From Betaproteobacteria bacterium (GTDB lineage: Bacteria; Pseudomonadota; Gammaproteobacteria; Burkholderiales; Eutrophovitaceae): a stretch of 64,000 nt of DNA. Positions within the stretch are counted from its first letter, which is position 1. Every line of letters begins with the position of its first letter. A program made the translations under genes and the position numbers. The notes beneath the pieces are model-generated. The model did no database searches, was not told the DNA's origin, and was given only the letters and a program-made list of their open reading frames with translations. Shown piece by piece: positions 1 through 64,000 of this stretch. Location of the stretch: the NCBI GenBank assembly GCA_020354125.1, contig CP070643.1:2836372-2900371 (forward strand), read 5' to 3'.

Positions 1-2
1 CG

Positions 3-41
3 CGTGTGCGCTTCACGCTGTTCGTGAGGCTGCCGCGATGA
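3..41 (+). CDS. 3' end of an upstream gene (partial)
   Basis: The third frame is open from the window edge and ends in a TGA that overlaps the ATG of the next gene (ATGA). Only about 12 codons are visible, ending in FVRLPR. The translationally coupled overlap suggests that this is the preceding gene of the pseudopilin operon, but its product cannot be read. Confidence 0.35.
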   Translation, partial: RVRFTLFVRLPR

Positions 42-532
42 CTCGTCGCGCACAACGCAAAGGGTTGGGCAACGGATTTACGCTCATAGAGCTGGTCATT
101 ACCGTGGCGATCGTCGCCATCCTTGCGCTTGGATTGCTGCCGCTGACCCAGCTTGCCGTGCAGCGCGCCAAGGAAAGTGAACTGCGTGCTGCGTTGCGCG
201 ATATTCGCACGGCGATCGACGAGTACAAAAGGGCTACCAACCGCAAGCGGATTGTGAAGTCTGCCGACGAGTCCGGTTATCCGCCAAACCTCGACGTTTT
301 GGTCGAAGGCGTGCCCGACATGACCTCGCCCGAAGAGCGGATGATCTACTTCATGCGCCGTATCCCGCGCGATCCATTTTTCGAAGACGACACCGTACCG
401 GCGCCAGCAACCTGGGGCCTTCGCAGTTATCAAAGCCCACCTGACAACCCTTACGAAGGTGATGACGTGTTTGATGTGTACTCGCGCTCCGACGGAGTCG
501 GACTGAACGGCGTACCGTACCGCGAATGGTGA
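38..532 (+). CDS. Type II secretion / type IV pilus-like pseudopilin (GspG-like)
   Basis: A 164-residue protein with a prepilin N-terminus: a basic leader, then GFTLIELVITVAIVAILAL at about residues 14-32, where prepilin peptidase should cut after Gly and methylate Phe. The Glu at +5 is present. The hydrophobic helix is followed by an alpha-helical segment (about 36-70) and a small globular C-terminus with the DPF and YEGDDVFDVYS motifs typical of GspG-like proteins. It overlaps the preceding frame by 4 bp and the next pseudopilin by 7 bp, so the genes are translationally coupled. Expected role: a subunit of a periplasmic pseudopilus in the inner membrane. Which system it belongs to is not decided by sequence. 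Confidence 0.85.
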   Translation: MTRRAQRKGLGNGFTLIELVITVAIVAILALGLLPLTQLAVQRAKESELRAALRDIRTAIDEYKRATNRKRIVKSADESGYPPNLDVLVEGVPDMTSPEERMIYFMRRIPRDPFFEDDTVPAPATWGLRSYQSPPDNPYEGDDVFDVYSRSDGVGLNGVPYREW

Positions 533-966
533 AACAGGCATTGCGTGTAGCAGTCGAAAGGGCGGGCTGGTGCCGCATGGCAGCCAACCGGGGCGGCGCC
601 GGGTTCACGCTTGTTGAGTTGCTCGTCGTGCTGGCGATCGTTGCCCTCTTGCTCAGCATTGCCGCGCCACGTTATTTTGCGCACGTCGAGCGCGCAAAGG
701 AAGCAGCATTGAGACAGGACCTCAACGTCGTGCGCGATGCGATCGACAAGTTTTACGGCGACAAGGGGCGTTATCCCGACGCGCTCGAGGAGCTGGTTCG
801 TGAACGCTACCTCCGTGCCATTCCGGTCGACCCGTTTACCGAGAGCGATGCCACTTGGGTGGTGCTGCCGCCGCCGCTGTCGGTGCAGGCCGCAGGCAGC
901 GTCTATGACCTCAGGAGTGGCGCGCCGGGACTCGGCAGTGACGGCCGAGCCTACGCCGACTGGTAG
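526..966 (+). CDS. Second pseudopilin (GspG-like)
   Basis: A 146-residue prepilin-like protein. The cleavage/methylation motif GFTLVELLVVLAIVALLL lies at about residues 26-43, with Glu at +5, followed by an amphipathic helix rich in Lys/Arg and the motifs GRYPDALEEL and IPVDPFT seen in GspG family members. The start at 526 overlaps the first pseudopilin. A later ATG at 577 would give a more usual leader of about 8 residues, so the start is uncertain. Two adjacent GspG-like subunits facing a convergent secretin gene 21 bp away suggest a small dedicated secretion or pilus-like machine. Confidence 0.85.
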   Translation: MVKQALRVAVERAGWCRMAANRGGAGFTLVELLVVLAIVALLLSIAAPRYFAHVERAKEAALRQDLNVVRDAIDKFYGDKGRYPDALEELVRERYLRAIPVDPFTESDATWVVLPPPLSVQAAGSVYDLRSGAPGLGSDGRAYADW

Positions 967-987
967 CTGATTGGGCCGGCTATCGGG

Positions 988-3306
988 CTAAGGCCTCAGC
1001 ACCAGTGCCAGCGGCTCGAGCGGTGCCAGTGACAGTGCCTGCCTGTTCGCGCCCATCGAAACCAGGGTAAGTAATTTAATCTGTGCTTCGGCGCTGGCGT
1101 CCTTGGCGCGGAATGTCACTTTCGCCAGCAGGCCATCGCCGGCAACCCCGCCGGCAACGCCTCGCACATTGCGCAGCAAGACGCGCCCCGACGGGTCTAT
1201 GCGATGCGTGAAGGCGGTGGCAGTGCCGTCCCGGTTCAGGAAGTCGCCCTCGCTGACCTTGACGGCCTCCAGCACGGCCGGGTCAAAACCAAGCTGTGCC
1301 GCCATCGCGTTGACCGGCTCGGCGGCGTTGACCCACAGCCACACATCAAAGGTTTCGCCAACCTTGGCCTGCTCCGGACCCTTGAACAGGGCAGTCACCT
1401 GCCCTTGCCTGGGTGCCGCCATAATCGGGGCGATGAGCGGCTCGCGCATTGATTGCGAGGGCTCTGGCGCCGCCGATTCGGGTTCGATGGCCGGAATCGC
1501 ACCGTTGTTGTTTAGCCCGGACTCCGCGGCGACGGTGCGCAAGGTCAACGGGCGCGTGCGCAGCGTCAATTCCGAGCCCGACCAGAACTCGGCGATTTGC
1601 GCCTGTGGGCGCACGACGTTCGAGATGATCCGCGGCGTGATCGCCAGCAGGATCTCGGTATTCCGGTTCTCGTCCGAGTGCGTGCCGAACAAGCGGCCGA
1701 GGACCGGCAGGTCACCGAGTCCCGGTATCTTGGTCGCGGCCTTGCGTTCTTCATCGCGGATCACGCCACTGAGTATTTGTGTTTCGCCGTCCGCCATGCG
1801 CAAGACGGTCTGTGCATTGCGCGTGCCGGTGCGGTAGGCAACCGAGCCATTGGCTGTCCTGACTTCTTCACCCAGGTTGCTGACCTCGAGTTTGACCGAA
1901 ATGGTGACCATGTTGTCCAGATGAATGACCGGCTGCACCTCCAGTTTCAAGCCGACGTCGAGATACTGGATGCTGTCGGTGACCACCGGATTGCCGGTGC
2001 CCGTGGACACCACGGCACTGATTACCGGCAAGCGGTCAGCCACGACGACGCGCGCCTTCTCGCGATTGTGCACGCGAATACGCGGGCTGAGCAGCGCATT
2101 ACTGTCACCATCGGTCTTGCGCAGCGTTGCAGTGGCACTGGGTCGTGTGACGGTGATGCGGCTGTGGTTGATGCCTTTCAGGTCATCCAGGGTGAAAGGC
2201 GGTCCAGTCGGATCGACCACGCCGAACGTGTACTGGTCGGTCCACTGGATTCCCAGTTCGAGCAGGCGTGACCGATTGACCTCGATGACCTCCATCTCCA
2301 GCATCACTTCCGGTTCCGCCATGTCTTGCGCGATAACGAGTTTTTCTGCTAGCCGTACTGCTTCCGGCGTGTCGCGCATGATGACCAGATTCAGGCTTTC
2401 GTCGATGTATACGTCCTTGGTCTTGAGCACGGTCTTGAGCATCTCGACCGTTTCCTTGACCTTGGCATTGTCCAGGTAAAAGCTTTTTACCATCAGGTCC
2501 TGGTACTCGCGGTTCTTTTGCCGCGGATAGACCAGCACCGAGTTCTCCGACAGCACCTTACTGGACAATTCGTTCTGTATCGCGATCAGTTCGATGGCGT
2601 CCTCGACCCGCACATTGCGCAGCGCCACCGTGATCTTCGTGTCTTTTTTTACATCCTTGTCGAGCAGGAAGTTGATGCCACTGGTGCGTGACAGCGCATC
2701 GAACACCAGTTTGAGGTTGGCGTCGCGGAACTCGAGTGTCACCGGTTTTGCCACTTTGGGCTTGAGCACCGGTGTTGCCCGGATCTCGGCCAGGCGCTGT
2801 TGCTCGATGCGATCACGTAACGCCGCTGCCTTTCCGTTCCCGGGATTTTCCGCCAGCACGGCACGTACAATCGGCTCGGCGGCATCGAGATCGCCCTGCT
2901 TCTCCAGTTCTTCTGCCTCGGCAACTGCTTGCCGGTGACGCCGGTCGCGTTCGACAGAGAGTATGCCCGTGAGCGCGAGTTCATTGCGGCTGTCGATAAC
3001 CAGTGCCTGACGGTACTTCTGCAGCGCTTCGTCCTCACGGCCGGCTGCCTGTGCCTGCTGGCCTTCGCGCAGTAGTCGCTCGGTGATGTCGCTCCGCGCG
3101 GTTAACAGGTCGGCGCGATACTTGCCGTTGCCCGGATCATTGCGCACCGCCTCTTCCAGTTTGGCCAGTCCGGCTTGTTCCTGACCCTGCTCCATGAGCG
3201 TAATACCTTCGCGATGAAGGCGATCGGAGGCGCAACCGGCCACCATCGTTGCCAGCATGAGCAGCACGATAGCGGCAGCACGCGGTTGTAGTAATGACAT
3301 GCTCAA
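988..3306 (-). CDS. Secretin with TPR-like N-terminus and C-terminal cohesin-like domain (GspD-like)
   Basis: A 772-residue outer-membrane secretin. The N-terminus is a lipoprotein-type signal peptide ending LATMVAGC. Residues about 30-165 hold TPR-like helical repeats (EGITLMEQGQEQAGLAKLEEA and following). An STN/secretin N0-like segment follows at about 188-260 (VTLEFRDANLKLVFDALSR), then N-domains and the secretin core at about 395-575 (LLSPRIRVHNREKARVVVADRLP; GLGDLPVLGRLFG). Residues about 634-760 form a cohesin-type beta domain (KVGETFDVWLWVNAAEPVNAM). It should make the gated outer-membrane pore of the secretion module. The start overlaps the stop of the upstream GspC/PilP-like gene by 4 bp. 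Canonical GspD lacks the cohesin-like tail. Confidence 0.88.
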   Translation of the reverse strand: MSMSLLQPRAAAIVLLMLATMVAGCASDRLHREGITLMEQGQEQAGLAKLEEAVRNDPGNGKYRADLLTARSDITERLLREGQQAQAAGREDEALQKYRQALVIDSRNELALTGILSVERDRRHRQAVAEAEELEKQGDLDAAEPIVRAVLAENPGNGKAAALRDRIEQQRLAEIRATPVLKPKVAKPVTLEFRDANLKLVFDALSRTSGINFLLDKDVKKDTKITVALRNVRVEDAIELIAIQNELSSKVLSENSVLVYPRQKNREYQDLMVKSFYLDNAKVKETVEMLKTVLKTKDVYIDESLNLVIMRDTPEAVRLAEKLVIAQDMAEPEVMLEMEVIEVNRSRLLELGIQWTDQYTFGVVDPTGPPFTLDDLKGINHSRITVTRPSATATLRKTDGDSNALLSPRIRVHNREKARVVVADRLPVISAVVSTGTGNPVVTDSIQYLDVGLKLEVQPVIHLDNMVTISVKLEVSNLGEEVRTANGSVAYRTGTRNAQTVLRMADGETQILSGVIRDEERKAATKIPGLGDLPVLGRLFGTHSDENRNTEILLAITPRIISNVVRPQAQIAEFWSGSELTLRTRPLTLRTVAAESGLNNNGAIPAIEPESAAPEPSQSMREPLIAPIMAAPRQGQVTALFKGPEQAKVGETFDVWLWVNAAEPVNAMAAQLGFDPAVLEAVKVSEGDFLNRDGTATAFTHRIDPSGRVLLRNVRGVAGGVAGDGLLAKVTFRAKDASAEAQIKLLTLVSMGANRQALSLAPLEPLALVLRP

Positions 3307-3893
3307 GAGTCTCCCATTGGCAGCGACTGCTCGATATCCAGCGGCAGATAAATCAGCCGCAGACTGGAACCGACAACACGGTCGATGCGATAGGTGCCGT
3401 CGATCACTTCGCCAAGTCTGACGTTATAGAGGTTACCCGCCTTCACCAGGAAGAACATGGGCCGTTGCGGATCATCCGTCATTTTTCCCATATAGGTAAA
3501 TGGCAGCGGCGGTGCGGTTGGCGCTGGCGGTGGCGGCGGTGCTGCTGTCACCGGGGCAGCCGGCGCCGGTGCCCGGGCGGGTCGGGAAGGCGGCGTGTAA
3601 AAAGAACGCGGCGCAAACGGGTCGCGGGCGGCCTGCCGGGATTTTGCGCGCGTCAGCCTGCTCAGATCGATCAGGGCTTCGCCATGCAAGTTTCGTTGGG
3701 CTTCGCCATGCAAGTTTCGTTGCCGTTGCTGTACCGCGTCGTCGCCTGTGCTGGCAACCGGCGCTCGCACACCCTCTACCGCGGCGACCACCGCGGTTGA
3801 GTCCGTGATCTCATTGGGGCCTGCGCTTGCGGCCACCACAAGCAGCAACATCCCGACGAGCAGCAATCGGCGCGCTGGCCGTATTCCTCCCAT
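3303..3893 (-). CDS. GspC/PilP-like periplasmic linker protein
   Basis: A 196-residue protein with an N-terminal hydrophobic segment (RLLLVGMLLLVVAASA, about residues 9-24). A low-complexity linker (about 95-135, mostly Pro and Ala) leads to a compact C-terminal domain (about 138-190: PLPFTYMGKM, FFLVKAGNLYNVRLGEVIDGTYRI, LRLIYLPLD). That domain resembles the homology region of GspC/PilP proteins, which connect the inner-membrane platform to the secretin. Coupling by a 4-bp overlap to the secretin gene supports this. Oddity: an exact 24-bp tandem duplication doubles the peptide QRNLHGEA at about residues 58-73. Family assignment rests on architecture and context. Confidence 0.6.
   Translation of the reverse strand: MGGIRPARRLLLVGMLLLVVAASAGPNEITDSTAVVAAVEGVRAPVASTGDDAVQQRQRNLHGEAQRNLHGEALIDLSRLTRAKSRQAARDPFAPRSFYTPPSRPARAPAPAAPVTAAPPPPPAPTAPPLPFTYMGKMTDDPQRPMFFLVKAGNLYNVRLGEVIDGTYRIDRVVGSSLRLIYLPLDIEQSLPMGDS
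3675..3722. repeat. Exact 24-bp tandem duplication within the GspC/PilP-like gene
   Basis: Two identical head-to-tail 24-bp units (3675-3698 and 3699-3722, beginning GGCTTCGCCATGCAAG on the + strand). The length is a multiple of three, so the frame is kept and the encoded octapeptide QRNLHGEA appears twice. Confidence 0.95.
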
Positions 3894-4196
3894 TGCAATC
3901 TGCCTCGTTCCACTTGACCACTAAATTTGTCCGCCGGTCCGAACGCGCGTGCTGCAATACAAGCGCGCACTCTTCCCGGTTTTTTTTGTTTGTTTGAGCA
4001 AATTCTAGAGAGCGGGCAAATCAAGTCAACGTAGGTCGGGCGCGAAACGCACCTTGAATGATCATGCAAAAAGTGCGATGAATCGCCAGATAACACGGAC
4101 ACTTGTCTGTTTTTTTGAGGTTTATTTTTTCGAAATCAGCATTTGTTGGCTGATATGCGGGCCGTTTGGCGACATCCGAATGCGACAATTGGACGC

Positions 4197-4384
4197 AGTT
4201 GTCATCCCCCTTTTTGATTTGCACAACAGCGGGTCGCGGCACCTGTAAATGCGAGCGATTTGCATCTCTACACGCACGTTTAATAGGCCCAGTTGTAATC
4301 GCCCTTCTTGAATAGCACAGCAGCGGGCGGCGGCACTCGTTAATGCGAGCGATTTGCATTTTTACTCGCGCGTGCAATAGGTCA
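4197..4384. repeat. 94-bp imperfect tandem duplication upstream of the multicopper oxidase gene
   Basis: Two head-to-tail units of exactly 94 bp (4197-4290 and 4291-4384) align without gaps with about 19 mismatches by eye. The only long identical block is AATGCGAGCGATTTGCAT, which contains an ATGC-N9-GCAT dyad. The rest of 3894-4786 is noncoding as far as I can see; it also holds a T-rich stretch near 3980-4000 and a small perfect stem (ATCAGC/GCTGAT) near 4135-4154. Selective conservation of the dyad block suggests a duplicated regulator-binding region for the downstream operon, which is inference. Confidence 0.75.
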
Positions 4385-4786
4385 ACTAGCGACGGACCCG
4401 CTGTGGTGCGTCAGCGTGATCGGTAACTGCGCGTCACGTAGAGACAATATCGTAGCCAACCTGCTAACAGCAGCGATCGGTTGTCATCGCCAACGGGTCA
4501 AATGCCAGCGCTTCAAACGCAAGCGCGGGGCTGCGACAAATTGCCGCGCGACACCGTGCCACATTTTGTAATTGAGACACCGGGGCTATTGTGACATTCG
4601 CGACGCCTGCGTTGAGCGTTTTGTAATACAAATGCTTGCGTCCGTAAAACACAACAAAGGCTTTTCGGCTTGATGCAAGAAAGCCAAATCGGTGGCTGGT
4701 AATGCCGGTACTGCATCCTGGCTGTTGATCCAGGGATATCGGTTCGGCTGACGGCTCTGTGCAGTTGAAAGGAAGGGGGACATGTG

Positions 4787-7700
4787 ATGTCGATTACAAA
4801 AAATTCATCTTTGCCGACGCTCGGCGCGCTACGACTGGTAAGCGCGTGCGCTGTCGGGCTGGTCGCGCTGGTCATGGCGCCAGCCATTGCGCAGGCGCAA
4901 ATTAGCTGCGCAAGGACGTTGACCGCCAATGTCGTGGCGATCGACCAGCCACTCAGTTTCAACCGGCTGGGTGCGTCCAACATTAACGGCATGGTGTTCG
5001 CGCTCGAACAGGATGTCATCAACAAGGGATCGAAAGTGCCGTTGCATTTAGGCGGCGCAAAACAGCCCGGCAACGTCGAGCTGCGTCCCGACAAGCGCCC
5101 GCGTCCGCTGGTGTTGCGCATTGCCGCCGGTGACTGTCTCGATGTCAAGCTGACCAACTTGCTGACGAACAATCCCAATCCATTCAACATTCCGCACCCG
5201 GGTCCGCAGGCAATCAACGTCTTTATCGACCAGCAGGTCCGCGACCGCCACGTCAGTTTCAGCGTGCCCGGCATGCAGCTGCGCGACAATATTGACAGCG
5301 ATGGCACCAACACCGGCACTAACGGTGACGGCGGCCTGGTTGCGACGGGCGGTAACAACTTCAAGATCTACAAGTTGTACGCGCCGAACGAAGGTGTCCA
5401 CGTTATCACCAGCTATGGCGCCACCTTCGGTTCTGACGCCAACCAGGGTAACTCCGCCAACGGACTGTTCGGGCAGATAATTGTCGAGCCGGCCGGTGCG
5501 CGCATGTACCGCAACACGGTCACTGAAGAGGACATGCGGCTGGCCATCGTTGGCACGACACCCAAGGGTCTGCCGAAGATCGATTACGAAGCACGTTATC
5601 CCCTGCAGCAGCCGTGGATTGACGAAGGCAAGGCGGACCGGCCGATCCTCAACATGATCGACACCGCGACCAACGAGATCTGGCATACCGAAGTCGATGC
5701 CGTGGTCGCCGGCCCCAACGCCGACGGCAGCTTCCCGGCGTCGACCTATCCGCTCGAGAGTGTCGGCTTGCGTAACCCCTCGTTGCCGAACCGCCTCGAG
5801 GCATTCCGCGATTTTGCGCAGAACTGGCACGACGAGAACGCGGCGGCGCAGGCGTTTCCCGGCTTTTACAACGATCCCGTGTTCGGCTATGTGCTCGAAG
5901 GCGTCAGGGACTCGTTCATGATCAATTACGGCTCCGGCGGTATCGGAACCGAGATCCTTGCCAACCGGCTTGGCGTCGGCCCGATGCACGACTGCCTGAG
6001 CTGCGCCTACGAGGAGTTCTTCCTGACCTCCTTTACTGTCGGTGACCCGGCCATGTTGGTCGACATTCCGGCCAACGCCGGCCTCGAGGCCTTGGCCCCC
6101 GGGCAGGCACCGCCACCGGGAACGACCGGGCCGAAAGCCAATTTCGCCTTGTATCCGAGCGATCCGGCCAACGTCAATCACAGCTATGTGGGTGACTTCA
6201 CCAAGTTCCGCAACACCCACATTGGCAAGGAACAGCATATTTACCATCTGCACAACCACCAGTGGTTGTACAACCCGAACGACGACAACGCCAACTACCT
6301 CGACGCGCAGTCAATTGGCCCGGGCTCGTCGTATACCTACGAGATCAATTTCGGTGGCTCGGGCAACCGCAACAAGACCTCCGGTGATGCAATCTACCAC
6401 TGCCATTTCTACCCGCACTTCGCGCAGGGTATGTGGCACATGTGGCGCATCCATGACGTGACCGAAACCGGCACATTGCTCGCGGCGAGCGTCAGCGGTG
6501 GCGTGTCGGTTCCCGGCAAGCCCGGTCTGTTCCACAATGATCCGTTCGAGCTGGGTAATGGAACTCCCGCACTTGGCGCGCGCGCGCTGCCGGATGGCGA
6601 GATCGCCGTGGGCGTCCCCATTCCCGCGGTTGTGCCGTTGCCCGGCAAGGGCATGGCGCCGTTGCCGGGGCCAGTGACCGTCAAGGTCAATCCGCTGACG
6701 ACGACTGACGGCATGGGTACGATATTGCCGGTCGGCAGCCTGGCGGATATTAACGTTGCGGCTGCGATTGGTGCGGACGGCATAGCCGGTACCGCCGATG
6801 ACTTGAATCCCGGTTATCCGTTCTGGATTGCCGGTATCGATACCATCGTCGGCCAACGGCCGCCGACCCCGCCGATGGATATGGCGACCGCCGCTGACGT
6901 TGCAGCGGCGAAAGCCGCCAACCCGGCGCTGTTCGCCGACCTGGTGGCAGCGCAAGCCGACGGCCACGATGGTGGTTTGCGCCGTCACTCGCTGTTGGGC
7001 AATTCCTCGGGCGGGCATGCGCTCGTGACGGTGAGTCCGATCGACTTCTCGAAAGTGGTCGAAGAATCCGACGTGCAGTACTTCCCGGAAATCGGCACCG
7101 ATCTCGAGCAGGTCGCGATGTGGTTCCATTCTATTCGCGAGCACCCGAGCGATGCCTTGAAGCTCGATGGCACCACTGCCGACGTCCCATTCGTGGTCAA
7201 TGGCGCCAAGCCGGCGATCGGAGCGGTGTTTAACGAGCCTTGTGTCGATGATGAGGGCGACCGGTTGGGCAATTTTGTGACTGGCGACTTCTTCGGTGCA
7301 CTCGGTCTTGAGACCAAGGGCGCCAGCGCCTTCAACGCGGACAACCCGCGTATCTACAAGGGCGCGAACATGCAGTTCGACGTCATTCTCAACAAGACCG
7401 GCTACCACTACCCGCAGCAGCGCATCATTGCGCTGTGGGAGGACGTGGTGCCGACCATCGACAAGGCAAAGGCGCCGGAGCCGCTGGTGATGCGCCTCAA
7501 TACCTTCGACTGTGCGGTGTACTCGCACGCCAACCTGGTGCCGGAAGTCTACGAGATCGACGATTATCAGGTGCGCACGCCGACCGACATCATCGGCCAG
7601 CACATCCACCTGCCGAAGTGGGACCTGACAACCGCGGATGGTGCCGCCAACGGCTGGAACTACGAAGACGGTACGCTGGCGCCCGGAGCGGTGGTCGAGC

Positions 7701-10700
7701 GTATTCACGCCATTCGCGAGTTCAACCAGTGTATCGGCAAGGACTTTGGCGATCCGCGTGACGGCCAGGATGAGTGTCCAGTGGCGACGGAGCACCCGTA
7801 CTTCGGCCAGTTCGGCCGTGACGACTGGACCGGTGCGCGTACCACGCTGCAGCGCTGGTTTGCCGACCCGGTGGTCAACACTGCCGGTGTCGACCGTGGC
7901 CTGGGCATCATCTTCACCCACGACCACTACGGCCCTTCGACGCACCAGCAGGTCGGTCTGTACGCAACGGTGCTGACCGAGCCGGCTGGCTCGCGCTGGG
8001 TGCATAACGAAACCGGCGTGCAGCTTGGTGCCGGACCGGATGGTACCGGTGGCCGTAGCGACGGCGGCCCGACCTCATGGCAGGCGCAGATTCTGCCGCC
8101 GGATTCGGCCAGCTTTGGCAGCACCGTGCAGGCGGAAACGCTGGAACCGTTCCGCGAGTTCTATGTTGAGTTCAGCGACTTCCAGCATGCCTACGAGCAC
8201 GGCGTCTACGTCGGTGCCGGCCCGGATGGGCGTCCGTTGCCCGGGGCCGGGCAGGGTCTGCCGATGGCCGTGGCCAATCTGGGTAACCCGGAATTCACCG
8301 GCCTGGCAGCCGACGCCTTCCGCTTTTCCATCAACCCGCCGGCACGTCAGCAGTTCAACGCGCCGCTGTTTCCGAACCTGCAGCTAGAAGTCGCAGGTGG
8401 GCAGATTCCGGGTTGTCCGACGCGTCCCTGCCCGCAGGCAATCGACGTGCAGGATCCGGGCACTTTGGTGGCCAACTACCGCGCCGAGCCGGTCGGCCTG
8501 CGCGTGTTTGACCCCAATAAACAAGGGCCCGACGGCAAGCCGGGTACGCAGGCCGACGGCATCGCGGGCGATCTCGCCTTTGCGCTGTCAACCGAGTTGC
8601 GTGATGAGAATGGCGTCGTGACGCCAATCACTCGCGCAATCAATGACCTCAACTCGGTGACCGGCAAGGCACCGGCGGGGTACGTGCTCAATCAGGGTGC
8701 CTTGGCGGGTGACCCGTTCACGCCGATGTTCCGCAGCTATTCCGGGGACTTGGTGCGAGTGAAGATGCAGGCCGGTGCGCACGAGCACGAGCAAAACACC
8801 TCGATCCTCGGGTTGAAGTGGCTGCAAGGTGGCTCCGGTCATGGCACCGGGCCCAATAGCGGTTGGCGCAATGTGCAAGGTAGTGGCATCTCGGAGCAGT
8901 TCACCTTCCGCATGCCGATGAACCCGACGGCACAACAGCTGAACGACGCGGGCCAGACGGACTACGCCTGGACCATCGCGGCCCACATGGACGGCTGGTG
9001 GACCGGCACCTGGGGTCTGGTGCGCAAGTACGAGACCACACAGCCCGACCTCGCGTTGCTGCCTGGCAACGAGGAAGTCGATACCGCGCGGATCGTGAAC
9101 GAGAAAGACTTCAACGGCGTGTGTCCGAAGACTGCGCCGCTGCTGGAGAAGACGGTAATTGCGATCCTGGCCAACGAGCTGTTGCCCAAACCGGCAGGTG
9201 TCACCATCGTGCCGAACGGTCCGAACGGCACCAACGCGCCGCTGAATACGCAGCACGTTGGCGCGCCGCTCGATCCGGACGGCGGTACGCTGGTCTACAA
9301 CCCGCGCGACACCGAGGTCAGTGGTAATGTGCTCGGTCAAGGTCCGCAATCGTTCAATGGCCCGCTGCACGATCCAACGGCGATCCTCTATGTGAGCGCC
9401 GACGATCTCGAGCCCGTGCCTGGTCAGGCTGGCAATGTGTGCCGTGACCGCCCGAATAGGCCCGGCATTGCCAATCCGGAATGCCAGGTGCAACTCAAGG
9501 CCGGTCTCAAGGTCGAGCCGCTGATGCTGCGCGCCAACGCCGGTGACTGTGTCGAGGTGGCGCTGTTCAACCGGCTGCCGGCCCTGGTTCCCGACCTGCC
9601 GACACTGGCCACGCTGCAGGGTGTGGTCAAGCGCGAGCGGTTCGTCATCGATAATGGTGTCGATATCGGTTCGACCTTGTTCGACAACAACCTGATCGTG
9701 CCGTCGAGCCATGTCGGTCTGCAGCCGCAGCTGGTTGAAGTCGATGCGACACAGCACGCCGGTTACAACGTCGGCACCAACGCCGTGTCAACGGTTGGTC
9801 CGGTGCTTCCCAACGGCGACCCGGCCGACGCTATAGTCTACCGTTGGTATATGGGTCATATTGCAGGCAACAAGGTCAATAAGGGTATTGAGCTGGTGGC
9901 GACGCCGGTCGAGTTCGGTGGCTTCGGCCTGATGCCGGCCGACAAGGTCAAGCAGGGCCAGAAGTCGCTGGTTGGCGGCATGGTTGTGCATCCGAAAGAC
10001 GCAGTTGTGGTGGAAGATGCCAACCAGCATGCGCAGGCGACCGTTACCGTCAATGGCACGGCCTACCGTGACTTCATGGTGGTGATGACCAAGGACCTGA
10101 ACCATCGCTACAGGAGCGGCGATGCGGTACAGCACCTGAATGGTCAGCAGGTCGGCATCCCTGAAGACTCCGTGGAGAACTCGGGCATGGCGCTGAACTA
10201 TGGCATCGAGCCGCTCTGGTTCCGCATGGGTCTGCTGCCGAATGCACCGTTCGGTAATGCCGGCTGCGGTCCGAACTGCTACGGTGGTGTCGAGGATGCG
10301 CACACGGCCTACAGCAACACGGTGGTGCGCCGCGGCAACGTGGAGAACCTCGGTGATCCGGTGACACCGGTGCTGATTGCCAACGCTGGTCAGGAAGCCC
10401 GCATCAACTGGGCGATCCCGCACGGCGCCGGCCGCGGCACGCTCTTCAAGCTGCACGGCCATGACTGGCAGCGGGCACCCTATGTCTGCAACGGCAGCAG
10501 CCGCGATAATCTGACTGGAGCGTGTACGATGACCGAGGTCGGCTCGACCAGCATTGGCAAGAGCCCGTATGACCACTACTTCAATGGTCAGGACAGCCTC
10601 ACGCCGATGGGCCACTTCACTTTCCGCATCGAAAAAGCGGGCGGGGAAGGCCAGGTGGTCGGCGACTATCTGTACCGCGATTTCGGCTCGTTCGGTAACG

Positions 10701-10735
10701 CCAGCGGACTGTGGGGCATTCTGCGGGTGCAGTAA
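4787..10735 (+). CDS. Giant multicopper oxidase, candidate Mn(II) oxidase (MofA/MnxG-like)
   Basis: A 1982-residue exported protein. The signal peptide ends MAPAIAQA. Copper-ligand motifs are HIYHLHNHQW (484-493), HCHFYPHFAQGM (538-549; H538, C539, H540, H544, M549, a full type 1 plus type 3 motif), HIH (939-941), THDHYGPSTH (1044-1053), HEH (1332-1334) and HGHDW (1890-1894). Several Asp/Gly-rich loops (near 168-178 and 1255-1270) look calcium-binding. Size and partners (PPIase, cytochrome c) match MofA of Leptothrix and MnxG of Pseudomonas, which oxidise Mn(II) outside the cell. I chose ATG 4787 over GTG 4784; a strong AAGGAAGGGGG lies just upstream. Substrate is inferred; another metal or phenolic donor is possible. 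Confidence 0.85.
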   Translation: MSITKNSSLPTLGALRLVSACAVGLVALVMAPAIAQAQISCARTLTANVVAIDQPLSFNRLGASNINGMVFALEQDVINKGSKVPLHLGGAKQPGNVELRPDKRPRPLVLRIAAGDCLDVKLTNLLTNNPNPFNIPHPGPQAINVFIDQQVRDRHVSFSVPGMQLRDNIDSDGTNTGTNGDGGLVATGGNNFKIYKLYAPNEGVHVITSYGATFGSDANQGNSANGLFGQIIVEPAGARMYRNTVTEEDMRLAIVGTTPKGLPKIDYEARYPLQQPWIDEGKADRPILNMIDTATNEIWHTEVDAVVAGPNADGSFPASTYPLESVGLRNPSLPNRLEAFRDFAQNWHDENAAAQAFPGFYNDPVFGYVLEGVRDSFMINYGSGGIGTEILANRLGVGPMHDCLSCAYEEFFLTSFTVGDPAMLVDIPANAGLEALAPGQAPPPGTTGPKANFALYPSDPANVNHSYVGDFTKFRNTHIGKEQHIYHLHNHQWLYNPNDDNANYLDAQSIGPGSSYTYEINFGGSGNRNKTSGDAIYHCHFYPHFAQGMWHMWRIHDVTETGTLLAASVSGGVSVPGKPGLFHNDPFELGNGTPALGARALPDGEIAVGVPIPAVVPLPGKGMAPLPGPVTVKVNPLTTTDGMGTILPVGSLADINVAAAIGADGIAGTADDLNPGYPFWIAGIDTIVGQRPPTPPMDMATAADVAAAKAANPALFADLVAAQADGHDGGLRRHSLLGNSSGGHALVTVSPIDFSKVVEESDVQYFPEIGTDLEQVAMWFHSIREHPSDALKLDGTTADVPFVVNGAKPAIGAVFNEPCVDDEGDRLGNFVTGDFFGALGLETKGASAFNADNPRIYKGANMQFDVILNKTGYHYPQQRIIALWEDVVPTIDKAKAPEPLVMRLNTFDCAVYSHANLVPEVYEIDDYQVRTPTDIIGQHIHLPKWDLTTADGAANGWNYEDGTLAPGAVVERIHAIREFNQCIGKDFGDPRDGQDECPVATEHPYFGQFGRDDWTGARTTLQRWFADPVVNTAGVDRGLGIIFTHDHYGPSTHQQVGLYATVLTEPAGSRWVHNETGVQLGAGPDGTGGRSDGGPTSWQAQILPPDSASFGSTVQAETLEPFREFYVEFSDFQHAYEHGVYVGAGPDGRPLPGAGQGLPMAVANLGNPEFTGLAADAFRFSINPPARQQFNAPLFPNLQLEVAGGQIPGCPTRPCPQAIDVQDPGTLVANYRAEPVGLRVFDPNKQGPDGKPGTQADGIAGDLAFALSTELRDENGVVTPITRAINDLNSVTGKAPAGYVLNQGALAGDPFTPMFRSYSGDLVRVKMQAGAHEHEQNTSILGLKWLQGGSGHGTGPNSGWRNVQGSGISEQFTFRMPMNPTAQQLNDAGQTDYAWTIAAHMDGWWTGTWGLVRKYETTQPDLALLPGNEEVDTARIVNEKDFNGVCPKTAPLLEKTVIAILANELLPKPAGVTIVPNGPNGTNAPLNTQHVGAPLDPDGGTLVYNPRDTEVSGNVLGQGPQSFNGPLHDPTAILYVSADDLEPVPGQAGNVCRDRPNRPGIANPECQVQLKAGLKVEPLMLRANAGDCVEVALFNRLPALVPDLPTLATLQGVVKRERFVIDNGVDIGSTLFDNNLIVPSSHVGLQPQLVEVDATQHAGYNVGTNAVSTVGPVLPNGDPADAIVYRWYMGHIAGNKVNKGIELVATPVEFGGFGLMPADKVKQGQKSLVGGMVVHPKDAVVVEDANQHAQATVTVNGTAYRDFMVVMTKDLNHRYRSGDAVQHLNGQQVGIPEDSVENSGMALNYGIEPLWFRMGLLPNAPFGNAGCGPNCYGGVEDAHTAYSNTVVRRGNVENLGDPVTPVLIANAGQEARINWAIPHGAGRGTLFKLHGHDWQRAPYVCNGSSRDNLTGACTMTEVGSTSIGKSPYDHYFNGQDSLTPMGHFTFRIEKAGGEGQVVGDYLYRDFGSFGNASGLWGILRVQ

Positions 10736-10790
10736 CAAGCAGGAAGGTCCGTCTAACATGGCGCGGCTATTGCAGCGTCGAACAAAGAGA

Positions 10791-10825
10791 GTGCAGCCGC
10801 AAGGCTGCACTTCTCTTTTCTTTGC
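10791..10825 (+). terminator. Terminator or attenuator hairpin between oxidase and beta-propeller genes
   Basis: A perfect 8-bp stem GTGCAGCC / GGCTGCAC with a GCAA tetraloop (10791-10810) is followed by a T-rich run (TTCTCTTTTCTTT). It has the shape of an intrinsic terminator. It lies 55 bp after the oxidase stop and 125 bp before the next start, so it could lower expression of the accessory genes relative to the oxidase. Confidence 0.6.
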
Positions 10826-10934
10826 TATATTGAACCCAACCAAACCAGATTTCAGCGGTTCGTTTGCCTTGTCAGCCGGCAAGGCCGGCAAAAGTGACGA
10901 CTCGCAACACCCGCCAGGCATGAGGAGACCAACC

Positions 10935-12971
10935 ATGGCGCCCAGAGATTCGTATCTGCGGTCCTTTTTGACCGCCAGCATCCTTGCCCTCGCCGCGATG
11001 GCGGCTGTCTTCCAGCCAGCTTTGGCCAAAACCGACAGTCCCGGTCAGGCGGGCAAGCAATCTGCGCCGGGAGCGGGGCAGGGCACGCAACGCTACGTCA
11101 AGGACGGCGTGACGATCGAGTTTGGCATCCGGCCGCTTCAGCGTGCCGCTGACGAACCGTTAATGGAAGGTGAAACAGTCGAAGTCCGCTTCAAGCTCAG
11201 CGATGAAGCGACCGGCCAGCCGCTGCGCGGCTTTTCACCGGGTGCGTGGATGGACATTGGCCAGGTGCTGCAGGGCCAGCCCGGTGCCGAGCAGAAGAGC
11301 TGCAAGGACAAGATCGCGCTCTATTTGAAGGGTGTGGTTGGTATCCGCCCGATGCTCGACCTGAACAGTTACTACGTGCTGGTGCTCAATCGCGACAGCA
11401 GCATTTCGGTGATCGATCCATTGGTGTCGATGGTGGGCGTCACCAGCACGCTGGCGCGCACGCCGTTGCCGCGACCCGGCGCTGACTGGATAGCCAGCGC
11501 CGACAGCAAGCGTGTGTTCGTGTCCATGCCCAACGCCGACCAGGTGGCGGTGATGGATACCGAAACGTTTGGCATCTCGACTTTCATCGATGCCGGCAAG
11601 GCACCGACACGGTTGGCCTTGCAGCCCGACGGGCGTTATTTGTGGGTGGGCAACGATGCGCGCGATACAGAGGCCAGCGGCGTGACCGTGATCGATACCG
11701 ATACCTTGGAAGTGGTGGGGCAGGTTGCGACCGGCGCCGGCCACCACGAGATCGCATTCACCGATGACAGCCGCTTCGCTTTCGTCACCAATCGCAATGA
11801 CGGCACCGTGACGCGGGTCGACGTGCGCACCTTGCGTGTTGCCGGCACCACCGACACCGGCGGCATTCCCATCTCGGTCGGCTATTCCGGCCTGTCCGGC
11901 TCAGTCTATGTGGCCGAAGCCGAAGGCGGCGAGCTCATCGTACTGGGCGGCAGCGGCTTTGCAGAGACCGCGAGGGTGACAATGAAGCCCGGGCTGGGAC
12001 CACTGCGCTTCACCCCGGACGGGCGTTATGCAATGGTGGTCAACCCCAGCGAAGACAAGGTGTATGTCGTTGATGTTTCCAGTAACTCCGTGGTGCACCA
12101 GATCAACGTTGCCGGGCAGCCTTACCAGCTGACGTTCACCCGCGCGTTCGGCTATGTCCGTTCACTTGCCAGCGAGCGGGTGACCATGATCAATCTTGCG
12201 ACGCTGGGTGCCGGGCGCAAGCCCATTGTGCAGAGTTTTGCTGCCGGCTCGGTGCCGCCGAAAGCGGCCGGCGATATTCCGCTTGCCGATTCGATTGTCA
12301 AGGCGCGTGACGATGCTGCGGTGCTGGTGGTGAACCCGGCTGACAACACCACGTACTTCTACATGGAAGGCATGAATGCGCCGATGAGCAACTATAAGTC
12401 TTTTGGTGCCAGCGCGCGCGCCGTTATGGTGCTCGATCGCAGCCTGCAGGAGATCGAAGCGGGGGTTTACGCTACCCAAGTGCGCATTCCGGCTCCCGGG
12501 CGCTACGATGTTGCCTTTACCATGGACTCGCCGTCGCTGCTGCATTGCTTTTCGGCGAGCGTCGAAGAAAATCCGAACCTGGTTCGCGTGGCCAGTTACA
12601 AGACCCGCTTTCTCCTTGACAGCCGCAAGGTTGATGTCGGTGATCGTGTGGCAGTGCGTTTCTCGATTACTGACGACCGCGCTGGAACCCCGAAGGCAGG
12701 TCTGACCGACGTGCGGGTTCTGTCCTACCTCGTGCCCGGCAAGCAGCGCCTCGAACAACTGGCGCGCGAGGTGGAGCCGGGAATCTACCAGGCACAGGTG
12801 CCGATCGAGTCGTACGGTGCATACTCTGTGCGGGTGGCGGTGCCTTCGCTCGATCAGGATTATCACGATATGAGTTTTGTCACGCTGATTGCCGAAGACC
12901 CGGCACATCGCGCCGAGATCGCGCGCCGCCTGGAAGAGCAGCAGCGTCGGGCAAAGGAGAATGCGCGATGA
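10935..12971 (+). CDS. Secreted YncE/cytochrome-D1-like beta-propeller protein
   Basis: A 678-residue protein with a signal peptide ending VFQPALA. Residues about 130-450 carry repeated propeller blades of the YVTN/YncE type (SISVIDPLV, VAVMDTETFGI, GVTVIDTDTLEVVGQV, GTVTRVDVRTLRV, KVYVVDVSSNSVVHQINV). The C-terminal third has two beta-rich modules resembling FixH or immunoglobulin-like folds (VLDRSLQEIEAGVYATQVRI; VGDRVAVRFSITDD). The start at 10935 follows GAGGAG; upstream in-frame codons run through the oxidase 3' end and lack a signal. The stop overlaps the next gene (ATGA). It is likely a periplasmic or surface partner of the oxidase; exact function is unknown. Confidence 0.8.
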   Translation: MAPRDSYLRSFLTASILALAAMAAVFQPALAKTDSPGQAGKQSAPGAGQGTQRYVKDGVTIEFGIRPLQRAADEPLMEGETVEVRFKLSDEATGQPLRGFSPGAWMDIGQVLQGQPGAEQKSCKDKIALYLKGVVGIRPMLDLNSYYVLVLNRDSSISVIDPLVSMVGVTSTLARTPLPRPGADWIASADSKRVFVSMPNADQVAVMDTETFGISTFIDAGKAPTRLALQPDGRYLWVGNDARDTEASGVTVIDTDTLEVVGQVATGAGHHEIAFTDDSRFAFVTNRNDGTVTRVDVRTLRVAGTTDTGGIPISVGYSGLSGSVYVAEAEGGELIVLGGSGFAETARVTMKPGLGPLRFTPDGRYAMVVNPSEDKVYVVDVSSNSVVHQINVAGQPYQLTFTRAFGYVRSLASERVTMINLATLGAGRKPIVQSFAAGSVPPKAAGDIPLADSIVKARDDAAVLVVNPADNTTYFYMEGMNAPMSNYKSFGASARAVMVLDRSLQEIEAGVYATQVRIPAPGRYDVAFTMDSPSLLHCFSASVEENPNLVRVASYKTRFLLDSRKVDVGDRVAVRFSITDDRAGTPKAGLTDVRVLSYLVPGKQRLEQLAREVEPGIYQAQVPIESYGAYSVRVAVPSLDQDYHDMSFVTLIAEDPAHRAEIARRLEEQQRRAKENAR

Positions 12972-13705
12972 GACGCTGCGTGATGGGCTTCGTATTGTTC
13001 GCCGGCACAGCACTGGCAGGTTTTGCTGTCCTCGCTGCAGAAAACGGCCACCGGCATCATGGTGGCCATGAGCAACACGCCGGGCACCAGCAAAATGACG
13101 CTGATGAACATGCGGCTCATCAGAAGACCGGCGGCGACGACCCGCACGCCAAGCACCGGGCGCAGGCTGCAACAGCAGCTGCCGCACCCAGCTCGGCAAG
13201 GGTGACCCTGCATGACCGAGCCTTGGTCGACCGTCATGGCCAGCGGGTCAGGTTGGTAAGCGACGTTCTGAGCGACAGGGTCGCGGTCATCAACTTTGTC
13301 TATACCACCTGCACCACCGTGTGCCCGGTCACTTCCGCGACCTTTGCGCAACTGCAGTCCGAGCTCGGCGAGCGGCTCGGCAAGGAGGTGGTGCTGGTGT
13401 CGATTAGCGTTGATCCGGTGCGCGACACGCCGCCGCGACTCAAGCAGTATTCGGCGATGCATGGTGCCGGTGATCACTGGCTGTGGCTGACCGGCGCCAA
13501 GCCCGATGTCGATCAGGTGCTGCGCGGCATGGGTGCCTACACGCCGAACTTCCAGGACCACCCGGCAATGGTGCTGGTGGGGGATGCCTCGCGCAACGAG
13601 TGGTCGCGTTACTTTGGTTTCCCTTCGGCGCAACAGTTACTGGCGAGCATCAATGCCATCGGCGGATCTATGCACGACAAGGCGGTTGTCAAAAGCAAGG
13701 AGTAG
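12968..13705 (+). CDS. SCO1/SenC/PrrC copper chaperone, His-rich N-terminus
   Basis: A 245-residue thioredoxin-fold protein of the SCO family. A signal or anchor segment (about 5-22) is followed by a striking His-rich stretch (about 28-63, with GHRHHGGHEQHAGH), a likely copper buffer. The SCO core has the CxxxC site YTTCTTVC (C115, C119) and a downstream conserved His in FQDHPAMV. Family members deliver copper to CuA of cytochrome oxidase or act as thiol redox proteins. In this operon copper loading of the giant oxidase is the likely job (inference). It is coupled to the propeller gene by a 4-bp overlap. Confidence 0.88.
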   Translation: MRRCVMGFVLFAGTALAGFAVLAAENGHRHHGGHEQHAGHQQNDADEHAAHQKTGGDDPHAKHRAQAATAAAAPSSARVTLHDRALVDRHGQRVRLVSDVLSDRVAVINFVYTTCTTVCPVTSATFAQLQSELGERLGKEVVLVSISVDPVRDTPPRLKQYSAMHGAGDHWLWLTGAKPDVDQVLRGMGAYTPNFQDHPAMVLVGDASRNEWSRYFGFPSAQQLLASINAIGGSMHDKAVVKSKE

Positions 13706-13708
13706 AAC

Positions 13709-14356
13709 ATGAATGTTTTTCGTCAATGCGTTATCGGCCTGGCACTTTTGTTCAGTGCGGGCTGGTGTCACGCGCAGGGGGTTACGCCGCAGCTGATCGC
13801 AGAACGCGATGCAACAGCACGTGAATACTTTACCGATACGGTGCTGATGACCCACACCGGCAAATCGGTGCGGTTCTACAGCGACACCATGAAAGGCAAG
13901 GTGGTGCTGATCAATTTCATCTATACCAGTTGCGGCGACGCTTGTCCGATGATTACCGCCAAACTGATGCAGGCACAAAAGGAAGTCGGCGAGCTGTTCG
14001 GCACGGAAGTGCGTTTTATCTCGATCAGTATCGACCCGCTCAACGATACGCCGGCGGCGCTTAGCGCATTTGCCAAGAAGATGGATGTGTCGCACCCGGA
14101 GTGGCTGTTTCTGACCGGAGAGCAGCGCAACGTCGACTACGTTGTCGCCAAACTCGGTGCCTACACCGAAGAGGTGCCCAATCACTTTATCGGCATGATC
14201 ATGGGCAGCGCGCAACAGGCGCGCTGGAAAAAAGTCCGTCCTGACGCGCCGCCCCAGGCCATTGCGCAGGAACTGCGGAGCCTGGCAGAGGCGGAGGCCG
14301 AACTGCGCAGTGCGCTGGCGTCACAGGACGGGAAGGTCTCGCAGCTTCAGCAGTAG
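13709..14356 (+). CDS. Second SCO1/SenC family protein
   Basis: A 215-residue exported SCO protein with a signal peptide ending GWCHA. The redox/copper site is IYTSCGDAC (C75, C79) and the conserved His is in VPNHFIGM. SISIDPLNDTP is the usual SCO core motif. The C-terminus ends in a charged helix (about 180-215). An AAGGAG ribosome site precedes the ATG, 3 bp after the first SCO stop. Two different SCO proteins in tandem suggest separate copper donor and disulfide-reducing roles, which is inference. Confidence 0.88.
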   Translation: MNVFRQCVIGLALLFSAGWCHAQGVTPQLIAERDATAREYFTDTVLMTHTGKSVRFYSDTMKGKVVLINFIYTSCGDACPMITAKLMQAQKEVGELFGTEVRFISISIDPLNDTPAALSAFAKKMDVSHPEWLFLTGEQRNVDYVVAKLGAYTEEVPNHFIGMIMGSAQQARWKKVRPDAPPQAIAQELRSLAEAEAELRSALASQDGKVSQLQQ

Positions 14357-14428
14357 CGTGTGCCCCGTTTAGGCGCTACCAGATACTGCGCAGCTGCTAT
14401 TGGTGGGCGTGCGCAGACTGCCGCCGAT

Positions 14429-16093
14429 ATGCTTTCAGCCTGGGGGGCTGAGCGCGGCCCTGTGTGCCGTCTGATTGTACTGGTTGTTTCTTCGATAAAG
14501 CGGTTCGCTGGCGTCGGGGCATTTTCCGGTCAACGCTTAGTGCCTATCGGCGTGGCGCTGATATTGCCTCTGGTGTTTGCCTGGTCCGGTGCTGTCGCGG
14601 CCGGCAATGCGTTGAGCGCTCTGGAACAGGCCGGCCGCCGGATTTATCTCGATGGCGTGACCGGTTCGGGCGAACCGCTGCGGGCGCTGGTTGGTGCCGG
14701 ACAGATGCCGCTGCGTGGCGCAGTGGTCGCTTGCGGCAACTGCCACGGGCCGGATGGCAAGGGCCGACCGGAATCCTCCGTGATTCCCCCCGAGATTACC
14801 TGGGAAGCGTTGACCAAGCCCTATGGCCACATTCACGCCACGCGCAAACACGGCCCGTTCGATGTTTCGGCGTTTGCATTCGCTGTCAACGAGGGCATTG
14901 ACCCGGCGGGTAACGTGCTGGATTTCACCATGCCGCGTTTCGCGTTGTCGCGCAGCGATGTCGAGGCATTGGTGGCCTACCTCAAGCGCCTGTCGAGCGT
15001 GCGCGATCCCGGTATCGTGGAGCAAGGCCTGCGGATCGGCACCGTGTTGCCGGATAGCGGCCCGGCTGCGGCGGCCGGTCGAGCGGTTGAGCAGGTGCTG
15101 AACGCCTATTTCGAGTACGTTAACCGGAATGGTGGCGTGCACCAGCGCCGACTCGAACTCGTTATCGCGGTCAGCCCGGACGATGCCCGCAAGCGGTTTG
15201 ATGACAAGCCGGTATTTGCGTTGGTCAGTCCGTTCGGCGGCGCTCCCGATGACGCGGTCAGCAAACTCCTCACGGACTCAGGCCTGCCGACCGTTGGTCC
15301 GCTCACGCCGGTGCCGGACGCCACCGGCGGGCCGCTGGCATTGGCGTTTTACCTGCAGCCCGGCCTGGGCGAGCAGCTTGCCGCGCTGGTCGACTTCGCC
15401 GCAAGCCGCGTGGCCGGCGAGCGGCTTGATGCGGCGGTCCTGTCGCTCGGCGCACAGCCGTACCAGGAAGCGGCGTGGACTGCGGTGAACCGATGTGAAA
15501 AGCACGGCTGTGCCCGGGCCGAGCAAATGACCTGGATGCAGGGGTCGTTTGACGCCGCCGCGCTGGTCAAACAGCTTGGCAGCGCCGGGGTCGAGCACAT
15601 TTTTTTCGCCGGTCCGGGGACTGATCTTGCCGCGCTGGTGGCAGCCCTCGACAAACTACCGGACAATGCGGAGGCAATCAGCCTTTATGTGCCGGGCGCA
15701 ATCGCGCGGGCTGCCATTGCCGGTCGGCAAGCGATGCCGGGAGAGCTTTTTGTCGCTTATCCTGCGCAGCCTGCTGCCGGTCCGGCTGCGTCGCCTGAAC
15801 TGTGGGAAGCGCTTGAGCGAAGCGGCACACTGAGTCGCCAGCATCGGGCAGTACAGCTTGCGGCGCTGCAAGCGGCGGCGGTGCTGGTGGAGGCGCTGCG
15901 TCGCTCTGGCCGCGATTTGAGCCGCGAGGCACTGGTGCGTGCACTGGAGGGTCTGGGTCGATTCGAGACCGGTTTCGGGCCACCGGTGAGCTTCGGCCCC
16001 GGCCAGCGCATCGGCGCGCGCGGCAGTTACGTAGTGGCAATTGACCGGGATGGGCGTTTTTCTCTGGCTTCCGACTGGATCCAGCTCAACTGA
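14429..16093 (+). CDS. Cytochrome c fused to a type 1 periplasmic-binding-protein domain
   Basis: About 554 residues from the ATG at 14429. The frame is open from GTG 14360, and GTG 14540 would place a clean signal peptide first (LILPLVFAWSGAVAAG), so the start is uncertain. A class I cytochrome c domain follows, with the heme site CGNCH (C102, C105, H106) and a likely axial Met in FTMPRF (M168). From about residue 190 to the end lies a LivJ/Peripla_BP_6-like fold (GTVLPDSGPAAAAGRAVEQVLNAY; VEALRRSGRDLSREALVRAL). MofC of Leptothrix is also a cytochrome c encoded beside the oxidase. Expected role: periplasmic electron acceptor. The binding-fold ligand is unknown. Confidence 0.8.
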   Translation: MLSAWGAERGPVCRLIVLVVSSIKRFAGVGAFSGQRLVPIGVALILPLVFAWSGAVAAGNALSALEQAGRRIYLDGVTGSGEPLRALVGAGQMPLRGAVVACGNCHGPDGKGRPESSVIPPEITWEALTKPYGHIHATRKHGPFDVSAFAFAVNEGIDPAGNVLDFTMPRFALSRSDVEALVAYLKRLSSVRDPGIVEQGLRIGTVLPDSGPAAAAGRAVEQVLNAYFEYVNRNGGVHQRRLELVIAVSPDDARKRFDDKPVFALVSPFGGAPDDAVSKLLTDSGLPTVGPLTPVPDATGGPLALAFYLQPGLGEQLAALVDFAASRVAGERLDAAVLSLGAQPYQEAAWTAVNRCEKHGCARAEQMTWMQGSFDAAALVKQLGSAGVEHIFFAGPGTDLAALVAALDKLPDNAEAISLYVPGAIARAAIAGRQAMPGELFVAYPAQPAAGPAASPELWEALERSGTLSRQHRAVQLAALQAAAVLVEALRRSGRDLSREALVRALEGLGRFETGFGPPVSFGPGQRIGARGSYVVAIDRDGRFSLASDWIQLN

Positions 16094-16123
16094 TTACAGG
16101 CACGCCGCCGGATTAACCCACGC

Positions 16124-17101
16124 ATGATCGAAATGAGAAAAAACAAGATCCTCCATGGTCTGTCATGTTTGCTGCTGTTGTGGAGCGCCACCGCTTACGG
16201 CCAGGCGGCTGGCGTGGTGGCCCGGGTCAACGGTGGCGACATCGAGGTGCGTGCCTTCGAGCGGCGGGTGCACGAGTACCTGCAAGCGCAACATACCAAT
16301 GTTGGCGCGATCCGCAACCCTGAAAAGTACAGGCGGATCCAGCGCGAGGTGCTCGACCAGATGATCGGCGAGGAACTGCTGTGGCAGGAGGCGTCGCGGC
16401 GCAACATCGTCGCCACCGATGCCGATGTGGAAGCCGCCGTGGCCGATATCGCAGGCCGCTTCGGTTCGGTCGAGAAATTCCGAATGCGTCTGGCGATCGA
16501 CGGATGGACCGAGGCGGAGTATGCCGGGCGGATCCGGCGCGAAGTGTCGACGCGGATGTTCGTCGAGCAGACGCTGCTCGCCGGGGTCAGTGTTTCCGAC
16601 ACCGAGATTCACGAGTTCTATATTGACAACCCTGAGCAGATGCGCCGTCCGGAGCAAGTCGCCGTTCGCCATATCCTCATCAAGCTGGCACCGGGTAGCG
16701 ATGCGGCGGTGGTCGAGGCTGCCAGAGGCCGGATCGAGGCGCTGCGGATCGAGGCTGCTGGCGGTGCCGATTTTGCCCAACTGGCCCGCGTCCACTCCGA
16801 GGACAGCAGCGCGAGCAATGGCGGCGACCTGGGCTTCATCAGCCGCGGGCAGATGGTTCGCCCGTTCGAGGAGGCGGCCTTTGCGCTGTCGCCGGCGGAG
16901 GTGTCCGGGGTGGTCAGGACCATCTACGGATTGCACATCATCAAGGCCGAGGCGCGGCGCGGCGGTGAACTGATACCGGAGGCGGAACTGCGCGAACCGA
17001 TCCATGACTACCTGTATTCAGGCAAGCGTCAGCAGGCGATTCGCGACGAGATTGCACGCCTGCGCAATAGCGCCGAGATCGAGGTTTTCTGGGCACTCTG
17101 A
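16124..17101 (+). CDS. Periplasmic PpiC/parvulin-type peptidyl-prolyl isomerase
   Basis: A 325-residue protein with a signal peptide ending SATAYG. A SurA-like N-terminal chaperone region covers about 30-170. The parvulin domain lies at about 175-275: VRHILIKL, FAQLARVHSEDSSASNGGDLGFISRGQMVRPFEEAAF and IYGLHIIK, all family signatures. It should help fold exported proteins, plausibly the near-2000-residue oxidase. MofB of Leptothrix is a PPIase too, though described as FKBP-type, so the fold class differs. A second ATG at 16133 is an alternative start. It is the last gene of the operon, convergent with the glycan operon. Confidence 0.9.
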   Translation: MIEMRKNKILHGLSCLLLLWSATAYGQAAGVVARVNGGDIEVRAFERRVHEYLQAQHTNVGAIRNPEKYRRIQREVLDQMIGEELLWQEASRRNIVATDADVEAAVADIAGRFGSVEKFRMRLAIDGWTEAEYAGRIRREVSTRMFVEQTLLAGVSVSDTEIHEFYIDNPEQMRRPEQVAVRHILIKLAPGSDAAVVEAARGRIEALRIEAAGGADFAQLARVHSEDSSASNGGDLGFISRGQMVRPFEEAAFALSPAEVSGVVRTIYGLHIIKAEARRGGELIPEAELREPIHDYLYSGKRQQAIRDEIARLRNSAEIEVFWAL

Positions 17102-17145
17102 GACCCGTTGGTGCCTGCCGCCGCTCAACGCGCCAGCCGTTGAAA

Positions 17146-17243
17146 CCAGGTCTCGACCTGGCGTCGTGCCCGGTTTGTGGCTGGAGATGACCGGAGGGCT
17201 TGTCTGCTTTGGTGCCAGGAACCGCGGGCATTGCGTGCCGCGG
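17146..17243. other. Two stem-loops in the convergent intergenic region
   Basis: CCAGGT-CTCG-ACCTGG (17146-17161) and CCGCGG-N10-CCGCGG (17222-17243) sit between the ends of the oxidase operon and the glycan operon. Neither has a clear T-run on either strand, so a role in termination is possible but weakly supported. Confidence 0.35.
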
Positions 17244-17245
17244 GA

Positions 17246-18715
17246 CTAGAATTCGTACATGAGTTCCAGTTCCGCGTAATAGGCATCGTCGGCGTCGTCA
17301 TCGAAAGCGCTGCCGGGGCGGAAATGACCGAAGATGAGGCTGCCCTTGTAATGCGGCTTGATGCGATATCCCGCGATCAAGTCGACGCCGTATCCGATGT
17401 CGGTGCTGCGGCCGTTGGGGTCTTTGCGCAACTCCCAGTCGCGCACCTGCGTGCTGGCCTCGACCTGGCGGTAATTGTGGTAGACAAGGTCCAGTGACGT
17501 GCTCTTTGTCGGCCGGATGCCAACACCGGCGCTGGCAATCTGCAGATTGCTCAGCTCGGGATCGACCGTCTCGCCGTAGTACTTGAGGCGGATCAGGCCG
17601 TTCAGTCTCGCAGTGTTGTCCTGTAAACCCGTCTGCCGGAAGTTGCCGTCGCGGCCATCGTCAGGTTCGGCGTCGCCGCTGCCGTAGGCATAGCCCAAGG
17701 TGATCGAGGGATCGAACGCAACATCGAATACGTAAGTTCCGCCGACATCGACGCCGTAGGCACGGATGTCGTTTGAATCCGATTCTCCCCACAGGTAGGC
17801 GAGGTTCAACCAGTAATCGAGGTCGTCCAGCAGTTCGCCTCCGGAGTACAAGCCGAGGTAGAGCCTGTCCTCGTCGTTGTCGCGCCGGTCGTTCTGGCCA
17901 AGCAGGTACAAATCGGCTCGCTGGTCCTTGTTTGCCGCAAACAGGCCGCGAAGCAAATAGTTGTCGACCTTGTCGAACTCCTGATCGTTGAGCAGGTCAC
18001 GGTCGTTGCGGCGTGCCGCGGAAACTTCGCCGGCAAAACGCGAAATGTGGTGAAACAGACGGATGCCATCGAGTTCTTCGTCGGCCAACCACTCGCGTTC
18101 ATCGCGGAAGCGCTGCCGCCCGAGCTTGACCGTCGCGCCATCGGGCAGCCCGGAAAAGGACAAGAAGGCCTGTTTTATCTGCAACCGCTTCTCGTCGTCC
18201 TTCAGGTCCCGGTCATCGTCGATGAACAGATAGGACGCCTCGACGTTGAGGTAGGCCTGTACGGTCTCTTTGGGCATGTAGGAGAGCGACATCGACAGAC
18301 GGGGCTCCACGCTTGTCTCGTCCTTTTGCTTGTCGAGGTCGAGATCGAAGTTCTCCTCCCGCTCTGCTTCGAGTTCGGCCTTGGCACCGAAGCTCAGGTC
18401 GGGTGTGAGCCGGAAGCGGGTTGCGGGAGGGGAGTCGAAATCAAAGTCTGCGTCGGAGCGGCGCGCGCGTTCTTCAGCCGCGTTCATCGGAAGCAAGCGC
18501 CCGGAAAATTTTTCGTCTCCGGCTTCAAGTGTGTCGTTCCGGTTCCCGGGTGCTGCGTCCTGCGCCTGCGGCGGACCGGCGCAGGCCGCCAGGGTGGACA
18601 TGAGCGCGAGCGTGCAAGCTGCAATCAGAAGCGATGCGGCCGACCCGCATCGCGAAAAAGAACAGCCCGGGCCCGGCTGCAAGCTCAGACGCGTTGTCAC
18701 GCGTTCGAAGCCCAC
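17246..18715 (-). CDS. Outer-membrane beta-barrel, alginate-export (AlgE)-like
   Basis: A 489-residue protein with an N-terminal signal containing a lipobox-like LAACAG near residue 46. An Asp/Glu-rich region (about 88-140) precedes many alternating aromatic strands (QAYLNVEASYLFID; VKLGRQRFRDEREWLADEELDGIRLFH; YWLNLAYLWGE; GVDLIAGYRIKPHYKGSLIFG) and a terminal Tyr-Glu-Phe typical of barrels. GRQ-F--ERE-L---E-DG matches the Alginate_exp family. It is the last gene of the operon and overlaps the kinase gene by 19 bp. Expected role: polysaccharide pore in the outer membrane. The long leader before the hydrophobic segment leaves the start uncertain. Confidence 0.75.
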   Translation of the reverse strand: MGFERVTTRLSLQPGPGCSFSRCGSAASLLIAACTLALMSTLAACAGPPQAQDAAPGNRNDTLEAGDEKFSGRLLPMNAAEERARRSDADFDFDSPPATRFRLTPDLSFGAKAELEAEREENFDLDLDKQKDETSVEPRLSMSLSYMPKETVQAYLNVEASYLFIDDDRDLKDDEKRLQIKQAFLSFSGLPDGATVKLGRQRFRDEREWLADEELDGIRLFHHISRFAGEVSAARRNDRDLLNDQEFDKVDNYLLRGLFAANKDQRADLYLLGQNDRRDNDEDRLYLGLYSGGELLDDLDYWLNLAYLWGESDSNDIRAYGVDVGGTYVFDVAFDPSITLGYAYGSGDAEPDDGRDGNFRQTGLQDNTARLNGLIRLKYYGETVDPELSNLQIASAGVGIRPTKSTSLDLVYHNYRQVEASTQVRDWELRKDPNGRSTDIGYGVDLIAGYRIKPHYKGSLIFGHFRPGSAFDDDADDAYYAELELMYEF

Positions 18716-20040
18716 CGTCCCTTCGATTGCACAGCCGCATCATTGAGTATTTCCCGCGCCCTTGCCAGCAGGGCCCCGATCAACTCCGGCCAACCAGTCT
18801 CCCGGTATCGGAAGGGCTCGGCGGCGCGGTAAAAAAGGCCGATGGCGGTATGGAATGCCACCGCGGCGGCGCCGGGCAGGTTGCGTTGCCGGCCGTAACC
18901 ACGGGTCAGGGCATCGCGGTAACGGTCGATTTGTCCGGAGCAGGGGGCGCCGCGCAACGCCAAGCGCTCGAGATGGGCGAGGAACAGACCGAAATCGGCG
19001 GCCGGGTCGCCGAGGTGGGCCCAATCGAGGTCGAGGATCGTGGCCCGGCCATCATTGTCGATGAGGATCTGCTCGGCATTGAAGTCGCCGTGCAGTGCCG
19101 CCGGTAAGAATGGCGTGTGGTCCAGTCGCACCGCAAGGTCTTGTGCCAGGGACGCGGCGACGGCGTTCAGTTCCGGACACAGTTGCCCGATGGTCCCGGC
19201 CTGTGCCCGCAGGCGTGCACGCACTGTGTCCCGGGTGCGCCTTGGCAGGTTGCCCGGTCTCTGTGCATGCAATCCGGCAAGTGCGGCACCGGCCAGCTCG
19301 AGTGCCTGGGTCCGCTGGTTGTCAGCGGTATCCGGACCTGACAGCAGCGTTTGCAGCGTCGAGCCAGGCTGCCAGTCGAAGGCCAGTACCCGGTGTGTGT
19401 CGAGATGGCCGGTGCAAGGCGCCAGGTGCGACGCGCCGGCGGAGGCAAATGCCTGCACGGCATGCAGGGCCGTGCGGTAACCGGGTGCGTCGTAGAACTT
19501 GACGACCGCCCGCCGTCCTTCCGGTGTATCCAGCCGGGCGACATAGCGGCGCTCCGGCTTGTAGCGCAGGGTCTGCAGGGTCGCCTCGGCGTAGTCAGGC
19601 TGCTTGTACAACAGCCGCCGCAGCATGTTGCCGCGCGGTTGCGGTGATGCCAGACGCTCCAGTCCTTTGAGCCGGCGGTCCGCGGGGAAGGTATAGACGA
19701 CCGTGTCAATGTCCTCGAGTATCACCATGCTGTTGTGCGCCAGGGAGGATTTTCCCTGCGCCATCTCGCGAGCCTTCGGCAGCTTGGACGCGGCGTCGGG
19801 GCCGTAGGCGGCGGCGTAACAAAGCAGCTCTCCTGGACAATCCGCTTTGCTGATCCGGAATCCCACCAGGCACCGCGTGCCCGGCTTGTAGTGGGCGTAG
19901 TAAGGCGACAGTCGCTCGATACCGATGGCCGGATCCTTGGCCCGCCATGCGGCAGCCAGGGCCTCGGCATCCAGCACGGTGGCCAGCCCGGGCATGCTGT
20001 GCTCCCGCCCGACCAGCTTGCTGTCGGCGCGACTCAGCAT
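18697..20040 (-). CDS. Aminoglycoside-phosphotransferase/choline-kinase-like kinase
   Basis: A 447-residue protein with the APH fold. The C-terminal half has the catalytic loop LHGDFNAEQIL (HGDxxxxQ) and the metal site LDLDWAHLGDPAADFGLF. The N-terminal lobe contains a second APH-like segment (about 50-130, YKPGTRCLVGF), with a repeated feel at about 155-190 (YKPERRYVARL). No signal peptide, so cytoplasmic. In a glycan operon it probably phosphorylates a sugar or lipid carrier rather than an antibiotic; substrate cannot be told from sequence. Confidence 0.75.
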   Translation of the reverse strand: MLSRADSKLVGREHSMPGLATVLDAEALAAAWRAKDPAIGIERLSPYYAHYKPGTRCLVGFRISKADCPGELLCYAAAYGPDAASKLPKAREMAQGKSSLAHNSMVILEDIDTVVYTFPADRRLKGLERLASPQPRGNMLRRLLYKQPDYAEATLQTLRYKPERRYVARLDTPEGRRAVVKFYDAPGYRTALHAVQAFASAGASHLAPCTGHLDTHRVLAFDWQPGSTLQTLLSGPDTADNQRTQALELAGAALAGLHAQRPGNLPRRTRDTVRARLRAQAGTIGQLCPELNAVAASLAQDLAVRLDHTPFLPAALHGDFNAEQILIDNDGRATILDLDWAHLGDPAADFGLFLAHLERLALRGAPCSGQIDRYRDALTRGYGRQRNLPGAAAVAFHTAIGLFYRAAEPFRYRETGWPELIGALLARAREILNDAAVQSKGRWASNA

Positions 20041-20095
20041 GGCTCGGGTTCTCTCAGGCTGGCGCCCGGACGCTCAACTATCAAGTGCACGCCGC

Positions 20096-21979
20096 TCATC
20101 GACTTGCCAGCCGTTGCAAGGCGGGGTAAGCGCCGGCCTGCTCGGTCTGCTCGTCGTATTGTTCGAGGTAGCTTTTTCGATAGAAGCCGTTGTGACGCAT
20201 CAATTCCTCGTGGCTGCCCGACGCTTCGATGTGCCGGTCACGAATCACCAGGATGCGGTCAAAGCCCCGTGAAGCGAGCAGGTCATGCGTTACGAGCACG
20301 GCGGTCTTGCCGGCGGAACACCGTTGCAGCGCTCTGACCACCTCGGCGCGATTGATGTTGTCGAGACCGCGGGTAGGTTCGTCGAGCAGCATGACTGGCG
20401 CATTGCGGATCACGGCCCGGGCGATGGCGATGCGCTGGAGTTGGCCGCCCGAGAGCGTGGCGCCGCGTTCGCCAATCACCGTGTTGTAACCGTCCGGCAG
20501 TTGCATGATGAAATCGTGCGCATTGGCCAGACGCGCGGCCCGTTCCACTGCCGCGGAATTCGCCTCGAGGTCGCCATAGGCAATATTGTCACCGATGCTA
20601 ACGGCAAACAGCACGCTGTCCTGCAGCACTATGCTGAACTGGCGGCGCAGCGAATCGACGCGGTAGTCGCGGATATCCCGGCCGTCCAGCAGAATACGGC
20701 CGCTGTCCGTGTCGTAGAGCCGTAGCATGAGCGCCAGGAGGGTCGATTTGCCGGCGCCCGACGCCCCGACCAGGGCTACCCGCTGTCCTGGCTCAATGGC
20801 GAATTCGATATCGGAAAGCACCGGTTGGCGCTGGCCGTAGCTGAAGCACACGTGATCGAAGCGAATGCGACCTTTGATTGGCCCCGCCTCCACGGCACCC
20901 GGACGGTCCCGGATATCCAGCGGGGTATCCAGGACTTCGAGTATGCGCTCGCCGGAAGCAGTGGCGCGCGCGATGCGCGTCAGGTATTTGACTACCTGTC
21001 GCATCGGACGAAACATGAACTGGAGATAGGTGATGAACAGGATCAGGGTCCCGGGCGTAATTGCCCCCGTGACCACCAGGTAAACACCGCGCCACAGGAC
21101 CAGCCCCTTGGCCACCACCAGGATGATGTCGACCTTTGTCTCCAGGCCGGCGGCCAGGCGCTGTGCCTTTGCGCCGTGCTTGAGGCTCTTTCGGTTCTGA
21201 CGGGCGAAGACCTTTTCCTGCAAGGAACCGAGTGACAGCGCCTGCACATACTTGATCGCCCCGATCACTTCGGCGGTCGCTGCGGCGAGCGCTCCGTCGC
21301 GCCTGCGCTGCTCTCTGACCACTTGCTGTACCGCGCGACTGGTCCGGGCCGAGGTCAGGTAGAAAAGGGGCAACACCGCGACCGGGATCAGTGCCAGTTG
21401 CCAGTCAAACCACAGCATGATGCCTATCATTGTGGTCATGGTGATCAGATTGGCGGCCAGCGGCAGGAGCGCCGTGACCGCCGTATCGCGCAGTCGCTCC
21501 ACATCGTAGGTGAAGCGTGTTACCAGATCGCCGCTTTTCGCCTGGTGGTGATATCTGAGCGACAACTGCTGCAGGTGGCGGAACAGCCGGGCCCGGACAT
21601 CGGTGACGATGCGGGTCGCGGCGACGGCCATGCCAACACGCGAATAGTATTCGCTGACTGCCCGCAGCACGGTGAGAATGATCAGCGCCACCACCATTGA
21701 TCCCAAAAGCACGCCCGGCCCGGCGAGGAAACCAGGTGCCTCAAGTGCCGTGGTCGTGTCGGAGCCAGCGGTCGGGGCCTGCGGCATGATGATCCAGTCG
21801 AACATCAGTTTCAGCGGCCAGGGCTCAAGGACCCGGACGGCGATGGAAAACAGCAGAACCAGCAACGACAGGCCGATCATCGCCCTCTGCTGTCTGATCT
21901 GTGGCCAGAACGCCCTTCCCAGGTGTCGCAAGCCCGGGATGATCTCCCGGAACGGGACTGTTCTGCGTGACCCTGCCAT
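20096..21979 (-). CDS. ABC exporter, fused membrane and ATPase domains (MsbA-like)
   Basis: A 627-residue half-transporter. Six membrane helices span about 40-310. The ATPase follows with Walker A GASGAGKSTL, signature LSGGQLQRIAIARAV and Walker B VMLLDEPTRGLD, then the switch His in VLVTHDLL. I chose the ATG at 21979: it lies 4 bp after the glycosyltransferase stop with an AAGAG site, whereas the longer frame runs into that gene. Homodimers of this family flip lipids, glycolipids or peptides across the inner membrane. A lipid-linked glycan made by the neighbouring glycosyltransferases is the likely cargo (inference). Confidence 0.85.
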   Translation of the reverse strand: MAGSRRTVPFREIIPGLRHLGRAFWPQIRQQRAMIGLSLLVLLFSIAVRVLEPWPLKLMFDWIIMPQAPTAGSDTTTALEAPGFLAGPGVLLGSMVVALIILTVLRAVSEYYSRVGMAVAATRIVTDVRARLFRHLQQLSLRYHHQAKSGDLVTRFTYDVERLRDTAVTALLPLAANLITMTTMIGIMLWFDWQLALIPVAVLPLFYLTSARTSRAVQQVVREQRRRDGALAAATAEVIGAIKYVQALSLGSLQEKVFARQNRKSLKHGAKAQRLAAGLETKVDIILVVAKGLVLWRGVYLVVTGAITPGTLILFITYLQFMFRPMRQVVKYLTRIARATASGERILEVLDTPLDIRDRPGAVEAGPIKGRIRFDHVCFSYGQRQPVLSDIEFAIEPGQRVALVGASGAGKSTLLALMLRLYDTDSGRILLDGRDIRDYRVDSLRRQFSIVLQDSVLFAVSIGDNIAYGDLEANSAAVERAARLANAHDFIMQLPDGYNTVIGERGATLSGGQLQRIAIARAVIRNAPVMLLDEPTRGLDNINRAEVVRALQRCSAGKTAVLVTHDLLASRGFDRILVIRDRHIEASGSHEELMRHNGFYRKSYLEQYDEQTEQAGAYPALQRLASR

Positions 21980-21983
21980 GCTC

Positions 21984-23201
21984 TTATGACGTGCGCCGGT
22001 TACTGAAATCAATGACGCGGGTTCCCGCCGGCGCAAGGACCTGCTCATACACGCTCAACCAGTTGTCACGTTCGCGCTCGGGAGAGAGATCCCGCAGTGC
22101 CTTGCGGCGCGCCGCTTCCCCGAGTCGCTGCTGCAATGGCTTGTCCGTGGCCAGCCGCTCCAGGTTCTCGATCAGGTCTGCAGTATTTGCCGGGCGTACC
22201 ACCAGTGCGTCCTGCTCGTGTTCGAGGATCTCGCCGATGGCGTCGGCACTCGAGCCGACTATCGCCTTGCCGGCGAGCATCGCCTCGATCAACGCATTGG
22301 GGCAGCCGTCTCGCAGCGAGGGGATGACAAAGATATCGGTCAGGTGGTGATATCCCAATGCCTGCTCGCGCGGCAGCCTGCCGGTCACGACGATGCGCTC
22401 TGCGATACCGCTGGCGCGGATGAACTCCTGCCAGTGCGCCTTTTCCTTCTCGATGAAATCGCCGACCAGCAGCAGCGTCAGGTCGATCCTTGGTGCCAGT
22501 TCGGCGCAGGCCCAGACGAGAAAGTCGATGCCTTTCTTGTCGCGCAGGTTGCCGAAGGTGCTGATGACCGTGCCGGCAAGCTCGACATCCGGTTCCGGTC
22601 TGTCGATCGTGTCGAAGTCGATCGGGGCGATCGAGTTCCAGAACGCGGCGGTGCGGTTGCGCACCGAGGGGGCCAGAATGTGCGCCCGCTGTTCGAGTTC
22701 CTGGCTCACGAAAGTCAGCCAGTCGGACTGCTCTAGCACCCAGTGAATCTGGCCGAACTGCTTGGTGTCGAAGACGTTGCGGTGAAGGTCTGCGCCACGG
22801 ATGCTGTTGATCGCAGGGCGGCCGACTTCCCTGGCGAGCAGAGTGGTGACGAAGCCCGTCTCGTTGACGTAGAAACCGTGGAAAACGTCGAACCGCTCCT
22901 GCTCGTGGAGCCGGCGCAGGGCCGCATAAACGTCGCTCATGAAGTCCTGGGTCGAAGCCGACCCGGTTCGCGACACTGACTCGTAGCGATGAACATGCAA
23001 TTGTTCCTCGATAGTCGTGTGAAAGCCCTTTCTGCCGGTCTCTGACCGTGTCGTGCTGGATCGCCGCGTGTGAAAAACCACCACGTGGATCTCGTGCCCC
23101 AGACTGGCCAGCAGCTTGCCGATGCGCTTGACTGACTCGCCCACGCCTCCGACGTCGGGCGGAAACTCGAGTGTTGTGATACAGATCTTCAGATTATCCA
23201 T
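21984..23201 (-). CDS. Family 4-type (GT-B) glycosyltransferase
   Basis: A 405-residue enzyme. The N-terminus (LKICITTLEFPPDVGGVGESVKRIGKLL) is the typical acceptor-side GT-B start. The C-terminal donor domain has FGNLRDKKGIDFLVWA, VTGRLPREQALGYHHLTDIFVIPSLRDGCPNALIEAMLAGKAIVGS, including the EAM nucleotide-sugar motif. The ATG at 23201 overlaps the upstream stop by 8 bp; the 63 extra upstream codons lie in another reading frame of the preceding gene. Donor and acceptor sugars are not readable. Confidence 0.85.
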   Translation of the reverse strand: MDNLKICITTLEFPPDVGGVGESVKRIGKLLASLGHEIHVVVFHTRRSSTTRSETGRKGFHTTIEEQLHVHRYESVSRTGSASTQDFMSDVYAALRRLHEQERFDVFHGFYVNETGFVTTLLAREVGRPAINSIRGADLHRNVFDTKQFGQIHWVLEQSDWLTFVSQELEQRAHILAPSVRNRTAAFWNSIAPIDFDTIDRPEPDVELAGTVISTFGNLRDKKGIDFLVWACAELAPRIDLTLLLVGDFIEKEKAHWQEFIRASGIAERIVVTGRLPREQALGYHHLTDIFVIPSLRDGCPNALIEAMLAGKAIVGSSADAIGEILEHEQDALVVRPANTADLIENLERLATDKPLQQRLGEAARRKALRDLSPERERDNWLSVYEQVLAPAGTRVIDFSNRRTS

Positions 23202-24369
23202 GGAAGCTTGCCTCGTTGATTTTTCCGCTGGCCGTTGAGTCGAGAAAGTCTTGCAATGCGCGCGTCGTGTTGGGCACGCCGTCGAGGTCGATCGCGGCCC
23301 GCACCGGAGTGCGATCCAGACAAGTGATGACTTTTTCGGCGAACACCGCCGGCACCAGGTCGTCCGCGCGAAGTACGTCGATGACGCCAAGCCGGCCGAG
23401 CTTTTCCACGCGCTCGACCTGGTCCATACCGCCGTTGTTGCCGCATCCCATCAGCAGCGCGCGCACGCCGGTCGCCAGGACGTTCATGGTCGTGTTGTAT
23501 CCGCCCATGCTGATCGACAGGGCGGCGCGGGAAAGCCGTTGGTGGAGTTCCGGGGTGAATCGTGCCACCCGGATGTTTTTCATCCCTGCGGCAAGCTGTT
23601 GCAGTCGGGCGGCCACATCGTCCGGGCAGAAGGGCCCAGTATAGAGCTCGATGCGGTGCGGAATGCTTTTGGCGAGTAGGGGCGCGGTGCGGACCACGGC
23701 TTCGGCCAATTCATGTCCGAAGCGGCCGCCTCCGATGCTCGCGATGATCGTGTCCTCGCGCCTTCCCTGGTTTCTCTCGACGGCGGGAACCACGTAGCCC
23801 GTGTAAATCACCCGGGCGCGGAGCTTGTCGAGCGCCGAGAATGACTCCCGCAACGATTGGAATCCGGGATCACTGTGCACCAGCAACAGGTCGAAATAGC
23901 GGTTCATCAGCTTCACGACCTTGCGTTCATAGGCGGCCTGATCCCGGCGCGCAACCAGAATGTCACGCAAACTGCAGACGATGCGCGCGCCACGGTCTCT
24001 GGCGCTTTCGAGCAGGGGTTGCAGTTCGGGACCGAACTGGCGCCGGCCAAATGGATAAAGCTCTACCACTACGGCATCGGGGGCGACGCGCTCGAGCGTG
24101 TCGAGCATGACAGCCCGGCGTTTGGCAAAGGTCTGCTCAAGGCTCAGGCCCGGATCGGCCGGCGTCAGCGTGGTGAACTCTGCATCGCTGCTGATTGCCG
24201 GCACCTGGACCATCCTGATGCCGGTCGGCACGGGGAGCTCGGGTATCAGTTCGCCGCCGTGGATGAAGTGTACTCTGAACCGTCGGCTTAGCCCCTCGGC
24301 GATTCGCAGGCTCCGGATGGTATGGCCGATGCCAAGGCTGCTCTGGCAATAGAAAAGAACTTTATTCAA
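23194..24369 (-). CDS. MurG/GT28-like glycosyltransferase
   Basis: A 391-residue GT-B protein. The N-terminal glycine loop is SSLGIGHTIRSLRIAEGL, as in the COG4671/MurG-like group. The C-terminal half has GGGRFGHELAEAVV, a phosphate-side motif SMGGYNTTMNVLATGVRALLMG and DQVERVEKLGRLG. It overlaps both neighbours by 8 bp, so translation is coupled. It is paralogous in layout to the next gene upstream (shared GHxxRxL and SMGGYN motifs). Specificity unknown. Confidence 0.75.
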   Translation of the reverse strand: MNKVLFYCQSSLGIGHTIRSLRIAEGLSRRFRVHFIHGGELIPELPVPTGIRMVQVPAISSDAEFTTLTPADPGLSLEQTFAKRRAVMLDTLERVAPDAVVVELYPFGRRQFGPELQPLLESARDRGARIVCSLRDILVARRDQAAYERKVVKLMNRYFDLLLVHSDPGFQSLRESFSALDKLRARVIYTGYVVPAVERNQGRREDTIIASIGGGRFGHELAEAVVRTAPLLAKSIPHRIELYTGPFCPDDVAARLQQLAAGMKNIRVARFTPELHQRLSRAALSISMGGYNTTMNVLATGVRALLMGCGNNGGMDQVERVEKLGRLGVIDVLRADDLVPAVFAEKVITCLDRTPVRAAIDLDGVPNTTRALQDFLDSTASGKINEASFHG

Positions 24370-25750
24370 CTATGGCCTTCTGCAGGCTGCCTACCGTGCC
24401 TTGGCGGCGCGCCTCAATCAGTTCTACCATGAACTGTTGGATTCGCAGCAGCCCGCCGAAGTCAACGATCTCCTGCGCACGGGGCGGGGATGCAGCCTGT
24501 TTGCTGACCCAGCGGCCGATCGCTTCCGGCGTGAGGTCTGCCGTGGGCAGGAAATCGACCAGCCCGAGTGACGCCAGGCGTTCGGCCCGGATCAGCTGTT
24601 CGCGCCGTGGCGCTGTGCGTGGCACGATCAGCGCATTTTTCCGGAGCGAGAGTATCTCGGAGAGCGAGTTGTAGCCCCCCATCGATACCACGTAGTCTGC
24701 TTGCATTAACAGGCGCATCGGCTCGGGGTGATATTCGAGCACCCGCAGCCGTGGCCTGCCCGCGGCATAGTCAAGAAGCTGGTTCCTGATGTTTGGTGGC
24801 ATGAAAGGGCCGGTCAGGACCACGGTGTTTATGCCACCGGGGAGCGCCGCTTCGCAGACCGTCTGCGCCAGCATAGCGCCATCCTGGCCGCCGCCAGCCA
24901 TGCACAGCAGCGTTTCACCGAGCGGAAGATTCATGCCGGCAATGCCTTGTCGGCAGCCCGTCGCGGGCGGGCTGTCCGGCTGGCGTTCGAGATAGCCGGT
25001 GTAGCGGAGCTTGGACGCGGTTTGCTTCGCAAAGCCGTATTCCTTCACCTGGTCGTAGACCCTCGGATCGCCGTATACCCAGACGGCATCGTAGTATTGC
25101 TGGACACATGCCTCGTTGCCACGGCGCCCCCACTCTGCTGCAACCGCATCCGGACTGTCGATGACATCGCGCAATCCGAGAACGCAGGTGGTGCTGCCTC
25201 GCGAACGCAGATATTGCAGCGAATCGTCCAGTTCGCCGTTGACCCCGCGGGGCACGTTGTCGACGATGAAAAATTCGGGGACAAAGGCCTCCAGCGCGCC
25301 ACGGATGATGTTGGAACGGATCGAGGTTAGTTCACCCATCGGCAGTTCCAGCGAGCGCGGCCGGTACTGTTCATTGCTCAGCTTGTGAATTGCCGGAAGC
25401 GTCACACAGTCCACACCCTTGGGCAGGGCCAGACCCCCCACGGTACTCGCGCCCGTGATCAGCAACACCCGCGCCCGCAACGTGGGCCCCGCCAGTGTTT
25501 GGGCGATTGTCAGGTTTCGCCGGACATGCCCGAGTCCCATGGTGTCGTGGGAGTAGAGCACGATTCGCGGGCCGGGCGAATGTCCGTCGGTCTTGAACAG
25601 CGGGACCACGCTGGAGCGCTTATCCTGCTGGCGCGGTAAAGCGCGGTGATTGGCAGACCAGGGTAAAACACGGGAAGAACCCGCATCGCCGTCAGGGCTG
25701 GCACCTGCTACCGCAGATACCGGTAGGCCGTCGTATGTAATTTTGTACAC
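24362..25750 (-). CDS. Second MurG/GT28-like glycosyltransferase, first gene of operon
   Basis: About 462 residues. The catalytic fold begins at VLYSHDTMGLGHVRRNLTIAQTL; further motifs are CMAGGGQDGAMLAQTV, VSMGGYNSLSEILSLRKNALIVP and EQLIRAERLASLG. Start choice: a GTG at 25750 has GGAAGGAG 10 bp upstream. A longer frame begins only at a TTG, and a GTG at 25609 would remove a nonconserved leader of about 47 residues. It resembles predicted glycosyltransferases of COG4671. It heads the six-gene operon running down to 17246. Confidence 0.75.
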   Translation of the reverse strand: MYKITYDGLPVSAVAGASPDGDAGSSRVLPWSANHRALPRQQDKRSSVVPLFKTDGHSPGPRIVLYSHDTMGLGHVRRNLTIAQTLAGPTLRARVLLITGASTVGGLALPKGVDCVTLPAIHKLSNEQYRPRSLELPMGELTSIRSNIIRGALEAFVPEFFIVDNVPRGVNGELDDSLQYLRSRGSTTCVLGLRDVIDSPDAVAAEWGRRGNEACVQQYYDAVWVYGDPRVYDQVKEYGFAKQTASKLRYTGYLERQPDSPPATGCRQGIAGMNLPLGETLLCMAGGGQDGAMLAQTVCEAALPGGINTVVLTGPFMPPNIRNQLLDYAAGRPRLRVLEYHPEPMRLLMQADYVVSMGGYNSLSEILSLRKNALIVPRTAPRREQLIRAERLASLGLVDFLPTADLTPEAIGRWVSKQAASPPRAQEIVDFGGLLRIQQFMVELIEARRQGTVGSLQKAIVE

Positions 25751-26315
25751 CTTGTATGGTCTCCTTCCGAGCGTGCACGGACGCAAGTCCAGTGCCCGCC
25801 GGTACAAATCGGGTGATCTCGCGCTACCTTGCTGTGTAAGCTGGCTGGCGGGCGGCTGTGTGCCGGTCAGGCGCGGTGAATGACGGCTGTCTTGTATTTG
25901 CTGCTGGGCGCTTTGCGCAGTGACCAGGCTTTCGGTTCGATTTCCCGCTTCGCGCCAGTTCGGTCACCAAACGGAGCTTGGGCTAACGGAAGTCGTGTGA
26001 ATACTATTTCGTCAGTGTTTTTGGCGCTTCGCACCGGAATCAGGTTCGCCATGCGCTGGCTACCTCCGTTTTGAACAAAAGAAAGAATGGGTTCCTTGTG
26101 TTTTCGGTACGGCCGACCGGAACTGTCGAACCGTTCTTGTCTCCTGAGCGCTGCTCTTAACTTCGGATGTATTTATGGGAAAAATTTCCCACGCACAGTG
26201 AAAAGTTACACCTGCTGGAATAAAAAGACAACAGATAAATGAATAATGTTTCTTGTGGCGCAGCGGCCCGGGTTCGCTGCCGGGCGCGGCCGCGCCGCTA
26301 CATTCTGGTTGACCG
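25751..26315. other. Intergenic region, no gene seen
   Basis: This stretch lies between the start of the glycan operon and the end of the RegA-like gene. It should hold the operon promoter. I see only short unsupported frames and a GC-rich palindromic run near 26270-26300 just after the regulator stop. Confidence 0.5.
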
Positions 26316-26903
26316 CTAGCGCGGCGGCGGGTACTTGGCGAGCTTGCGCTGCAGGGTGCGGCGGTGCATCCCGAGCGAGCGCGCCGTAGCCGAGACGTTG
26401 TTGTTTTGCAGCGCCAGAACCCTGTGGATGTGCTCCCATTCGAGCCGGTCCACCGACAAGGGTTGCTTGCAAGCAGCGTTCGCCATTCCCGCGCCGTCGT
26501 CGAAGTCATTGGCAAAAGAGTCGAGCACAATATTGGCGCTGGTTGGTTTGGCAAGGTAGTCCCACGCACCCTGCTTGACGGCGCTGACGGCGCAGGCCAG
26601 GCTTGGGTAGTGCGTTACCACCACGCACTTGACCTTGCGGTTGATGCTTGCAATGGATTGCATGACTCGACACGCGCCGTCCGGCGGTAACCGCTGGTCG
26701 ACAACGACGTAATCCGGACTAATAGTTTCAATAAGCTGAGTTGCTTCGCTGACGTTGCTGGCTACGGTAACTTCCATTCCCCGGGCGTTGCCGGCGCGGG
26801 CCAGTTCGGCACAGAAATAATCCTCGACGTCGGCGATCAGGAGCTTCGGCGACCGCGCAAAATCGCGCAATGTTGCTTCGGCGCAAAGTTGATCCATCTT
26901 CAT
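26316..26903 (-). CDS. RegA/PrrA/ActR-like response regulator with Fis-type HTH
   Basis: A 195-residue regulator from the ATG at 26903, which has GGGAGA close upstream; ATG 26897 has better spacing. The receiver domain shows the acidic pair in LLIADVEDYF, the phospho-acceptor Asp in VVVDQRLPPDG, a Thr in VVTHYP and Lys in YLAKPTS. The C-terminal Fis-type helix-turn-helix reads VSATARSLGMHRRTLQRKLAKYPPPR, the hallmark of the RegA/PrrA redox family, which controls respiration and related genes through a RegB-type sensor. No RegB-like sensor is adjacent. An FNR-type site lies in the divergent upstream region. Confidence 0.85.
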   Translation of the reverse strand: MKMDQLCAEATLRDFARSPKLLIADVEDYFCAELARAGNARGMEVTVASNVSEATQLIETISPDYVVVDQRLPPDGACRVMQSIASINRKVKCVVVTHYPSLACAVSAVKQGAWDYLAKPTSANIVLDSFANDFDDGAGMANAACKQPLSVDRLEWEHIHRVLALQNNNVSATARSLGMHRRTLQRKLAKYPPPR

Positions 26904-27585
26904 CGTTCTCCCTAGTTCGATGAAACGTGGAAGAGGCCTCGGCAATTCCCTGCGATTACTGCTACTGCCGTTCACCCAGCCCCGCCCTTCGTTTTACTGT
27001 TTTTGTCTGCTCAAGTTCTCTTTGTGGTTGGCCTTGCTTAAGCTTCTTGCTACTCGGTGCTTCCTGTTACTTCCCTGCAATTTCCGGACAACAATGCCAA
27101 CTCGTCAGTTGATGACCGCGACCGATGAACGTTTCGTTCTCCGCTTTTCCCTATCACCGCGACCCGACCAGACAGTTTTGCTGACTTCTTTGGGCACAGT
27201 GACAAAGTCACACATCCGCAAAAAAGGTTAGCCAAAGTATCGCCAAATAGCAACGCAAAATCTAACGAATTGTTAAGTTCGATTGATCTTGATCAATTTG
27301 CCCAGTCTTCGTATAGAGCGTAGATTGTGTGCATCATTACTCATTAACCAACGGCCTAATGTTTGTCTCGTTTTCTCGGGTCACTACGTCAAATGGTGCG
27401 GTAATGCAAATGAGATTGAATTGCAAGTGGCGTGATCGGTCACGTTGAAAGCGCGACATCGGTGTTCTGCTGTTGGGTGAATGAGAATTGTTTTTGATAG
27501 AGATTGAATTTGCTGCGAAAGCGCAGAGCAGGTTCGTTGAAAAGCTTATTTGTTGACAAGCAATGACCAAAGCGTGACCACAGTG
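26904..27585. other. Divergent intergenic region with AT-rich segments
   Basis: This is the noncoding interval between the RegA-like gene (minus) and the orphan pseudopilin (plus). Apart from the FNR-type box at 27283-27296 I see no gene. A 103-codon frame at 26920-27231 lacks a ribosome site and recognisable content. Confidence 0.5.
27283..27296. promoter_or_regulatory. FNR/ANR-type binding site
   Basis: TTGATCTTGATCAA is a perfect dyad matching the FNR consensus TTGAT-N4-ATCAA. It sits about 300 bp upstream of the pseudopilin start and about 380 bp upstream of the divergent RegA-like start, so it could serve either. FNR-type regulators act under low oxygen. Confidence 0.6.
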
Positions 27586-28209
27586 ATGATGGGCTACCCC
27601 GATGGTTTGCCTAAGACCGTGTTGAGCTCAGCCGGTACGCAGAGCGGTTTTACATATATTGGACTGCTATTCCTTGTCGCCATTGTGACGTTTGCGCTGT
27701 CTGGTGTGGCGACGGTGTGGCACACCATGGCGCAACGCGAGCGTGAAGCGGAACTGCTGTTCATTGGCGAGCAGTTCAGTCAGGCAATCGAGAGTTATTA
27801 CCGGTGGTCGCCCGGGGGACCGCAGTTGCCGCGCTCGCTCGATGACCTGTTGCGCGATGACCGCTTTCCAATGGTGCGGCGTCACCTACGACGAATCTAC
27901 CGTGATCCGATGACCGGTTCGACAGACTGGGGGCTGGTCATGGAGGGTGACCGAATTGCCGGCGTTCACAGCTTGTCGAAGCGCAAGCCAATTCGGGTTG
28001 CCGGGTTCGATCGCCGTGAGTTCGAGGAGGCGGAAAGTTACGAAGACTGGCGGTTCGTCTACTCCAGAGCACGCCAAAGCAGGCGCAACGTTGCAACTGA
28101 GTCCGCTGAGTCTGCCGGGATCAGCGCGCTGCCCGTGATCAGAATGCGTAACCGACCGTTCGATAGTGCCCGCCATCGTGATGCGGTTACGCCACAGGCA
28201 ACGCCATAA
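27586..28209 (+). CDS. Orphan pseudopilin-like protein
   Basis: About 207 residues. A prepilin-like N-terminus reads SGFTYIGLLFLVAIVTFALSGVATVWHTMAQRERE; the +5 Glu of classical pilins is replaced by Gly (GFTYIG), as in some minor pseudopilins. It continues with LLFIGEQFSQAIESYYRWSPGG and PRSLDDLLRDDRFP, resembling GspG/PulG-like proteins of the module at the window start. The C-terminal 60 residues are Arg/Ser-rich and nonconserved. The start is uncertain (TTG at 27550 or ATG at about 27586, no clear ribosome site). It lies 27 kb from the other secretion genes. Confidence 0.65.
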   Translation: MMGYPDGLPKTVLSSAGTQSGFTYIGLLFLVAIVTFALSGVATVWHTMAQREREAELLFIGEQFSQAIESYYRWSPGGPQLPRSLDDLLRDDRFPMVRRHLRRIYRDPMTGSTDWGLVMEGDRIAGVHSLSKRKPIRVAGFDRREFEEAESYEDWRFVYSRARQSRRNVATESAESAGISALPVIRMRNRPFDSARHRDAVTPQATP

Positions 28210-28229
28210 GTCACGCCACCAATAACCCG

Positions 28230-28307
28230 CGCCGGCAATCACCCACGCCGGCAATCACCCACGCCGGCAATCACCCACGCCGGCAATCACCCACGCCGGC
28301 AATCACC
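28230..28307. repeat. 16-bp minisatellite, about 4.9 copies
   Basis: Five near-perfect head-to-tail units of CGCCGGCAATCACCCA directly after the pseudopilin stop. Each unit has a GCCGGC palindrome, so the array can form many alternative hairpins. There are no spacers, so it is not a CRISPR array. Confidence 0.9.
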
Positions 28308-28308
28308 G

Positions 28309-28908
28309 GTGAGCCGTGCCGATCAGCGGAGCGCAATCAGCCGGCCAAGTGCGGAACAACCAGGCGTCGCGATTGTTTCTCGCGAATTTCATATACCAGG
28401 TGCCGACCAAGGGGCGCTTTTGCCTGTCCGTGGCTGTTTCGGCGGCAGAGAACGCGGGCCGGCCACTGCTCTCGTATGTGCCAACGGCATAGGCATGCCA
28501 ACCAAGTACACCGTACGCAAGCGCCCGGCCAGTGATGGCAAACCGGCGTTGCGCTACTCGGCGCTCGAGGTTGCCGACGAGCCGCACTGGGGGGTGCTAA
28601 GTGCGATCGACACCCGGGCACGCGGCAAGATCCGCTGGCAGACCAGGACCAAGGAAATCCTGGTCGCTGGTGTGGTGGCGACGTCCGGCGGCTTCCTGTT
28701 CATGGGTCAGGTTAGTGGTGAGTATTCCGCGTTTGATTCTGCCAGCGGTGAGCAGTTGTGGTCGTTTAACTGTGGCGCCGGTGTCAACGCGCCACCGATC
28801 ACTTACGCGTTAGCCGGAACACAGCATGTCACGGTCACTGCTGGCGGGCACAATCAGTTCGTCTTTCCGCGCGTTGAGGCGATGATTACCTCCGCGTTGC
28901 CGAAGTAG
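28309..28908 (+). pseudogene. 3' remnant of a PQQ-dependent (quinoprotein) dehydrogenase
   Basis: The open frame is 199 codons, but only its C-terminal part (from about residue 92) looks ancestral: WGVLSAIDTRARGKIRWQ, GVVATSGGFLFMGQVSGEYSAFDSASGEQLWSF, APPITYALAGTQHVTV. These match the last propeller blades (AxDxxxGxxxW repeats) of quinoprotein alcohol dehydrogenases, which are normally about 550-700 residues. Signal peptide, active-site region and most blades are missing. The first 90 residues show no family match. It is probably a non-functional stump. Confidence 0.65.
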
Positions 28909-29560
28909 TTGGCGACGCCCGCGCCCGGCGTCCCACGACGGCCGGGTTCGGAGAGTTCTCCGCGTTGGCCGCCTGCAATCGAGGCGGTTGACGCATCGCT
29001 GTCTCCTGTAACGACCGCGTGTTCTGGTTTCCCTGCCTCGCTGTTCCTCAGATGTCGCGATCGCAGACTGAATCAGGCCAGCGGCATCAAGCTATTTGGC
29101 AACGTGCCGTTAGCGGCTGATGCTTTTCTCAATCGGCGCATCGCTGGCGAGTCCACCGACCGTTTGCACCGCGACTGACAATGCGGGCATGTCTGCCGGT
29201 CGCGCCATGTCACACGCGACCAATAGTTGACACCGCCCCGGCGTCGGTCGAGCCGGCTCGCATGGAGAACTCATTCAACTATTGGGCAAAAACAACGTGG
29301 TCTTGAATGCCGCGTGGTCCGCTGTGGCTTGATCTTGAGCAGCCATGACAGTGTTCTTACGGCAGTAAAATGTAAGAAGGATGTAATCCTCCCTCCTATT
29401 TCGAAAAAGGGCGGCAGCTGTCGCCATCAGCTTCTGGCGACAGGTGTCACGGTCGCGTCTTCTTGCATCGCAAGACTCTCATGCACAGATTCAACATTCT
29501 GTTTTCAAATGCTTTTCCAAGCAGTTTCGTAAACACGTAATCACGACGAGGAGTATCGCT
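28909..29560. promoter_or_regulatory. Upstream region of the quorum-sensing synthase
   Basis: No gene is seen here. Two symmetric elements are: a dyad TTCTTAC-N11-GTAAGAA (29354-29378), and a perfect 8-bp stem CTGTCGCC/GGCGACAG with a 10-base loop (29418-29443), about 120 bp before the synthase ATG. Either could be an operator or leader structure controlling autoinducer synthesis; the proteins involved are unknown. Confidence 0.45.
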
Positions 29561-30883
29561 ATGAGCAATTCCGCAGTCATTGAAGCCGCCATTCATGGCA
29601 ATGTCGTCAAGCAGGTAACGTTAAGCACGCAGTTCTCAGGACGATCAAGGAATCTGTCCTCGCGAGCTCCCGATCTTCCGGATTTTGTTTCTGCGCGCGT
29701 GGCGCGTTATTACCGTGAGCGCAAAGAGGGGAACTGGGGAGGACGGCACATCCTGCATGGGCGCACGCCGGGTCCGGATGCGCTACAGCTATCCAGCAAC
29801 GACTACCTGTCGATAGCCCGGCATCCGCGAATTCTGCAAGCGATGACGCGTTCGCTGGCGAACGAGGGTAACGGCACCCTGATGTCAGGAATTTTCCTGC
29901 ATGGTGACAATCCGCAACTTGACTTCGAAAACAATCTCGCGCGCTTTATGCAGGCCGAGACCGGTGTGCTCTGCCAGTCCGGCTATGCCGCGAATGTAGG
30001 GCTGATCCAGTCGATCGCCGGCGAACAGGCGCCGGTCTACGTCGACATGCTGGCGCACATGTCATTGTGGGAGGGGATACGCAGCGCTGGCGCCGAGTCG
30101 ATTGTGTTTTACCACAACGAACCCGAGCATCTGGAGCGACAGATTCTGCGCAACGGCCCGGGTGTTATCCTGGTCGATACTGTCTACAGCACCAACGGCA
30201 GTATTTGCCCGCTTCGGGATATTGTCGAGATTGCCGGCCGGCACGGTTGCGTTCTCGTCGCCGATGAGTCGCATTCGCTCGGCACGCATGGACCGAACGG
30301 AGAAGGCCTGGTCGTCGAACTGGGACTGCAGGATCAGGTACATTTCCGCACCGCCAGTCTCGCCAAGGCCTTTGCCGGTCGGGCCGGGATCATCACCTGT
30401 CCCTCGTCTTTCCGTGAGTACTTCAAATTCGAGTCGTTGCCGGCCATCTTCAGCTCAACATTACTGCCGCATGAGGTCGCTGGTCTGGCGGCGACGCTCG
30501 AGGTCATAGAGAGCGAGGGCTGGCGTCGCGACAAACTACGGGCCAATTCCGCTTATTTGCGCACGGGTCTGGATGATCTCGGTTACAACCTCAATGGCAG
30601 TCGCTCGCAGATCGTTTCATTGGAGTCTGGCACTGAACCACAAACAATCGTGCTGCGGGATGCACTGGAAGAACGAGGTATTTTCGGCTCGGTGTTTTGT
30701 GCGCCGGCGACGCCGAAAAACCGCGCCATGGTTCGCTTGTCGTTGCACACCAATCTGGATATGAATGACCTCGATCGCATACTGGTGGCGTGCGACGAAG
30801 CGCGTGCCATTACCGGATTCGAACACTGGCCGTCCACGCGGCGCAGGCGCAACGAGGTCAGACAGGCTGCTGTCGCGGCATAG
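29561..30883 (+). CDS. lqsA: Alpha-hydroxyketone autoinducer synthase (CqsA/LqsA family)
   Basis: A 440-residue PLP enzyme of the alpha-oxoamine synthase fold. Key features are SSNDYLSIARHP, GTLMSGIFLHGDNPQ, GYAANVGL, the cofactor Asp and His in VADESHSLGTHG (D235) and the Schiff-base Lys in ASLAKAFAGRAG (K269). MSGIFLHGDN and the neighbouring LqsR/LqsS genes separate it from KBL/BioF enzymes. Family members join an acyl-CoA to an amino-acid-derived backbone to give CAI-1/LAI-1-like signals. The ATG at 29561 follows GAGGAG with normal spacing; the frame upstream is noncoding. Convergent with the regulator gene. Confidence 0.9.
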   Translation: MSNSAVIEAAIHGNVVKQVTLSTQFSGRSRNLSSRAPDLPDFVSARVARYYRERKEGNWGGRHILHGRTPGPDALQLSSNDYLSIARHPRILQAMTRSLANEGNGTLMSGIFLHGDNPQLDFENNLARFMQAETGVLCQSGYAANVGLIQSIAGEQAPVYVDMLAHMSLWEGIRSAGAESIVFYHNEPEHLERQILRNGPGVILVDTVYSTNGSICPLRDIVEIAGRHGCVLVADESHSLGTHGPNGEGLVVELGLQDQVHFRTASLAKAFAGRAGIITCPSSFREYFKFESLPAIFSSTLLPHEVAGLAATLEVIESEGWRRDKLRANSAYLRTGLDDLGYNLNGSRSQIVSLESGTEPQTIVLRDALEERGIFGSVFCAPATPKNRAMVRLSLHTNLDMNDLDRILVACDEARAITGFEHWPSTRRRRNEVRQAAVAA

Positions 30884-30942
30884 CCGGCCTGAAAAGTCTT
30901 CGTCGAAGAGGTTGCAGCTGACGCTTGCTGGCCAGCTCACCG

Positions 30943-31962
30943 TCAGGCGCTGTGCCGGCTGCCGCTGTCCTCGTCGATTCGTTTCAGGTGATCCTGGAAG
31001 GTGCAAATGGGTGGCAACACCAGGCCGTGTGGTTCTTCCGCCAACGCATAGCGATAACGCTGCAGACCATTGCACTCGCTCGACGGGAAAACGTAGTCTT
31101 TCCAGGACGACGCGTACTGAGGTGTGTACAGTCCGCGACTACGCCAGAAATAGGGTACGACACTGCCTTTGCTTAGAGCATCCAGCAACTCGGGTGGTGC
31201 GGCATTATCAAAGGCCACCTGATAATGCAATTGCATCATCGCATCGTTGCAAACCAGCAGTTTGGTACTGGCACCTTCGGCGTCTATCATCAGCATCGCT
31301 TCCGGGCTACTGCATAGATAGTATTCAACGATGTTGAGATCGGCGGATAGCTTGCGAAACAATTCCGCGAAAAAAGGATCGCGCAGGAAATGCAACGGCC
31401 CAATCGCGAGTGCGCCTTCCATCATACGTTCGACGTTCGCGAAATAGACCGTCTGCATATCGCTAATCGCCTCCCGCAGAACGCTGGTGAGATTTGGGTC
31501 CTGCTTGGGGATGTAGCGATCGATAATCCCTTCGTTGAATGCCTGAACGGCGATTTTTTCGTCTGCTTTACCGGTGAGCAAAACCTTGCGTGCCGGGGAC
31601 TGCGAAATGCGGCGGCAAAGTTCCAAGCCGTCCATCTCAGGCATGTCATAGTCGACAACAACTACGGAAAAGCGATGGAAGCGCTTGTCATTAAAAACTT
31701 CTCTATAGATGCGCGCGATATTGAGATCAATGACGTGGTGGTCGAAAGATGGCTGCTCGCGTCCCTCATACAGCGTGAAAAAGCGCTCCGGGCCGGCTGC
31801 ATTTGCATGCACACTGCCGAGCGCGGCCAACGCCGTCAACGGTGATTCGAAAACGCGGTAGGCAAGCGATGGATCCAGGTTCAGACCAATATTGGCAAGA
31901 AAATCAGGGCTGTCGTCAATGATCGCCGTAGTCGTGGGGTGATAATAAGGGCGGACTTCCAT
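30943..31962 (-). CDS. lqsR: LqsR-like quorum-sensing response regulator
   Basis: A 339-residue protein. The receiver domain has the acidic pair IIDDSPD (D16, D17), a long insertion (about 45-95), the phospho-acceptor D104 in VVVDYDMPEMDG and the Lys of LLTGKADE. The C-terminal part (about 175-320) has no DNA-binding motif I recognise; it contains LCSSPEAMLMIDAEG and YRYALAEEPHGLVLPP. This is the layout of Legionella LqsR. It is encoded 2 bp downstream of the sensor kinase and convergent with the synthase, which supports the assignment. Output mechanism unknown. Confidence 0.8.
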   Translation of the reverse strand: MEVRPYYHPTTTAIIDDSPDFLANIGLNLDPSLAYRVFESPLTALAALGSVHANAAGPERFFTLYEGREQPSFDHHVIDLNIARIYREVFNDKRFHRFSVVVVDYDMPEMDGLELCRRISQSPARKVLLTGKADEKIAVQAFNEGIIDRYIPKQDPNLTSVLREAISDMQTVYFANVERMMEGALAIGPLHFLRDPFFAELFRKLSADLNIVEYYLCSSPEAMLMIDAEGASTKLLVCNDAMMQLHYQVAFDNAAPPELLDALSKGSVVPYFWRSRGLYTPQYASSWKDYVFPSSECNGLQRYRYALAEEPHGLVLPPICTFQDHLKRIDEDSGSRHSA

Positions 31963-31964
31963 GC

Positions 31965-33293
31965 TCAGACGTAGCTCCTCGGAAACGTTATCAGAAACTC
32001 GGAAAACTCACCGATTCGGGAACGGCAATCGATAGTACCACCAAATGCGTTGATGACCTCACGGCAAAATGACAGCCCGATTCCGGTGGTTTCGACGATG
32101 CCATCCCCGTGCTTTGGCCAGGAATAGTAACGAGTGAAAATATGCGGCAGTACGTCAGCCGGAATTCCCGGACCGGTATCACGAAAAACAAGGCGGCACT
32201 CTTGCTCGCCAGCTTCGAGTGCGATCGCAATTGTCCCTTTTCCGGCAAGGGAAATATGTCGTAGCGCGTTCTTCAACAAATTGAAGATGACATGGACCAT
32301 GAGCATCTCTACGCCGACGAAAGTGAAATCCGGCCGTGGTTTCCACTGTACCAATGCCCGGTCTTTCTCCGAATTGAACGGATAGCGCCGCAGTGCAACA
32401 TCGACACAGTGTGCCATTGAACAAGTGACGAACTCTTCTTTCTTCATGCGCAATCCGCGCACGCTATAGAGCAACATGTCAATGACTGTGTTGGATCGGT
32501 CTGCTTCTGCCTCGATCCGATCAAGCACGCCAGCCATGGACTCGAGGTGGACGGGGCGGATTGAGCCGGTCACCAACTGGTTCTTCGTGGCGAGTTCATA
32601 AGATTCCAACAATACCGGCAGGTGCTGGCGTACCCCGGTTGCGCCCGCCTTGATACTCGACAAAGGGGTACGCAATTCGTGGGCGACCATTCCGGCAGTG
32701 GCAAGCATGGCCTGTTGCCGTTCGGCGCGCATTTTCTCGCCGGTATAACTGACGATGATCCCCATAGCAATTGCAAACAGGAAAATCGGTACGTACTCGA
32801 GCGAGGCGATCATTGCCAACGCAGGGAAGCCGGCGGTAAAGTCGTACGCGGCCACGGCAATCAAAACGCCAACAGCGATGTGAATGAGAAGATTGATCGC
32901 GTCCAGCAAAAGAATCATGATAAACAAGGCGACGAGACTGGAGAGTAGCCAAACAGTCGATCCCTCGTTCTGCAGCAGCATGTAAGTGAAGAAAGTCGGC
33001 AGTGCTAACAGCAGCGCCACGTACCAGTAAAGCGGGAAGAAGCGTTTCAATGGTTCAGGCCAGAGTTTTGAAAAAACGACCGGGATAAAAACGGCCGCCC
33101 CCACCAGCCTCAACGGCAGGTTTTCGTACGGTTGGGGAAACAGGTCGTGCCAGACATAGTAGTAGAGGGGGAATCCGAAGACCGCGACCAGCCCGAAATA
33201 GACGTGACGAGACGAGAAGTTGGCTGTGTCGCGCTTGAAGGCGTTGATTGCCAACTTCGGCAAAGCTCTGACTCGAGAGAGCAGTGCTGTCAT
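31965..33293 (-). CDS. lqsS: LqsS/CqsS-like membrane sensor histidine kinase
   Basis: A 442-residue kinase with about six membrane helices (31-182), no extended periplasmic domain, and the H-box MVAHELRTPLSSIKAG (H205). The ATPase domain shows N-box VIFNLLKNALRH, G1 DTGPGIPADVLPHIF and G2 GIGLSFCREVI. LqsS and CqsS bind hydroxyketone signals through such a membrane domain. There is no fused receiver domain, unlike Vibrio CqsS, so it is closer to LqsS. It is likely co-transcribed with lqsR (2-bp gap). Confidence 0.85.
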   Translation of the reverse strand: MTALLSRVRALPKLAINAFKRDTANFSSRHVYFGLVAVFGFPLYYYVWHDLFPQPYENLPLRLVGAAVFIPVVFSKLWPEPLKRFFPLYWYVALLLALPTFFTYMLLQNEGSTVWLLSSLVALFIMILLLDAINLLIHIAVGVLIAVAAYDFTAGFPALAMIASLEYVPIFLFAIAMGIIVSYTGEKMRAERQQAMLATAGMVAHELRTPLSSIKAGATGVRQHLPVLLESYELATKNQLVTGSIRPVHLESMAGVLDRIEAEADRSNTVIDMLLYSVRGLRMKKEEFVTCSMAHCVDVALRRYPFNSEKDRALVQWKPRPDFTFVGVEMLMVHVIFNLLKNALRHISLAGKGTIAIALEAGEQECRLVFRDTGPGIPADVLPHIFTRYYSWPKHGDGIVETTGIGLSFCREVINAFGGTIDCRSRIGEFSEFLITFPRSYV

Positions 33294-33539
33294 TGAAAAA
33301 GCTCAGCTGACGCTTAAGTTGTATTTGTGTGCGTTCTCGGATGCGCGTCCCCAAAACAAGCATCCACGGCTGCTACCCCCAATTATGCACAAGTTTGACT
33401 ATCAGTTTGCCTCGTTTGTTCACATGAGATGCGGTGCGAACGTGAGAAACGGCCACGACGTCAAGGTACAGAGGCCTTTCGTGGCTCGTTTGGCGAGACA
33501 GTAATCGCCCGGGCTGGTGGCCAGATGGGTGATGCCCTG

Positions 33540-36500
33540 TTACCAGGTGTCAACGCAAGCGCGTTTCTTGTCCGCGCGCGTCTGTCTCGGTGGCAGTGAG
33601 CGAAGCCCGGCCGTGACCCAGGCACGGGTGTCCGCCGGGTCGATGACGTCATCAATCTCGAAAAGCGTCGCGGTGCTCAGCGCCTTGCCGCGTTCATAGG
33701 CCTCGGCCACCATGTTTTCGAATTTCTCTTTGCGCTTTTGTGGATCCTCAATCGCTTCCAGTTCCTTGCGAAAACCAAGCTTGACGGAACCTTCTAGATT
33801 CATCGGTCCGAACTCGCCTGTGGGCCAGGCAACTGAGAACATCGGCAGATGGAAACTACCTCCTACCATACCCTGCGAACCAAGGCCGTAAGCTTTTCGT
33901 AGCACTACGGAAAAAATTGGCACAGTCATATTTGCGCCTATGACGTAGAGGCGGCAACAATGGCGTACCAGCGCTTCGCGTTCAGCGTCCGGGCCCACCA
34001 TATTGCCCGGTGTATCGCACAGCGACAGGACCGGCAGGTCGTAGGCATCGCAAAGTTGCAGGAAGCGCGCCGCCTTGTCGGCAGCATCTGAGTCGATCGC
34101 GCCACCCAACACCATGGCGTTATTGGCGATGAGCCCCATCGGCCGACCTTCGATGCGGATGAAAGCGGTAATCATTGCGGTACCGAAGTCGCGCCGCAGT
34201 TCCAGCACTGAGCCGGTATCGGCAATCAGATGAATCGCTCGTCGCACATCGTATACACGCAGGCGATTTTCGGGCACGACGTGGCGCAATTCGCGCTGAT
34301 CTGCACAAGACCATTCCTTGACTGGTCCCTGAAAGTACGAGATGTACTTTTTCGCGACTTGTACTGCTTCAGCTTCATCGGCAACCACGACGTCGATTAC
34401 ACCATTACGGCGTTGAACCGATGTGGGACCAACCTCATCGGGATGGTACACGCCCAGCCCGCCGCCTTCGATCATGGCTGGGCCACCCATGCCCAGCGAA
34501 GTCCTCTCGGTGGCGATAATCACATCGCAGCAACCGGCGACCACTGCATTGCCGGCGAAGCAGCGCCCCGAAACAACGCCAACCAGTGGAACCAGCCCGC
34601 TCAGTTTCGCCAGCAACGTGAAAGCCTTGATGTTGAGCCATCCGGAAGTGAGTATGTCGGTATCGCCGGGACGGCCGCCACCGCCTTCGGCAAAGGCGAT
34701 CACCGGCAGTCGCCATTCGGCGGCCAACTCGAAGAATCGGTCTTTCTTCTCGTGATTCTTGTGGCCCTGGGTTCCGGCCAGTACGGTGTAGTCATATGCC
34801 ATCACCATGCATCGCGCATCGACATCGGGAAACAGTGCGCCATTGACGCGACCGACGCCCATTACCAGACCATCGGCCGGCGTGCGTTTGATGAGGTCTT
34901 CCATTGTGCGCCGGCTGCGCTGAGCAGCGATGGTAAACGCGCCGTACTCATAAAAACTGTCCGGATCGCACAGGTCGGCGACGTTCTCCCGTGCTGTACG
35001 AAAACCGAGCTTGCGGCGCTTCTCGACTGCATCGGGACGCGCAGCATCGAGCGTCAGCGCGCGCCGCTGCTGAAGTTCTGCCAGGTCGGGCCGAATTGAA
35101 TCGAGGTCGAGTGCTTGCAGGGACTCAACCAGGTCGGACTGGTCTTCCGCCACGTTCACGGTCAACAGCGCCGCGCCTTCGAGAAGGGTCTGGTTCTGAA
35201 TGCCGCGCACGTCCTCGACGACACCAGCCACGGGGGAAACGATGACGTGCTCCATCTTCATTGCTTCCATGACGGCAACCTGCTGGCCGCGCCGAATCGT
35301 GTCACCGACAGAGACATCGATGCTGACGATAGTTCCGGAGATGGTGGCGGCGATTGCGCGCAAGCCTTCCGCTAGTGGCGCTTCTTCCATCTGGGCCGCC
35401 GCACCAATGTCGCGCTTGCCGTGACTCAACACCGCCAACGGGTCTACCGAATCGATGACGGCGGACGCAGCGGCGGGCGCGCTTGCGTCGATCAGTTCGC
35501 CGTACAGGCGCGGATGATCGGTCGGTGTACACAGCGTTGCCAGATTGTTTTCGATCAGCCCCGTGTACCAGTGTCCAGACAGGAAGTCAGCGGACGAGAT
35601 GAGATTGAGCAGGAACTCGCGATTACTGGAAACACCGCTGATGCGAAACTCGGATAACGCCCTCCGGGCCTTTGCCGCAACCGTTCTCAGCTGGCCTTCG
35701 GTATTCACGTGACCCGGTGCAACGTGCACGATGACCTTTGCGAGCAGCGAATCGAAGCGCGGGTTGACGCGAAAGCCGCCGTGCCCGCAGGTGTCAACGC
35801 GCACCCCGGGGCCAGCGGGCGGATCAAACGCATCGAGCGTTCCCGCAGCGGGTCGGACCATGCCATTGGCAGACATGGTTTCGGCATTGATGCGCACCTG
35901 CATTGCGATGCCGTGCATCGACGGTATCTCACCGTCGAACAAACCCATGTCTTTCAGTGTGCGGCCGGCGGCGATGTCGAATTGCGTGCGCACCAGGTCG
36001 ACGGCGGTTACTTCCTCGGTTACCGTGTGCTCCACTTGCAACCGGGCATTGGCTTCGATAAAGGCGAACTCTGATTGATCACCAGCTTCTTGTTCGACCA
36101 GGAATTCGAACGTCGCAAGGTTGCGCAGTTTGACCGCGCGCGCCATGCGCAGTGCTGCATCAATCAGCCGCTCACGCAGTTTGGACGATAGTCCGGGTGC
36201 CGGTGCAATTTCAACCAGCTTCTGTCGATTTCTTTGCAGGCTGCATTCGCGCTCCCAAAGGTGCGCGACATCGCCGCTGCCATCGCCGAGCACTTGTACT
36301 TCGATATGGCGTGCCTTGGGAAATAGCGTTTCAATATATACATCACCGTTACCGAATGCCTGCTTCGCTTCCGAGCTACAACGCTCGAAAGCCGATTCGA
36401 GTTCGGACGCCTCCAACACCTGACGCATGCCCCGGCCGCCACCCCCGGCAATTGCTTTGATCATGATCGCGCCGCCGCGGCCCAGCGACGTGAGGAATTT

Positions 36501-36932
36501 GCGCGCTTGCGCCAGTGTCGTGGGGCCATCGGTGCCAGGCAGAACCGGCACCTCGCACTGTTCGGCGAGCGCGCGTGCGCGTCCCTTGTCGCCGAACGCC
36601 TCGAGGACTTCCGGCGTGGGGCCGACGAACAGCAGCCCTGCCGATTCACAACTGCGGGCGAACTCGGCGTTTTCGCTGAGGAATCCATAGCCGGGGTGAA
36701 TCGCGTCGCAGTTCGCCTCGCGTGCGACATCGATGATTTGCGCCGCATCGAGGTAAGCGGCGGGGCCGGTACCTCTCAGCCGATGCGCCACATCCGCTTT
36801 GGTGACATGATCGGACTGTGCGTCATCTTCCGAATAGATTGCATGGGAGCGCAGGTTCGCTTCGGCAGCGCTGCGCGCGATACGAATTGCGATTTCGCCG
36901 CGATTGGCGATCAGTAGATGCTCGAGTTTCAT
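33540..36932 (-). CDS. Single-chain biotin-dependent acyl-CoA carboxylase (BC-BCCP-CT)
   Basis: A 1130-residue enzyme combining all functions. Biotin carboxylase covers about 1-450 (IANRGEIAIRI, HPGYGFLSENAEFA, IKAIAGGGGRGM, FIEANARLQVEHTVTE). The biotinyl domain is at about 520-595, with the biotin Lys K559 in EAMKMEH. The carboxyltransferase fills about 620-1120 (GGGGRPGD, GRCFAGNA, SLCDTPGNMVGPDAE). ACC and PCC of most bacteria are split over several chains. It probably carboxylates a short acyl-CoA such as acetyl- or propionyl-CoA; substrate is not readable. The following CoA-transferase gene starts upstream with a 35-bp gap, so the two form an operon. Confidence 0.9.
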   Translation of the reverse strand: MKLEHLLIANRGEIAIRIARSAAEANLRSHAIYSEDDAQSDHVTKADVAHRLRGTGPAAYLDAAQIIDVAREANCDAIHPGYGFLSENAEFARSCESAGLLFVGPTPEVLEAFGDKGRARALAEQCEVPVLPGTDGPTTLAQARKFLTSLGRGGAIMIKAIAGGGGRGMRQVLEASELESAFERCSSEAKQAFGNGDVYIETLFPKARHIEVQVLGDGSGDVAHLWERECSLQRNRQKLVEIAPAPGLSSKLRERLIDAALRMARAVKLRNLATFEFLVEQEAGDQSEFAFIEANARLQVEHTVTEEVTAVDLVRTQFDIAAGRTLKDMGLFDGEIPSMHGIAMQVRINAETMSANGMVRPAAGTLDAFDPPAGPGVRVDTCGHGGFRVNPRFDSLLAKVIVHVAPGHVNTEGQLRTVAAKARRALSEFRISGVSSNREFLLNLISSADFLSGHWYTGLIENNLATLCTPTDHPRLYGELIDASAPAAASAVIDSVDPLAVLSHGKRDIGAAAQMEEAPLAEGLRAIAATISGTIVSIDVSVGDTIRRGQQVAVMEAMKMEHVIVSPVAGVVEDVRGIQNQTLLEGAALLTVNVAEDQSDLVESLQALDLDSIRPDLAELQQRRALTLDAARPDAVEKRRKLGFRTARENVADLCDPDSFYEYGAFTIAAQRSRRTMEDLIKRTPADGLVMGVGRVNGALFPDVDARCMVMAYDYTVLAGTQGHKNHEKKDRFFELAAEWRLPVIAFAEGGGGRPGDTDILTSGWLNIKAFTLLAKLSGLVPLVGVVSGRCFAGNAVVAGCCDVIIATERTSLGMGGPAMIEGGGLGVYHPDEVGPTSVQRRNGVIDVVVADEAEAVQVAKKYISYFQGPVKEWSCADQRELRHVVPENRLRVYDVRRAIHLIADTGSVLELRRDFGTAMITAFIRIEGRPMGLIANNAMVLGGAIDSDAADKAARFLQLCDAYDLPVLSLCDTPGNMVGPDAEREALVRHCCRLYVIGANMTVPIFSVVLRKAYGLGSQGMVGGSFHLPMFSVAWPTGEFGPMNLEGSVKLGFRKELEAIEDPQKRKEKFENMVAEAYERGKALSTATLFEIDDVIDPADTRAWVTAGLRSLPPRQTRADKKRACVDTW

Positions 36933-36967
36933 CGTTTTGCAGCTATATGTGAGTTAACTGAGTAAGG

Positions 36968-38200
36968 TCAGATGATTTTGTCTTTGCGAAGCTGCGCTAT
37001 CTGCGCGTCATTCATGTTCAGCCATCCGTTGAGAATTTCGTCGCTGTGCTGGCCGAGCAGTGGCGGTGGATGGCGTAGCTGCATCGGAGAATCAGCAAAC
37101 TTGACCGAGAAGCCCTGCATCGGAACCGTACCGACCCTCGGATGCTGCATGCGAATGATCTGTCCACGATGTTCGAGATGTTCGTCTTCGATGAGATCCG
37201 AAACGGACGCGACTTTTGCTGACGGAACGCCGTTGTCCCTGAGCGCTGCCAGCAATTCTTCGGTGCCCAGCGATTTGGTCCAGGCAGTGATGAGCTCTTC
37301 GAGCTCGTCAACGTTGTGCATCCGAGCTTGATTTTTTTCGTAGCGCGGATCTTCGGCGAGCCCGGACCTTCCCATAGCCTTGGCCAATCCGCGGAACATG
37401 ACATCGCTGGCGCACACCAGGTGCACCCAGTCACCGTCGCGGGTCGGAAAGGTATTGGACGGCGCGGCATATCGGTCGCGATTGCCGTGGCGCGTCATGG
37501 AACGGCCATGCAGCACCTGTTCCGGAATCGCCGTCATCAGCATTGACAGCGCAGAATCCATCAACGCAACGTCTACTACCTGTCCCTCGCCGCTGCGTTC
37601 ACGGGCTTGCAACGCACCGAGCGTGCCGATCGTTGCGTACATTCCGGTCGAGTAATCCACCACGTAGGTACCCGCCATGGTTGGGTGACTGTCCGGGTCG
37701 CCGGTAATCTCCATCAGCCCGCTCATGGTTTGGCCGATGACATCGAAACAGGGCTTATTGGATAGCGGGCCGCTTTGCCCAAAGCCGGAAATGCGCGTCA
37801 CGACCAGTCTTGGGTTGAGTGTCTTCAACGTCTCCTCGTCGAAGCCCATCTTTTCCAGGGTGCCGGGAACGAAATTCTCAACGAGTACGTCCGCTTCGCG
37901 CAGCAGATCGCGCATTAACTGCTTGCCTTGATCCGATCTCAGATCGAGAGTCAGGCTGCGCTTGTTGCGATTGAAGACCATGGTGTAGAGGCTCTCGCCG
38001 TCAACAAAGGGTCCATACGAGCGGCTGTTCTCGCCGCGCCCCGGCGGCTCGACTTTGATGACGTCTGCACCCATGTCGCCGAGCAGCATCGCGCAGTACG
38101 GTCCGGCGATAAAGCGCGACACATCAACCACGCGAAGACCGTCCAGCGCGCCCGCTGGAGACTTCTTCGTCGGTTGATCAGCGAGGTGGCGTTGCGACAT
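36968..38200 (-). CDS. Family III CoA-transferase (CaiB/BaiF)
   Basis: A 410-residue protein with the class III signatures LRVVDVSRFIAGPYCAMLLGDMGADVIKVEPPGRGENSR, SGFGQSGPLSNKPCFDVIGQTMSGLM and the likely catalytic Asp in VVDYSTGMYAT. The C-terminus LLGQHSDEILNGWLNMNDAQIAQLRKDKII is typical. These enzymes move CoA between carboxylic acids. Being first in an operon with the carboxylase, it probably activates an acid that feeds that enzyme or takes its product. It resembles the CoA-transferase at 59222-60460 but is not a close copy. Confidence 0.88.
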   Translation of the reverse strand: MSQRHLADQPTKKSPAGALDGLRVVDVSRFIAGPYCAMLLGDMGADVIKVEPPGRGENSRSYGPFVDGESLYTMVFNRNKRSLTLDLRSDQGKQLMRDLLREADVLVENFVPGTLEKMGFDEETLKTLNPRLVVTRISGFGQSGPLSNKPCFDVIGQTMSGLMEITGDPDSHPTMAGTYVVDYSTGMYATIGTLGALQARERSGEGQVVDVALMDSALSMLMTAIPEQVLHGRSMTRHGNRDRYAAPSNTFPTRDGDWVHLVCASDVMFRGLAKAMGRSGLAEDPRYEKNQARMHNVDELEELITAWTKSLGTEELLAALRDNGVPSAKVASVSDLIEDEHLEHRGQIIRMQHPRVGTVPMQGFSVKFADSPMQLRHPPPLLGQHSDEILNGWLNMNDAQIAQLRKDKII

Positions 38201-38473
38201 TTGGATTCCCTGTTCTTACTTTTAGGATGTTTGTGACTGGATTGTTTTCGAAGACCGTTTGATCGAGGCAGTTGCCCAAGAATAACCGCACCGCCTGCAT
38301 GGCGGAATAAATATACATGTCATGAGTCTAGTGCGCGCGATGACAGGTGTCATCCTCGTGCCGGGATAACGAACACAATGCTCGGCCGCTTCCGGAGATT
38401 TTTCATCAGTAGCTAGCCGGGCCGATGCGGTATACAGTTAGCGAAAACATCCTGCGTTCTGGAGGAGAACACA

Positions 38474-39583
38474 ATGTGCCAACTCTGTATCCACGCACGC
38501 CATTGGCGGTTCGGCGGCACGAATATTCGAACCATCCGCCAGTTCAACACCAAATCACCTGTGAGATCCGTGGGCCGTGAGGCAGGGAGTGGATCGCCGT
38601 CGCAAGCGGGCGACCCGGCGGTCATCGGCTCCGGCAAGTACCGTTACCGGGTTCTCGAAGGCTGGGGCGAGTTGCCGCCCGGCATGTCGTTTTATGAAGC
38701 CACCGCGGTGTGCGTCGATAGCAAAGACAACGTATACGTGTTCAACCGCGGCGCGCATCCGGTCATCGTGTTTGACCGCGATGGTAACTTCCTGCGTTCG
38801 TGGGGTGAGGACATCGGTTTCACGCGCGCCCACGGTGCTTCGGTCGGGCCTGATGATCTGCTATACCTCACTGATGACCAGGGGCACGCTGTGCGCCAGT
38901 GCACCACTGAGGGCAAGGTGTTAATGACCATTGGTATGCCCGACAAACCGGCCCCGCGCTTCAGCGGCGACCCGTTTAACCTCTGCACCCACACCGCGTT
39001 GTCTCCGCGTGGCGATATCTATGTTTCCGACGGTTATCACAACGCACGCGTGCACAAGTACTCGCCCGACGGAAAGCTGTTGTTGTCGTGGGGCGAGCCA
39101 GGGACCGCGCCGGGACAGTTCTGCCTGGTGCATAACATTGCCTGCGACGATGAGGGTTGGGTTTACGTTGCCGACCGCGAGAATCACCGCGTGCAGGTCT
39201 TCGATGGCAACGGCAAATACCATGACCAATGGAACGACCTGGCGCGGCCTTGTGGCTTGTTCGTCAGCCGCGGCGCGAATCCGCTGGGGATCATTGGCGA
39301 ACTGGCGCCAGATAACGTCGCCACTTTTTCGCGCGACGTACCGAATCTTGGCCCGCGGGTCACCATTGTTGACGCAAGGAAAGGTGAGATTCTGGCCTAC
39401 GTCGGCACCCAGCCATTGGGCGAAGGGCCGGGCCAGTTCATTGCGCCGCACGGCATTGCGCTGGACTCGCACGGTGACATCTATGTCGCGGAAGTGTCGG
39501 CGACGTTCTGGAAAGGCACGTTTGGAAGCAAACCCGATCATGAGTTGCGCTCCCTTCAGAAGCTCATTCGCGTCAACGACTGA
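38474..39583 (+). CDS. NHL-repeat beta-propeller protein (amidating-lyase-like)
   Basis: A 369-residue protein with GGAGGA upstream of its ATG. From about residue 70 NHL repeats are evident: ATAVCVDSKDNVYVFNRGAHPVIVFDRDGNFLRSWG, HGASVGPDDLLYLTDDQGHAVRQ, GDIYVSDGYHNARVHKYSPDGKLLLSWG, IACDDEGWVYVADRENHRVQVFDGNG. This is the layout of peptidyl-alpha-hydroxyglycine amidating-lyase-like proteins in bacteria. No signal peptide is visible, so it is probably cytoplasmic. Function unknown; the propeller may be scaffolding or a lyase. Confidence 0.75.
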   Translation: MCQLCIHARHWRFGGTNIRTIRQFNTKSPVRSVGREAGSGSPSQAGDPAVIGSGKYRYRVLEGWGELPPGMSFYEATAVCVDSKDNVYVFNRGAHPVIVFDRDGNFLRSWGEDIGFTRAHGASVGPDDLLYLTDDQGHAVRQCTTEGKVLMTIGMPDKPAPRFSGDPFNLCTHTALSPRGDIYVSDGYHNARVHKYSPDGKLLLSWGEPGTAPGQFCLVHNIACDDEGWVYVADRENHRVQVFDGNGKYHDQWNDLARPCGLFVSRGANPLGIIGELAPDNVATFSRDVPNLGPRVTIVDARKGEILAYVGTQPLGEGPGQFIAPHGIALDSHGDIYVAEVSATFWKGTFGSKPDHELRSLQKLIRVND

Positions 39584-39652
39584 AGTCTCGACACCCGGTC
39601 AGTGTGGTTCGAGTCGCGTCGTAGTAAAACTGGTGCTGGCAATACCGCGTCG

Positions 39653-40739
39653 TTACGTGTTGTGTTTTTGATTAACCAACTTTTTCCTGTCGGGCGGTGA
39701 GAACAAGCTGGCGTTTCCACCGACTGCGGCGGTATTGATGGTCACAGTGCGTTCCGTAACGAATCGCTGCAGATAGTACGGTCCCCCCGCTTTGGGGCCT
39801 GTTCCCGAAAGACTTTCACCGCCGAATGGTTGCACACCAATGGTTGCACACCAATGGTTGCCCCGGTCATGGTTCGATTGACGTGGATATTACCCACGTG
39901 GGCGCGCTGTTGAATGTAGCGCGCCGTCTCGTCGACGCGGCTGTGGATACCCAATGTGAGACCATAACCGGTGTTGTTGATGGCGCTAATGACATCATCC
40001 AGTTGGTTGGACGCATAGCGGATGACGTGCCGTACCGGACCGAAAACTTCCCGGTCGAGTTGCGCGAGACTCTTAAGCTCGTAGGCGCGAGGCGCGAAGA
40101 ACGTGCCGTGCTCGGTCTCCGGCGCCAGCGGTGTTTGAAAAATCAGCTTGGCCTCTTGCTGCATTCGCGCCGCATGCTCCTCGAGCATGCCTCTGGCCTG
40201 CTCGTCTATGACCGGACCGACATCGGTCGAGAGCAGCGCTGATCTGCCCTTAGGAAATCGCCAACGGGAAATTCCACGGACTAATGCAAACGAACGGACC
40301 GCGACCGTGCATGCCGAGCTGGTTGCGCTCGCCAGTCGGTCCGGGTAACTGGATGTCTGCCAAAATGTGCCGCGCGCTGGCTGCATAGTAGCGGCAGAAA
40401 TCGCTGGCCTCGCGCCAGCTTGTCGCCAATCAATTTGTCAGCGGTGTCCGCATCCGGGATACGCAACAGTGCCTCGGCCAGGCACATCAGGATGACACCT
40501 TCCTCGGAAGAAAGGTCATATTCGTGCATGAATGCGTCGAGGCCCTCGCGGGTCTGGCTCTGCTCGCGTACAGCGATCACCAGATCGCCGGCGCGCTTGG
40601 CTATCTGCGAGTTTGCCTCTGCATCGACTTCGGCATCAGGCAACAGCGCTTGCGCCGTTGTTCTTTCATCGGCGATGAACGCCGCACCGATAGCAGCGCG
40701 TAATGGACTCGGAACAGGGGGAGTGCCTGCAAAGATCAT
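39653..40739 (-). pseudogene. putA: Decayed putA (proline dehydrogenase / P5C dehydrogenase)
   Basis: The minus strand holds ordered fragments of PutA in different frames. First come EEGVILMCLAEALLRIPDADTADKLIGDKLA (40739 to about 40400), then the P5CDH start ERNQLGMHGRGPFVCISPWNFP in another frame. Next are LSTDVGPVIDEQARGML, REVFGPVRHVIRYASNQLDDVI, TGYGLTLGIHSR and NIHVNRTMTGATIGVQP, and last FGGESLSGTGPKAGGPYYLQRF. Most of the proline-dehydrogenase domain and the catalytic Glu/Cys part of P5CDH are absent, so large internal deletions occurred. A 14-bp duplication at 39826-39861 causes the last frameshift. PutA is normally over 1000 residues. Confidence 0.85.
39826..39861. repeat. 14-bp tandem duplication breaking putA
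   Basis: Two full units of ATGGTTGCACACCA plus part of a third. Removing one unit restores the PutA reading ATIGVQPFGGES on the minus strand; with both units the frame is lost. Confidence 0.9.
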
Positions 40740-40986
40740 GTTGCTCCTATGGCAGGCTGACGCGTTCAGTGCGATTGGACTGCCAAGCTCCTGATTATCA
40801 CCAAGGATCGTTTAGCGAGTACCAAAAATCAATCGAAGGTCGCCTAAAGCGGTCGTGCTCGCAGCGACTTCGCAGGAGCACCTGGTAAACCGGGTTGAGT
40901 AAGACGGGGGTAACACTGTATCGGGGCACACCTCGCACGTTACCCGGTGCACCTCATCAAGCTTGGGTGTGCGAGAGACCGGCATC

Positions 40987-41320
40987 TCAGCTCCGCGGTT
41001 TGGCGCCCAAGGCGAAGATTTCCTGCAGATACACCTGTATCAAATTGCCACGACGGACATCAAGATCGATGATCTTTGCGCCGATGCCAACCTTGCTGAC
41101 GCGTACGACCTCAATTGTGCAGTCGAGCACTTTGCTTCGGAAAAAGCTCACAGAAGAATTGTAGCTTCTGGCCAACCTCTATTTCTTCGGAACAGATGAT
41201 CAACACGCCAGTGTCACTCATGTCCCGCAACATGCAGGGGACAAAGTTGCCGTCGATTGCCAGCCAACCTTTATTCGAGACCTCGAGACGCAATTCGGCG
41301 CGCAGGTCTTTTCTGGTCAT
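40987..41320 (-). pseudogene. PilZ-domain-like protein, frameshifted copy
   Basis: The first frame (41320 down) reads MTRKDLRAELRLEV, DMSDTGVLIICSEE, QKLQFFCELFPKQ, then runs off. The rest continues in another frame as VLDCTIEVVRVSKVGIGAKIIDLDVRRGNLIQVYLQEIF. Omitting one A from the CAAAG at the junction (a T of the run 41131-41133 on the + strand) rejoins the two parts and aligns end to end with the intact neighbour at 41453-41785. One extra base is therefore the whole lesion. It may be real decay or a sequence error. Confidence 0.75.
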
Positions 41321-41452
41321 GCCCTTTTCTATTAATCTAGCAAACAGCGTCGATCAATCGAGGATGAGAGATCGGATATGCTAGCCATGAGCGAATGTTT
41401 AGGCGCGCTGCTGGGTATGGTTTTGCTATCGGAGTTGGGTCGGCCGGCGGCG

Positions 41453-41785
41453 CTAAACCCAACGTTTGACTGTACCGGTGAAATGTTCCTGCAAGATCAA
41501 TTGAATCAGCTTGGAACCCGCTTCATCGATTTCGATAATCTTCGCGCCGATACCGTTCTCGCCGACGTGCACGATCTCGATCACACACTCGAGCGCCTGA
41601 TCGGGAAAAAGCTCGCACCTGAACTGGAGCGTCTGCCCGATGATTAGAGGCCGGGCACACATAATCAGAAGGCCGCTGTCACTCATGTCCTGTACGACAC
41701 AAGGAAAACTGCCTTCACCGGCGCTCAGTGCACCCTTTCGGGCGACGGCGGCCCGCAACTCGGCTCGCAACTCTTTGTGTGGCAT
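41453..41785 (-). CDS. Small PilZ-domain-like protein
   Basis: A 110-residue protein: MPHKELRAELRAAV, FPCVVQDMSDSGLLIMCARPLIIGQTLQFRCELFPDQALECVIEIVHVGENGIGAKIIEIDEAGSKLIQLILQEHF. The D-S-xx-G-L motif and hydrophobic strands fit a PilZ-type beta barrel, but the classical RxxxR c-di-GMP site is not obvious (only RAELRAA near the start). It forms a tandem pair with the frameshifted copy downstream. c-di-GMP binding is possible but not shown. Confidence 0.65.
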   Translation of the reverse strand: MPHKELRAELRAAVARKGALSAGEGSFPCVVQDMSDSGLLIMCARPLIIGQTLQFRCELFPDQALECVIEIVHVGENGIGAKIIEIDEAGSKLIQLILQEHFTGTVKRWV

Positions 41786-42108
41786 GGATCAATCTCCCGG
41801 TAGGAGTCGATAATGATACCTTAAGCCATGCACGTTTCATGCGCGGAAGCTGGCGGCGCTGCCCGATATTGGGCTTTCTGAGCGGGGAACCCGGCTGCGC
41901 CAGAGAGCGTCTTAGAGTCGTTCTCGTGTGACTCGAGTTACCGGTCCGCGAGGTTTGTGTATTTGTGCGCTTCTGTAGTGATATTTCTGTAACAAGAGTG
42001 CGGCGCAATGGCGGTCTGCCGACCGGGACGGAGTGGCTGTCGAATGATTCAGCCCGGATTGCATAGTGTTCGAATCGGTATTGTTGGCTACATAAAGTGG
42101 AGAAGCAG
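41786..42108. other. Intergenic region, probable promoter of the molybdenum hydroxylase operon
   Basis: Between the PilZ-like gene (minus) and the 2Fe-2S subunit gene (plus). No gene or clear repeat seen. A GGAGAA ribosome site precedes the ATG at 42109. Confidence 0.5.
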
Positions 42109-42561
42109 ATGACATCTCTTGATGTGAACGGAAAACAGGTCACAGTGGACGTCGAAAAAGACATGCCGCTGTTATGGGTATTACGCGATGAGTTAGGGCT
42201 GACGGGCACCAAGTATGGCTGCGGGGTCGCGGCATGCGGTGCCTGTACCGTGCTGATCGATGGCCAGCCGGTGCGCTCGTGCGTGATACCGGCCTCCTCT
42301 CTGGGCGGTAAGAAAATTACCACCATCGAGGCACTATCAGCGGATGGCAAAACGCATCCGGTGCAGAAGGCCTGGGTGCAACTGCAGGTACCGCAATGCG
42401 GCTATTGTCAAAGCGGCATGATCATGGCGGCCGCCGCGCTGCTGGACCGGAACAAACAGCCTACTGATGCCGACATCAATGCTGCGATGACCAACCTGTG
42501 CCGTTGCGGCACCTACGCCCGTGTGCGTGAGGCGATCCAGGTCGCCGCACGATCGATCTGA
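42109..42561 (+). CDS. 2Fe-2S subunit of a molybdenum hydroxylase (IorA-like)
   Basis: A 150-residue protein. The plant-type ferredoxin half has Cys at 38, 43, 46 and 58 ([23 protein letters not shown]). The helical half carries the second cluster in QCGYCQSGM and [15 protein letters not shown]. It passes electrons from the Mo-pterin subunit encoded 10 bp downstream. Two-subunit enzymes of this type, with no FAD subunit, resemble isoquinoline 1-oxidoreductase or aldehyde dehydrogenases that hand electrons to cytochromes. The substrate is not readable. Confidence 0.9.
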
Positions 42562-42571
42562 GGAGGCTGCC

Positions 42572-44746
42572 ATGACAATAGGCCTTATGAAAAATAGCCT
42601 CGAGAACACCAGCCGCCGTGATTTCCTCGTGAAATCCGCGGCGACCTCCGGCGCGCTCGCCATTGGATTCACTTTGCCGGGCCTGGCCAACGGGGCCCCT
42701 GCCCCGGACTACGGATCGGAAGTGACCCATTGGGTGGTGATTCAGCCGGATGACACGGTGGTGATCCGTATTGCCCGGTCCGAACTCGGACAGGGTTCGT
42801 TCACCGGTCTCGCTCAACTTGTCGCAGAGGAACTGCAGTGTGACTGGAGCAAGGTGCAGCCGGTATATGCGGACGTCAATATGCACATCAAGCGCAATCG
42901 CATCTTCAAGAGCATGTCCACCGGCGGCAGCCGCAGCATCCGCGACTCGCAGGAATACATTCGTAAAGCCGGTGCCGCCGCACGGCAGATGCTGGTAGCC
43001 GCCGCCGCCCGCGATTGGGGTGTGCCTGCCGCGGAGTGCCGCGCGCAAGACAGCGTCATCAGTCATGCTTCGGGAAAGCGCACCACGTACGGCAAAGTCG
43101 CTGCAGCGGCGTCGACCATGGAAATTCCGACCGACATCGCCCTCAAGTCGCCTGGCGAGTGGAAAATCGCCGGGACTTCACCGGCGCGCTTCGATATTCC
43201 GGCGAAGACCAATGGCAGCCAGATCTATGCCTCCGACGTACGTCTGCCCGGGATGTTGTTTGCCTCGGTTACGCGAAGCCCGGTCTTCGGGGCGAAGTTG
43301 AATTCCTATGACGAGTCGAAAGCCATGGCGATGCGTGGCGTCAAGCAGGTAGTCGCCGATGAAGATTGGGTTGCTGTGGTCGCTGATAATTGGTGGCGCG
43401 CCAACAAGGCGCTGCTTGCCATGCCAATCGAGTGGGACAAGAGCGAGCATGATTACGTTTCCAGCGAGTCGATCATGCAATTCCTGCGCACCGGTATCGA
43501 TGCCGATGATGTGCCAGTAGCGCGAGAAGACGGTGACGTCGGAGCCGCTTTTGCCAACGCGGCAAAAGTGCTCGAGGCAGAATATCACTCCGGCTTCCTC
43601 AATCACGCCACCATGGAGCCGCAGAATGCTACTGCGTTGTACACCGACGATCGACTGGAAGTCTGGTGTGGAACGCAAAACGGTGAAACCACTGCTGCGG
43701 CTGCTTCGGAGACTTCGGGAATGCCGCTGGAAAACGTTATCGTGCACAAGATGCATGCCGGTGGTGGTTTTGGCCGGCGAGTCTTTCATCAGGACTACAC
43801 CAAGCAGGCCGTGAAAATTGCCATGGCGATGCCGGGTACTCCGGTCCGGTTGCAATGGTCGCGCGAGGAAGACATGCGACAGGGGCGCTACCGTCCGATA
43901 TCCCTGGTGAAACTGCGCGGCGCGCTTGATAAAGACGGCAACTGGACTGGCTGGCACGTGCGCCAGGCCGATCAATCGATCATCCTCACGGTGCGCCCGA
44001 GCATGATCAAGGATGGTATCGATCCGATCAACACACGTTGCTTCCGTGACAATCCCTATGCGGTGCCGGCGTTCCTGAATGAATATGCGTTACGCAACCC
44101 GCATGTGCCGCCGGGCTTCTGTCGCGCCGTGGCGCACACCAATAACCCTTTCTACCGCGAGTGCTTTATCGACGAGTTGGCGCATGCGGCGGGTAAGGAT
44201 CCATATCAATTCCGCCGGCCATTCTTACAGGGGACCATGGATCTGCCGCTGCTCGATGCAGTTGCTGAGGCGATCGGCTGGGGCACGCCGGCCGCTGCGG
44301 GCGTGCATCGCGGAATTGCAGTGGTCGACTCGTATGGCAGTTTTACTGCGGCGGCAGTCGAACTTTCGGTTGAGAACGGCAAGGAAATTGATGTCAAGCG
44401 CGTCGTGATCGCGATTGATCCTGGTCACGTCGTTCATCCCGATGCGGTCAAGGCACAGATGGAAGGCGGTGTGATCTGGGGGCTTTCGTTCATCATGAAC
44501 GAAGAGATCACCATTGAGAATGGTCGGGTCGCGCAGGGTAATTTCACCGATTACCCTGTGCTCAAGCTCGCCCATACGCCGCAGATCGAGACCATCATCA
44601 TGCCGAGCGGTGGATTCTGGGGCGGTGTCGGCGAACCGCCGATCGGGGCGGTGATTCCGGCCATCGGCAATGCGCTATTCGAGGCCACCGGTGAGCGGGT
44701 GCGCTCGATGCCGCTGAACAAGTTGGGATATAGCTATAAATCGTAA
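42572..44746 (+). CDS. Molybdopterin-binding subunit (IorB-like aldehyde oxidase/xanthine dehydrogenase family)
   Basis: A 724-residue protein with a Tat signal (SRRDFLVKSAATSGALAIGF), so it acts in the periplasm. Mo-pterin family motifs include ARSELGQGSFTGLAQLVAEEL, MSTGGSRSIRDS, MEPQNATAL, MHAGGGFGRRVFHQDYTKQAV, PPGFCRAVAHTNNPFY and the active-site region GGFWGGVGEPPIGAVIPAIGNA with its catalytic-type Glu. AGGAGG precedes the ATG at 42572. Partner of the 2Fe-2S subunit. Oxidises an aldehyde or N-heterocycle by hydroxylation; which one is unknown. Confidence 0.9.
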   Translation: MTIGLMKNSLENTSRRDFLVKSAATSGALAIGFTLPGLANGAPAPDYGSEVTHWVVIQPDDTVVIRIARSELGQGSFTGLAQLVAEELQCDWSKVQPVYADVNMHIKRNRIFKSMSTGGSRSIRDSQEYIRKAGAAARQMLVAAAARDWGVPAAECRAQDSVISHASGKRTTYGKVAAAASTMEIPTDIALKSPGEWKIAGTSPARFDIPAKTNGSQIYASDVRLPGMLFASVTRSPVFGAKLNSYDESKAMAMRGVKQVVADEDWVAVVADNWWRANKALLAMPIEWDKSEHDYVSSESIMQFLRTGIDADDVPVAREDGDVGAAFANAAKVLEAEYHSGFLNHATMEPQNATALYTDDRLEVWCGTQNGETTAAAASETSGMPLENVIVHKMHAGGGFGRRVFHQDYTKQAVKIAMAMPGTPVRLQWSREEDMRQGRYRPISLVKLRGALDKDGNWTGWHVRQADQSIILTVRPSMIKDGIDPINTRCFRDNPYAVPAFLNEYALRNPHVPPGFCRAVAHTNNPFYRECFIDELAHAAGKDPYQFRRPFLQGTMDLPLLDAVAEAIGWGTPAAAGVHRGIAVVDSYGSFTAAAVELSVENGKEIDVKRVVIAIDPGHVVHPDAVKAQMEGGVIWGLSFIMNEEITIENGRVAQGNFTDYPVLKLAHTPQIETIIMPSGGFWGGVGEPPIGAVIPAIGNALFEATGERVRSMPLNKLGYSYKS

Positions 44747-45062
44747 GGGCGGAAAAGCGACTGCGCGACCCGATTGCCGCGTCGCGTGTTCGCTTACACC
44801 TCGTTTGTTGATGGACTGTTTAGCTCCGACGTCAAGTTCGTGTCACTTACGTGAGTCTTCACTGAAACAACAATGCGAGTTTTTGCTAAAACTCGAAGAG
44901 CCTTTTGGCTGCGACATAACATGGGCTTTGCCCATGTGAGTCTTCGCCGCAACTCGCTACGCTCGTTGCCTAGTCGCGCACATGGTTCTGTCAAAAATGG
45001 CGGCTCCTTGCACTCGAGCCGCTCGCCATGCTTTTCTTGGCAGCATGAGAGATTACGAAGGG
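44747..45062. other. Intergenic region with dispersed repeat copy A
   Basis: Between the molybdenum subunit stop and the soxY start. Most of it is copy A of the inverted dispersed repeat (about 44826-45027). No gene seen. Confidence 0.6.
44826..45027 (+). repeat. Dispersed repeat copy A
   Basis: About 200 bp matching, in inverted orientation, the element at 55891-56070. Shared blocks include TTTTGGCTGCGACATAAC, GGGCTTTGCCCATGTGAG, TCTTCGCCGCAACTCGCTA and GGCGGCTCCTTGCACTCG. It contains a CATGGGC/GCCCATG hairpin. Copy A has a few extra bases near 44880. It ends about 35 bp before the soxY start, so it may carry or displace regulatory sequence. Confidence 0.8.
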
Positions 45063-45548
45063 ATGTCGAGAAAGGTTAATGCTTTAGCGAGGGTGGGTCA
45101 CCCGCCGAAATCGCCGAATCGGCGGCGGGCGCTGCAGGCGCTTGCCGCCGGTGCTTGCCTGTTGCTGGTGCGGCCTGCCGCCGCGACTCGCGAGCAGCTC
45201 GACGCGGCATTGCGTGAAACCTTCGGCACGCGCTTGATGTCACGCGAGCGTGTCAAGTTGAAACTGCCGCTGCTGGCCGAGAGCGGAAATGTCGTGCCGG
45301 TCACAGTCAGTGTTGATTCACCGATGACAGAGGTGGATCATGTGACCGAGATCCACCTGTTTGCTGAAAAGAACAATTTACCGCGCGTGCTGTCTGTCCA
45401 GCTTGGACCGTGGAACGGCAAGGCTGTTGTCAAGTCACGTATCCGTCTCGCTGAATCGCAGCAGGTGCTGGCAGTCGCGGTCATGAACGACGGATCGCTG
45501 TATTCGGCCGTGGCCGACGTTGAAGTCACGACCTCGAGCTGCGGATGA
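45063..45548 (+). CDS. soxY: SoxY, sulfur carrier subunit
   Basis: A 161-residue protein with a twin-Arg-like signal (NRRRALQALAAGACLLLVRPAAA). The SoxY core reads PVTVSVDSPMTEVDHVTEIHLFAEKNNLPRV and ends VEVTTSSCG, where the Cys next to the C-terminus carries the sulfur substrate in Sox chemistry (usual ending GGCGG; here SSCG). An earlier ATG at 45045 is an alternative start. It overlaps soxZ by 4 bp. No soxA, X, B, C or D is in the window. Confidence 0.85.
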   Translation: MSRKVNALARVGHPPKSPNRRRALQALAAGACLLLVRPAAATREQLDAALRETFGTRLMSRERVKLKLPLLAESGNVVPVTVSVDSPMTEVDHVTEIHLFAEKNNLPRVLSVQLGPWNGKAVVKSRIRLAESQQVLAVAVMNDGSLYSAVADVEVTTSSCG

Positions 45549-45877
45549 AAAGTCGACTCGGCAAAGCGCGGCTGCGCGTTCCAAAGAAGGCCAGGCGTGG
45601 TGACGTCATCGAGATTCGCGTCATGGTCGAACACCCGATGGAGTCGGGTTTTCGCCATGACAACGTCGGCAAGCTGGTGCCGCGGCACATCGCCACGGAT
45701 TTCTACTGCCGCTACAACGGGCGCGAAGTGTTTCGTGCGATCCTTCACCCGGCGGTGTCTACCAATCCATACTTCTCGTTCTACCTGGTCGCGCAGGAGA
45801 CAGGCGAACTCGTCTTCTCCTGGGCCGACGATCGGGGCGGGACGGTCACCGAGACCGCGCAACTGACGGTCAGTTGA
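45545..45877 (+). CDS. soxZ: SoxZ, partner of SoxY
   Basis: A 110-residue beta-sandwich protein: KARLRVPKKARRGDVIEIRVMVEHPMESGFRHDN, ATDFYCRYNGREVFRAILHPAVSTNPYFSFYLVAQETGELVFSWADDRGG, all classic SoxZ motifs. It has no signal peptide, as expected since SoxYZ is co-exported through SoxY's leader. Coupled to soxY by an ATGA overlap. Confidence 0.92.
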   Translation: MKSRLGKARLRVPKKARRGDVIEIRVMVEHPMESGFRHDNVGKLVPRHIATDFYCRYNGREVFRAILHPAVSTNPYFSFYLVAQETGELVFSWADDRGGTVTETAQLTVS

Positions 45878-45973
45878 ACGAAATCGATCTGCTTACGCGT
45901 CACGCCGTCGAGCAGCGGTGAACATGTTCATCCAATAATAAGATGGCGATTCAGACGCTTTGCCGGCACAGCA

Positions 45974-46768
45974 TTAATCCGGATTTTGCGGCCATGCGGA
46001 GGCGTCGATGGTTTCCTGATAGGCGTGCCAGGTTGCATGGCCGATCAAAGGCAATGTAATCGCAAAGCCGATAAAGCCGGTGATCATACCTGCGGCCACC
46101 GCAGCGACGATGATCGCAACCCAGACCACCATGGCGCCTTTGTTTCGCAACACTGCGTTGAAACTGGTTACGACGGCAGTCACCATGTCGGTCTTGCGAT
46201 CTACGATCATCGGCAATGAAAAGGCGCTGATGCAAAACACGATTGTTGCAAACAGGGATCCAACAATGGTGCCGATGGTCAGGAATGTGGCGAGGTCCGC
46301 AAGGCTGGGACTGCCTATGGTCGGAAAGAACACGTGGATCATCGATGCTGCTCTGGCCCACACCAGAAAGATGATCATCAGGATAACGGCGAACACCATT
46401 TGATCGCCGAGATGGCGCAGACTGCCCCGCAATGTGATTGCCATGGTGGGCGTCTTGCCGCGCTGCAATTGCACGCTGATTTCATAGAACGCCATTGCCA
46501 GTATCGGGCCAAGAAAGATAAATCCCGAGAGCAAGGCGACGAGTACGTAAGGGTTGCCGAAGGTGACAGTGAGATAAGTAATCAAATAGCTGCTGATTAC
46601 CAGCATCGCGCCAAAAGTGAGGCTGATGCGCGGGGCACGCTGAAGATCCTGCCAGCCGAGCTTGACCCATCTTATCGGTGCATTGGTATCCAGGTCCTTG
46701 CATGGCGCGGCAAAAGGAAGTTCTTCGGGGCGTTTATCCTCGTGCCCTGGGGTCGTCGATTCGGTCAT
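45974..46768 (-). CDS. DUF2189-family membrane protein
   Basis: A 264-residue protein with about six hydrophobic helices from residue 50 onward (SLTFGAMLVISSYLITYLTV, LVALLSGFIFLGPILAMAFYEIS, MVFAVILMIIFLVWA, FLTIGTIVGSLFATIVFCISAFSLPMI, GAMVVWVAIIVAAVAAGMITGFIGFAITLPLIGHATWHAYQETI). The pattern P-I-xxx-L-GxxD, GPILAMAFYE and GHATWHAY fits DUF2189. Function unknown. Confidence 0.75.
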   Translation of the reverse strand: MTESTTPGHEDKRPEELPFAAPCKDLDTNAPIRWVKLGWQDLQRAPRISLTFGAMLVISSYLITYLTVTFGNPYVLVALLSGFIFLGPILAMAFYEISVQLQRGKTPTMAITLRGSLRHLGDQMVFAVILMIIFLVWARAASMIHVFFPTIGSPSLADLATFLTIGTIVGSLFATIVFCISAFSLPMIVDRKTDMVTAVVTSFNAVLRNKGAMVVWVAIIVAAVAAGMITGFIGFAITLPLIGHATWHAYQETIDASAWPQNPD

Positions 46769-46925
46769 AAGGTTCCAGCAACGGCTTTACACAAAGTGAC
46801 GATTGCAATGGTTAACAGCATACCGCGCTCAGTTGCCAATGCGGCATTGTCGAAGTGGATCTGTACTTTGTCGGTCCGGCCTGAAGCCGATCGCGGTTAC
46901 TGCCCGCGATCTCGCTGAGACTGGC

Positions 46926-47369
46926 TTAGCGGCGTTGAAAACAGCGATAACTGGCACCAAGCGGTATGGCAAACAAGATCAGAATGAGCAGATTGTAGAT
47001 GGCGTTCGCACTGAATCCAGACGCAATCGAATGACCGCTGTCAAACAAGAACCAGATCAGGATTGAGGCGGTGACCGCCTGCCAGGCCCAGCGCTCGCCA
47101 CGACGAAAAGGAACGAGAACGACAAGCAAAATGAGAGTCATCCAGGCGACAGAAATGGCACCCGAGACACCGAGTATGAACCGCAAGTAAGCAGCACCGT
47201 CGTCACCGAAAGCTTGATAGGCATCGGGCGATCCCAGATAGACGTCGCTGGTTGAAGAAAGTGAGATATCGGGAAGCAGTACAAAACTCAAACTGTAGAG
47301 CATGGTGAGAACGGATGCCACAACCAGCCATACCCACCAGATCGAGGGAACTTTGTTTCTTTCCATCAC
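46926..47369 (-). CDS. Hypothetical four-helix membrane protein
   Basis: A 147-residue protein with four hydrophobic helices (WWVWLVVASVLTMLYSLSFVLL, FILGVSGAISVAWMTLILLVVLVPF, AWQAVTASILIWFLFDSGHSI, NAIYNLLILILFAIPLGA) and a short extracytoplasmic segment at about 34-60. I do not recognise the family. A TTTC and Shine-Dalgarno-poor upstream gives no regulatory hint. Confidence 0.6.
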   Translation of the reverse strand: MMERNKVPSIWWVWLVVASVLTMLYSLSFVLLPDISLSSTSDVYLGSPDAYQAFGDDGAAYLRFILGVSGAISVAWMTLILLVVLVPFRRGERWAWQAVTASILIWFLFDSGHSIASGFSANAIYNLLILILFAIPLGASYRCFQRR

Positions 47370-47607
47370 GCGCCTCCCGCCAAGGGATGAAGATCAACTG
47401 CCGAATGATGAAAGCCGTCGGGGGTGAGTAGTTATGCTAATCGCATGACTCGTTGACGGCAAATACTCACTGTGTGGCGGTTGGTTTCCGCGCGTCGCCT
47501 CTGAACACGAATCGGCGTTCTAGGCCACTCAGCCTGCCTGCGGCCGCAACTATCGAGTCATTGTGGCGATGATCGGCGTCTGCCCGACCATTGCACACGG
47601 TGTTCTA

Positions 47608-48267
47608 TCAGACCGAAGCCGCTGCGCCGCTAGCGGTGTGCTCTTTTCTCCCGCCCGGCTCGCTGCGTTCGAACCAGCGGCGGATCCAGTAGTCGAGACT
47701 GAAGTAGCGCCCACCACCAGTAAACAGCAGCGAGATCAGCATGATGAAATAAGTGGCGGCGAACTCGATCCCGTTGTTAAGGATGGTGATCGAGCCGTGT
47801 TCGGTGAGCCAGCTGTAATTGCCGTGCTCCTTGAGCAGTTCGATGGCCTTGGCTTTACGGGGTCCTGCTTCCATGACGCGTTCATTGGCGAGCCAGCTTG
47901 ACTGATCAGAGATGGCGAGCCAGCCGTTGTCCCAGTGTACTGTCAACGCGGCGACCAGCATGGTGATCGCAAGCGGGATCGCAAACAGCCGGGTTGCCAG
48001 ACCAACAAGGAGCGCGATGCCGCCGAAGAACTCGGCGCAAGCGGCCAGGGCCGCCATCACGTATGGAAATGGCATGCCAAGACCCCAATCGGGGTTGCCG
48101 AACCACGCAGCCGTTGATTCGAAATTGGTTAACTTCATCCAGCCTGCCTGCATCATGATCGGCGCCAGATACAACCGTAACAACAGCGGGCCAATGCCTT
48201 CAAATCGCGTAAGGCTGGAAGTGAAGCGGTCGTATAGAGTCCTGCTGCTTGCCACTATCGATGACAT
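47608..48267 (-). CDS. DoxX family membrane protein
   Basis: A 219-residue protein with four helices and DoxX features: LLLRLYLAPIMMQAGWMKL, AALAACAEFFGGIALLVGLATRLFAIPLAITMLVAALTVHW. A hydrophilic insertion (about 118-155) follows, then ILNNGIEFAATYFIMLISLLFTGGGRYFSLDYWI. DoxX-like proteins are linked to quinol or thiol redox and sulfur oxidation in some organisms; specific role unknown. soxYZ lies 1.7 kb away on the other strand. Confidence 0.8.
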   Translation of the reverse strand: MSSIVASSRTLYDRFTSSLTRFEGIGPLLLRLYLAPIMMQAGWMKLTNFESTAAWFGNPDWGLGMPFPYVMAALAACAEFFGGIALLVGLATRLFAIPLAITMLVAALTVHWDNGWLAISDQSSWLANERVMEAGPRKAKAIELLKEHGNYSWLTEHGSITILNNGIEFAATYFIMLISLLFTGGGRYFSLDYWIRRWFERSEPGGRKEHTASGAAASV

Positions 48268-48511
48268 GGTTTTTACCTTTTTCGGTTATCCGGGCAGTCG
48301 AGATGATACGGAATATGGCCTTGGACTGGATTCGGATCGCTATTCTGTTATGCCGAAGATCGGTAGGACCATGGCATGAAGGGCTCACACAAGAGACTGA
48401 AACAATTAGCATTCGGCGGCATCAGTGACGCATCGCCGGATCTGTAGGTGTCTGCCGATGGGATCGGCAGGTCTTTGGCGCTCGCCTAAACGGTGGGCCG
48501 GGGCGCGCGCG

Positions 48512-48913
48512 TCAAATGTTGTTCCAGAACCAATCGCGCGGCCGACGGGGAAAACCCTTCATTGCAAGAAAGCGTTCAATGTGGGTGTTGCAGAAGTATT
48601 CGAGAGACTCGAGCGTGCGGAACTGCGGTGTTGCCCGCTCACCCGCACACTCGTCCAATTTGCTGAAGTTGCGCCCGAGGAAGAAAAAGCCGGGGTCGCC
48701 AGCTGAGCGCATCTTGATAAGGTCGCAGCCCAGGTGTCGGCAAATTTGGTCGATACAGGATGTTTGGCGACGTTGACGTTTCAGCACACGCATCGTGGTT
48801 CGATGCGGGGCCGCCGAGGTCACCGGGCTCTCGGAGTCCGTCGCGCGGGGTTGTCGCTTCGACGACTCGCCCAGACCGAGGAGGCTATACCAGGCTTGGC
48901 GCTGTGCAGGCAA
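48512..48913 (-). CDS. Hypothetical protein, possibly spurious
   Basis: A 133-codon frame just downstream of the RseA-like gene (20-bp gap, same strand). It has no signal or membrane segment. The second half (CRHLGCDLIKMRSAGDPGFFFLGRNFSKLDECAGE, LESLEYFCNTHIERFLAMKG) reads like a folded domain, but I do not recognise it; the first half is Arg/Ser-rich. Position in the sigma operon is the main support. Confidence 0.35.
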   Translation of the reverse strand: MPAQRQAWYSLLGLGESSKRQPRATDSESPVTSAAPHRTTMRVLKRQRRQTSCIDQICRHLGCDLIKMRSAGDPGFFFLGRNFSKLDECAGERATPQFRTLESLEYFCNTHIERFLAMKGFPRRPRDWFWNNI

Positions 48914-48933
48914 TACAAGTCTCCTGTTGTGTG

Positions 48934-49176
48934 TTAGCGCGATTTACCAGCGGCGCGGTGCTCAGCGAGACGCCTGAGAATTCGAACGGTGTAGCCGTCG
49001 TCGAGAACGCGAATCCCTCCGACCGCATCCTTTATTAGCTGGTATACAGTGACGGCGTCGCGCTCTTCACGGGCGTTGTGCAGCTTTGCCAAAGCCGAGC
49101 CCAGTTCATCCGGCGAGACCTCACCGTCGAGCACTGCCGAAATGAGTTCGTTGTTGTCCATTTTTTCGCTCACCAT
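48934..49176 (-). CDS. RseA-like anti-sigma factor, cytoplasmic domain only
   Basis: An 80-residue protein matching the N-terminal sigma-binding domain of RseA: NNELISAVLDGEVSPDELGSALAKLHNAREERDAVTVYQLIKDAVGG. The usual membrane helix and periplasmic domain that sense envelope stress are missing. It overlaps the sigma-factor gene by 7 bp. The start could also be the ATG at 49161. It should bind the sigma factor, but how it would be switched off is not clear without a membrane anchor. Confidence 0.7.
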   Translation of the reverse strand: MVSEKMDNNELISAVLDGEVSPDELGSALAKLHNAREERDAVTVYQLIKDAVGGIRVLDDGYTVRILRRLAEHRAAGKSR

Positions 49177-49781
49177 CTCCTGGCTCTCGTTGCTGTCAAA
49201 TGTGGGCGCACCTTCTTCGCAATCGACTCGCGCGCTCTGTAGATCAGCGATCGCACGGTGTTGACCGGTGTGCCCACGGTCGCGGCAATCGCTTTGTAGT
49301 TGAGGCCATCGATTTCCCGCAGCATCAGCGCGTCGCGCTGCTTGGCCGGCAATTCGGCTATCGCCTCGTCAATGGCGGCGAATAGCTGCTGGGCGATGAC
49401 TTCCTGCTCGGCCGACGCTGCAAACTGCAGTTGGCCAGGGTCGTCCTGCGTTTCGCCGGGCTCCGATTTCGCGTCGACGCGATGCTGGCGCCGTCGCAGG
49501 TAACCGCTGGCGGTGTTGCGAGCGATCGCACTGATCCAGGCCCAGAACGCGACCCCTTCTCGCAGGTCGTTCAAATGGTCGTAGGCGTCCAGGAACACCT
49601 CTTGTGTGAGTTCCTCGACGACATCAGCGCGACGCACCAGCCCGCGAATCTGTGCGGCAACGCGACGTTGGTATTTGACGACGAGCAGTTCAAAGGCCGT
49701 GATATCGCCGTTTCGTGCCCTCGTCACGAGTTCCTGGTCGACATTCCAGGGCCCGCCCCCTATCTTGGTTGAGCTTTTCAT
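49170..49781 (-). CDS. ECF sigma factor, RpoE-like
   Basis: A 203-residue sigma-70 family protein. Region 2 reads DITAFELLVVKYQRRVAAQIRGLV and ELTQEVFLDAYDHLNDLREGVAFWAWISAIARNTASGYLRRR. Region 4 is LPAKQRDALMLREIDGLNYKAIAATVGTPVNTVRSLIYRARESI. It resembles RpoE/AlgU and is coupled to an RseA-like gene. It likely controls envelope-stress or related genes; possible links to the secretion and glycan operons are unproven. Confidence 0.9.
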   Translation of the reverse strand: MKSSTKIGGGPWNVDQELVTRARNGDITAFELLVVKYQRRVAAQIRGLVRRADVVEELTQEVFLDAYDHLNDLREGVAFWAWISAIARNTASGYLRRRQHRVDAKSEPGETQDDPGQLQFAASAEQEVIAQQLFAAIDEAIAELPAKQRDALMLREIDGLNYKAIAATVGTPVNTVRSLIYRARESIAKKVRPHLTATRARRW

Positions 49782-50232
49782 GCGATCCGATCCCTTAGCT
49801 GCTAGAGAAGATGCAGTTCCGCATGAAAAGTTGCATATGAGGCGAAAAAGCCGCGTTCAGCGGCGATATCTCTACTGGCTCATATCCCGGGACCGCCTGT
49901 TGGCGGGCGGGAAGCGAGTCGAACTCGCGGGTCGTTGCTGGTTTGTTTAGATCGGAGGTGGTTCGGGAGGCGCGGCAGGTCACCTCAGACCACGGGACAA
50001 TTCAGTTGAGTGAAAACATGGTCTGAGCCAATTCGAGCAGGTTTGCGCCACCTCCCCGGGCTTGGTGCGGGAGCAAGTATGTCTGCTCGATCGGTATTCA
50101 CCCAAATTCAGGGACTTGGTCGATTTGCGAGGGAGACTACTTGTGGCTAATTCGACACTCCGGGCGCCGGGTCGCGCCAACTGCCGCAGGACAGTTGCTG
50201 CTACATGAAGCCCGATTTTCGAGTCAGCTTTC
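49782..50232. other. Intergenic region upstream of the sigma factor
   Basis: No gene seen. It holds a perfect stem GCGAGT-CGA-ACTCGC near 49914-49928 and several inverted GC-rich motifs. The sigma-factor promoter should lie near its right-to-left start; I could not find a convincing RpoE-type promoter. Confidence 0.45.
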
Positions 50233-51003
50233 TCAGGATGGACAAAAGCCCGGTGCGAAGTCTACGTTCGCCAGTTTGGCGCCGTTCCTATCAATGTATT
50301 GATACCGTACCGTTGCACCCTCGTTGATCAGCGTCTTGATCTGTTGCAGGCCACAGGCGTTCTGGTAGCCAATCTGGCGCAGCGCCGGGACGAGCTTCTG
50401 CATATCCGTTTCCGCAGCGGCGATGGTGTGCAGCCGCTGCCGGTAGATCAGTGCCGGACCGACCACCTCCACTGCTTCGAGCCGCGTGTCGGCGTCAAGG
50501 TCCAGCGGCAGGTGTGGGACGATTCCGTCGCGCAATGCATTGAGGGAGGCGGCCAGCTTCTTCGAAGTCTTACATTGCGAAAGCGATACAGTCTCGCCAT
50601 ATTCCTCGATTACCAGCCAGCTTTTGTCATGACGCACAACATCAAGGTGGTAATTCGGGTCGGTGACGCATTTGGCTGCTGAGAAGCGCACGCCGGTAAC
50701 GCGGAAGCCTTCACCATGCGGAGATACTTTCACCTTCTTATAGGTGTTGGTATCGCCGCGTTTCTTGGCGATGGGCATGACTTGATTCGCGATCTGTTTC
50801 AATTGCGATCCGGAGATTTCGACTATGTCGCCTCCGTCGACGACGGCGATGATGCGCGCGTCCGGGCTATACAGATTGGCGACCCCGGCATCGAAGGCGT
50901 TGGTGCGTTCGACCAGATTGTCGAAGAATTCATGGACATCGTCTTTGTCAGCGGCGTGAGCAACGGATGCAATGGCCAATAAGGCAAGCATCAGGAATCG
51001 CAT
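50233..51003 (-). CDS. Secreted hypothetical protein, SnoaL/NTF2-like
   Basis: A 256-residue protein with a signal peptide ending ASVAHA. The start ATG at 51003 follows AGGA; an ATG at 51018 is also in frame. The N-terminal half (DDVHEFFDNLVERTNAFDAGVANLYSPDARIIAV ... YKKVKVSPHGEGFRVTGVRFS ... HLDVVRHDKSWLVIEEYGE) has the length and pattern of an NTF2-like domain. Three or four Cys are spread over the mature protein (including CGLQQI and the terminal CPS), so disulfides are likely. No operon partners. Function unknown. Confidence 0.6.
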   Translation of the reverse strand: MRFLMLALLAIASVAHAADKDDVHEFFDNLVERTNAFDAGVANLYSPDARIIAVVDGGDIVEISGSQLKQIANQVMPIAKKRGDTNTYKKVKVSPHGEGFRVTGVRFSAAKCVTDPNYHLDVVRHDKSWLVIEEYGETVSLSQCKTSKKLAASLNALRDGIVPHLPLDLDADTRLEAVEVVGPALIYRQRLHTIAAAETDMQKLVPALRQIGYQNACGLQQIKTLINEGATVRYQYIDRNGAKLANVDFAPGFCPS

Positions 51004-51385
51004 TGGATTTCCTCGCATTAAGTTTGTGGCTGGGGCTGAAAGCAAAGGTCTTTCCGGAAATACCCGGTTGCGGCATTGTGGCTACAGCGCTTGCCAGCGC
51101 CGCAATGGCGAGTTGGTCGAGCCGGAAACTACGCAAGGAGTATCCCAATGGAATTGATTTCGGCGGATTGCTTGCGTCGGGGAGATCGCCGATCTGCAGC
51201 CTGGCAAGGCGAGCGGACGAGGTGTTTTAGTGGCAACGGAAACAGGACTGCCACGCGCCAAGTTGGAAACTGCCGCCGGCCGTCACTTGGCCCATGCACG
51301 CCAGTCGGTAAGCGCCCACAAATAACATCGCGTTCGCCGGAGACTGTTTGGCGACGTGCTTGATTTCTTCGCAACGGGAATCTTG
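51004..51385. other. Intergenic region, no gene assigned
   Basis: Several short frames exist (one with CAAGGAG before an ATG near 51149), but none has a recognisable product. It lies between two minus-strand genes. Confidence 0.45.
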
Positions 51386-52447
51386 CTACGCAGCGCCTTT
51401 CTCGAGCAGTTCTTTCATTCTTTCGAGATTTTCTTTGGTTTGGGCAAGCACGCCTTGTGCGGCCTCTGGTGACAGTTCGCCGCCTTCCTGTGTCCCGACA
51501 CGCCCCGTAAGTCGCGTCCGGCGCGGACCGAGTTTCTCAAAGATGAACTCGGCTATACCCTTCAGACCCCGTTCAGGGATTGAGAACTCCTCGGCATAGC
51601 GTATCGAGTCATCGGAGATCACGCGGTCGAGAGGTACGATCTGCACCGTATAGTCGTCGAAGTAGCAGAAATGCTTGGCGCTAAGACGATCGACCGGTTG
51701 TTCGCTATCGCCGCTCTTTAAGCCCTCGATCCACAGCTTGCGTCCGTTGAAATCGATCAGCATCTGGTACACGTCGATCATCGGCGAGGCAAACTCGATC
51801 TGAACGGTTCGATCATCAAGCCGAACTTCGGCTTGTTGTCGTAATGGGGCAGGGGGAAGCGATTCACGTATCGCGTCCAGTAGTGCGTATTGAAAGGCGA
51901 TCTCGCCAACTGCGCCGTAATCCTCCGACGCGGACGACCAACTCAGATCAGTCATTGTTGTCCGGTCCGTTACCGCCTTCAGGTAGCTCTCGGTCACGAG
52001 AACATATTCTTTCGTCGGCAGACTATTCTTCAGAAGGCGGTGGGCAATAATCATATCGATGCCCGATGCTTTAACGAAGTTGGCAATCCGCATCTCCTGA
52101 ATTGCGCCGTAATGCAACACGAACTTGAGAGACAGTTTTGAGGCGGTCTGGCATGCACCGCATTGGCAGATCGAATCGCGTTCGATGATCTTCAAGCGAC
52201 TATGAAAGTTGGTGAACATGGTGATCGCTTGCCGTGTCATCTCTTCGAATGGTAACGCCGCACCAGTACGATAAAAAAGCAGCGCGTCGCCCTCGATCTC
52301 GCCAAGCGTGAGATCAGTGGCGTTTGATTCGACCAGGACTTTCAGCAGCTCGTTGATGATATGCGAGCTATGTTCGAGTTCTGTTCGCGTAACAAACTCG
52401 GTATAGCCGCTAATATCCGGAATGAAGATTGATGCGTCGAGAGCCAT
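51386..52447 (-). CDS. DUF2652/class III cyclase-like domain with SRPBCC-like C-terminus
   Basis: A 353-residue cytoplasmic protein. The N-terminus (ASIFIPDISGYTEFVTRTELEHSSHIINELLKVL; EIEGDALLFY) resembles class III nucleotidyl cyclases, with Asp in PDISGYTEF and in GDALL at the metal-site positions. Cys motif CQCGACQTA at about 108-116 may bind metal. The C-terminal half (about 195-350: VQIEFASPMIDVYQMLIDFNGRKLWIEGL; TRLTGRVG) resembles a START/SRPBCC pocket. Start chosen at ATG 52447 (MALDASIF). Whether it makes cAMP is unknown; DUF2652 members are uncharacterised. Confidence 0.65.
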   Translation of the reverse strand: MALDASIFIPDISGYTEFVTRTELEHSSHIINELLKVLVESNATDLTLGEIEGDALLFYRTGAALPFEEMTRQAITMFTNFHSRLKIIERDSICQCGACQTASKLSLKFVLHYGAIQEMRIANFVKASGIDMIIAHRLLKNSLPTKEYVLVTESYLKAVTDRTTMTDLSWSSASEDYGAVGEIAFQYALLDAIRESLPPAPLRQQAEVRLDDRTVQIEFASPMIDVYQMLIDFNGRKLWIEGLKSGDSEQPVDRLSAKHFCYFDDYTVQIVPLDRVISDDSIRYAEEFSIPERGLKGIAEFIFEKLGPRRTRLTGRVGTQEGGELSPEAAQGVLAQTKENLERMKELLEKGAA

Positions 52448-52706
52448 ACGAATCAGTAAGCGATATTGCGTTTCGCTTTCGAATAATCGAGAAGCCACCA
52501 ATATACAGACATCCGGGCATCATGCCAGGCATCATGCCATTTGCTTCGCGGAAAAAATGCTGAACGAGTTTACAAGACCGACTTTTGGTAAAGAGAAAAA
52601 GATCTGTGTAGTATTCTGATCGCCGTCGCACAGGTTTCATTTTGCAAGAGTGTGATTGCGCAAACGTCGTTGATTGACGACAGTGTCCACGCCAAGGAGA
52701 TTCGAG

Positions 52707-53075
52707 ATGAAGAGAATTGCTGCAACGATTATTTCCCTCTTTCTTTTTGTTCCGGCGTTAGCTTTCTCCGCTGCCTCAATTTCGGAAGCGAAAGTCGGAA
52801 AGGGAATCGCTGACCGAGAGCTTACCGAAGAGAGCGCCATCTTCGCATTGAACGAAACAGCTTATGTCTGGATGCGAGTGGTCGGTGGCAATGGGGAAGC
52901 CGTCACCGTTACCTGGAGCAACGGCGACCAGTCGTTTGAGGTCCTGCTGAGTATTGGTAGTGACTCGTGGCGCACCTGGTCGAGCAAGATTCTGCATCTT
53001 GCTGGTGAGTGGACGGTTACCGTTACTGATGCCGCAGGCGCCACTCTCTACCAGTCAACGCTTACGGTGCAGTAG
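52707..53075 (+). CDS. Secreted DUF2914-like protein
   Basis: A 122-residue protein with AAGGAGA upstream and a signal peptide ending LAFSA. The mature part ISEAKVGKGIADRELTEESAIFALNETAYVWMRVVGGNGEAVTVTWSNGDQSFEVLLSIGSDSWRTWSSKILHLAGEWTVTVTDAAGATLYQSTLTV is a single beta-sandwich matching the DUF2914 pattern. Stands alone. Function unknown. Confidence 0.7.
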   Translation: MKRIAATIISLFLFVPALAFSAASISEAKVGKGIADRELTEESAIFALNETAYVWMRVVGGNGEAVTVTWSNGDQSFEVLLSIGSDSWRTWSSKILHLAGEWTVTVTDAAGATLYQSTLTVQ

Positions 53076-53247
53076 ATCGCACGACTGCAAAACCGGCCGG
53101 ATCCGGCTCGCACTGAACAAGTCAGAGTCGACCCGGAAGTTCTGATGCAAACAGTGAGCTGATGTGTACCTCGTCCCACGCGAAAGGATCGAGGGCGGAC
53201 AAGCGTCGTGGGAGATTCAGGCGGTTCAGTTTGGTCAGGAGAGTGTA

Positions 53248-53742
53248 ATGATTCATGAAGTCACGGGAGACATCTTGCTCACAAAGGCGAATGTGATTGC
53301 ACATGGTGTGGCGGCGAACGATCCGATGAGTGAAGGTCTGGCGCTGTCACTGCATGAGCGATTCCCTTCCATGCACAAGGATTTTCACCACTGGTGTCAT
53401 GTTACTCGTCCGAGTCCGGGCGCTGCGTGGATATGGAGTGGCGCCGACGGTGTACGCATTGTCAACCTGATCACACAAGAAGGTGGGTACGGTCACGGAG
53501 CGCGACCCGACAAGGCAACCCTGAAGCATGTTCGCAATAGCCTCAAGGAACTGACCAAGATCGCAAAGAAGGAGGCAATCACCTCGATTGCCCTGCCAAA
53601 GCTGGCGACCGGCGTTGGTGGCCTTGAGTGGAGTGAGGTGTATCCCGTAATCAAGGAACGACTGGGAGATCTGGATACTCCGGTCTACCTTTACACCGAG
53701 TTTCATGCGGGCCAGCAGGCACGTGAGCCGGGACTTTCATAG
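53248..53742 (+). CDS. Macro-domain (ADP-ribose-binding) protein
   Basis: A 164-residue protein: MIHEVTGDILLTKANVIAHGVAANDPMSEGLALSLHERFPSM, then VRIVNLITQEGGYGHGARPDKATLKHV and SIALPKLATGVGGLEWSEVYPVI. These are macro-domain features: a GDI loop, HGVA in place of the usual NAAN, and the LPxLATGVGG phosphate loop. The start at 53248 follows CAGGAGA. Related proteins reverse ADP-ribosylation, as DarG does. No ADP-ribosyltransferase partner such as DarT is adjacent, so an antitoxin role is not supported. Confidence 0.75.
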   Translation: MIHEVTGDILLTKANVIAHGVAANDPMSEGLALSLHERFPSMHKDFHHWCHVTRPSPGAAWIWSGADGVRIVNLITQEGGYGHGARPDKATLKHVRNSLKELTKIAKKEAITSIALPKLATGVGGLEWSEVYPVIKERLGDLDTPVYLYTEFHAGQQAREPGLS

Positions 53743-54026
53743 TCCAGCATAGACGCGACTAAAGAAAGACGCGGCGTTCTTCAGGCGACCAGTGGGGTGG
53801 CCAGCTCCAGAATAGCGAGGGTATACGTATTGACTCGCATGGGTCCGCCTGCATTTTCCGGTGCCGCTGAGCGGCATTCGCCACCGTCATCTCCTTGGGC
53901 GACCGCACATCGGCGATATGGCGCTGGCGCACGCCGCCTTGCGCCAGTCCGGACCGGAATTTGCTCTCCTTTCATAGAGCAAAATGGCCCAAACCTGGCG
54001 AATCACCTCAGTATGGAGAGCAGTTG

Positions 54027-54509
54027 ATGAGTAGGGCATCCCGGCGAGCGTTCCTCGCGGCATCGATTTGCTTGATTGCCACCAGCTTCGCAGGCGCTCA
54101 GGCGATCAAGAAGTACGTCACCCCGGACGGCAGGGTGATCTACTCTGACGTACCAATAGAGGGCGCGCGGGAGGTCGGCCGGGTCGAACCGGCGCCGGAA
54201 GTCGACCCGGAGGCCCGTCAAGAGGCAGAGGATGTCGCGCGAGCCAGAGCAGATCAGGCGCAGAGCGCGGTGCAGCGCTCGCAGGATGCCATCGCGCGGC
54301 AAGAGCAGATACGGCAAGCCGAACGGCGGCTGGCGGAAGCCAAGGCCACGCTCGAGAACGGCAAAGAGCCTCTGCCTGGCGAGCGTATAGGCACGGCTGG
54401 TGGCGCGAGCCGCTTGACCGAGGCCTATTTCCAGCGGCAGGCGGCAAACGAACGTGCGGTCGAGAAAGCCCAGAAAGATCTCGATGCTGTTCTTGCCGGG
54501 CGTGAGTGA
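54027..54509 (+). CDS. DUF4124-type exported protein with coiled coil
   Basis: A 160-residue protein with a Tat-like or Sec signal (SRASRRAFLAASICLIATSFAGA), then KKYVTPDGRVIYSDVPIEGA, the DUF4124 motif. A long Glu/Ala/Arg/Gln coiled coil runs about 50-115 and 130-158. GGAGAG precedes the ATG. Function unknown. Confidence 0.7.
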   Translation: MSRASRRAFLAASICLIATSFAGAQAIKKYVTPDGRVIYSDVPIEGAREVGRVEPAPEVDPEARQEAEDVARARADQAQSAVQRSQDAIARQEQIRQAERRLAEAKATLENGKEPLPGERIGTAGGASRLTEAYFQRQAANERAVEKAQKDLDAVLAGRE

Positions 54510-54769
54510 CTTCGGTCTCGTAATCGCATCGATCCGGCTCGCATTTCTCACGGCCAAGCCGCACTCCAACTAAGCACCCTGGGCGCTCGGCGGCTTTGCG
54601 CACTTCTCCTTCGGACCCACAATCGCGCGTAGGTTGAAAGCCATTCTGCGGCACATGGGAGTGTTGCCGATTGCGCGGTGCTTGTAATATGACGCATCGT
54701 GCTGACGCGTTGCAGCGCGATTGAAAGCGTTGAGCCTGTCATCATGTTCTGCAAACCCTGCGCCGACCA

Positions 54770-55834
54770 ATGAGCCCGCGTACAAGAATCTACCTTTATG
54801 GGGATGATCTACATCTGTCTCCAGGCGACATCGCGGCGGAGCTGGCACGTTTGACTGCCGAGCAATCGCCCGAGGCAGATACCTATGGTCTTGGCGGCCT
54901 GGTCGAAGAAGTCGAGGATTTCTTTGCTCGGCAGCTGGGGAAGGAGCGCGCCCTGTTCATGCCAACCGGAACTCTGGCCAATCATCTGGCAATCCGGAAA
55001 CTCGCCGGTGAGCGACGCAGGGTCATCGTCCAGGAAGTCAGTCACGTCTATAACGACACCGGCGATTCGAGCCAGACGCTGAGTAACCTCACATTGCTTC
55101 CGCTCGCGCCCGGGCAAGCTACTTTTACCTGGCAACAGCTCGCAGAGGTATTGCGCAAGACGGAATCGGGAAGGGTTGCGGCGCCGGTGGGTGCGATATC
55201 GATCGAATCGCCGGTGCGGCGCCTTGCCGGTGAATTGTTTGACCACGGCCATATGACAGACGTTTGCGCACGTGCGCGCAAACAAGGAATGCGTCTGCAT
55301 CTGGACGGAGCGCGTCTTTACATTGCCTCAGCATATACCGGGATATCGCCGGCAGATTATGCAAAGCCGTTTGACACGGTCTATGTGTCATTGTGGAAGT
55401 ACTTCAACTCGTTGAATGGTGCGATCCTGGCAGGACCAAAGGAAGTGCTCGATGGCATGTTCCATACGCGCCGGATGTTTGGTGGCGCACTGTTTAACGC
55501 CTGGCCATTTGCATTGCTGGCGCGGCATTACGCGAGTAGCTATCTTGACCACATGAAAAGCGCTATCGCCGTCTCTGAGGCATTTATTGAGGGGATCAAC
55601 GGCAACGGAGCACACATCGAACGCGTTCCAAACGGTACCAACGTGTTCAGGTTGATCGTTCCCCGTGACAAGGCCGAGGCGCTGCGTTCACGGCTGGCTG
55701 ATCAGGGCGTGATGCTTACCCGCCCCGGAACTCGAGATGGAGCTGCGGTATTCTGGCTTCAGGTAAACGAAACCTGGAATCGCGTCACCGGCGAAAAACT
55801 CGTCGAGCAGTTCAGCAGTGCACTACGTAGTTGA
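54770..55834 (+). CDS. Low-specificity threonine aldolase-like PLP enzyme
   Basis: A 354-residue fold-type I PLP enzyme of the threonine aldolase group: GDDLHLSPGD, TYGLGGLVEEVEDFFARQLGKERALFMPTGTLANHLAIRKLAG, HLDGARLYIASAYTG and the PLP Lys in VSLWKYFNSLNGAIL. The RLxLDGARL signature is nearly complete. Such enzymes cleave threonine or allo-threonine to glycine and acetaldehyde, or a related beta-hydroxy amino acid. No clear ribosome site is seen. Isolated gene. Confidence 0.85.
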   Translation: MSPRTRIYLYGDDLHLSPGDIAAELARLTAEQSPEADTYGLGGLVEEVEDFFARQLGKERALFMPTGTLANHLAIRKLAGERRRVIVQEVSHVYNDTGDSSQTLSNLTLLPLAPGQATFTWQQLAEVLRKTESGRVAAPVGAISIESPVRRLAGELFDHGHMTDVCARARKQGMRLHLDGARLYIASAYTGISPADYAKPFDTVYVSLWKYFNSLNGAILAGPKEVLDGMFHTRRMFGGALFNAWPFALLARHYASSYLDHMKSAIAVSEAFIEGINGNGAHIERVPNGTNVFRLIVPRDKAEALRSRLADQGVMLTRPGTRDGAAVFWLQVNETWNRVTGEKLVEQFSSALRS

Positions 55835-56158
55835 CTACCGGATCATGGCCATAGAATTTCGTGTAAATCGGAACGCGGGGTTTCGAGAGGGTCACGAGCG
55901 GGCCGAGTGCAAGGAGCCGCCAGTTTTCATAGAGCCCTGCGCACGACGAGACAACCAGCATAGCGAGTTGCGGCGAAGACTCACATGGGCAAAGCCCACG
56001 TTATGTCGCAGCCAAAACGCTCCCGCGAGTTGTAGTGAAGACTCACGTGAGCGGCGCGAACGTGACGTCGAAACTACATACTCCGTCGAGTACGCGAGGA
56101 GTAATCGAGCACGTGATAAAGCAATCGGTCCGCGCAGTACCTATCGAACACCGCGAGT
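55835..56158. other. Intergenic region with dispersed repeat copy B
   Basis: Between convergent threonine aldolase and enoyl-CoA hydratase genes. The region is dominated by copy B of the inverted repeat (about 55891-56070); the remaining AT/GC-mixed sequence shows no gene. Confidence 0.6.
55891..56070 (-). repeat. Dispersed repeat copy B
   Basis: About 180 bp, inverted relative to copy A at 44826-45027. Shared stretches read in reverse complement: GGCGGCTCCTTGCACTCG, CTTCGCCGCAACTCGCTA, GGGCTTTGCCCATGTGAG, TTTTGGCTGCGACATAAC and CACGTGAGTCTTCACT. Neither copy encodes a credible protein. Confidence 0.8.
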
Positions 56159-56956
56159 TTAGTCGTCGGTGAACTTCGGTTTCCGCTTCTCTATGAATGC
56201 CATGACCGCTTCCTTGTGCTGCGGTGTCTTGTGCGCAATCGCCTGATAGCCGGCTGACAGTTCGAGCAGTGTGTCGAGTGTGGTGTGCTGGCCCTCGCGC
56301 AGCAGACGTTTGGTCATGCGCATGGTCGGTCCCGGGTTCCGCGCAATACGTGACGCAAGCGCGCGCGCCTCGTTCATTAGCTCATCGTGTGGCACGACGC
56401 GCGACACCAGTCCACAGGCAAGGGCCTCGTTAGCATCAATCGTGTCACCGGTGAAGCTCATTTCGGCGGCCTTCGACATGCCGACCGCTCTGGGCAGCAG
56501 CCATGCGCCTCCATCGCCCGGCACGATGCCAACCTTGATGAAGCTCTCGGCAAAAGTCGCTTTTTCTGATGCGATGCGGATATCGCACATGCAGGTCAGA
56601 TCACAGCCGGCACCAATCGCCGGTCCGTTCACTGCCGCGATCGTCGGCACATCGAGATTGTAGACCGCTCGCGTAATGCGCTGAATACCGTGCCTGTACC
56701 ATTCCTTGATCACGGCAGGCGCAATATCGTCCTCGAAAAAACGGCGCATGTCTTTGACGTTGCCGCCAGAGGAGAACACTGGCCCGGCACCGGTAAGCAT
56801 GACAACCTTGACAGATCTGTCCGTGGTGATGCGGCCACAGGCGTCGACAAATTCTTCTACCGCCGTGTTGCCGGTGAGGACGTTACGAATATCCGGCTGA
56901 TTCATGGTCAGAGTGACGACCGGTCCATCCTGTTCATATAGTAGAAATTCGCTCAT
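56159..56956 (-). CDS. Enoyl-CoA hydratase/isomerase family protein
   Basis: A 265-residue crotonase-fold enzyme: VVTLTMNQPDIRNVLTG, VMLTGAGPVFSSGGNVKDM (oxyanion-hole region), AAVNGPAIGAGCDLTCMCDIRIASEKATFAESFIKVGIVPGDGGAWLLPRAVG with a catalytic-type Glu and Asp/Gly pair, then ALACGLVSRVV. It is the last of four genes of a minus-strand acyl-CoA operon starting near 60460. Substrate unknown. Confidence 0.9.
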   Translation of the reverse strand: MSEFLLYEQDGPVVTLTMNQPDIRNVLTGNTAVEEFVDACGRITTDRSVKVVMLTGAGPVFSSGGNVKDMRRFFEDDIAPAVIKEWYRHGIQRITRAVYNLDVPTIAAVNGPAIGAGCDLTCMCDIRIASEKATFAESFIKVGIVPGDGGAWLLPRAVGMSKAAEMSFTGDTIDANEALACGLVSRVVPHDELMNEARALASRIARNPGPTMRMTKRLLREGQHTTLDTLLELSAGYQAIAHKTPQHKEAVMAFIEKRKPKFTDD

Positions 56957-56993
56957 TGAAAATCTCCCGGAAAGCGATACGAGCGTTCAAGCA

Positions 56994-58028
56994 TCAGTCG
57001 GATGCGCTGCCTGGGAAGTAGGTCGGCAACATGTACTCCATGGTGCAAGGCGCATCTGAGGACAGCACCGCATCGCCCACGCGTCGGTTCCAGTAACCGG
57101 CTGAACCGTAATCGGTGCGCCATTCAATCAGCCGTCTCGTATACAGCTGCAAATCGTATTCTTCGGTAATGCCCATCGCGGCATGCACTGCATGTGCGAT
57201 CGACACCACTGTGCCGGCAGCTTCGCTGGCACGTGCCTTGGCGACTGCGGCTGCGAGAACATTTGGAGTGCCGTCAGCGGCTGCCTGGCAACCGAGTTCG
57301 GCCGCAACGCGTGATGCGGTTGCAAGTTCCGCCAGTACGCTGAGCTGCTGCTGTACGGCCTGGAATTTTGCGATCGGGCGACCAAACTGTGATCGCTCTC
57401 CGGCGTAGCGCACAGTCATGTTCAAAACTGAGTCCATCGCGCCCGCCATCTGTGCAGCGGTCACGGCCGCCGCGACCTCAAGCCACGGATACGCACCTTC
57501 GACGATGACCCCCACAGAACGCGGGTCTGTCCAGGAAAGATGTACCTGCAGGCTAGCGTTAACACCCGTTTCCACTCGTTCCGCCTTGTCGACGGGTAAC
57601 AGCAGGTCCACCGGCGCGTCGGCAACGCCGGCGTGCGGCACGATTACCCACTGCACGAGCTTACCGTGGGGTACGTTGCGGCATTCGATCTTGTTGTCTC
57701 TATGGCCTACCGGTATGTTGGAGATGGCAACGCCGCCTTCAGGAACATTCACACCCTGTCGCGCGAGCACAGCTCGCGCAATGATGGTGGGCGCCAGCGT
57801 CAGCGGCAACGCATGTCGGCCGCACAAAAAGAACAGTGAGAAAGCCTCACCCAGACTCAAACCGGCACCGCCGGCATCCTCGGCAACCATGGCATCGGCA
57901 AAGCCCGACTCCTTGATCTGTTGCTCCAATGCATCAGCCGAACCGCTGGATTCGATTTCGCGAATGACTGGCGGCGTCGAAATGTCGCTCAACAAACGGT
58001 CGAAGGAATCGTAGAGAACTGGATCCAT
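56994..58028 (-). CDS. Acyl-CoA dehydrogenase, small subunit type
   Basis: A 344-residue protein, shorter than the usual 380. Motifs: VAEDAGGAGLSLGEAFSLF, ERSQFGRPIAKFQAVQQQLSVLAELATA and AVHAAMGITEEYDLQLYTRR. The N-terminal helical domain is reduced. It is encoded 13 bp downstream of a second dehydrogenase; such neighbouring short/long pairs form heteromeric enzymes in steroid and other side-chain degradation (FadE26/27, ChsE-type). Pairing is inferred. Confidence 0.82.
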   Translation of the reverse strand: MDPVLYDSFDRLLSDISTPPVIREIESSGSADALEQQIKESGFADAMVAEDAGGAGLSLGEAFSLFFLCGRHALPLTLAPTIIARAVLARQGVNVPEGGVAISNIPVGHRDNKIECRNVPHGKLVQWVIVPHAGVADAPVDLLLPVDKAERVETGVNASLQVHLSWTDPRSVGVIVEGAYPWLEVAAAVTAAQMAGAMDSVLNMTVRYAGERSQFGRPIAKFQAVQQQLSVLAELATASRVAAELGCQAAADGTPNVLAAAVAKARASEAAGTVVSIAHAVHAAMGITEEYDLQLYTRRLIEWRTDYGSAGYWNRRVGDAVLSSDAPCTMEYMLPTYFPGSASD

Positions 58029-58041
58029 TGCTAAGAGCCGA

Positions 58042-59193
58042 TCATCGTAAACCGAGGCCGCGGGCGATCATGCCGCGCAGAATCTCGCGTGTCCCGCCAC
58101 GCAGCGAGTAGGTCGGGCAGATCTGAGTGACGTAGGAAAGTGCACGCCATAGTCCGCCCGGAACGGCGTGTCCGGGATGCCGACCAAGCTCTTCAGAAAT
58201 GGCATGCGGAATGAATTGTTCCAGTTCGGTACCCAAATCCTTTACCAGCGCTGCGGCTAACACTGGACTTTCACCTTGGGCGAGCTGTTCGGTAACGGCG
58301 ACCGACATGGCGCGTAGCGTGACAAGATGCGACACAATGCGTCCGGCAAGTTCGCGCGCCCAGGCGTCCGCCGAGTGGTGTTCGCGCAGATAATCGAGCC
58401 ATAGATCAAACAGGGCGATCGCCGAGTAGAACCGCTCCGGGCCGCTGCGTTCGAAGGCGAGTTCGGCGGTGACTTGCTCCCAGCCGCTGCCCTCGGTGCC
58501 GACCAGTGCATCCTCGCCGAGCTCGACATCCTGGAAGAAGACTTCATTGAAATGTGCGTCGCCGGTCAGGTCGCGGATCTGGCGAATCGTCACACCCGGC
58601 GCCGAGAGGTCGACGATCATTTGCGACAAGCCCTTGTGGCGGTCTTCGCTGGTTCCGGATGTGCGAACCAGAGCAATCATGTAATGCGAACGGTGTGCGT
58701 TGGTTGTCCAGATTTTCTGGCCGTTTAGTGACCAGCCGTTGCTGGTCCGCGTGGCGCGTGTGCGCACACTGGCCAGATCGGATCCGGACTGCGGTTCGCT
58801 CATGCCGATGCAGAAAAATGCTTCGGCACGGCAAATGCGCGGCAGATAGAAATCTTTCTGTTGATCGGTTCCGTACTTGAGGATCAGTGGCCCGCTTTGC
58901 CGGTCGGCGATCCAGTGCGCTGCCACCGGTGTGCTGTTGCCCAACAATTCCTCGATCAACACGAAGCGCGAATACGCATCCAGACCGGCGCCACCGTATT
59001 GCTTGGGCAACGTGACGCCAACCCAGCCACGCTTGGCGAGCTGACGACTAAAGTCGGCGTCGAACCCCATCCACGAGCGCGCACGCTCGTCCAGCGGGAC
59101 TTTGCTGGTGTAGCCCTTGACGAACTCGCGAACAGCCGGGCGCAGCGACTCGGCATGTTGCGGAATTGAAGTGAGGGTCAGTGGTTCAAGCAT
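58042..59193 (-). CDS. Acyl-CoA dehydrogenase
   Basis: A 383-residue flavoenzyme from ATG 59193. Motifs: GVTLPKQYGGAGLDAYSRFVLIEELL, CIGMSEPQSGSDLASVRTRA (FAD/substrate), WSLNGQKIWTTNAHRSHYMI, AFERSGPERFYSAI, SYVTQICPTYSLRGGTREILRGMIARGLG. The RGGTREIL replaces the common YGGTSEIQ near the C-terminus. Part of an operon with the smaller dehydrogenase, CoA-transferase and hydratase. Confidence 0.9.
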   Translation of the reverse strand: MLEPLTLTSIPQHAESLRPAVREFVKGYTSKVPLDERARSWMGFDADFSRQLAKRGWVGVTLPKQYGGAGLDAYSRFVLIEELLGNSTPVAAHWIADRQSGPLILKYGTDQQKDFYLPRICRAEAFFCIGMSEPQSGSDLASVRTRATRTSNGWSLNGQKIWTTNAHRSHYMIALVRTSGTSEDRHKGLSQMIVDLSAPGVTIRQIRDLTGDAHFNEVFFQDVELGEDALVGTEGSGWEQVTAELAFERSGPERFYSAIALFDLWLDYLREHHSADAWARELAGRIVSHLVTLRAMSVAVTEQLAQGESPVLAAALVKDLGTELEQFIPHAISEELGRHPGHAVPGGLWRALSYVTQICPTYSLRGGTREILRGMIARGLGLR

Positions 59194-59221
59194 GTTGCGA
59201 GCGATCCTGGACGATAGTCTC

Positions 59222-60460
59222 CTAAACGATATTGTCTTTGCGCAGCCGCGCAAGTTGTTCAGAGTCGATGCCGAGCAGACCGCTCAGAACTTCGTCGGTG
59301 TGCTCTCCCAGAGCCGGCGGCGCATGGTGATACTGGACCGGAGTTTCCGACAGCCGGATCGGGTTGGCAACCAGCGGCATGTCGCCATAGGTCGGATGCT
59401 GCATCGAGAATTGCATGTTGCGGGCAATCACCTGCGGATCCTTGAAAACGTGCTCGAGATCATTGATTGGCCCGCACGGCACGCCGACGCTCTCGAACAG
59501 CGCCACCCACTCGTCAGTCGTTCGGGTGCGTGTAATTTCGTTCATCCGTGAAATCAGGTATTCGCGATTCGTGACACGCGCCGCATTGGTCGAAAATTGC
59601 GAGTCGTCCGCCCACTCCGGTTTGCCAACAGCATGTGCTAGTCGGGCAAACTGGCCGTCGTTACCAACGGCGATAATGACGTATCCGTCGCTGGTGTGAA
59701 AGTCCTGATATGGCACGACGTTGGGATGTGAGTTACCCATGCGTTGCGGCACTTTTCCAGTATGAAGGTAGTTCATCGCCTGGTTCGACAGCACGCCGAC
59801 TTGTACGTCGAGCAATGCCATATCGATGTACTGACCGACTCCGCTTTCAGCACGATGTGTCAGAGCGGCCAGTATCGCAGTCGACGTATACATGCCGGTC
59901 ATGATATCCGCCAGTGCGACACCCACTTTCATCGGGCCACCGCCGGGCTCGTTATCCGGCCGCCCGGTGAAGCTCATCAATCCTCCCAGCCCCTGAATCA
60001 GGAAGTCGTAACCAGCTCGTGGTGCGTAAGGTCCGGTCTGACCGAAGCCGGTAATCGAACAATAGATCAGGCCTTTATTAGCCTGTCTCAGTGACTCGTA
60101 GTCAAGGCCATATTTCTTCAGGCCGCCGACTTTGAAGTTTTCAATAACAACATCCGATCTGGCTGCCAGTTCACGTACCAAACTCTGACCTTCTGGACGG
60201 GTGAAATCGATGGTGACTGACTTCTTGTTTCGGTTTGCACTCAGACAGTAGGTCGAATCGGTCGTGTCGTTGCCGTTGGCATCCGTGACATACGGCGGAC
60301 CCCAACCGCGGGTGTCATCGCCGACACCGGGGCGCTCTACCTTGATTACTTCTGCGCCGAGATCGCCTAGCATTTGCGCCGCCCAGGGCCCGGCCAGAAT
60401 CCTCGATAGATCGAGTACGCGAATGTGGGACAGGGCTCCGGAAACTTCGGATTTTGTCAT
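59222..60460 (-). CDS. Family III CoA-transferase (CaiB/BaiF)
   Basis: A 412-residue protein from ATG 60460 (MTKSEVSGALSHIRVLDLSRILAGPWAAQMLGDLGAEVIKVERPGVGDDTRGWGPP). Other motifs: KKSVTIDFTRPEGQSLVRELAARSDVVIENFKVGGLKKYGLDYESL, SITGFGQTGPYAPRAGYDFLIQGLGG, LADIMTGMYTSTAI with the likely catalytic Asp. It should activate the acid that the following dehydrogenases and hydratase degrade. First gene of the operon, divergent from the dehydrogenase at 60652. Confidence 0.9.
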   Translation of the reverse strand: MTKSEVSGALSHIRVLDLSRILAGPWAAQMLGDLGAEVIKVERPGVGDDTRGWGPPYVTDANGNDTTDSTYCLSANRNKKSVTIDFTRPEGQSLVRELAARSDVVIENFKVGGLKKYGLDYESLRQANKGLIYCSITGFGQTGPYAPRAGYDFLIQGLGGLMSFTGRPDNEPGGGPMKVGVALADIMTGMYTSTAILAALTHRAESGVGQYIDMALLDVQVGVLSNQAMNYLHTGKVPQRMGNSHPNVVPYQDFHTSDGYVIIAVGNDGQFARLAHAVGKPEWADDSQFSTNAARVTNREYLISRMNEITRTRTTDEWVALFESVGVPCGPINDLEHVFKDPQVIARNMQFSMQHPTYGDMPLVANPIRLSETPVQYHHAPPALGEHTDEVLSGLLGIDSEQLARLRKDNIV

Positions 60461-60651
60461 GAAAAGTGTATCTCGAGGTTGATGCTGTGGCGCATGCCGT
60501 GTTGTTGGATGTTGTTGCTCGCCTATGTCTGGATAGGCACGCGGAATTGTGGTGCACCGGTTTACCGCTGCGAACAATTGAAGTTTACCGTGTCTTGTAT
60601 AGTACCGGAGCCAACCGGGACGAACACCGGGCAGTGTTTATGGGGGGACAA

Positions 60652-61575
60652 ATGGAACAATCAAATATCAGTTTTATTGGTCTCGGCGCTATGGGGCAGC
60701 CGATGGCCTCAAACATTGTCAAGAAAGGTACCGCGCTAACGGTATTCGACATTGATACGGCGCGAATGGAACCGGTGGTAGCCCTTGGCGCCGCCGGTGC
60801 CAAATCACTGGGCGAAGCGATTGACGGCGCGGAAATCGTGATCACCATGCTGCCGGCCACACCCCATGTCGAAAAGGTCGTAACCGGGCCGGGCGGCGTG
60901 TTGGATTCGATCCCTGCCGGTGGCGTGGTGCTCGACATGAGCACCATTGCGCCGAGCGGAACAGACCGAATTGCAAAATCTTGTGCCCGGAAGGGCGTCG
61001 CATTCGTCGACGCTCCGGTGGGGCGACTCGCTTACCATGCGCAACGCGGTGAATCGCTGTTTATGGTCGGCTGTGATGATGATGCCGTGTTCGACAGGGT
61101 GCTGCCGCTGCTCGAAGCGATGGGAACGACGATACATCGCTGCGGTGGCGTCGGTTCGGGCATTCGCACCAAGGTCGTCAACAACTTCATGATCATCAGC
61201 ATTGTGCAGATCACCGCTGAAGGATTGGCGCTTGCCACCAAAATGGGTGTTGACGTTGCGATCCTCAAAGAAGTGAATGCAGGAACCTCTGGCAACAATG
61301 GCCAGTTCCAGTTCAATTTCGCAAACAAGGTCTTGCAGGGTGATACCACCCCCGGGTTCACGATTGATCTTGCGCACAAGGATCTGGGGCTCGCTCTGGA
61401 GGCGGCGTCCGATTTTCGCCTCGGCATGCCGGTCGGATCGTCAGTCCACGCAGTCTATGGCGCAGCCCGCTCCGGCCGGTACGCTGACAAGGATTTTTCG
61501 GCTTTGCTCGAATATGCCTGCGAGTTGGCCGCAGTCGATACGCCGCGCCTGCCGGCAACTCACACGGAGGGATAG
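60652..61575 (+). CDS. NAD(P)-dependent beta-hydroxyacid dehydrogenase (HIBADH family)
   Basis: A 307-residue protein: SFIGLGAMGQPMASNIVKKG (Rossmann GxGxMG), MLPATPHVEKVVTGPGGVLD, VVLDMSTIAPSGTDRI, FVDAPVGRLAYHAQRGESLFMVGCDD, GSGIRTKVVNNFMIISIVQITAEGLALA with the family Lys and Asn (KVVNN), and a helical C-domain with FTIDLAHKDLGLALE. ATG 60652 follows GGGGGGACAA. Family members oxidise 3-hydroxyisobutyrate or reduce semialdehydes such as tartronate or succinic semialdehyde. Coupled (2-bp gap) to the next gene. Confidence 0.88.
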   Translation: MEQSNISFIGLGAMGQPMASNIVKKGTALTVFDIDTARMEPVVALGAAGAKSLGEAIDGAEIVITMLPATPHVEKVVTGPGGVLDSIPAGGVVLDMSTIAPSGTDRIAKSCARKGVAFVDAPVGRLAYHAQRGESLFMVGCDDDAVFDRVLPLLEAMGTTIHRCGGVGSGIRTKVVNNFMIISIVQITAEGLALATKMGVDVAILKEVNAGTSGNNGQFQFNFANKVLQGDTTPGFTIDLAHKDLGLALEAASDFRLGMPVGSSVHAVYGAARSGRYADKDFSALLEYACELAAVDTPRLPATHTEG

Positions 61576-61577
61576 AG

Positions 61578-62561
61578 ATGCGTGCGGTCTGGTACGAATG
61601 TGGCGGCGTTGCGCAGGACGTGCTGCAACTCGGCGAGGCGGATGTGCCGGAGCCGGGTGAAGGCGAGGTGCGTGTAAAGGTCGCTTACTCGGCGGTCAAT
61701 CCTTTTGATGTAAAGAAGCGTGTCAATGGGCGCGATCTTGCGCACTGCAAGCGGGTTATTCCGCATGTCGATGGCAGCGGTGAGATCGACAAGGTCGGTG
61801 CCGGCGTCGAGAAACAGCGAATCGGCGAGCGAGTGTGGTTGTTCGGAGCACAATTCGGACAGCCACACGGCTCTTGCGCTGAGTACTGCGTGGTTCCGTC
61901 ATGGAAAGCCGTAGCTCTGCCGGATGGCGTTGCGCTCGAGCACGGCGCCTGCCTCGGAATTCCGGTTGTGACCGCGTTGGAGTCGCTTTCTGCGGCTGGT
62001 CCGCTGGAAGGCAAGTCTGTACTGGTTGCTGGTGGTGCCGGACGGGTTGGCGCATACGCAGTGCAGATCGCAAGGCTGCATGGCGCACGGGTGATCGCCA
62101 CCGCATCGAAGAGTAAGTGTGCGGATGTTGAGCAACTTGGTGCTGAGGCCTGCATCGATTACAAGGCTTCGCATCTGGAATCAAGATTGCGCGAAAGCGG
62201 CGGTAAGCGGGGCTATGATCTGGTGGTCGAATCGCGGTTTGCGAGCAACATCGCATTGAATGCGCGAATTCTTGCGTGCAAGGGAGTCATCGCTACCTAC
62301 GGTGTCGACGATGATCCGGCACCTGCCATTCCGGTAGTGCAACTTGTGATGATGAATGCGTCTTGCCGTTTTGTCGGAATTTTCGGTCTGAGCCGGAAAA
62401 ACCTGCAGTCACATTTCGAGCGAATCAATCAACTGGCTGGTGACGGGAAGCTGCAACACCGGGTCGGGCTCGAGGCGCCACTTGCTGAAATCGTCAAAGC
62501 CCATCAGGAGGTGCAGGAAGGCAAAGTGGCAGGCGCTGCCCTGATCAAAGTTGCGCAGTAG
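61578..62561 (+). CDS. Zinc-type/quinone-oxidoreductase MDR enzyme
   Basis: A 327-residue medium-chain dehydrogenase/reductase: VKVAYSAVNPFDVKKRVNG, HVDGSGEIDKVGAGVEKQRIGERVWLFGAQFGQPHGSCAEYCVV, SVLVAGGAGRVGAYAVQIARLHGARVIATASKSK (NAD(P) site AGGAGRVGAYA), YDLVVESRFASNI. Zn-ligand Cys are absent, so it is closer to NADPH:quinone oxidoreductase (Qor-like) reductases. Two bases separate it from the upstream dehydrogenase. Role unclear. Confidence 0.85.
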   Translation: MRAVWYECGGVAQDVLQLGEADVPEPGEGEVRVKVAYSAVNPFDVKKRVNGRDLAHCKRVIPHVDGSGEIDKVGAGVEKQRIGERVWLFGAQFGQPHGSCAEYCVVPSWKAVALPDGVALEHGACLGIPVVTALESLSAAGPLEGKSVLVAGGAGRVGAYAVQIARLHGARVIATASKSKCADVEQLGAEACIDYKASHLESRLRESGGKRGYDLVVESRFASNIALNARILACKGVIATYGVDDDPAPAIPVVQLVMMNASCRFVGIFGLSRKNLQSHFERINQLAGDGKLQHRVGLEAPLAEIVKAHQEVQEGKVAGAALIKVAQ

Positions 62562-62582
62562 TCTTTCGACCCGCTGCGGGAG

Positions 62583-63389
62583 TTAGATACGTCGTGCGAG
62601 GAAATCAGCCAATACCCGCGCGCACTCTTCTCCATGGGACAAGGGCAAGCCATGCCGCGAATGAGCAAACACCTGCATTTCGGAGCCGGGAATGGTGTCG
62701 TGCATGCTATACATGACGGTGGCAGGAATGAACGGACTGTCATCAGGTGACAGTAGTAGCGTCGGCACTTCAATGCGGCTCAGGTCTGCCGTGAAGTCTG
62801 CGCCCAGCAGCAGATCGGCAAGGTCCAGACATACGTCCATTGACACTTTCTCGTGAACGTCGCGATACCAGTCGTACGCTGCGTCATCGATAGCATTGTT
62901 GTGAAAGCGCCACTGCATCATCTGTGCCGCCCATTTTTCCTGGCTGCCGGTTTTCACCATTTCGCGCCAGACATTGACGTTGCCGAGCAGCCCTCCTATC
63001 GGAGATGCATTCGAAAGCGTTAGTGAACGCAAGCGCTTTGGATGGGCGAGCGCCAGCGCGATTCCGATGGTGCCGCCGATTGATTCCCCGACAAGGTGGA
63101 AGCGTTCTGCTCCAGCGGCGTCAGCAACATGCAGAACATCGTCGACCAATCCGTCGAATGACCATTGGTAACCCTGCTCCGGAACGACTGACTCACCGTG
63201 CCCGCGCATGTCGAAACGGACCAGACGGTATTTTGCGGCCAAAACGCCGAGCCAGTCGGTCCACATGGCAATATGACCCGCAACACCATGGTTGAAGATG
63301 ATCGTTTGAGCGGCCTCCATCCATGGGGGGGTGAGGTCGCAGATCTCGTAATAGAGCTTTCCCGTGGGTGTACCAGCGAACGGCATCAT
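62583..63389 (-). CDS. Alpha/beta hydrolase (3-oxoadipate enol-lactonase-like)
   Basis: A 268-residue alpha/beta hydrolase: IIFNHGVAGHIAMWTDWL (oxyanion HG), RLVRFDMRGHGES, FHLVGESIGGTIGIALALAHPKRLRSLTLSNAS with the Ser nucleophile in GESIGG, then VPTLLLSPDDSPFIP (Asp) and a terminal His in HSRHGLPLSHGE. Convergent with the MDR gene. Could hydrolyse an ester or enol-lactone in the same acid-degradation pathway. Start at ATG ATG 63389/63386. Confidence 0.85.
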   Translation of the reverse strand: MMPFAGTPTGKLYYEICDLTPPWMEAAQTIIFNHGVAGHIAMWTDWLGVLAAKYRLVRFDMRGHGESVVPEQGYQWSFDGLVDDVLHVADAAGAERFHLVGESIGGTIGIALALAHPKRLRSLTLSNASPIGGLLGNVNVWREMVKTGSQEKWAAQMMQWRFHNNAIDDAAYDWYRDVHEKVSMDVCLDLADLLLGADFTADLSRIEVPTLLLSPDDSPFIPATVMYSMHDTIPGSEMQVFAHSRHGLPLSHGEECARVLADFLARRI

Positions 63390-63722
63390 GTACTCCTCAA
63401 GACGGATATTTCACGGACAAACGAAACGGTGAATCTGCAGTCCTCGGTACCAGCATCGCAGCGGTCACGAACGCGCAACGTCATCAAGCGAATGATCGTT
63501 TCAATGCACCAGTCCACGCTTCCCGGCCGCGTTCATCGTACGCCACTGCTTCAGGTTCTGCCACCGGTCGAACAACGTCGCCTTATGCCGGGCAACCGTA
63601 CGGAGTGCCAGATCTACCAGCGCCTCAATGGGAGAAGACTGGCAATTTTTGGACCCGATGCTGCACTGCGCAGTATTGGCCTGCGCAGAGGCGATCAAAC
63701 CCCAGTTTGACTGCCCCTTTGC
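63390..63722. other. Intergenic region, no gene seen
   Basis: Between the hydrolase start and the stop of the last gene, both on the minus strand. Only short unsupported frames are visible; the interval should contain the hydrolase promoter. Confidence 0.45.
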
Positions 63723-64000
63723 TCAAATTGAATCAGCGATCGCCTTGCCCATGTCATCGGTATGGGCCTTGCCGCCGACGTCCGGGGTCCGAGGACCGTC
63801 GGTCAGGCAGGTTTCGACGGCCTTGATTATTGCCGCCGAGGCATCGGCATGGCCAAGATGATCCAGCATCATCGCTCCCGACCAAATTTGCGCAACAGGA
63901 TTGGCGATTTTCTTGCCGTAGATGTCCGGCGCCGAACCGTGAACAGGCTCGAATAGCGAAGGGAAGGTGCGCTCGGGATTGATGTTGCCCGATGGTGCAA
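63723..64000 (-). CDS. Tartrate/isopropylmalate dehydrogenase family, C-terminal part (partial)
   Basis: The window ends inside this gene. The visible C-terminal 92 residues read ASGNINPERTFPSLFEPVHG-like text (PSGNINPERTFPSLFEPV), SAPDIYGKKIANPVAQIW, SGAMMLDHLGHADASAAI and GPRTPDVGGKAHTDDMGKAI. These are hallmarks of NAD-dependent beta-decarboxylating dehydrogenases of the tartrate/IPM group (the EPVHGSAPDI-ANP nucleotide motif). SGAMMLDHLG favours the tartrate/D-malate branch, not proven without the N-terminus. Confidence 0.85.
   Translation of the reverse strand, partial: APSGNINPERTFPSLFEPVHGSAPDIYGKKIANPVAQIWSGAMMLDHLGHADASAAIIKAVETCLTDGPRTPDVGGKAHTDDMGKAIADSI

Follow-up and report, generated by a model that had tools for sequence, protein, structure and literature searches.

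A betaproteobacterial mnxG-type operon flanked by genes of a Gsp-like secretion module

The window, the whole 64,000-nucleotide stretch of DNA that was analysed, carried six genes for a giant multicopper oxidase (MCO) and five partner proteins on the forward strand between positions 4787 and 17101. Judged from its sequence, the locus belongs to the betaproteobacterial branch of the mnxG operon family. Operons of this kind are already known; in the present lineage, few relatives carry one. The best overall explanation, which we hold with high confidence, is a beta-branch mnxG operon encoding a secreted giant MCO together with its five partners. An earlier sequence-only reading had listed the same six genes; all were present, and their domains were confirmed with Pfam and NCBIfam:

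4787..10735, + strand: mnxG-type giant multicopper oxidase, 1982 aa, with a Sec-type signal peptide (NF041487, copper ligands, tree)
10935..12971, + strand: YVTN beta-propeller with N- and C-terminal beta-sandwich domains (Pfam/NCBIfam, conservation, AlphaFold, Foldseek)
12968..13705, + strand: SCO1/SenC protein with a His-rich N-terminus, CxxxC and a conserved His (PF02630, E=1.2e-19)
13709..14356, + strand: second SCO1/SenC protein with CxxxC and a conserved His (PF02630, E=6.8e-21)
14360..16093, + strand: cytochrome c (CGNCH)–Peripla_BP_6 fusion of MofC-like make-up (Pfam)
16124..17101, + strand: SurA_N plus parvulin peptidyl-prolyl isomerase (PPIase) of MofB-like role (PF13616, E=2.6e-23; PF13624)

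The partner domains were a YncE/YVTN propeller, SCO1-SenC in two proteins, Cytochrom_C with Peripla_BP_6, and SurA_N with Rotamase. Since the family matches were full-length and high-scoring, this gene content is far beyond chance. The operon corresponded gene for gene, order included, to the mnxG operon of Pseudomonas putida GB-1, which consists of mnxG, a YVTN propeller, two successive SCO1/SenC genes, an ABC substrate-binding plus cytochrome c gene and a gene for a SurA-domain protein (PMC11409713, Table 4). Strains GB-1, MS-1 and DSV-1 all carry the identical six-gene operon (PMC11409713), and Pseudomonas sp. OF001 has an operon of the same type (PMC8218464). A GTDB scan retrieved 431 loci encoding relatives of the oxidase, of which the best 80 were kept; 86 loci were analysed for gene order. 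The exact six-gene order, for which the sequence-only reading had proposed a search in other genomes, was the commonest arrangement among these GTDB loci (62 of 86), the others having a shuffled SCO/PPIase order, duplications or contig ends. That reading had also described the locus as an 'expanded' mof operon to which the propeller and the SCO pair were additions. Given the identical published set and its order in the scanned loci, both are standard parts of mnxG operons, and the description as an expansion was dropped.

The NCBI MnxG model NF041487 matched the window oxidase over positions 1–1893 of 1894 (2406 bits, E=0), below the NCBI equivalog naming cut-off for MnxG (3100). Among relatives, the model scored 3890 for Pseudomonas, 3180 for Aromatoleum and 2409 for BroJett031; the nearest named relative of the window oxidase (L042) was likewise under the cut-off (2409 bits vs 3100). 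The cut-off was thus passed by the Pseudomonas and Aromatoleum proteins tested and missed by the beta-branch ones, and the locus is therefore not called a strict MnxG equivalog but a beta-branch mnxG-type operon. Pfam MCO domains were barely detectable in the oxidase, which fits a divergent giant family. The solved MnxG of Bacillus (PDB 9bxa) was a distant homologue (E=4.5e-61), aligning in several cupredoxin stretches with low identity. Small laccases matched weakly and covered one domain. The Bacillus MnxG has 1227 aa and its operon differs. The copper ligands of the window oxidase were H485/H488/H490, H539-C540-H541/H545/M550, H940/H942 and H1046/H1048 (P0001 numbering), and all 12 checked positions, representing one T1 and one trinuclear centre (T1/T2/T3), were invariant among 90 homologues. 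The mnx-like identity proposed earlier is borne out by these invariant ligands and the end-to-end model match. The genome containing the window also encoded two ordinary MCOs elsewhere.

The window oxidase was approximately 51–54% identical to Pseudomonas homologues; with its nearest relative, identity reached 64%. In a 36-row tree, it joined Caldimonas tepidiphila and the Betaproteobacteria metagenome-assembled genome (MAG) BroJett031 (SH-aLRT 98), a group adjoining Ramlibacter, Ideonella and another Burkholderiales MAG (SH-aLRT 99). This betaproteobacterial branch was sister to the Pseudomonas/Aromatoleum MnxG clade, although the deep branches need caution because of the quick search and long outgroup rows. 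The nearest families were MnxG proteins, and the grouping with non-Mn MCO clades that the earlier reading had considered was not seen. The operons of C. tepidiphila, BroJett031, Ramlibacter monticola and Ideonella, from the same or the neighbouring clade, had the same gene set as the window.

By orthology, Mn(II) would be the substrate of the oxidase. In P. putida GB-1, the Mn oxidases are encoded by mnxG and mcoA, MnxG being the dominant one, and a double knockout formed no Mn oxide (PMC11930936). The substrate may have shifted in the beta branch, given the presence of the operon in only 1 of 17 genomes of the family. An MnxG-family oxidase with Fe(II), Cu(I) or a phenolic for its main substrate, in the manner of other MCOs, would agree with the score below the naming cut-off, with the divergent members of the wider family that have the same propeller, SCO and cytochrome partners (L036, L037, L155–L157), and with the inclusion in that wider family of OmpB, a protein required to reduce Fe(III) oxide (PMC5566968). 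We consider it quite unlikely, as the oxidase belongs to a supported branch that is sister to Pseudomonas MnxG, its nearest relative is as close as noted above, and the six-gene set is complete and linked to Gsp-like genes. Another reading takes the locus for a mof-type operon, as in Leptothrix mofABC, that gained propeller and SCO genes. Like the window operon, mofABC combines a large MCO with a PPIase and a cytochrome c/binding-domain gene, and MofC-like proteins consist of a cytochrome c and a periplasmic binding domain (PMC5566968); unlike it, mof has by its description neither a propeller nor paired SCO genes. The common PPIase and cytochrome c/binding-protein genes (PMC5566968, PMC8218464), pointed out in the sequence-only reading, do adjoin the window oxidase, but they are not diagnostic of mof because the mnxG operon has both too. 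As the gene set and order matched mnxG and not mof (known by description), and the best family model of the oxidase was MnxG, the expanded-mof reading was rejected as highly improbable in favour of the beta-branch mnxG operon.

The partner proteins retained their characteristic residues. The propeller gene starts with the ATG at 10935, followed by a signal peptide, giving a gap of 199 nt after the oxidase gene; the overlap of the listed propeller ORF with the oxidase is due solely to a mechanical TTG start at 10554. The propeller had conserved YxEGMxAP and HC motifs, and we speculate from the sequence that the EGM and HC motifs could bind metal. An AlphaFold model (pLDDT 88.6, pTM 0.76) placed a YVTN propeller between beta-sandwich domains. 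Foldseek matched this model to generic seven-bladed YVTN propellers, to AztD, a zinc metallochaperone, and to NosZ, the nitrous oxide reductase; since such matches are generic, no function is claimed from the fold. Residues conserved in at least 90% of homologues were C115, C119 and H198 in the first SCO protein, C75, C79 and H159 in the second, and C125, C128, H129 and M191 in the cytochrome fusion. The binding domain of the fusion was of the branched-chain-amino-acid type of periplasmic proteins, and the true start of its gene may lie downstream of the GTG.

The secretin/pseudopilin module that had been placed 0.9 kb from the operon proved real and lay upstream, with 893 nt between 3893 and 4787. 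A further candidate component was located downstream of the operon:

38..532, + strand: pseudopilin 1 of the Gsp-like module (N_methyl; homologues of 52–61% identity adjoin mnxG in six further genomes)
526..966, + strand: pseudopilin 2 of the Gsp-like module (N_methyl; homologues of 52–64% identity adjoin mnxG in six further genomes)
988..3306, - strand: GspD-like secretin with TPR and cohesin domains (PF00263, PF00963; linked homologues)
3303..3893, - strand: 196-aa protein beside gspD in all linked loci examined (conserved position)
27550..28209, + strand: pseudopilin-like protein, XcmX candidate (tblastn, 48% identity over 153 aa, E=2.7e-44)

The 196-aa protein had no match in Pfam or NCBIfam. 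The set is larger than the window shows: upstream of the window lay genes for GspG and GspF, for a GspE/PilB ATPase and for additional small membrane proteins. A major pseudopilin, ATPase, inner-membrane platform protein and secretin were thus all present in this type II secretion system (T2SS)-like locus. GspG exceeded its model cut-off (191 vs 88.85), while the matches of GspF, GspE/PilB and GspD were under theirs (143.6 bits for the secretin with TIGR02517). Counting the window genome, seven genomes had the T2SS-like set (gspG, gspF, gspE, gspD, pseudopilins and xcmX) on the flanks of the mnxG operon, and its layout took four forms. Pseudomonas and Aromatoleum had a divergent gspG-F upstream, with gspE to the pseudopilins downstream; in Caldimonas, the downstream half was inverted; in BroJett031, the whole set was downstream and inverted. 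The window genome differed from Pseudomonas in having the module wholly upstream of the operon, with the xcmX-like gene apart at 27.6 kb. Among loci with at least 8.5 kb of downstream sequence, 64 of 70 had gspE, nearly always downstream of the PPIase gene; most of these loci are from Pseudomonas, so the independent evidence for linkage is the different layouts and not this count. No secretion module was found near the divergent oxidases L036 and L037.

The XcmX candidate is related to a 207-aa ORF of P. putida. In strain 700447 of that species, the pseudopilins precede this ORF, and CsgE, CsgF and CsgG come after it, the whole region lying beside mnxG. For strain GB-1, de Vrind et al. reportedly described xcmT1-xcmS and xcmT2-T3-X-csmEFG in 2003, and we provisionally take the gspG-gspF pair and the pseudopilin/207-aa ORF/CsgEFG region of P. 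putida to match that xcm region. The window locus resembles the Xcm pathway of GB-1 in its gspG-gspF pair; the succession of pseudopilins and 207-aa ORF was that of the P. putida locus. It differs in that neither the window nor the 20 kb upstream of it yielded a homologue of csgE, csgF or csgG, which reportedly accompany xcmX and are present in Pseudomonas loci.

The sequence-only reading had suggested that the neighbouring module could export the oxidase. This idea gains support from the linkage in seven genomes, and a protein-export machine beside the operon probably carries the oxidase to the cell surface. We favour, with some reserve, the broader proposal that a Gsp-like exporter is dedicated to MnxG-type oxidases and co-inherited with them, the operon lying inside an Xcm-type locus across Pseudomonas and Betaproteobacteria and being kept there through repeated rearrangement. 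The 'Mn-oxidising factor' of GB-1 from 2003 would then be MnxG, encoded beside its own exporter. Alternatively, the secretion genes could be linked to mnxG by chance or a shared island history, with another secretin exporting MnxG. The window genome has five secretins, and most linked loci are from Pseudomonas and hence not independent, as this alternative would allow; it appears unlikely, because Pseudomonas, Aromatoleum, Caldimonas, BroJett031 and the window genome retain the linkage in at least four rearranged layouts, and because a novel Gsp-related pathway was, by the title of de Vrind 2003 (cited in PMC3056050), required for secretion of the Mn-oxidising factor in P. putida GB-1. Among the open-access papers searched, which include few of the subscription papers, none contained both 'mnxG' and 'type II secretion'. 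The conserved T2SS-like linkage names genes bearing on the passage of a 200-kDa copper enzyme to the cell surface and may connect the secretion genetics result of 2003 with the oxidase identified later.

We propose the following route. MnxG would be synthesised with a signal peptide; the SurA-type PPIase would assist its folding, and the two SCO proteins would supply its copper. Transport to the outer surface would be the task of the flanking Gsp-like (T2SS-like, Xcm-like) machine, and there MnxG would oxidise Mn(II) to Mn(III/IV) and reduce O2 at one T1 copper and the trinuclear centre. Accessory roles would fall to the propeller and the cytochrome c/binding-protein fusion, electron transfer or metal handling being guesses.

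Three non-coding elements were located in the mnxG leader and in the gap between mnxG and the propeller gene:

4196..4381, + strand: two 92-nt direct repeats, 82% identical, containing ATGCGAGCGATTTGCAT, in the mnxG leader (nowhere else in the genome)
10759..10774, + strand: putative sigma-54 site, a full match to the pattern, in the mnxG–propeller gap (pattern search)
10789..10812, + strand: 10-bp hairpin with a T-rich tail in the mnxG–propeller gap, terminator- or attenuator-like (fold z -4.5 for the gap)

In GB-1, mnxG has an upstream sigma-54 promoter (PMC11930936), and Mn oxidation in strain MS-1 needs rpoN (PMC11409713). A strong sigma-54 site upstream of mnxG, scoring at least 26.5, was present in 71 of 82 loci. 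Unlike the Pseudomonas operons, with which it shares all six genes and, in related Pseudomonas, Gsp-like neighbours, the window had no sigma-54 promoter upstream of mnxG, the best site scoring 21.5 of 29, at shuffle level. The site was also unclear or absent in other beta-branch loci examined. The betaproteobacterial operons named above resembled the window in having no clear sigma-54 site and, in several cases, a hairpin after mnxG; their Gsp-like module layout and SCO gene arrangement varied. The hairpin of the window sits just after the sigma-54 pattern match, and one recurs after mnxG in 15 of 82 loci; this would fit production of more oxidase than accessory protein. The 92-nt repeats are possible regulator sites; a dispersed element was rejected, as they are unique in the genome. 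An Rfam search of positions 3880–17300 gave no match.

Any match occurred in 9 of 369 genomes of a class-level sample; with the single occurrence in the family, gain by transfer or repeated loss is likely. A plasmid search for mobility yielded only distant relatives (identity at most 38%). One of these, on a 1.18 Mb megaplasmid of Indioceanicola profundi (L158), was a 38% identical MnxG relative with a propeller, two SCO genes and gspG/F/E homologues nearby. Tandem mnxG copies were observed in Pseudomonas schmalbachii (three, L101) and in a Gammaproteobacteria MAG (L041) and G668 (G668:C1:5197485-5210312; two each). The divergent giant MCOs L036, L037, L155, L156 and L157 (approximately 28–34% identical) keep propeller and SCO neighbours, and most also retain the cytochrome/periplasmic binding protein neighbour. 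Judging by these loci, the partner gene set looks older than the MnxG clade.

Autotrophy was considered as a context; a RuBisCO-family match exists, but by eye the protein looks like a RuBisCO-like form, so no lithotrophy is claimed. Elsewhere in the window, the minus strand at 17246–25807 encoded an alginate-export-type porin, a phosphotransferase, an ABC exporter and glycosyltransferases; the product of this cluster is probably an exopolysaccharide or a glycolipid. An ActR/PrrA/RegA-like redox response regulator (26316–26975; 152 bits, cut-off 250) lay beside the XcmX-like gene, and a C-terminal fragment related to PQQ-dependent alcohol dehydrogenases at 28309–28908 is possibly a gene remnant. 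Positions 29444–33293 encoded an alpha-hydroxyketone (CqsA/LqsA-type) quorum-sensing autoinducer synthase (603 bits, cut-off 428) beside a convergent histidine kinase and response regulator, likely a complete signalling cassette.

Follow-up and report, generated by a model that had tools for sequence, protein, structure and literature searches.

Gene content and layout of the locus

The window analysed in this study is a stretch of 64,000 nucleotides. It comes from a 4.24 Mb genome on a single contig, of which it covers bases 2836372-2900371, and the completeness of this genome is estimated at 92.5%. At positions 29561-33293 of this window we found an lqs-type set of three intact genes, all of whose frames are open:

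29561..30883, + strand: lqsA/jqsA-type alpha-hydroxyketone autoinducer synthase, 440 aa, with PLP lysine K269 (assigned by NCBIfam NF005526, structure 3hqt and the tree)
30943..31962, - strand: lqsR-type response regulator, 339 aa, with a receiver carrying D104 and a C-terminal output region (assigned by structure 6sy9 and Pfam Response_reg)
31965..33293, - strand: lqsS-type membrane sensor histidine kinase, 442 aa, with H205 (assigned by Pfam HisKA and HATPase_c and by the CqsS alignment)

The first-pass annotation had described a complete synthase, regulator and sensor set with its catalytic residues in place, the regulator and sensor lying 2 bp apart and facing the synthase, and all of this was confirmed by the reading frames, the family matches and, for the layout, exactly by the coordinates. 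The sensor stop is separated from the regulator ATG by 2 bases, the synthase and regulator are convergent with 59 bases between their ends, and GAGGAG lies a short way upstream of the synthase ATG. The key residues were located in the motifs SLAK (K269 of the synthase), VVVVDYDMP (D104, the phospho-acceptor of the regulator) and VAHELRTPLS (H205 of the sensor). Proteins homologous to all three reading frames along their length are present in dozens of other genomes, and we therefore take the three frames to be real and not chance. Each of the three genes is present in one copy in the genome. Promoter-like sites at the cluster were found at a number near the shuffled expectation.

Identity of the synthase, regulator and sensor

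The synthase scored 603.7 bits against the NCBIfam equivalog NF005526 for alpha-hydroxyketone synthases, far above its cut-off of 428, and the best solved structures matching it are those of the V. cholerae CAI-1 synthase (3hqt, E 3e-110). As LqsA/CqsA, BioF and Kbl share one PLP fold family, and as the BioF profile gives this protein 251 bits, it could be argued that it is an alpha-oxoamine synthase of primary metabolism which adjoins an unrelated two-component pair by chance, but this has next to no likelihood, since the BioF score is far under its cut-off of 426, the genome's own BioF and Kbl-like enzyme are encoded at other places, both fall outside the whole LqsA/CqsA group in the synthase tree with full support, and the linkage of the synthase to LqsR and LqsS is conserved across relatives. 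The score against PRK06939 (glycine C-acetyltransferase), 203 bits, is likewise below its cut-off of 460. Clustering with KBL/BioF-type enzymes, which the earlier reading had named as the finding that would speak against it, was looked for by phylogeny and is absent, the synthase grouping with LqsA/CqsA and, within the tree, with Vibrio cholerae CqsA. Nine residues have been listed as lining the acyl pocket of V. cholerae CqsA (PMC3285556); eight of them are identical in the synthase and the ninth is changed from V to L, compared with one or two of nine kept in the genome's own BioF and Kbl-like enzymes.

Residues 5-331 of the regulator, which span the receiver and the output region, match the solved response regulator PDB 6sy9 (E 1.9e-74), which we take to be Legionella LqsR, and the other solved matches listed for this protein cover the receiver region only. 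In the Pfam search the receiver (Response_reg) was the only domain named in the regulator, and its C-terminal output region carries no Pfam name. The activity of the LqsR output region is not settled (PMC10653808), and the separate LqsR of this locus gives a further case for asking what its role is.

In the sensor, Pfam recognized HATPase_c and, just below the cut-off, HisKA; hydrophobic segments lie within residues 59-180 and form a predicted membrane region. The protein aligns with Vibrio campbellii CqsS over both the membrane and the kinase parts. No receiver (Response_reg) domain was detected in the sensor by the Pfam search, in agreement with the first-pass annotation, whereas V. campbellii CqsS continues into a C-terminal receiver-like stretch. 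Vibrio CqsS feeds the LuxU/LuxO relay. Because the sensor of the window ends without a receiver, action through the separate regulator, in the manner of Legionella and Janthinobacterium and not of Vibrio CqsS, is the natural reading, and this proposal of the earlier annotation appears well supported by the architecture of the proteins. A second LqsS-like kinase of the LqsT kind was not found in the genome, the next match (E 8e-10) covering the ATPase domain only. Of the CqsS tail-length residues C170 and F175, F175 corresponds to V181 of the sensor when the GTG start is used for V. campbellii CqsS, a mapping that depends on the start chosen. Such a small residue would argue for a signal tail of at least ten carbons, and this point was not relied on in the analysis.

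Relation to known systems and proposed working of the module

To place the set among its relatives we compared 87 loci, mostly those of the 80 nearest synthase relatives, so that the sampling is biased and includes a few duplicates. The three genes occur together in most relatives' loci. In 52 of the 87 the synthase faces the regulator and sensor as it does in the window, and in 12 of the 87 (Luteibacter, Tahibacter and another Rhodanobacteraceae genome) sensor, regulator and synthase run in one direction; Cupriavidus has the synthase and sensor with no regulator adjoining. Clusters of lqs genes have been described as common across the alpha-, beta- and gammaproteobacteria (PMC10653808), and a betaproteobacterial case, jqsA/jqsS/jqsR, is described from Janthinobacterium sp. 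HH01, in which the phenotype of the jqsA mutant was partly restored by lqsA or cqsA (PMC3566124). The novelty implied by the first-pass annotation is not supported, as the same three genes, often convergent, are common and published; neither the gene set nor the convergent layout is new, and what we report is a sound identification of an ordinary known system.

The Janthinobacterium system resembles the present locus in being a betaproteobacterial cluster of a synthase, a sensor and a separate regulator, the regulator being present as in Legionella, but it belongs to another genus and is likened here by its published description and not by sequence. Legionella pneumophila LqsA/LqsR/LqsS are also clustered as synthase, regulator and sensor, the sequence comparison being for the regulator only (6sy9); this system differs in having an LqsT-like second sensor, and in the window no extra gene lies between regulator and sensor. 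The likeness to Vibrio lies in the synthase, which shares 49% identity with its V. campbellii counterpart and has nearly the same acyl pocket as V. cholerae CqsA, and in the sensor, whose membrane region is homologous to that of CqsS; the difference lies in the receiver-like stretch of V. campbellii CqsS, in place of which the window has a dedicated LqsR.

Taken together, the locus very probably constitutes a complete Lqs/Jqs-type alpha-hydroxyketone quorum-sensing module, one that was probably acquired horizontally. By analogy with characterized relatives, LqsA would couple an acyl-CoA of medium or long chain with a substrate derived from an amino acid, and further steps after LqsA would lead to a CAI-1/LAI-1-like ketone. 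This ketone would then be sensed by the membrane kinase LqsS, which would shift its kinase/phosphatase balance, phosphate would pass from H205 of LqsS to D104 of the separate LqsR, and the output region of LqsR may in turn alter cell behaviour. LuxI-type synthases gave no match in this genome, in a search in which the control genomes were also without a match. The locus adds one well-supported instance of a system known chiefly from work on Legionella and Vibrio, and does so in a lineage of which no other sampled member carries it.

Flanks and origin of the set

On one side of the set lie carboxylase and CoA-transferase genes in collinear arrangement with same-genus genomes; the similarity breaks off at 33541. 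The carboxylase, at 33540-36932, is a fusion of 1130 aa with biotin carboxylase, biotin carrier and carboxyltransferase parts, and has conserved counterparts in two same-genus genomes. On the far side of the lqs set, two genes form a segment whose orientation is opposite to that in a same-genus genome; this segment, 26316-28209, contains a short pilin-like ORF and encodes a response regulator whose helix-turn-helix is of the Fis type. Beside the set lies also an ORF at 28309-28908 that contains part of the beta-propeller of a PQQ-dependent dehydrogenase, near 28585-28830, and is apparently a gene remnant. Within its span we noticed one further feature:

28394..28461, - strand: possible relic of the neighbouring carboxylase gene, from its 3' end, matching the corresponding end of the carboxylase gene in a same-genus genome at 82.6% over 69 bp

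This relic runs in the same direction as the end of the live gene (33541-33609) and marks a synteny breakpoint beside the cluster. The position of the cluster at such a breakpoint, next to the carboxylase relic and the dehydrogenase fragment, together with the slightly lower G+C of the regulator and sensor genes than of their neighbours and the absence of the lqs set from same-genus genomes, would fit a module that is intact in sequence but acts as a listener only, or has started to decay, having been kept after transfer without a working signal loop. We consider this hardly probable, as the three open frames retain their catalytic and pocket residues, whereas with decay under way some of these should be missing.

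Concerning the origin of the module, the regulator was found in one of the 17 sampled genomes of the window's family, the window's own, and in none of the 16 others, and in 23 of 399 sampled genomes of the order. The nearest sets are from another family (code f23, genus g26), with identities of about 76-77% for the synthase, 71% for the sensor and 66% for the regulator. In a joint tree of synthase, regulator and sensor, two g26 sets form the sister group of the window's set and the third g26 set branches outside, all with 100/100 support. Constraining the three g26 sets to form a single clade lowers the log-likelihood by 33.5 units (p-AU 0.00015), a p value which is somewhat weakened as this test was picked once the identities were known. 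Two of the g26 genomes have RpoB proteins that are 92.7% identical to each other and 76-77% identical to RpoB of the window genome, which in turn is 84.5% identical to RpoB of a same-genus genome; the window genome evolves fast. From the joint tree, the patchy distribution, the synteny break and the carboxylase relic we infer that the set was likely acquired horizontally, with local rearrangement, from a lineage related to another betaproteobacterial family. This is held at moderate confidence because of the fast evolution of the window lineage. Given this, and since several genomes of the family are incomplete or reduced, part of the pattern could stem from loss elsewhere or from a transfer into the outlying g26 genome. 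Vertical descent within the window's family with loss in all its other sampled members, which competes with the transfer alone and leaves the identity of the module untouched, gains from the small or incomplete genomes of many relatives and from the fast-evolving lineage; we nevertheless find it unlikely, as the joint tree nests the window inside a genus of another family, with the alternative rejected as given above.

The nearest relatives share no convincing flank with the window beyond the three lqs genes, so that no larger transferred unit can be defined. If the whole synthase, sensor and regulator set moved together, this would suggest that the three genes make a self-contained unit. It may be speculated, though we rather doubt it, that a bare three-gene Lqs module is mobile, has moved between betaproteobacterial families and re-wires its new host via LqsR and an output partner, using an alpha-hydroxyketone of uncharacterized chain length.

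A separate observation was made in a small genome of the same order (G056, code f41), which has no LqsA match at E 1e-60 and encodes four LqsR-like regulators with 24-34% identity to that of the window (coordinates L148:2562-3509 and 9396-10331, L149:7083-7568). Two of the four are near large membrane proteins resembling sensor kinases, and this expansion of the LqsR-like family without its synthase merits a separate look.
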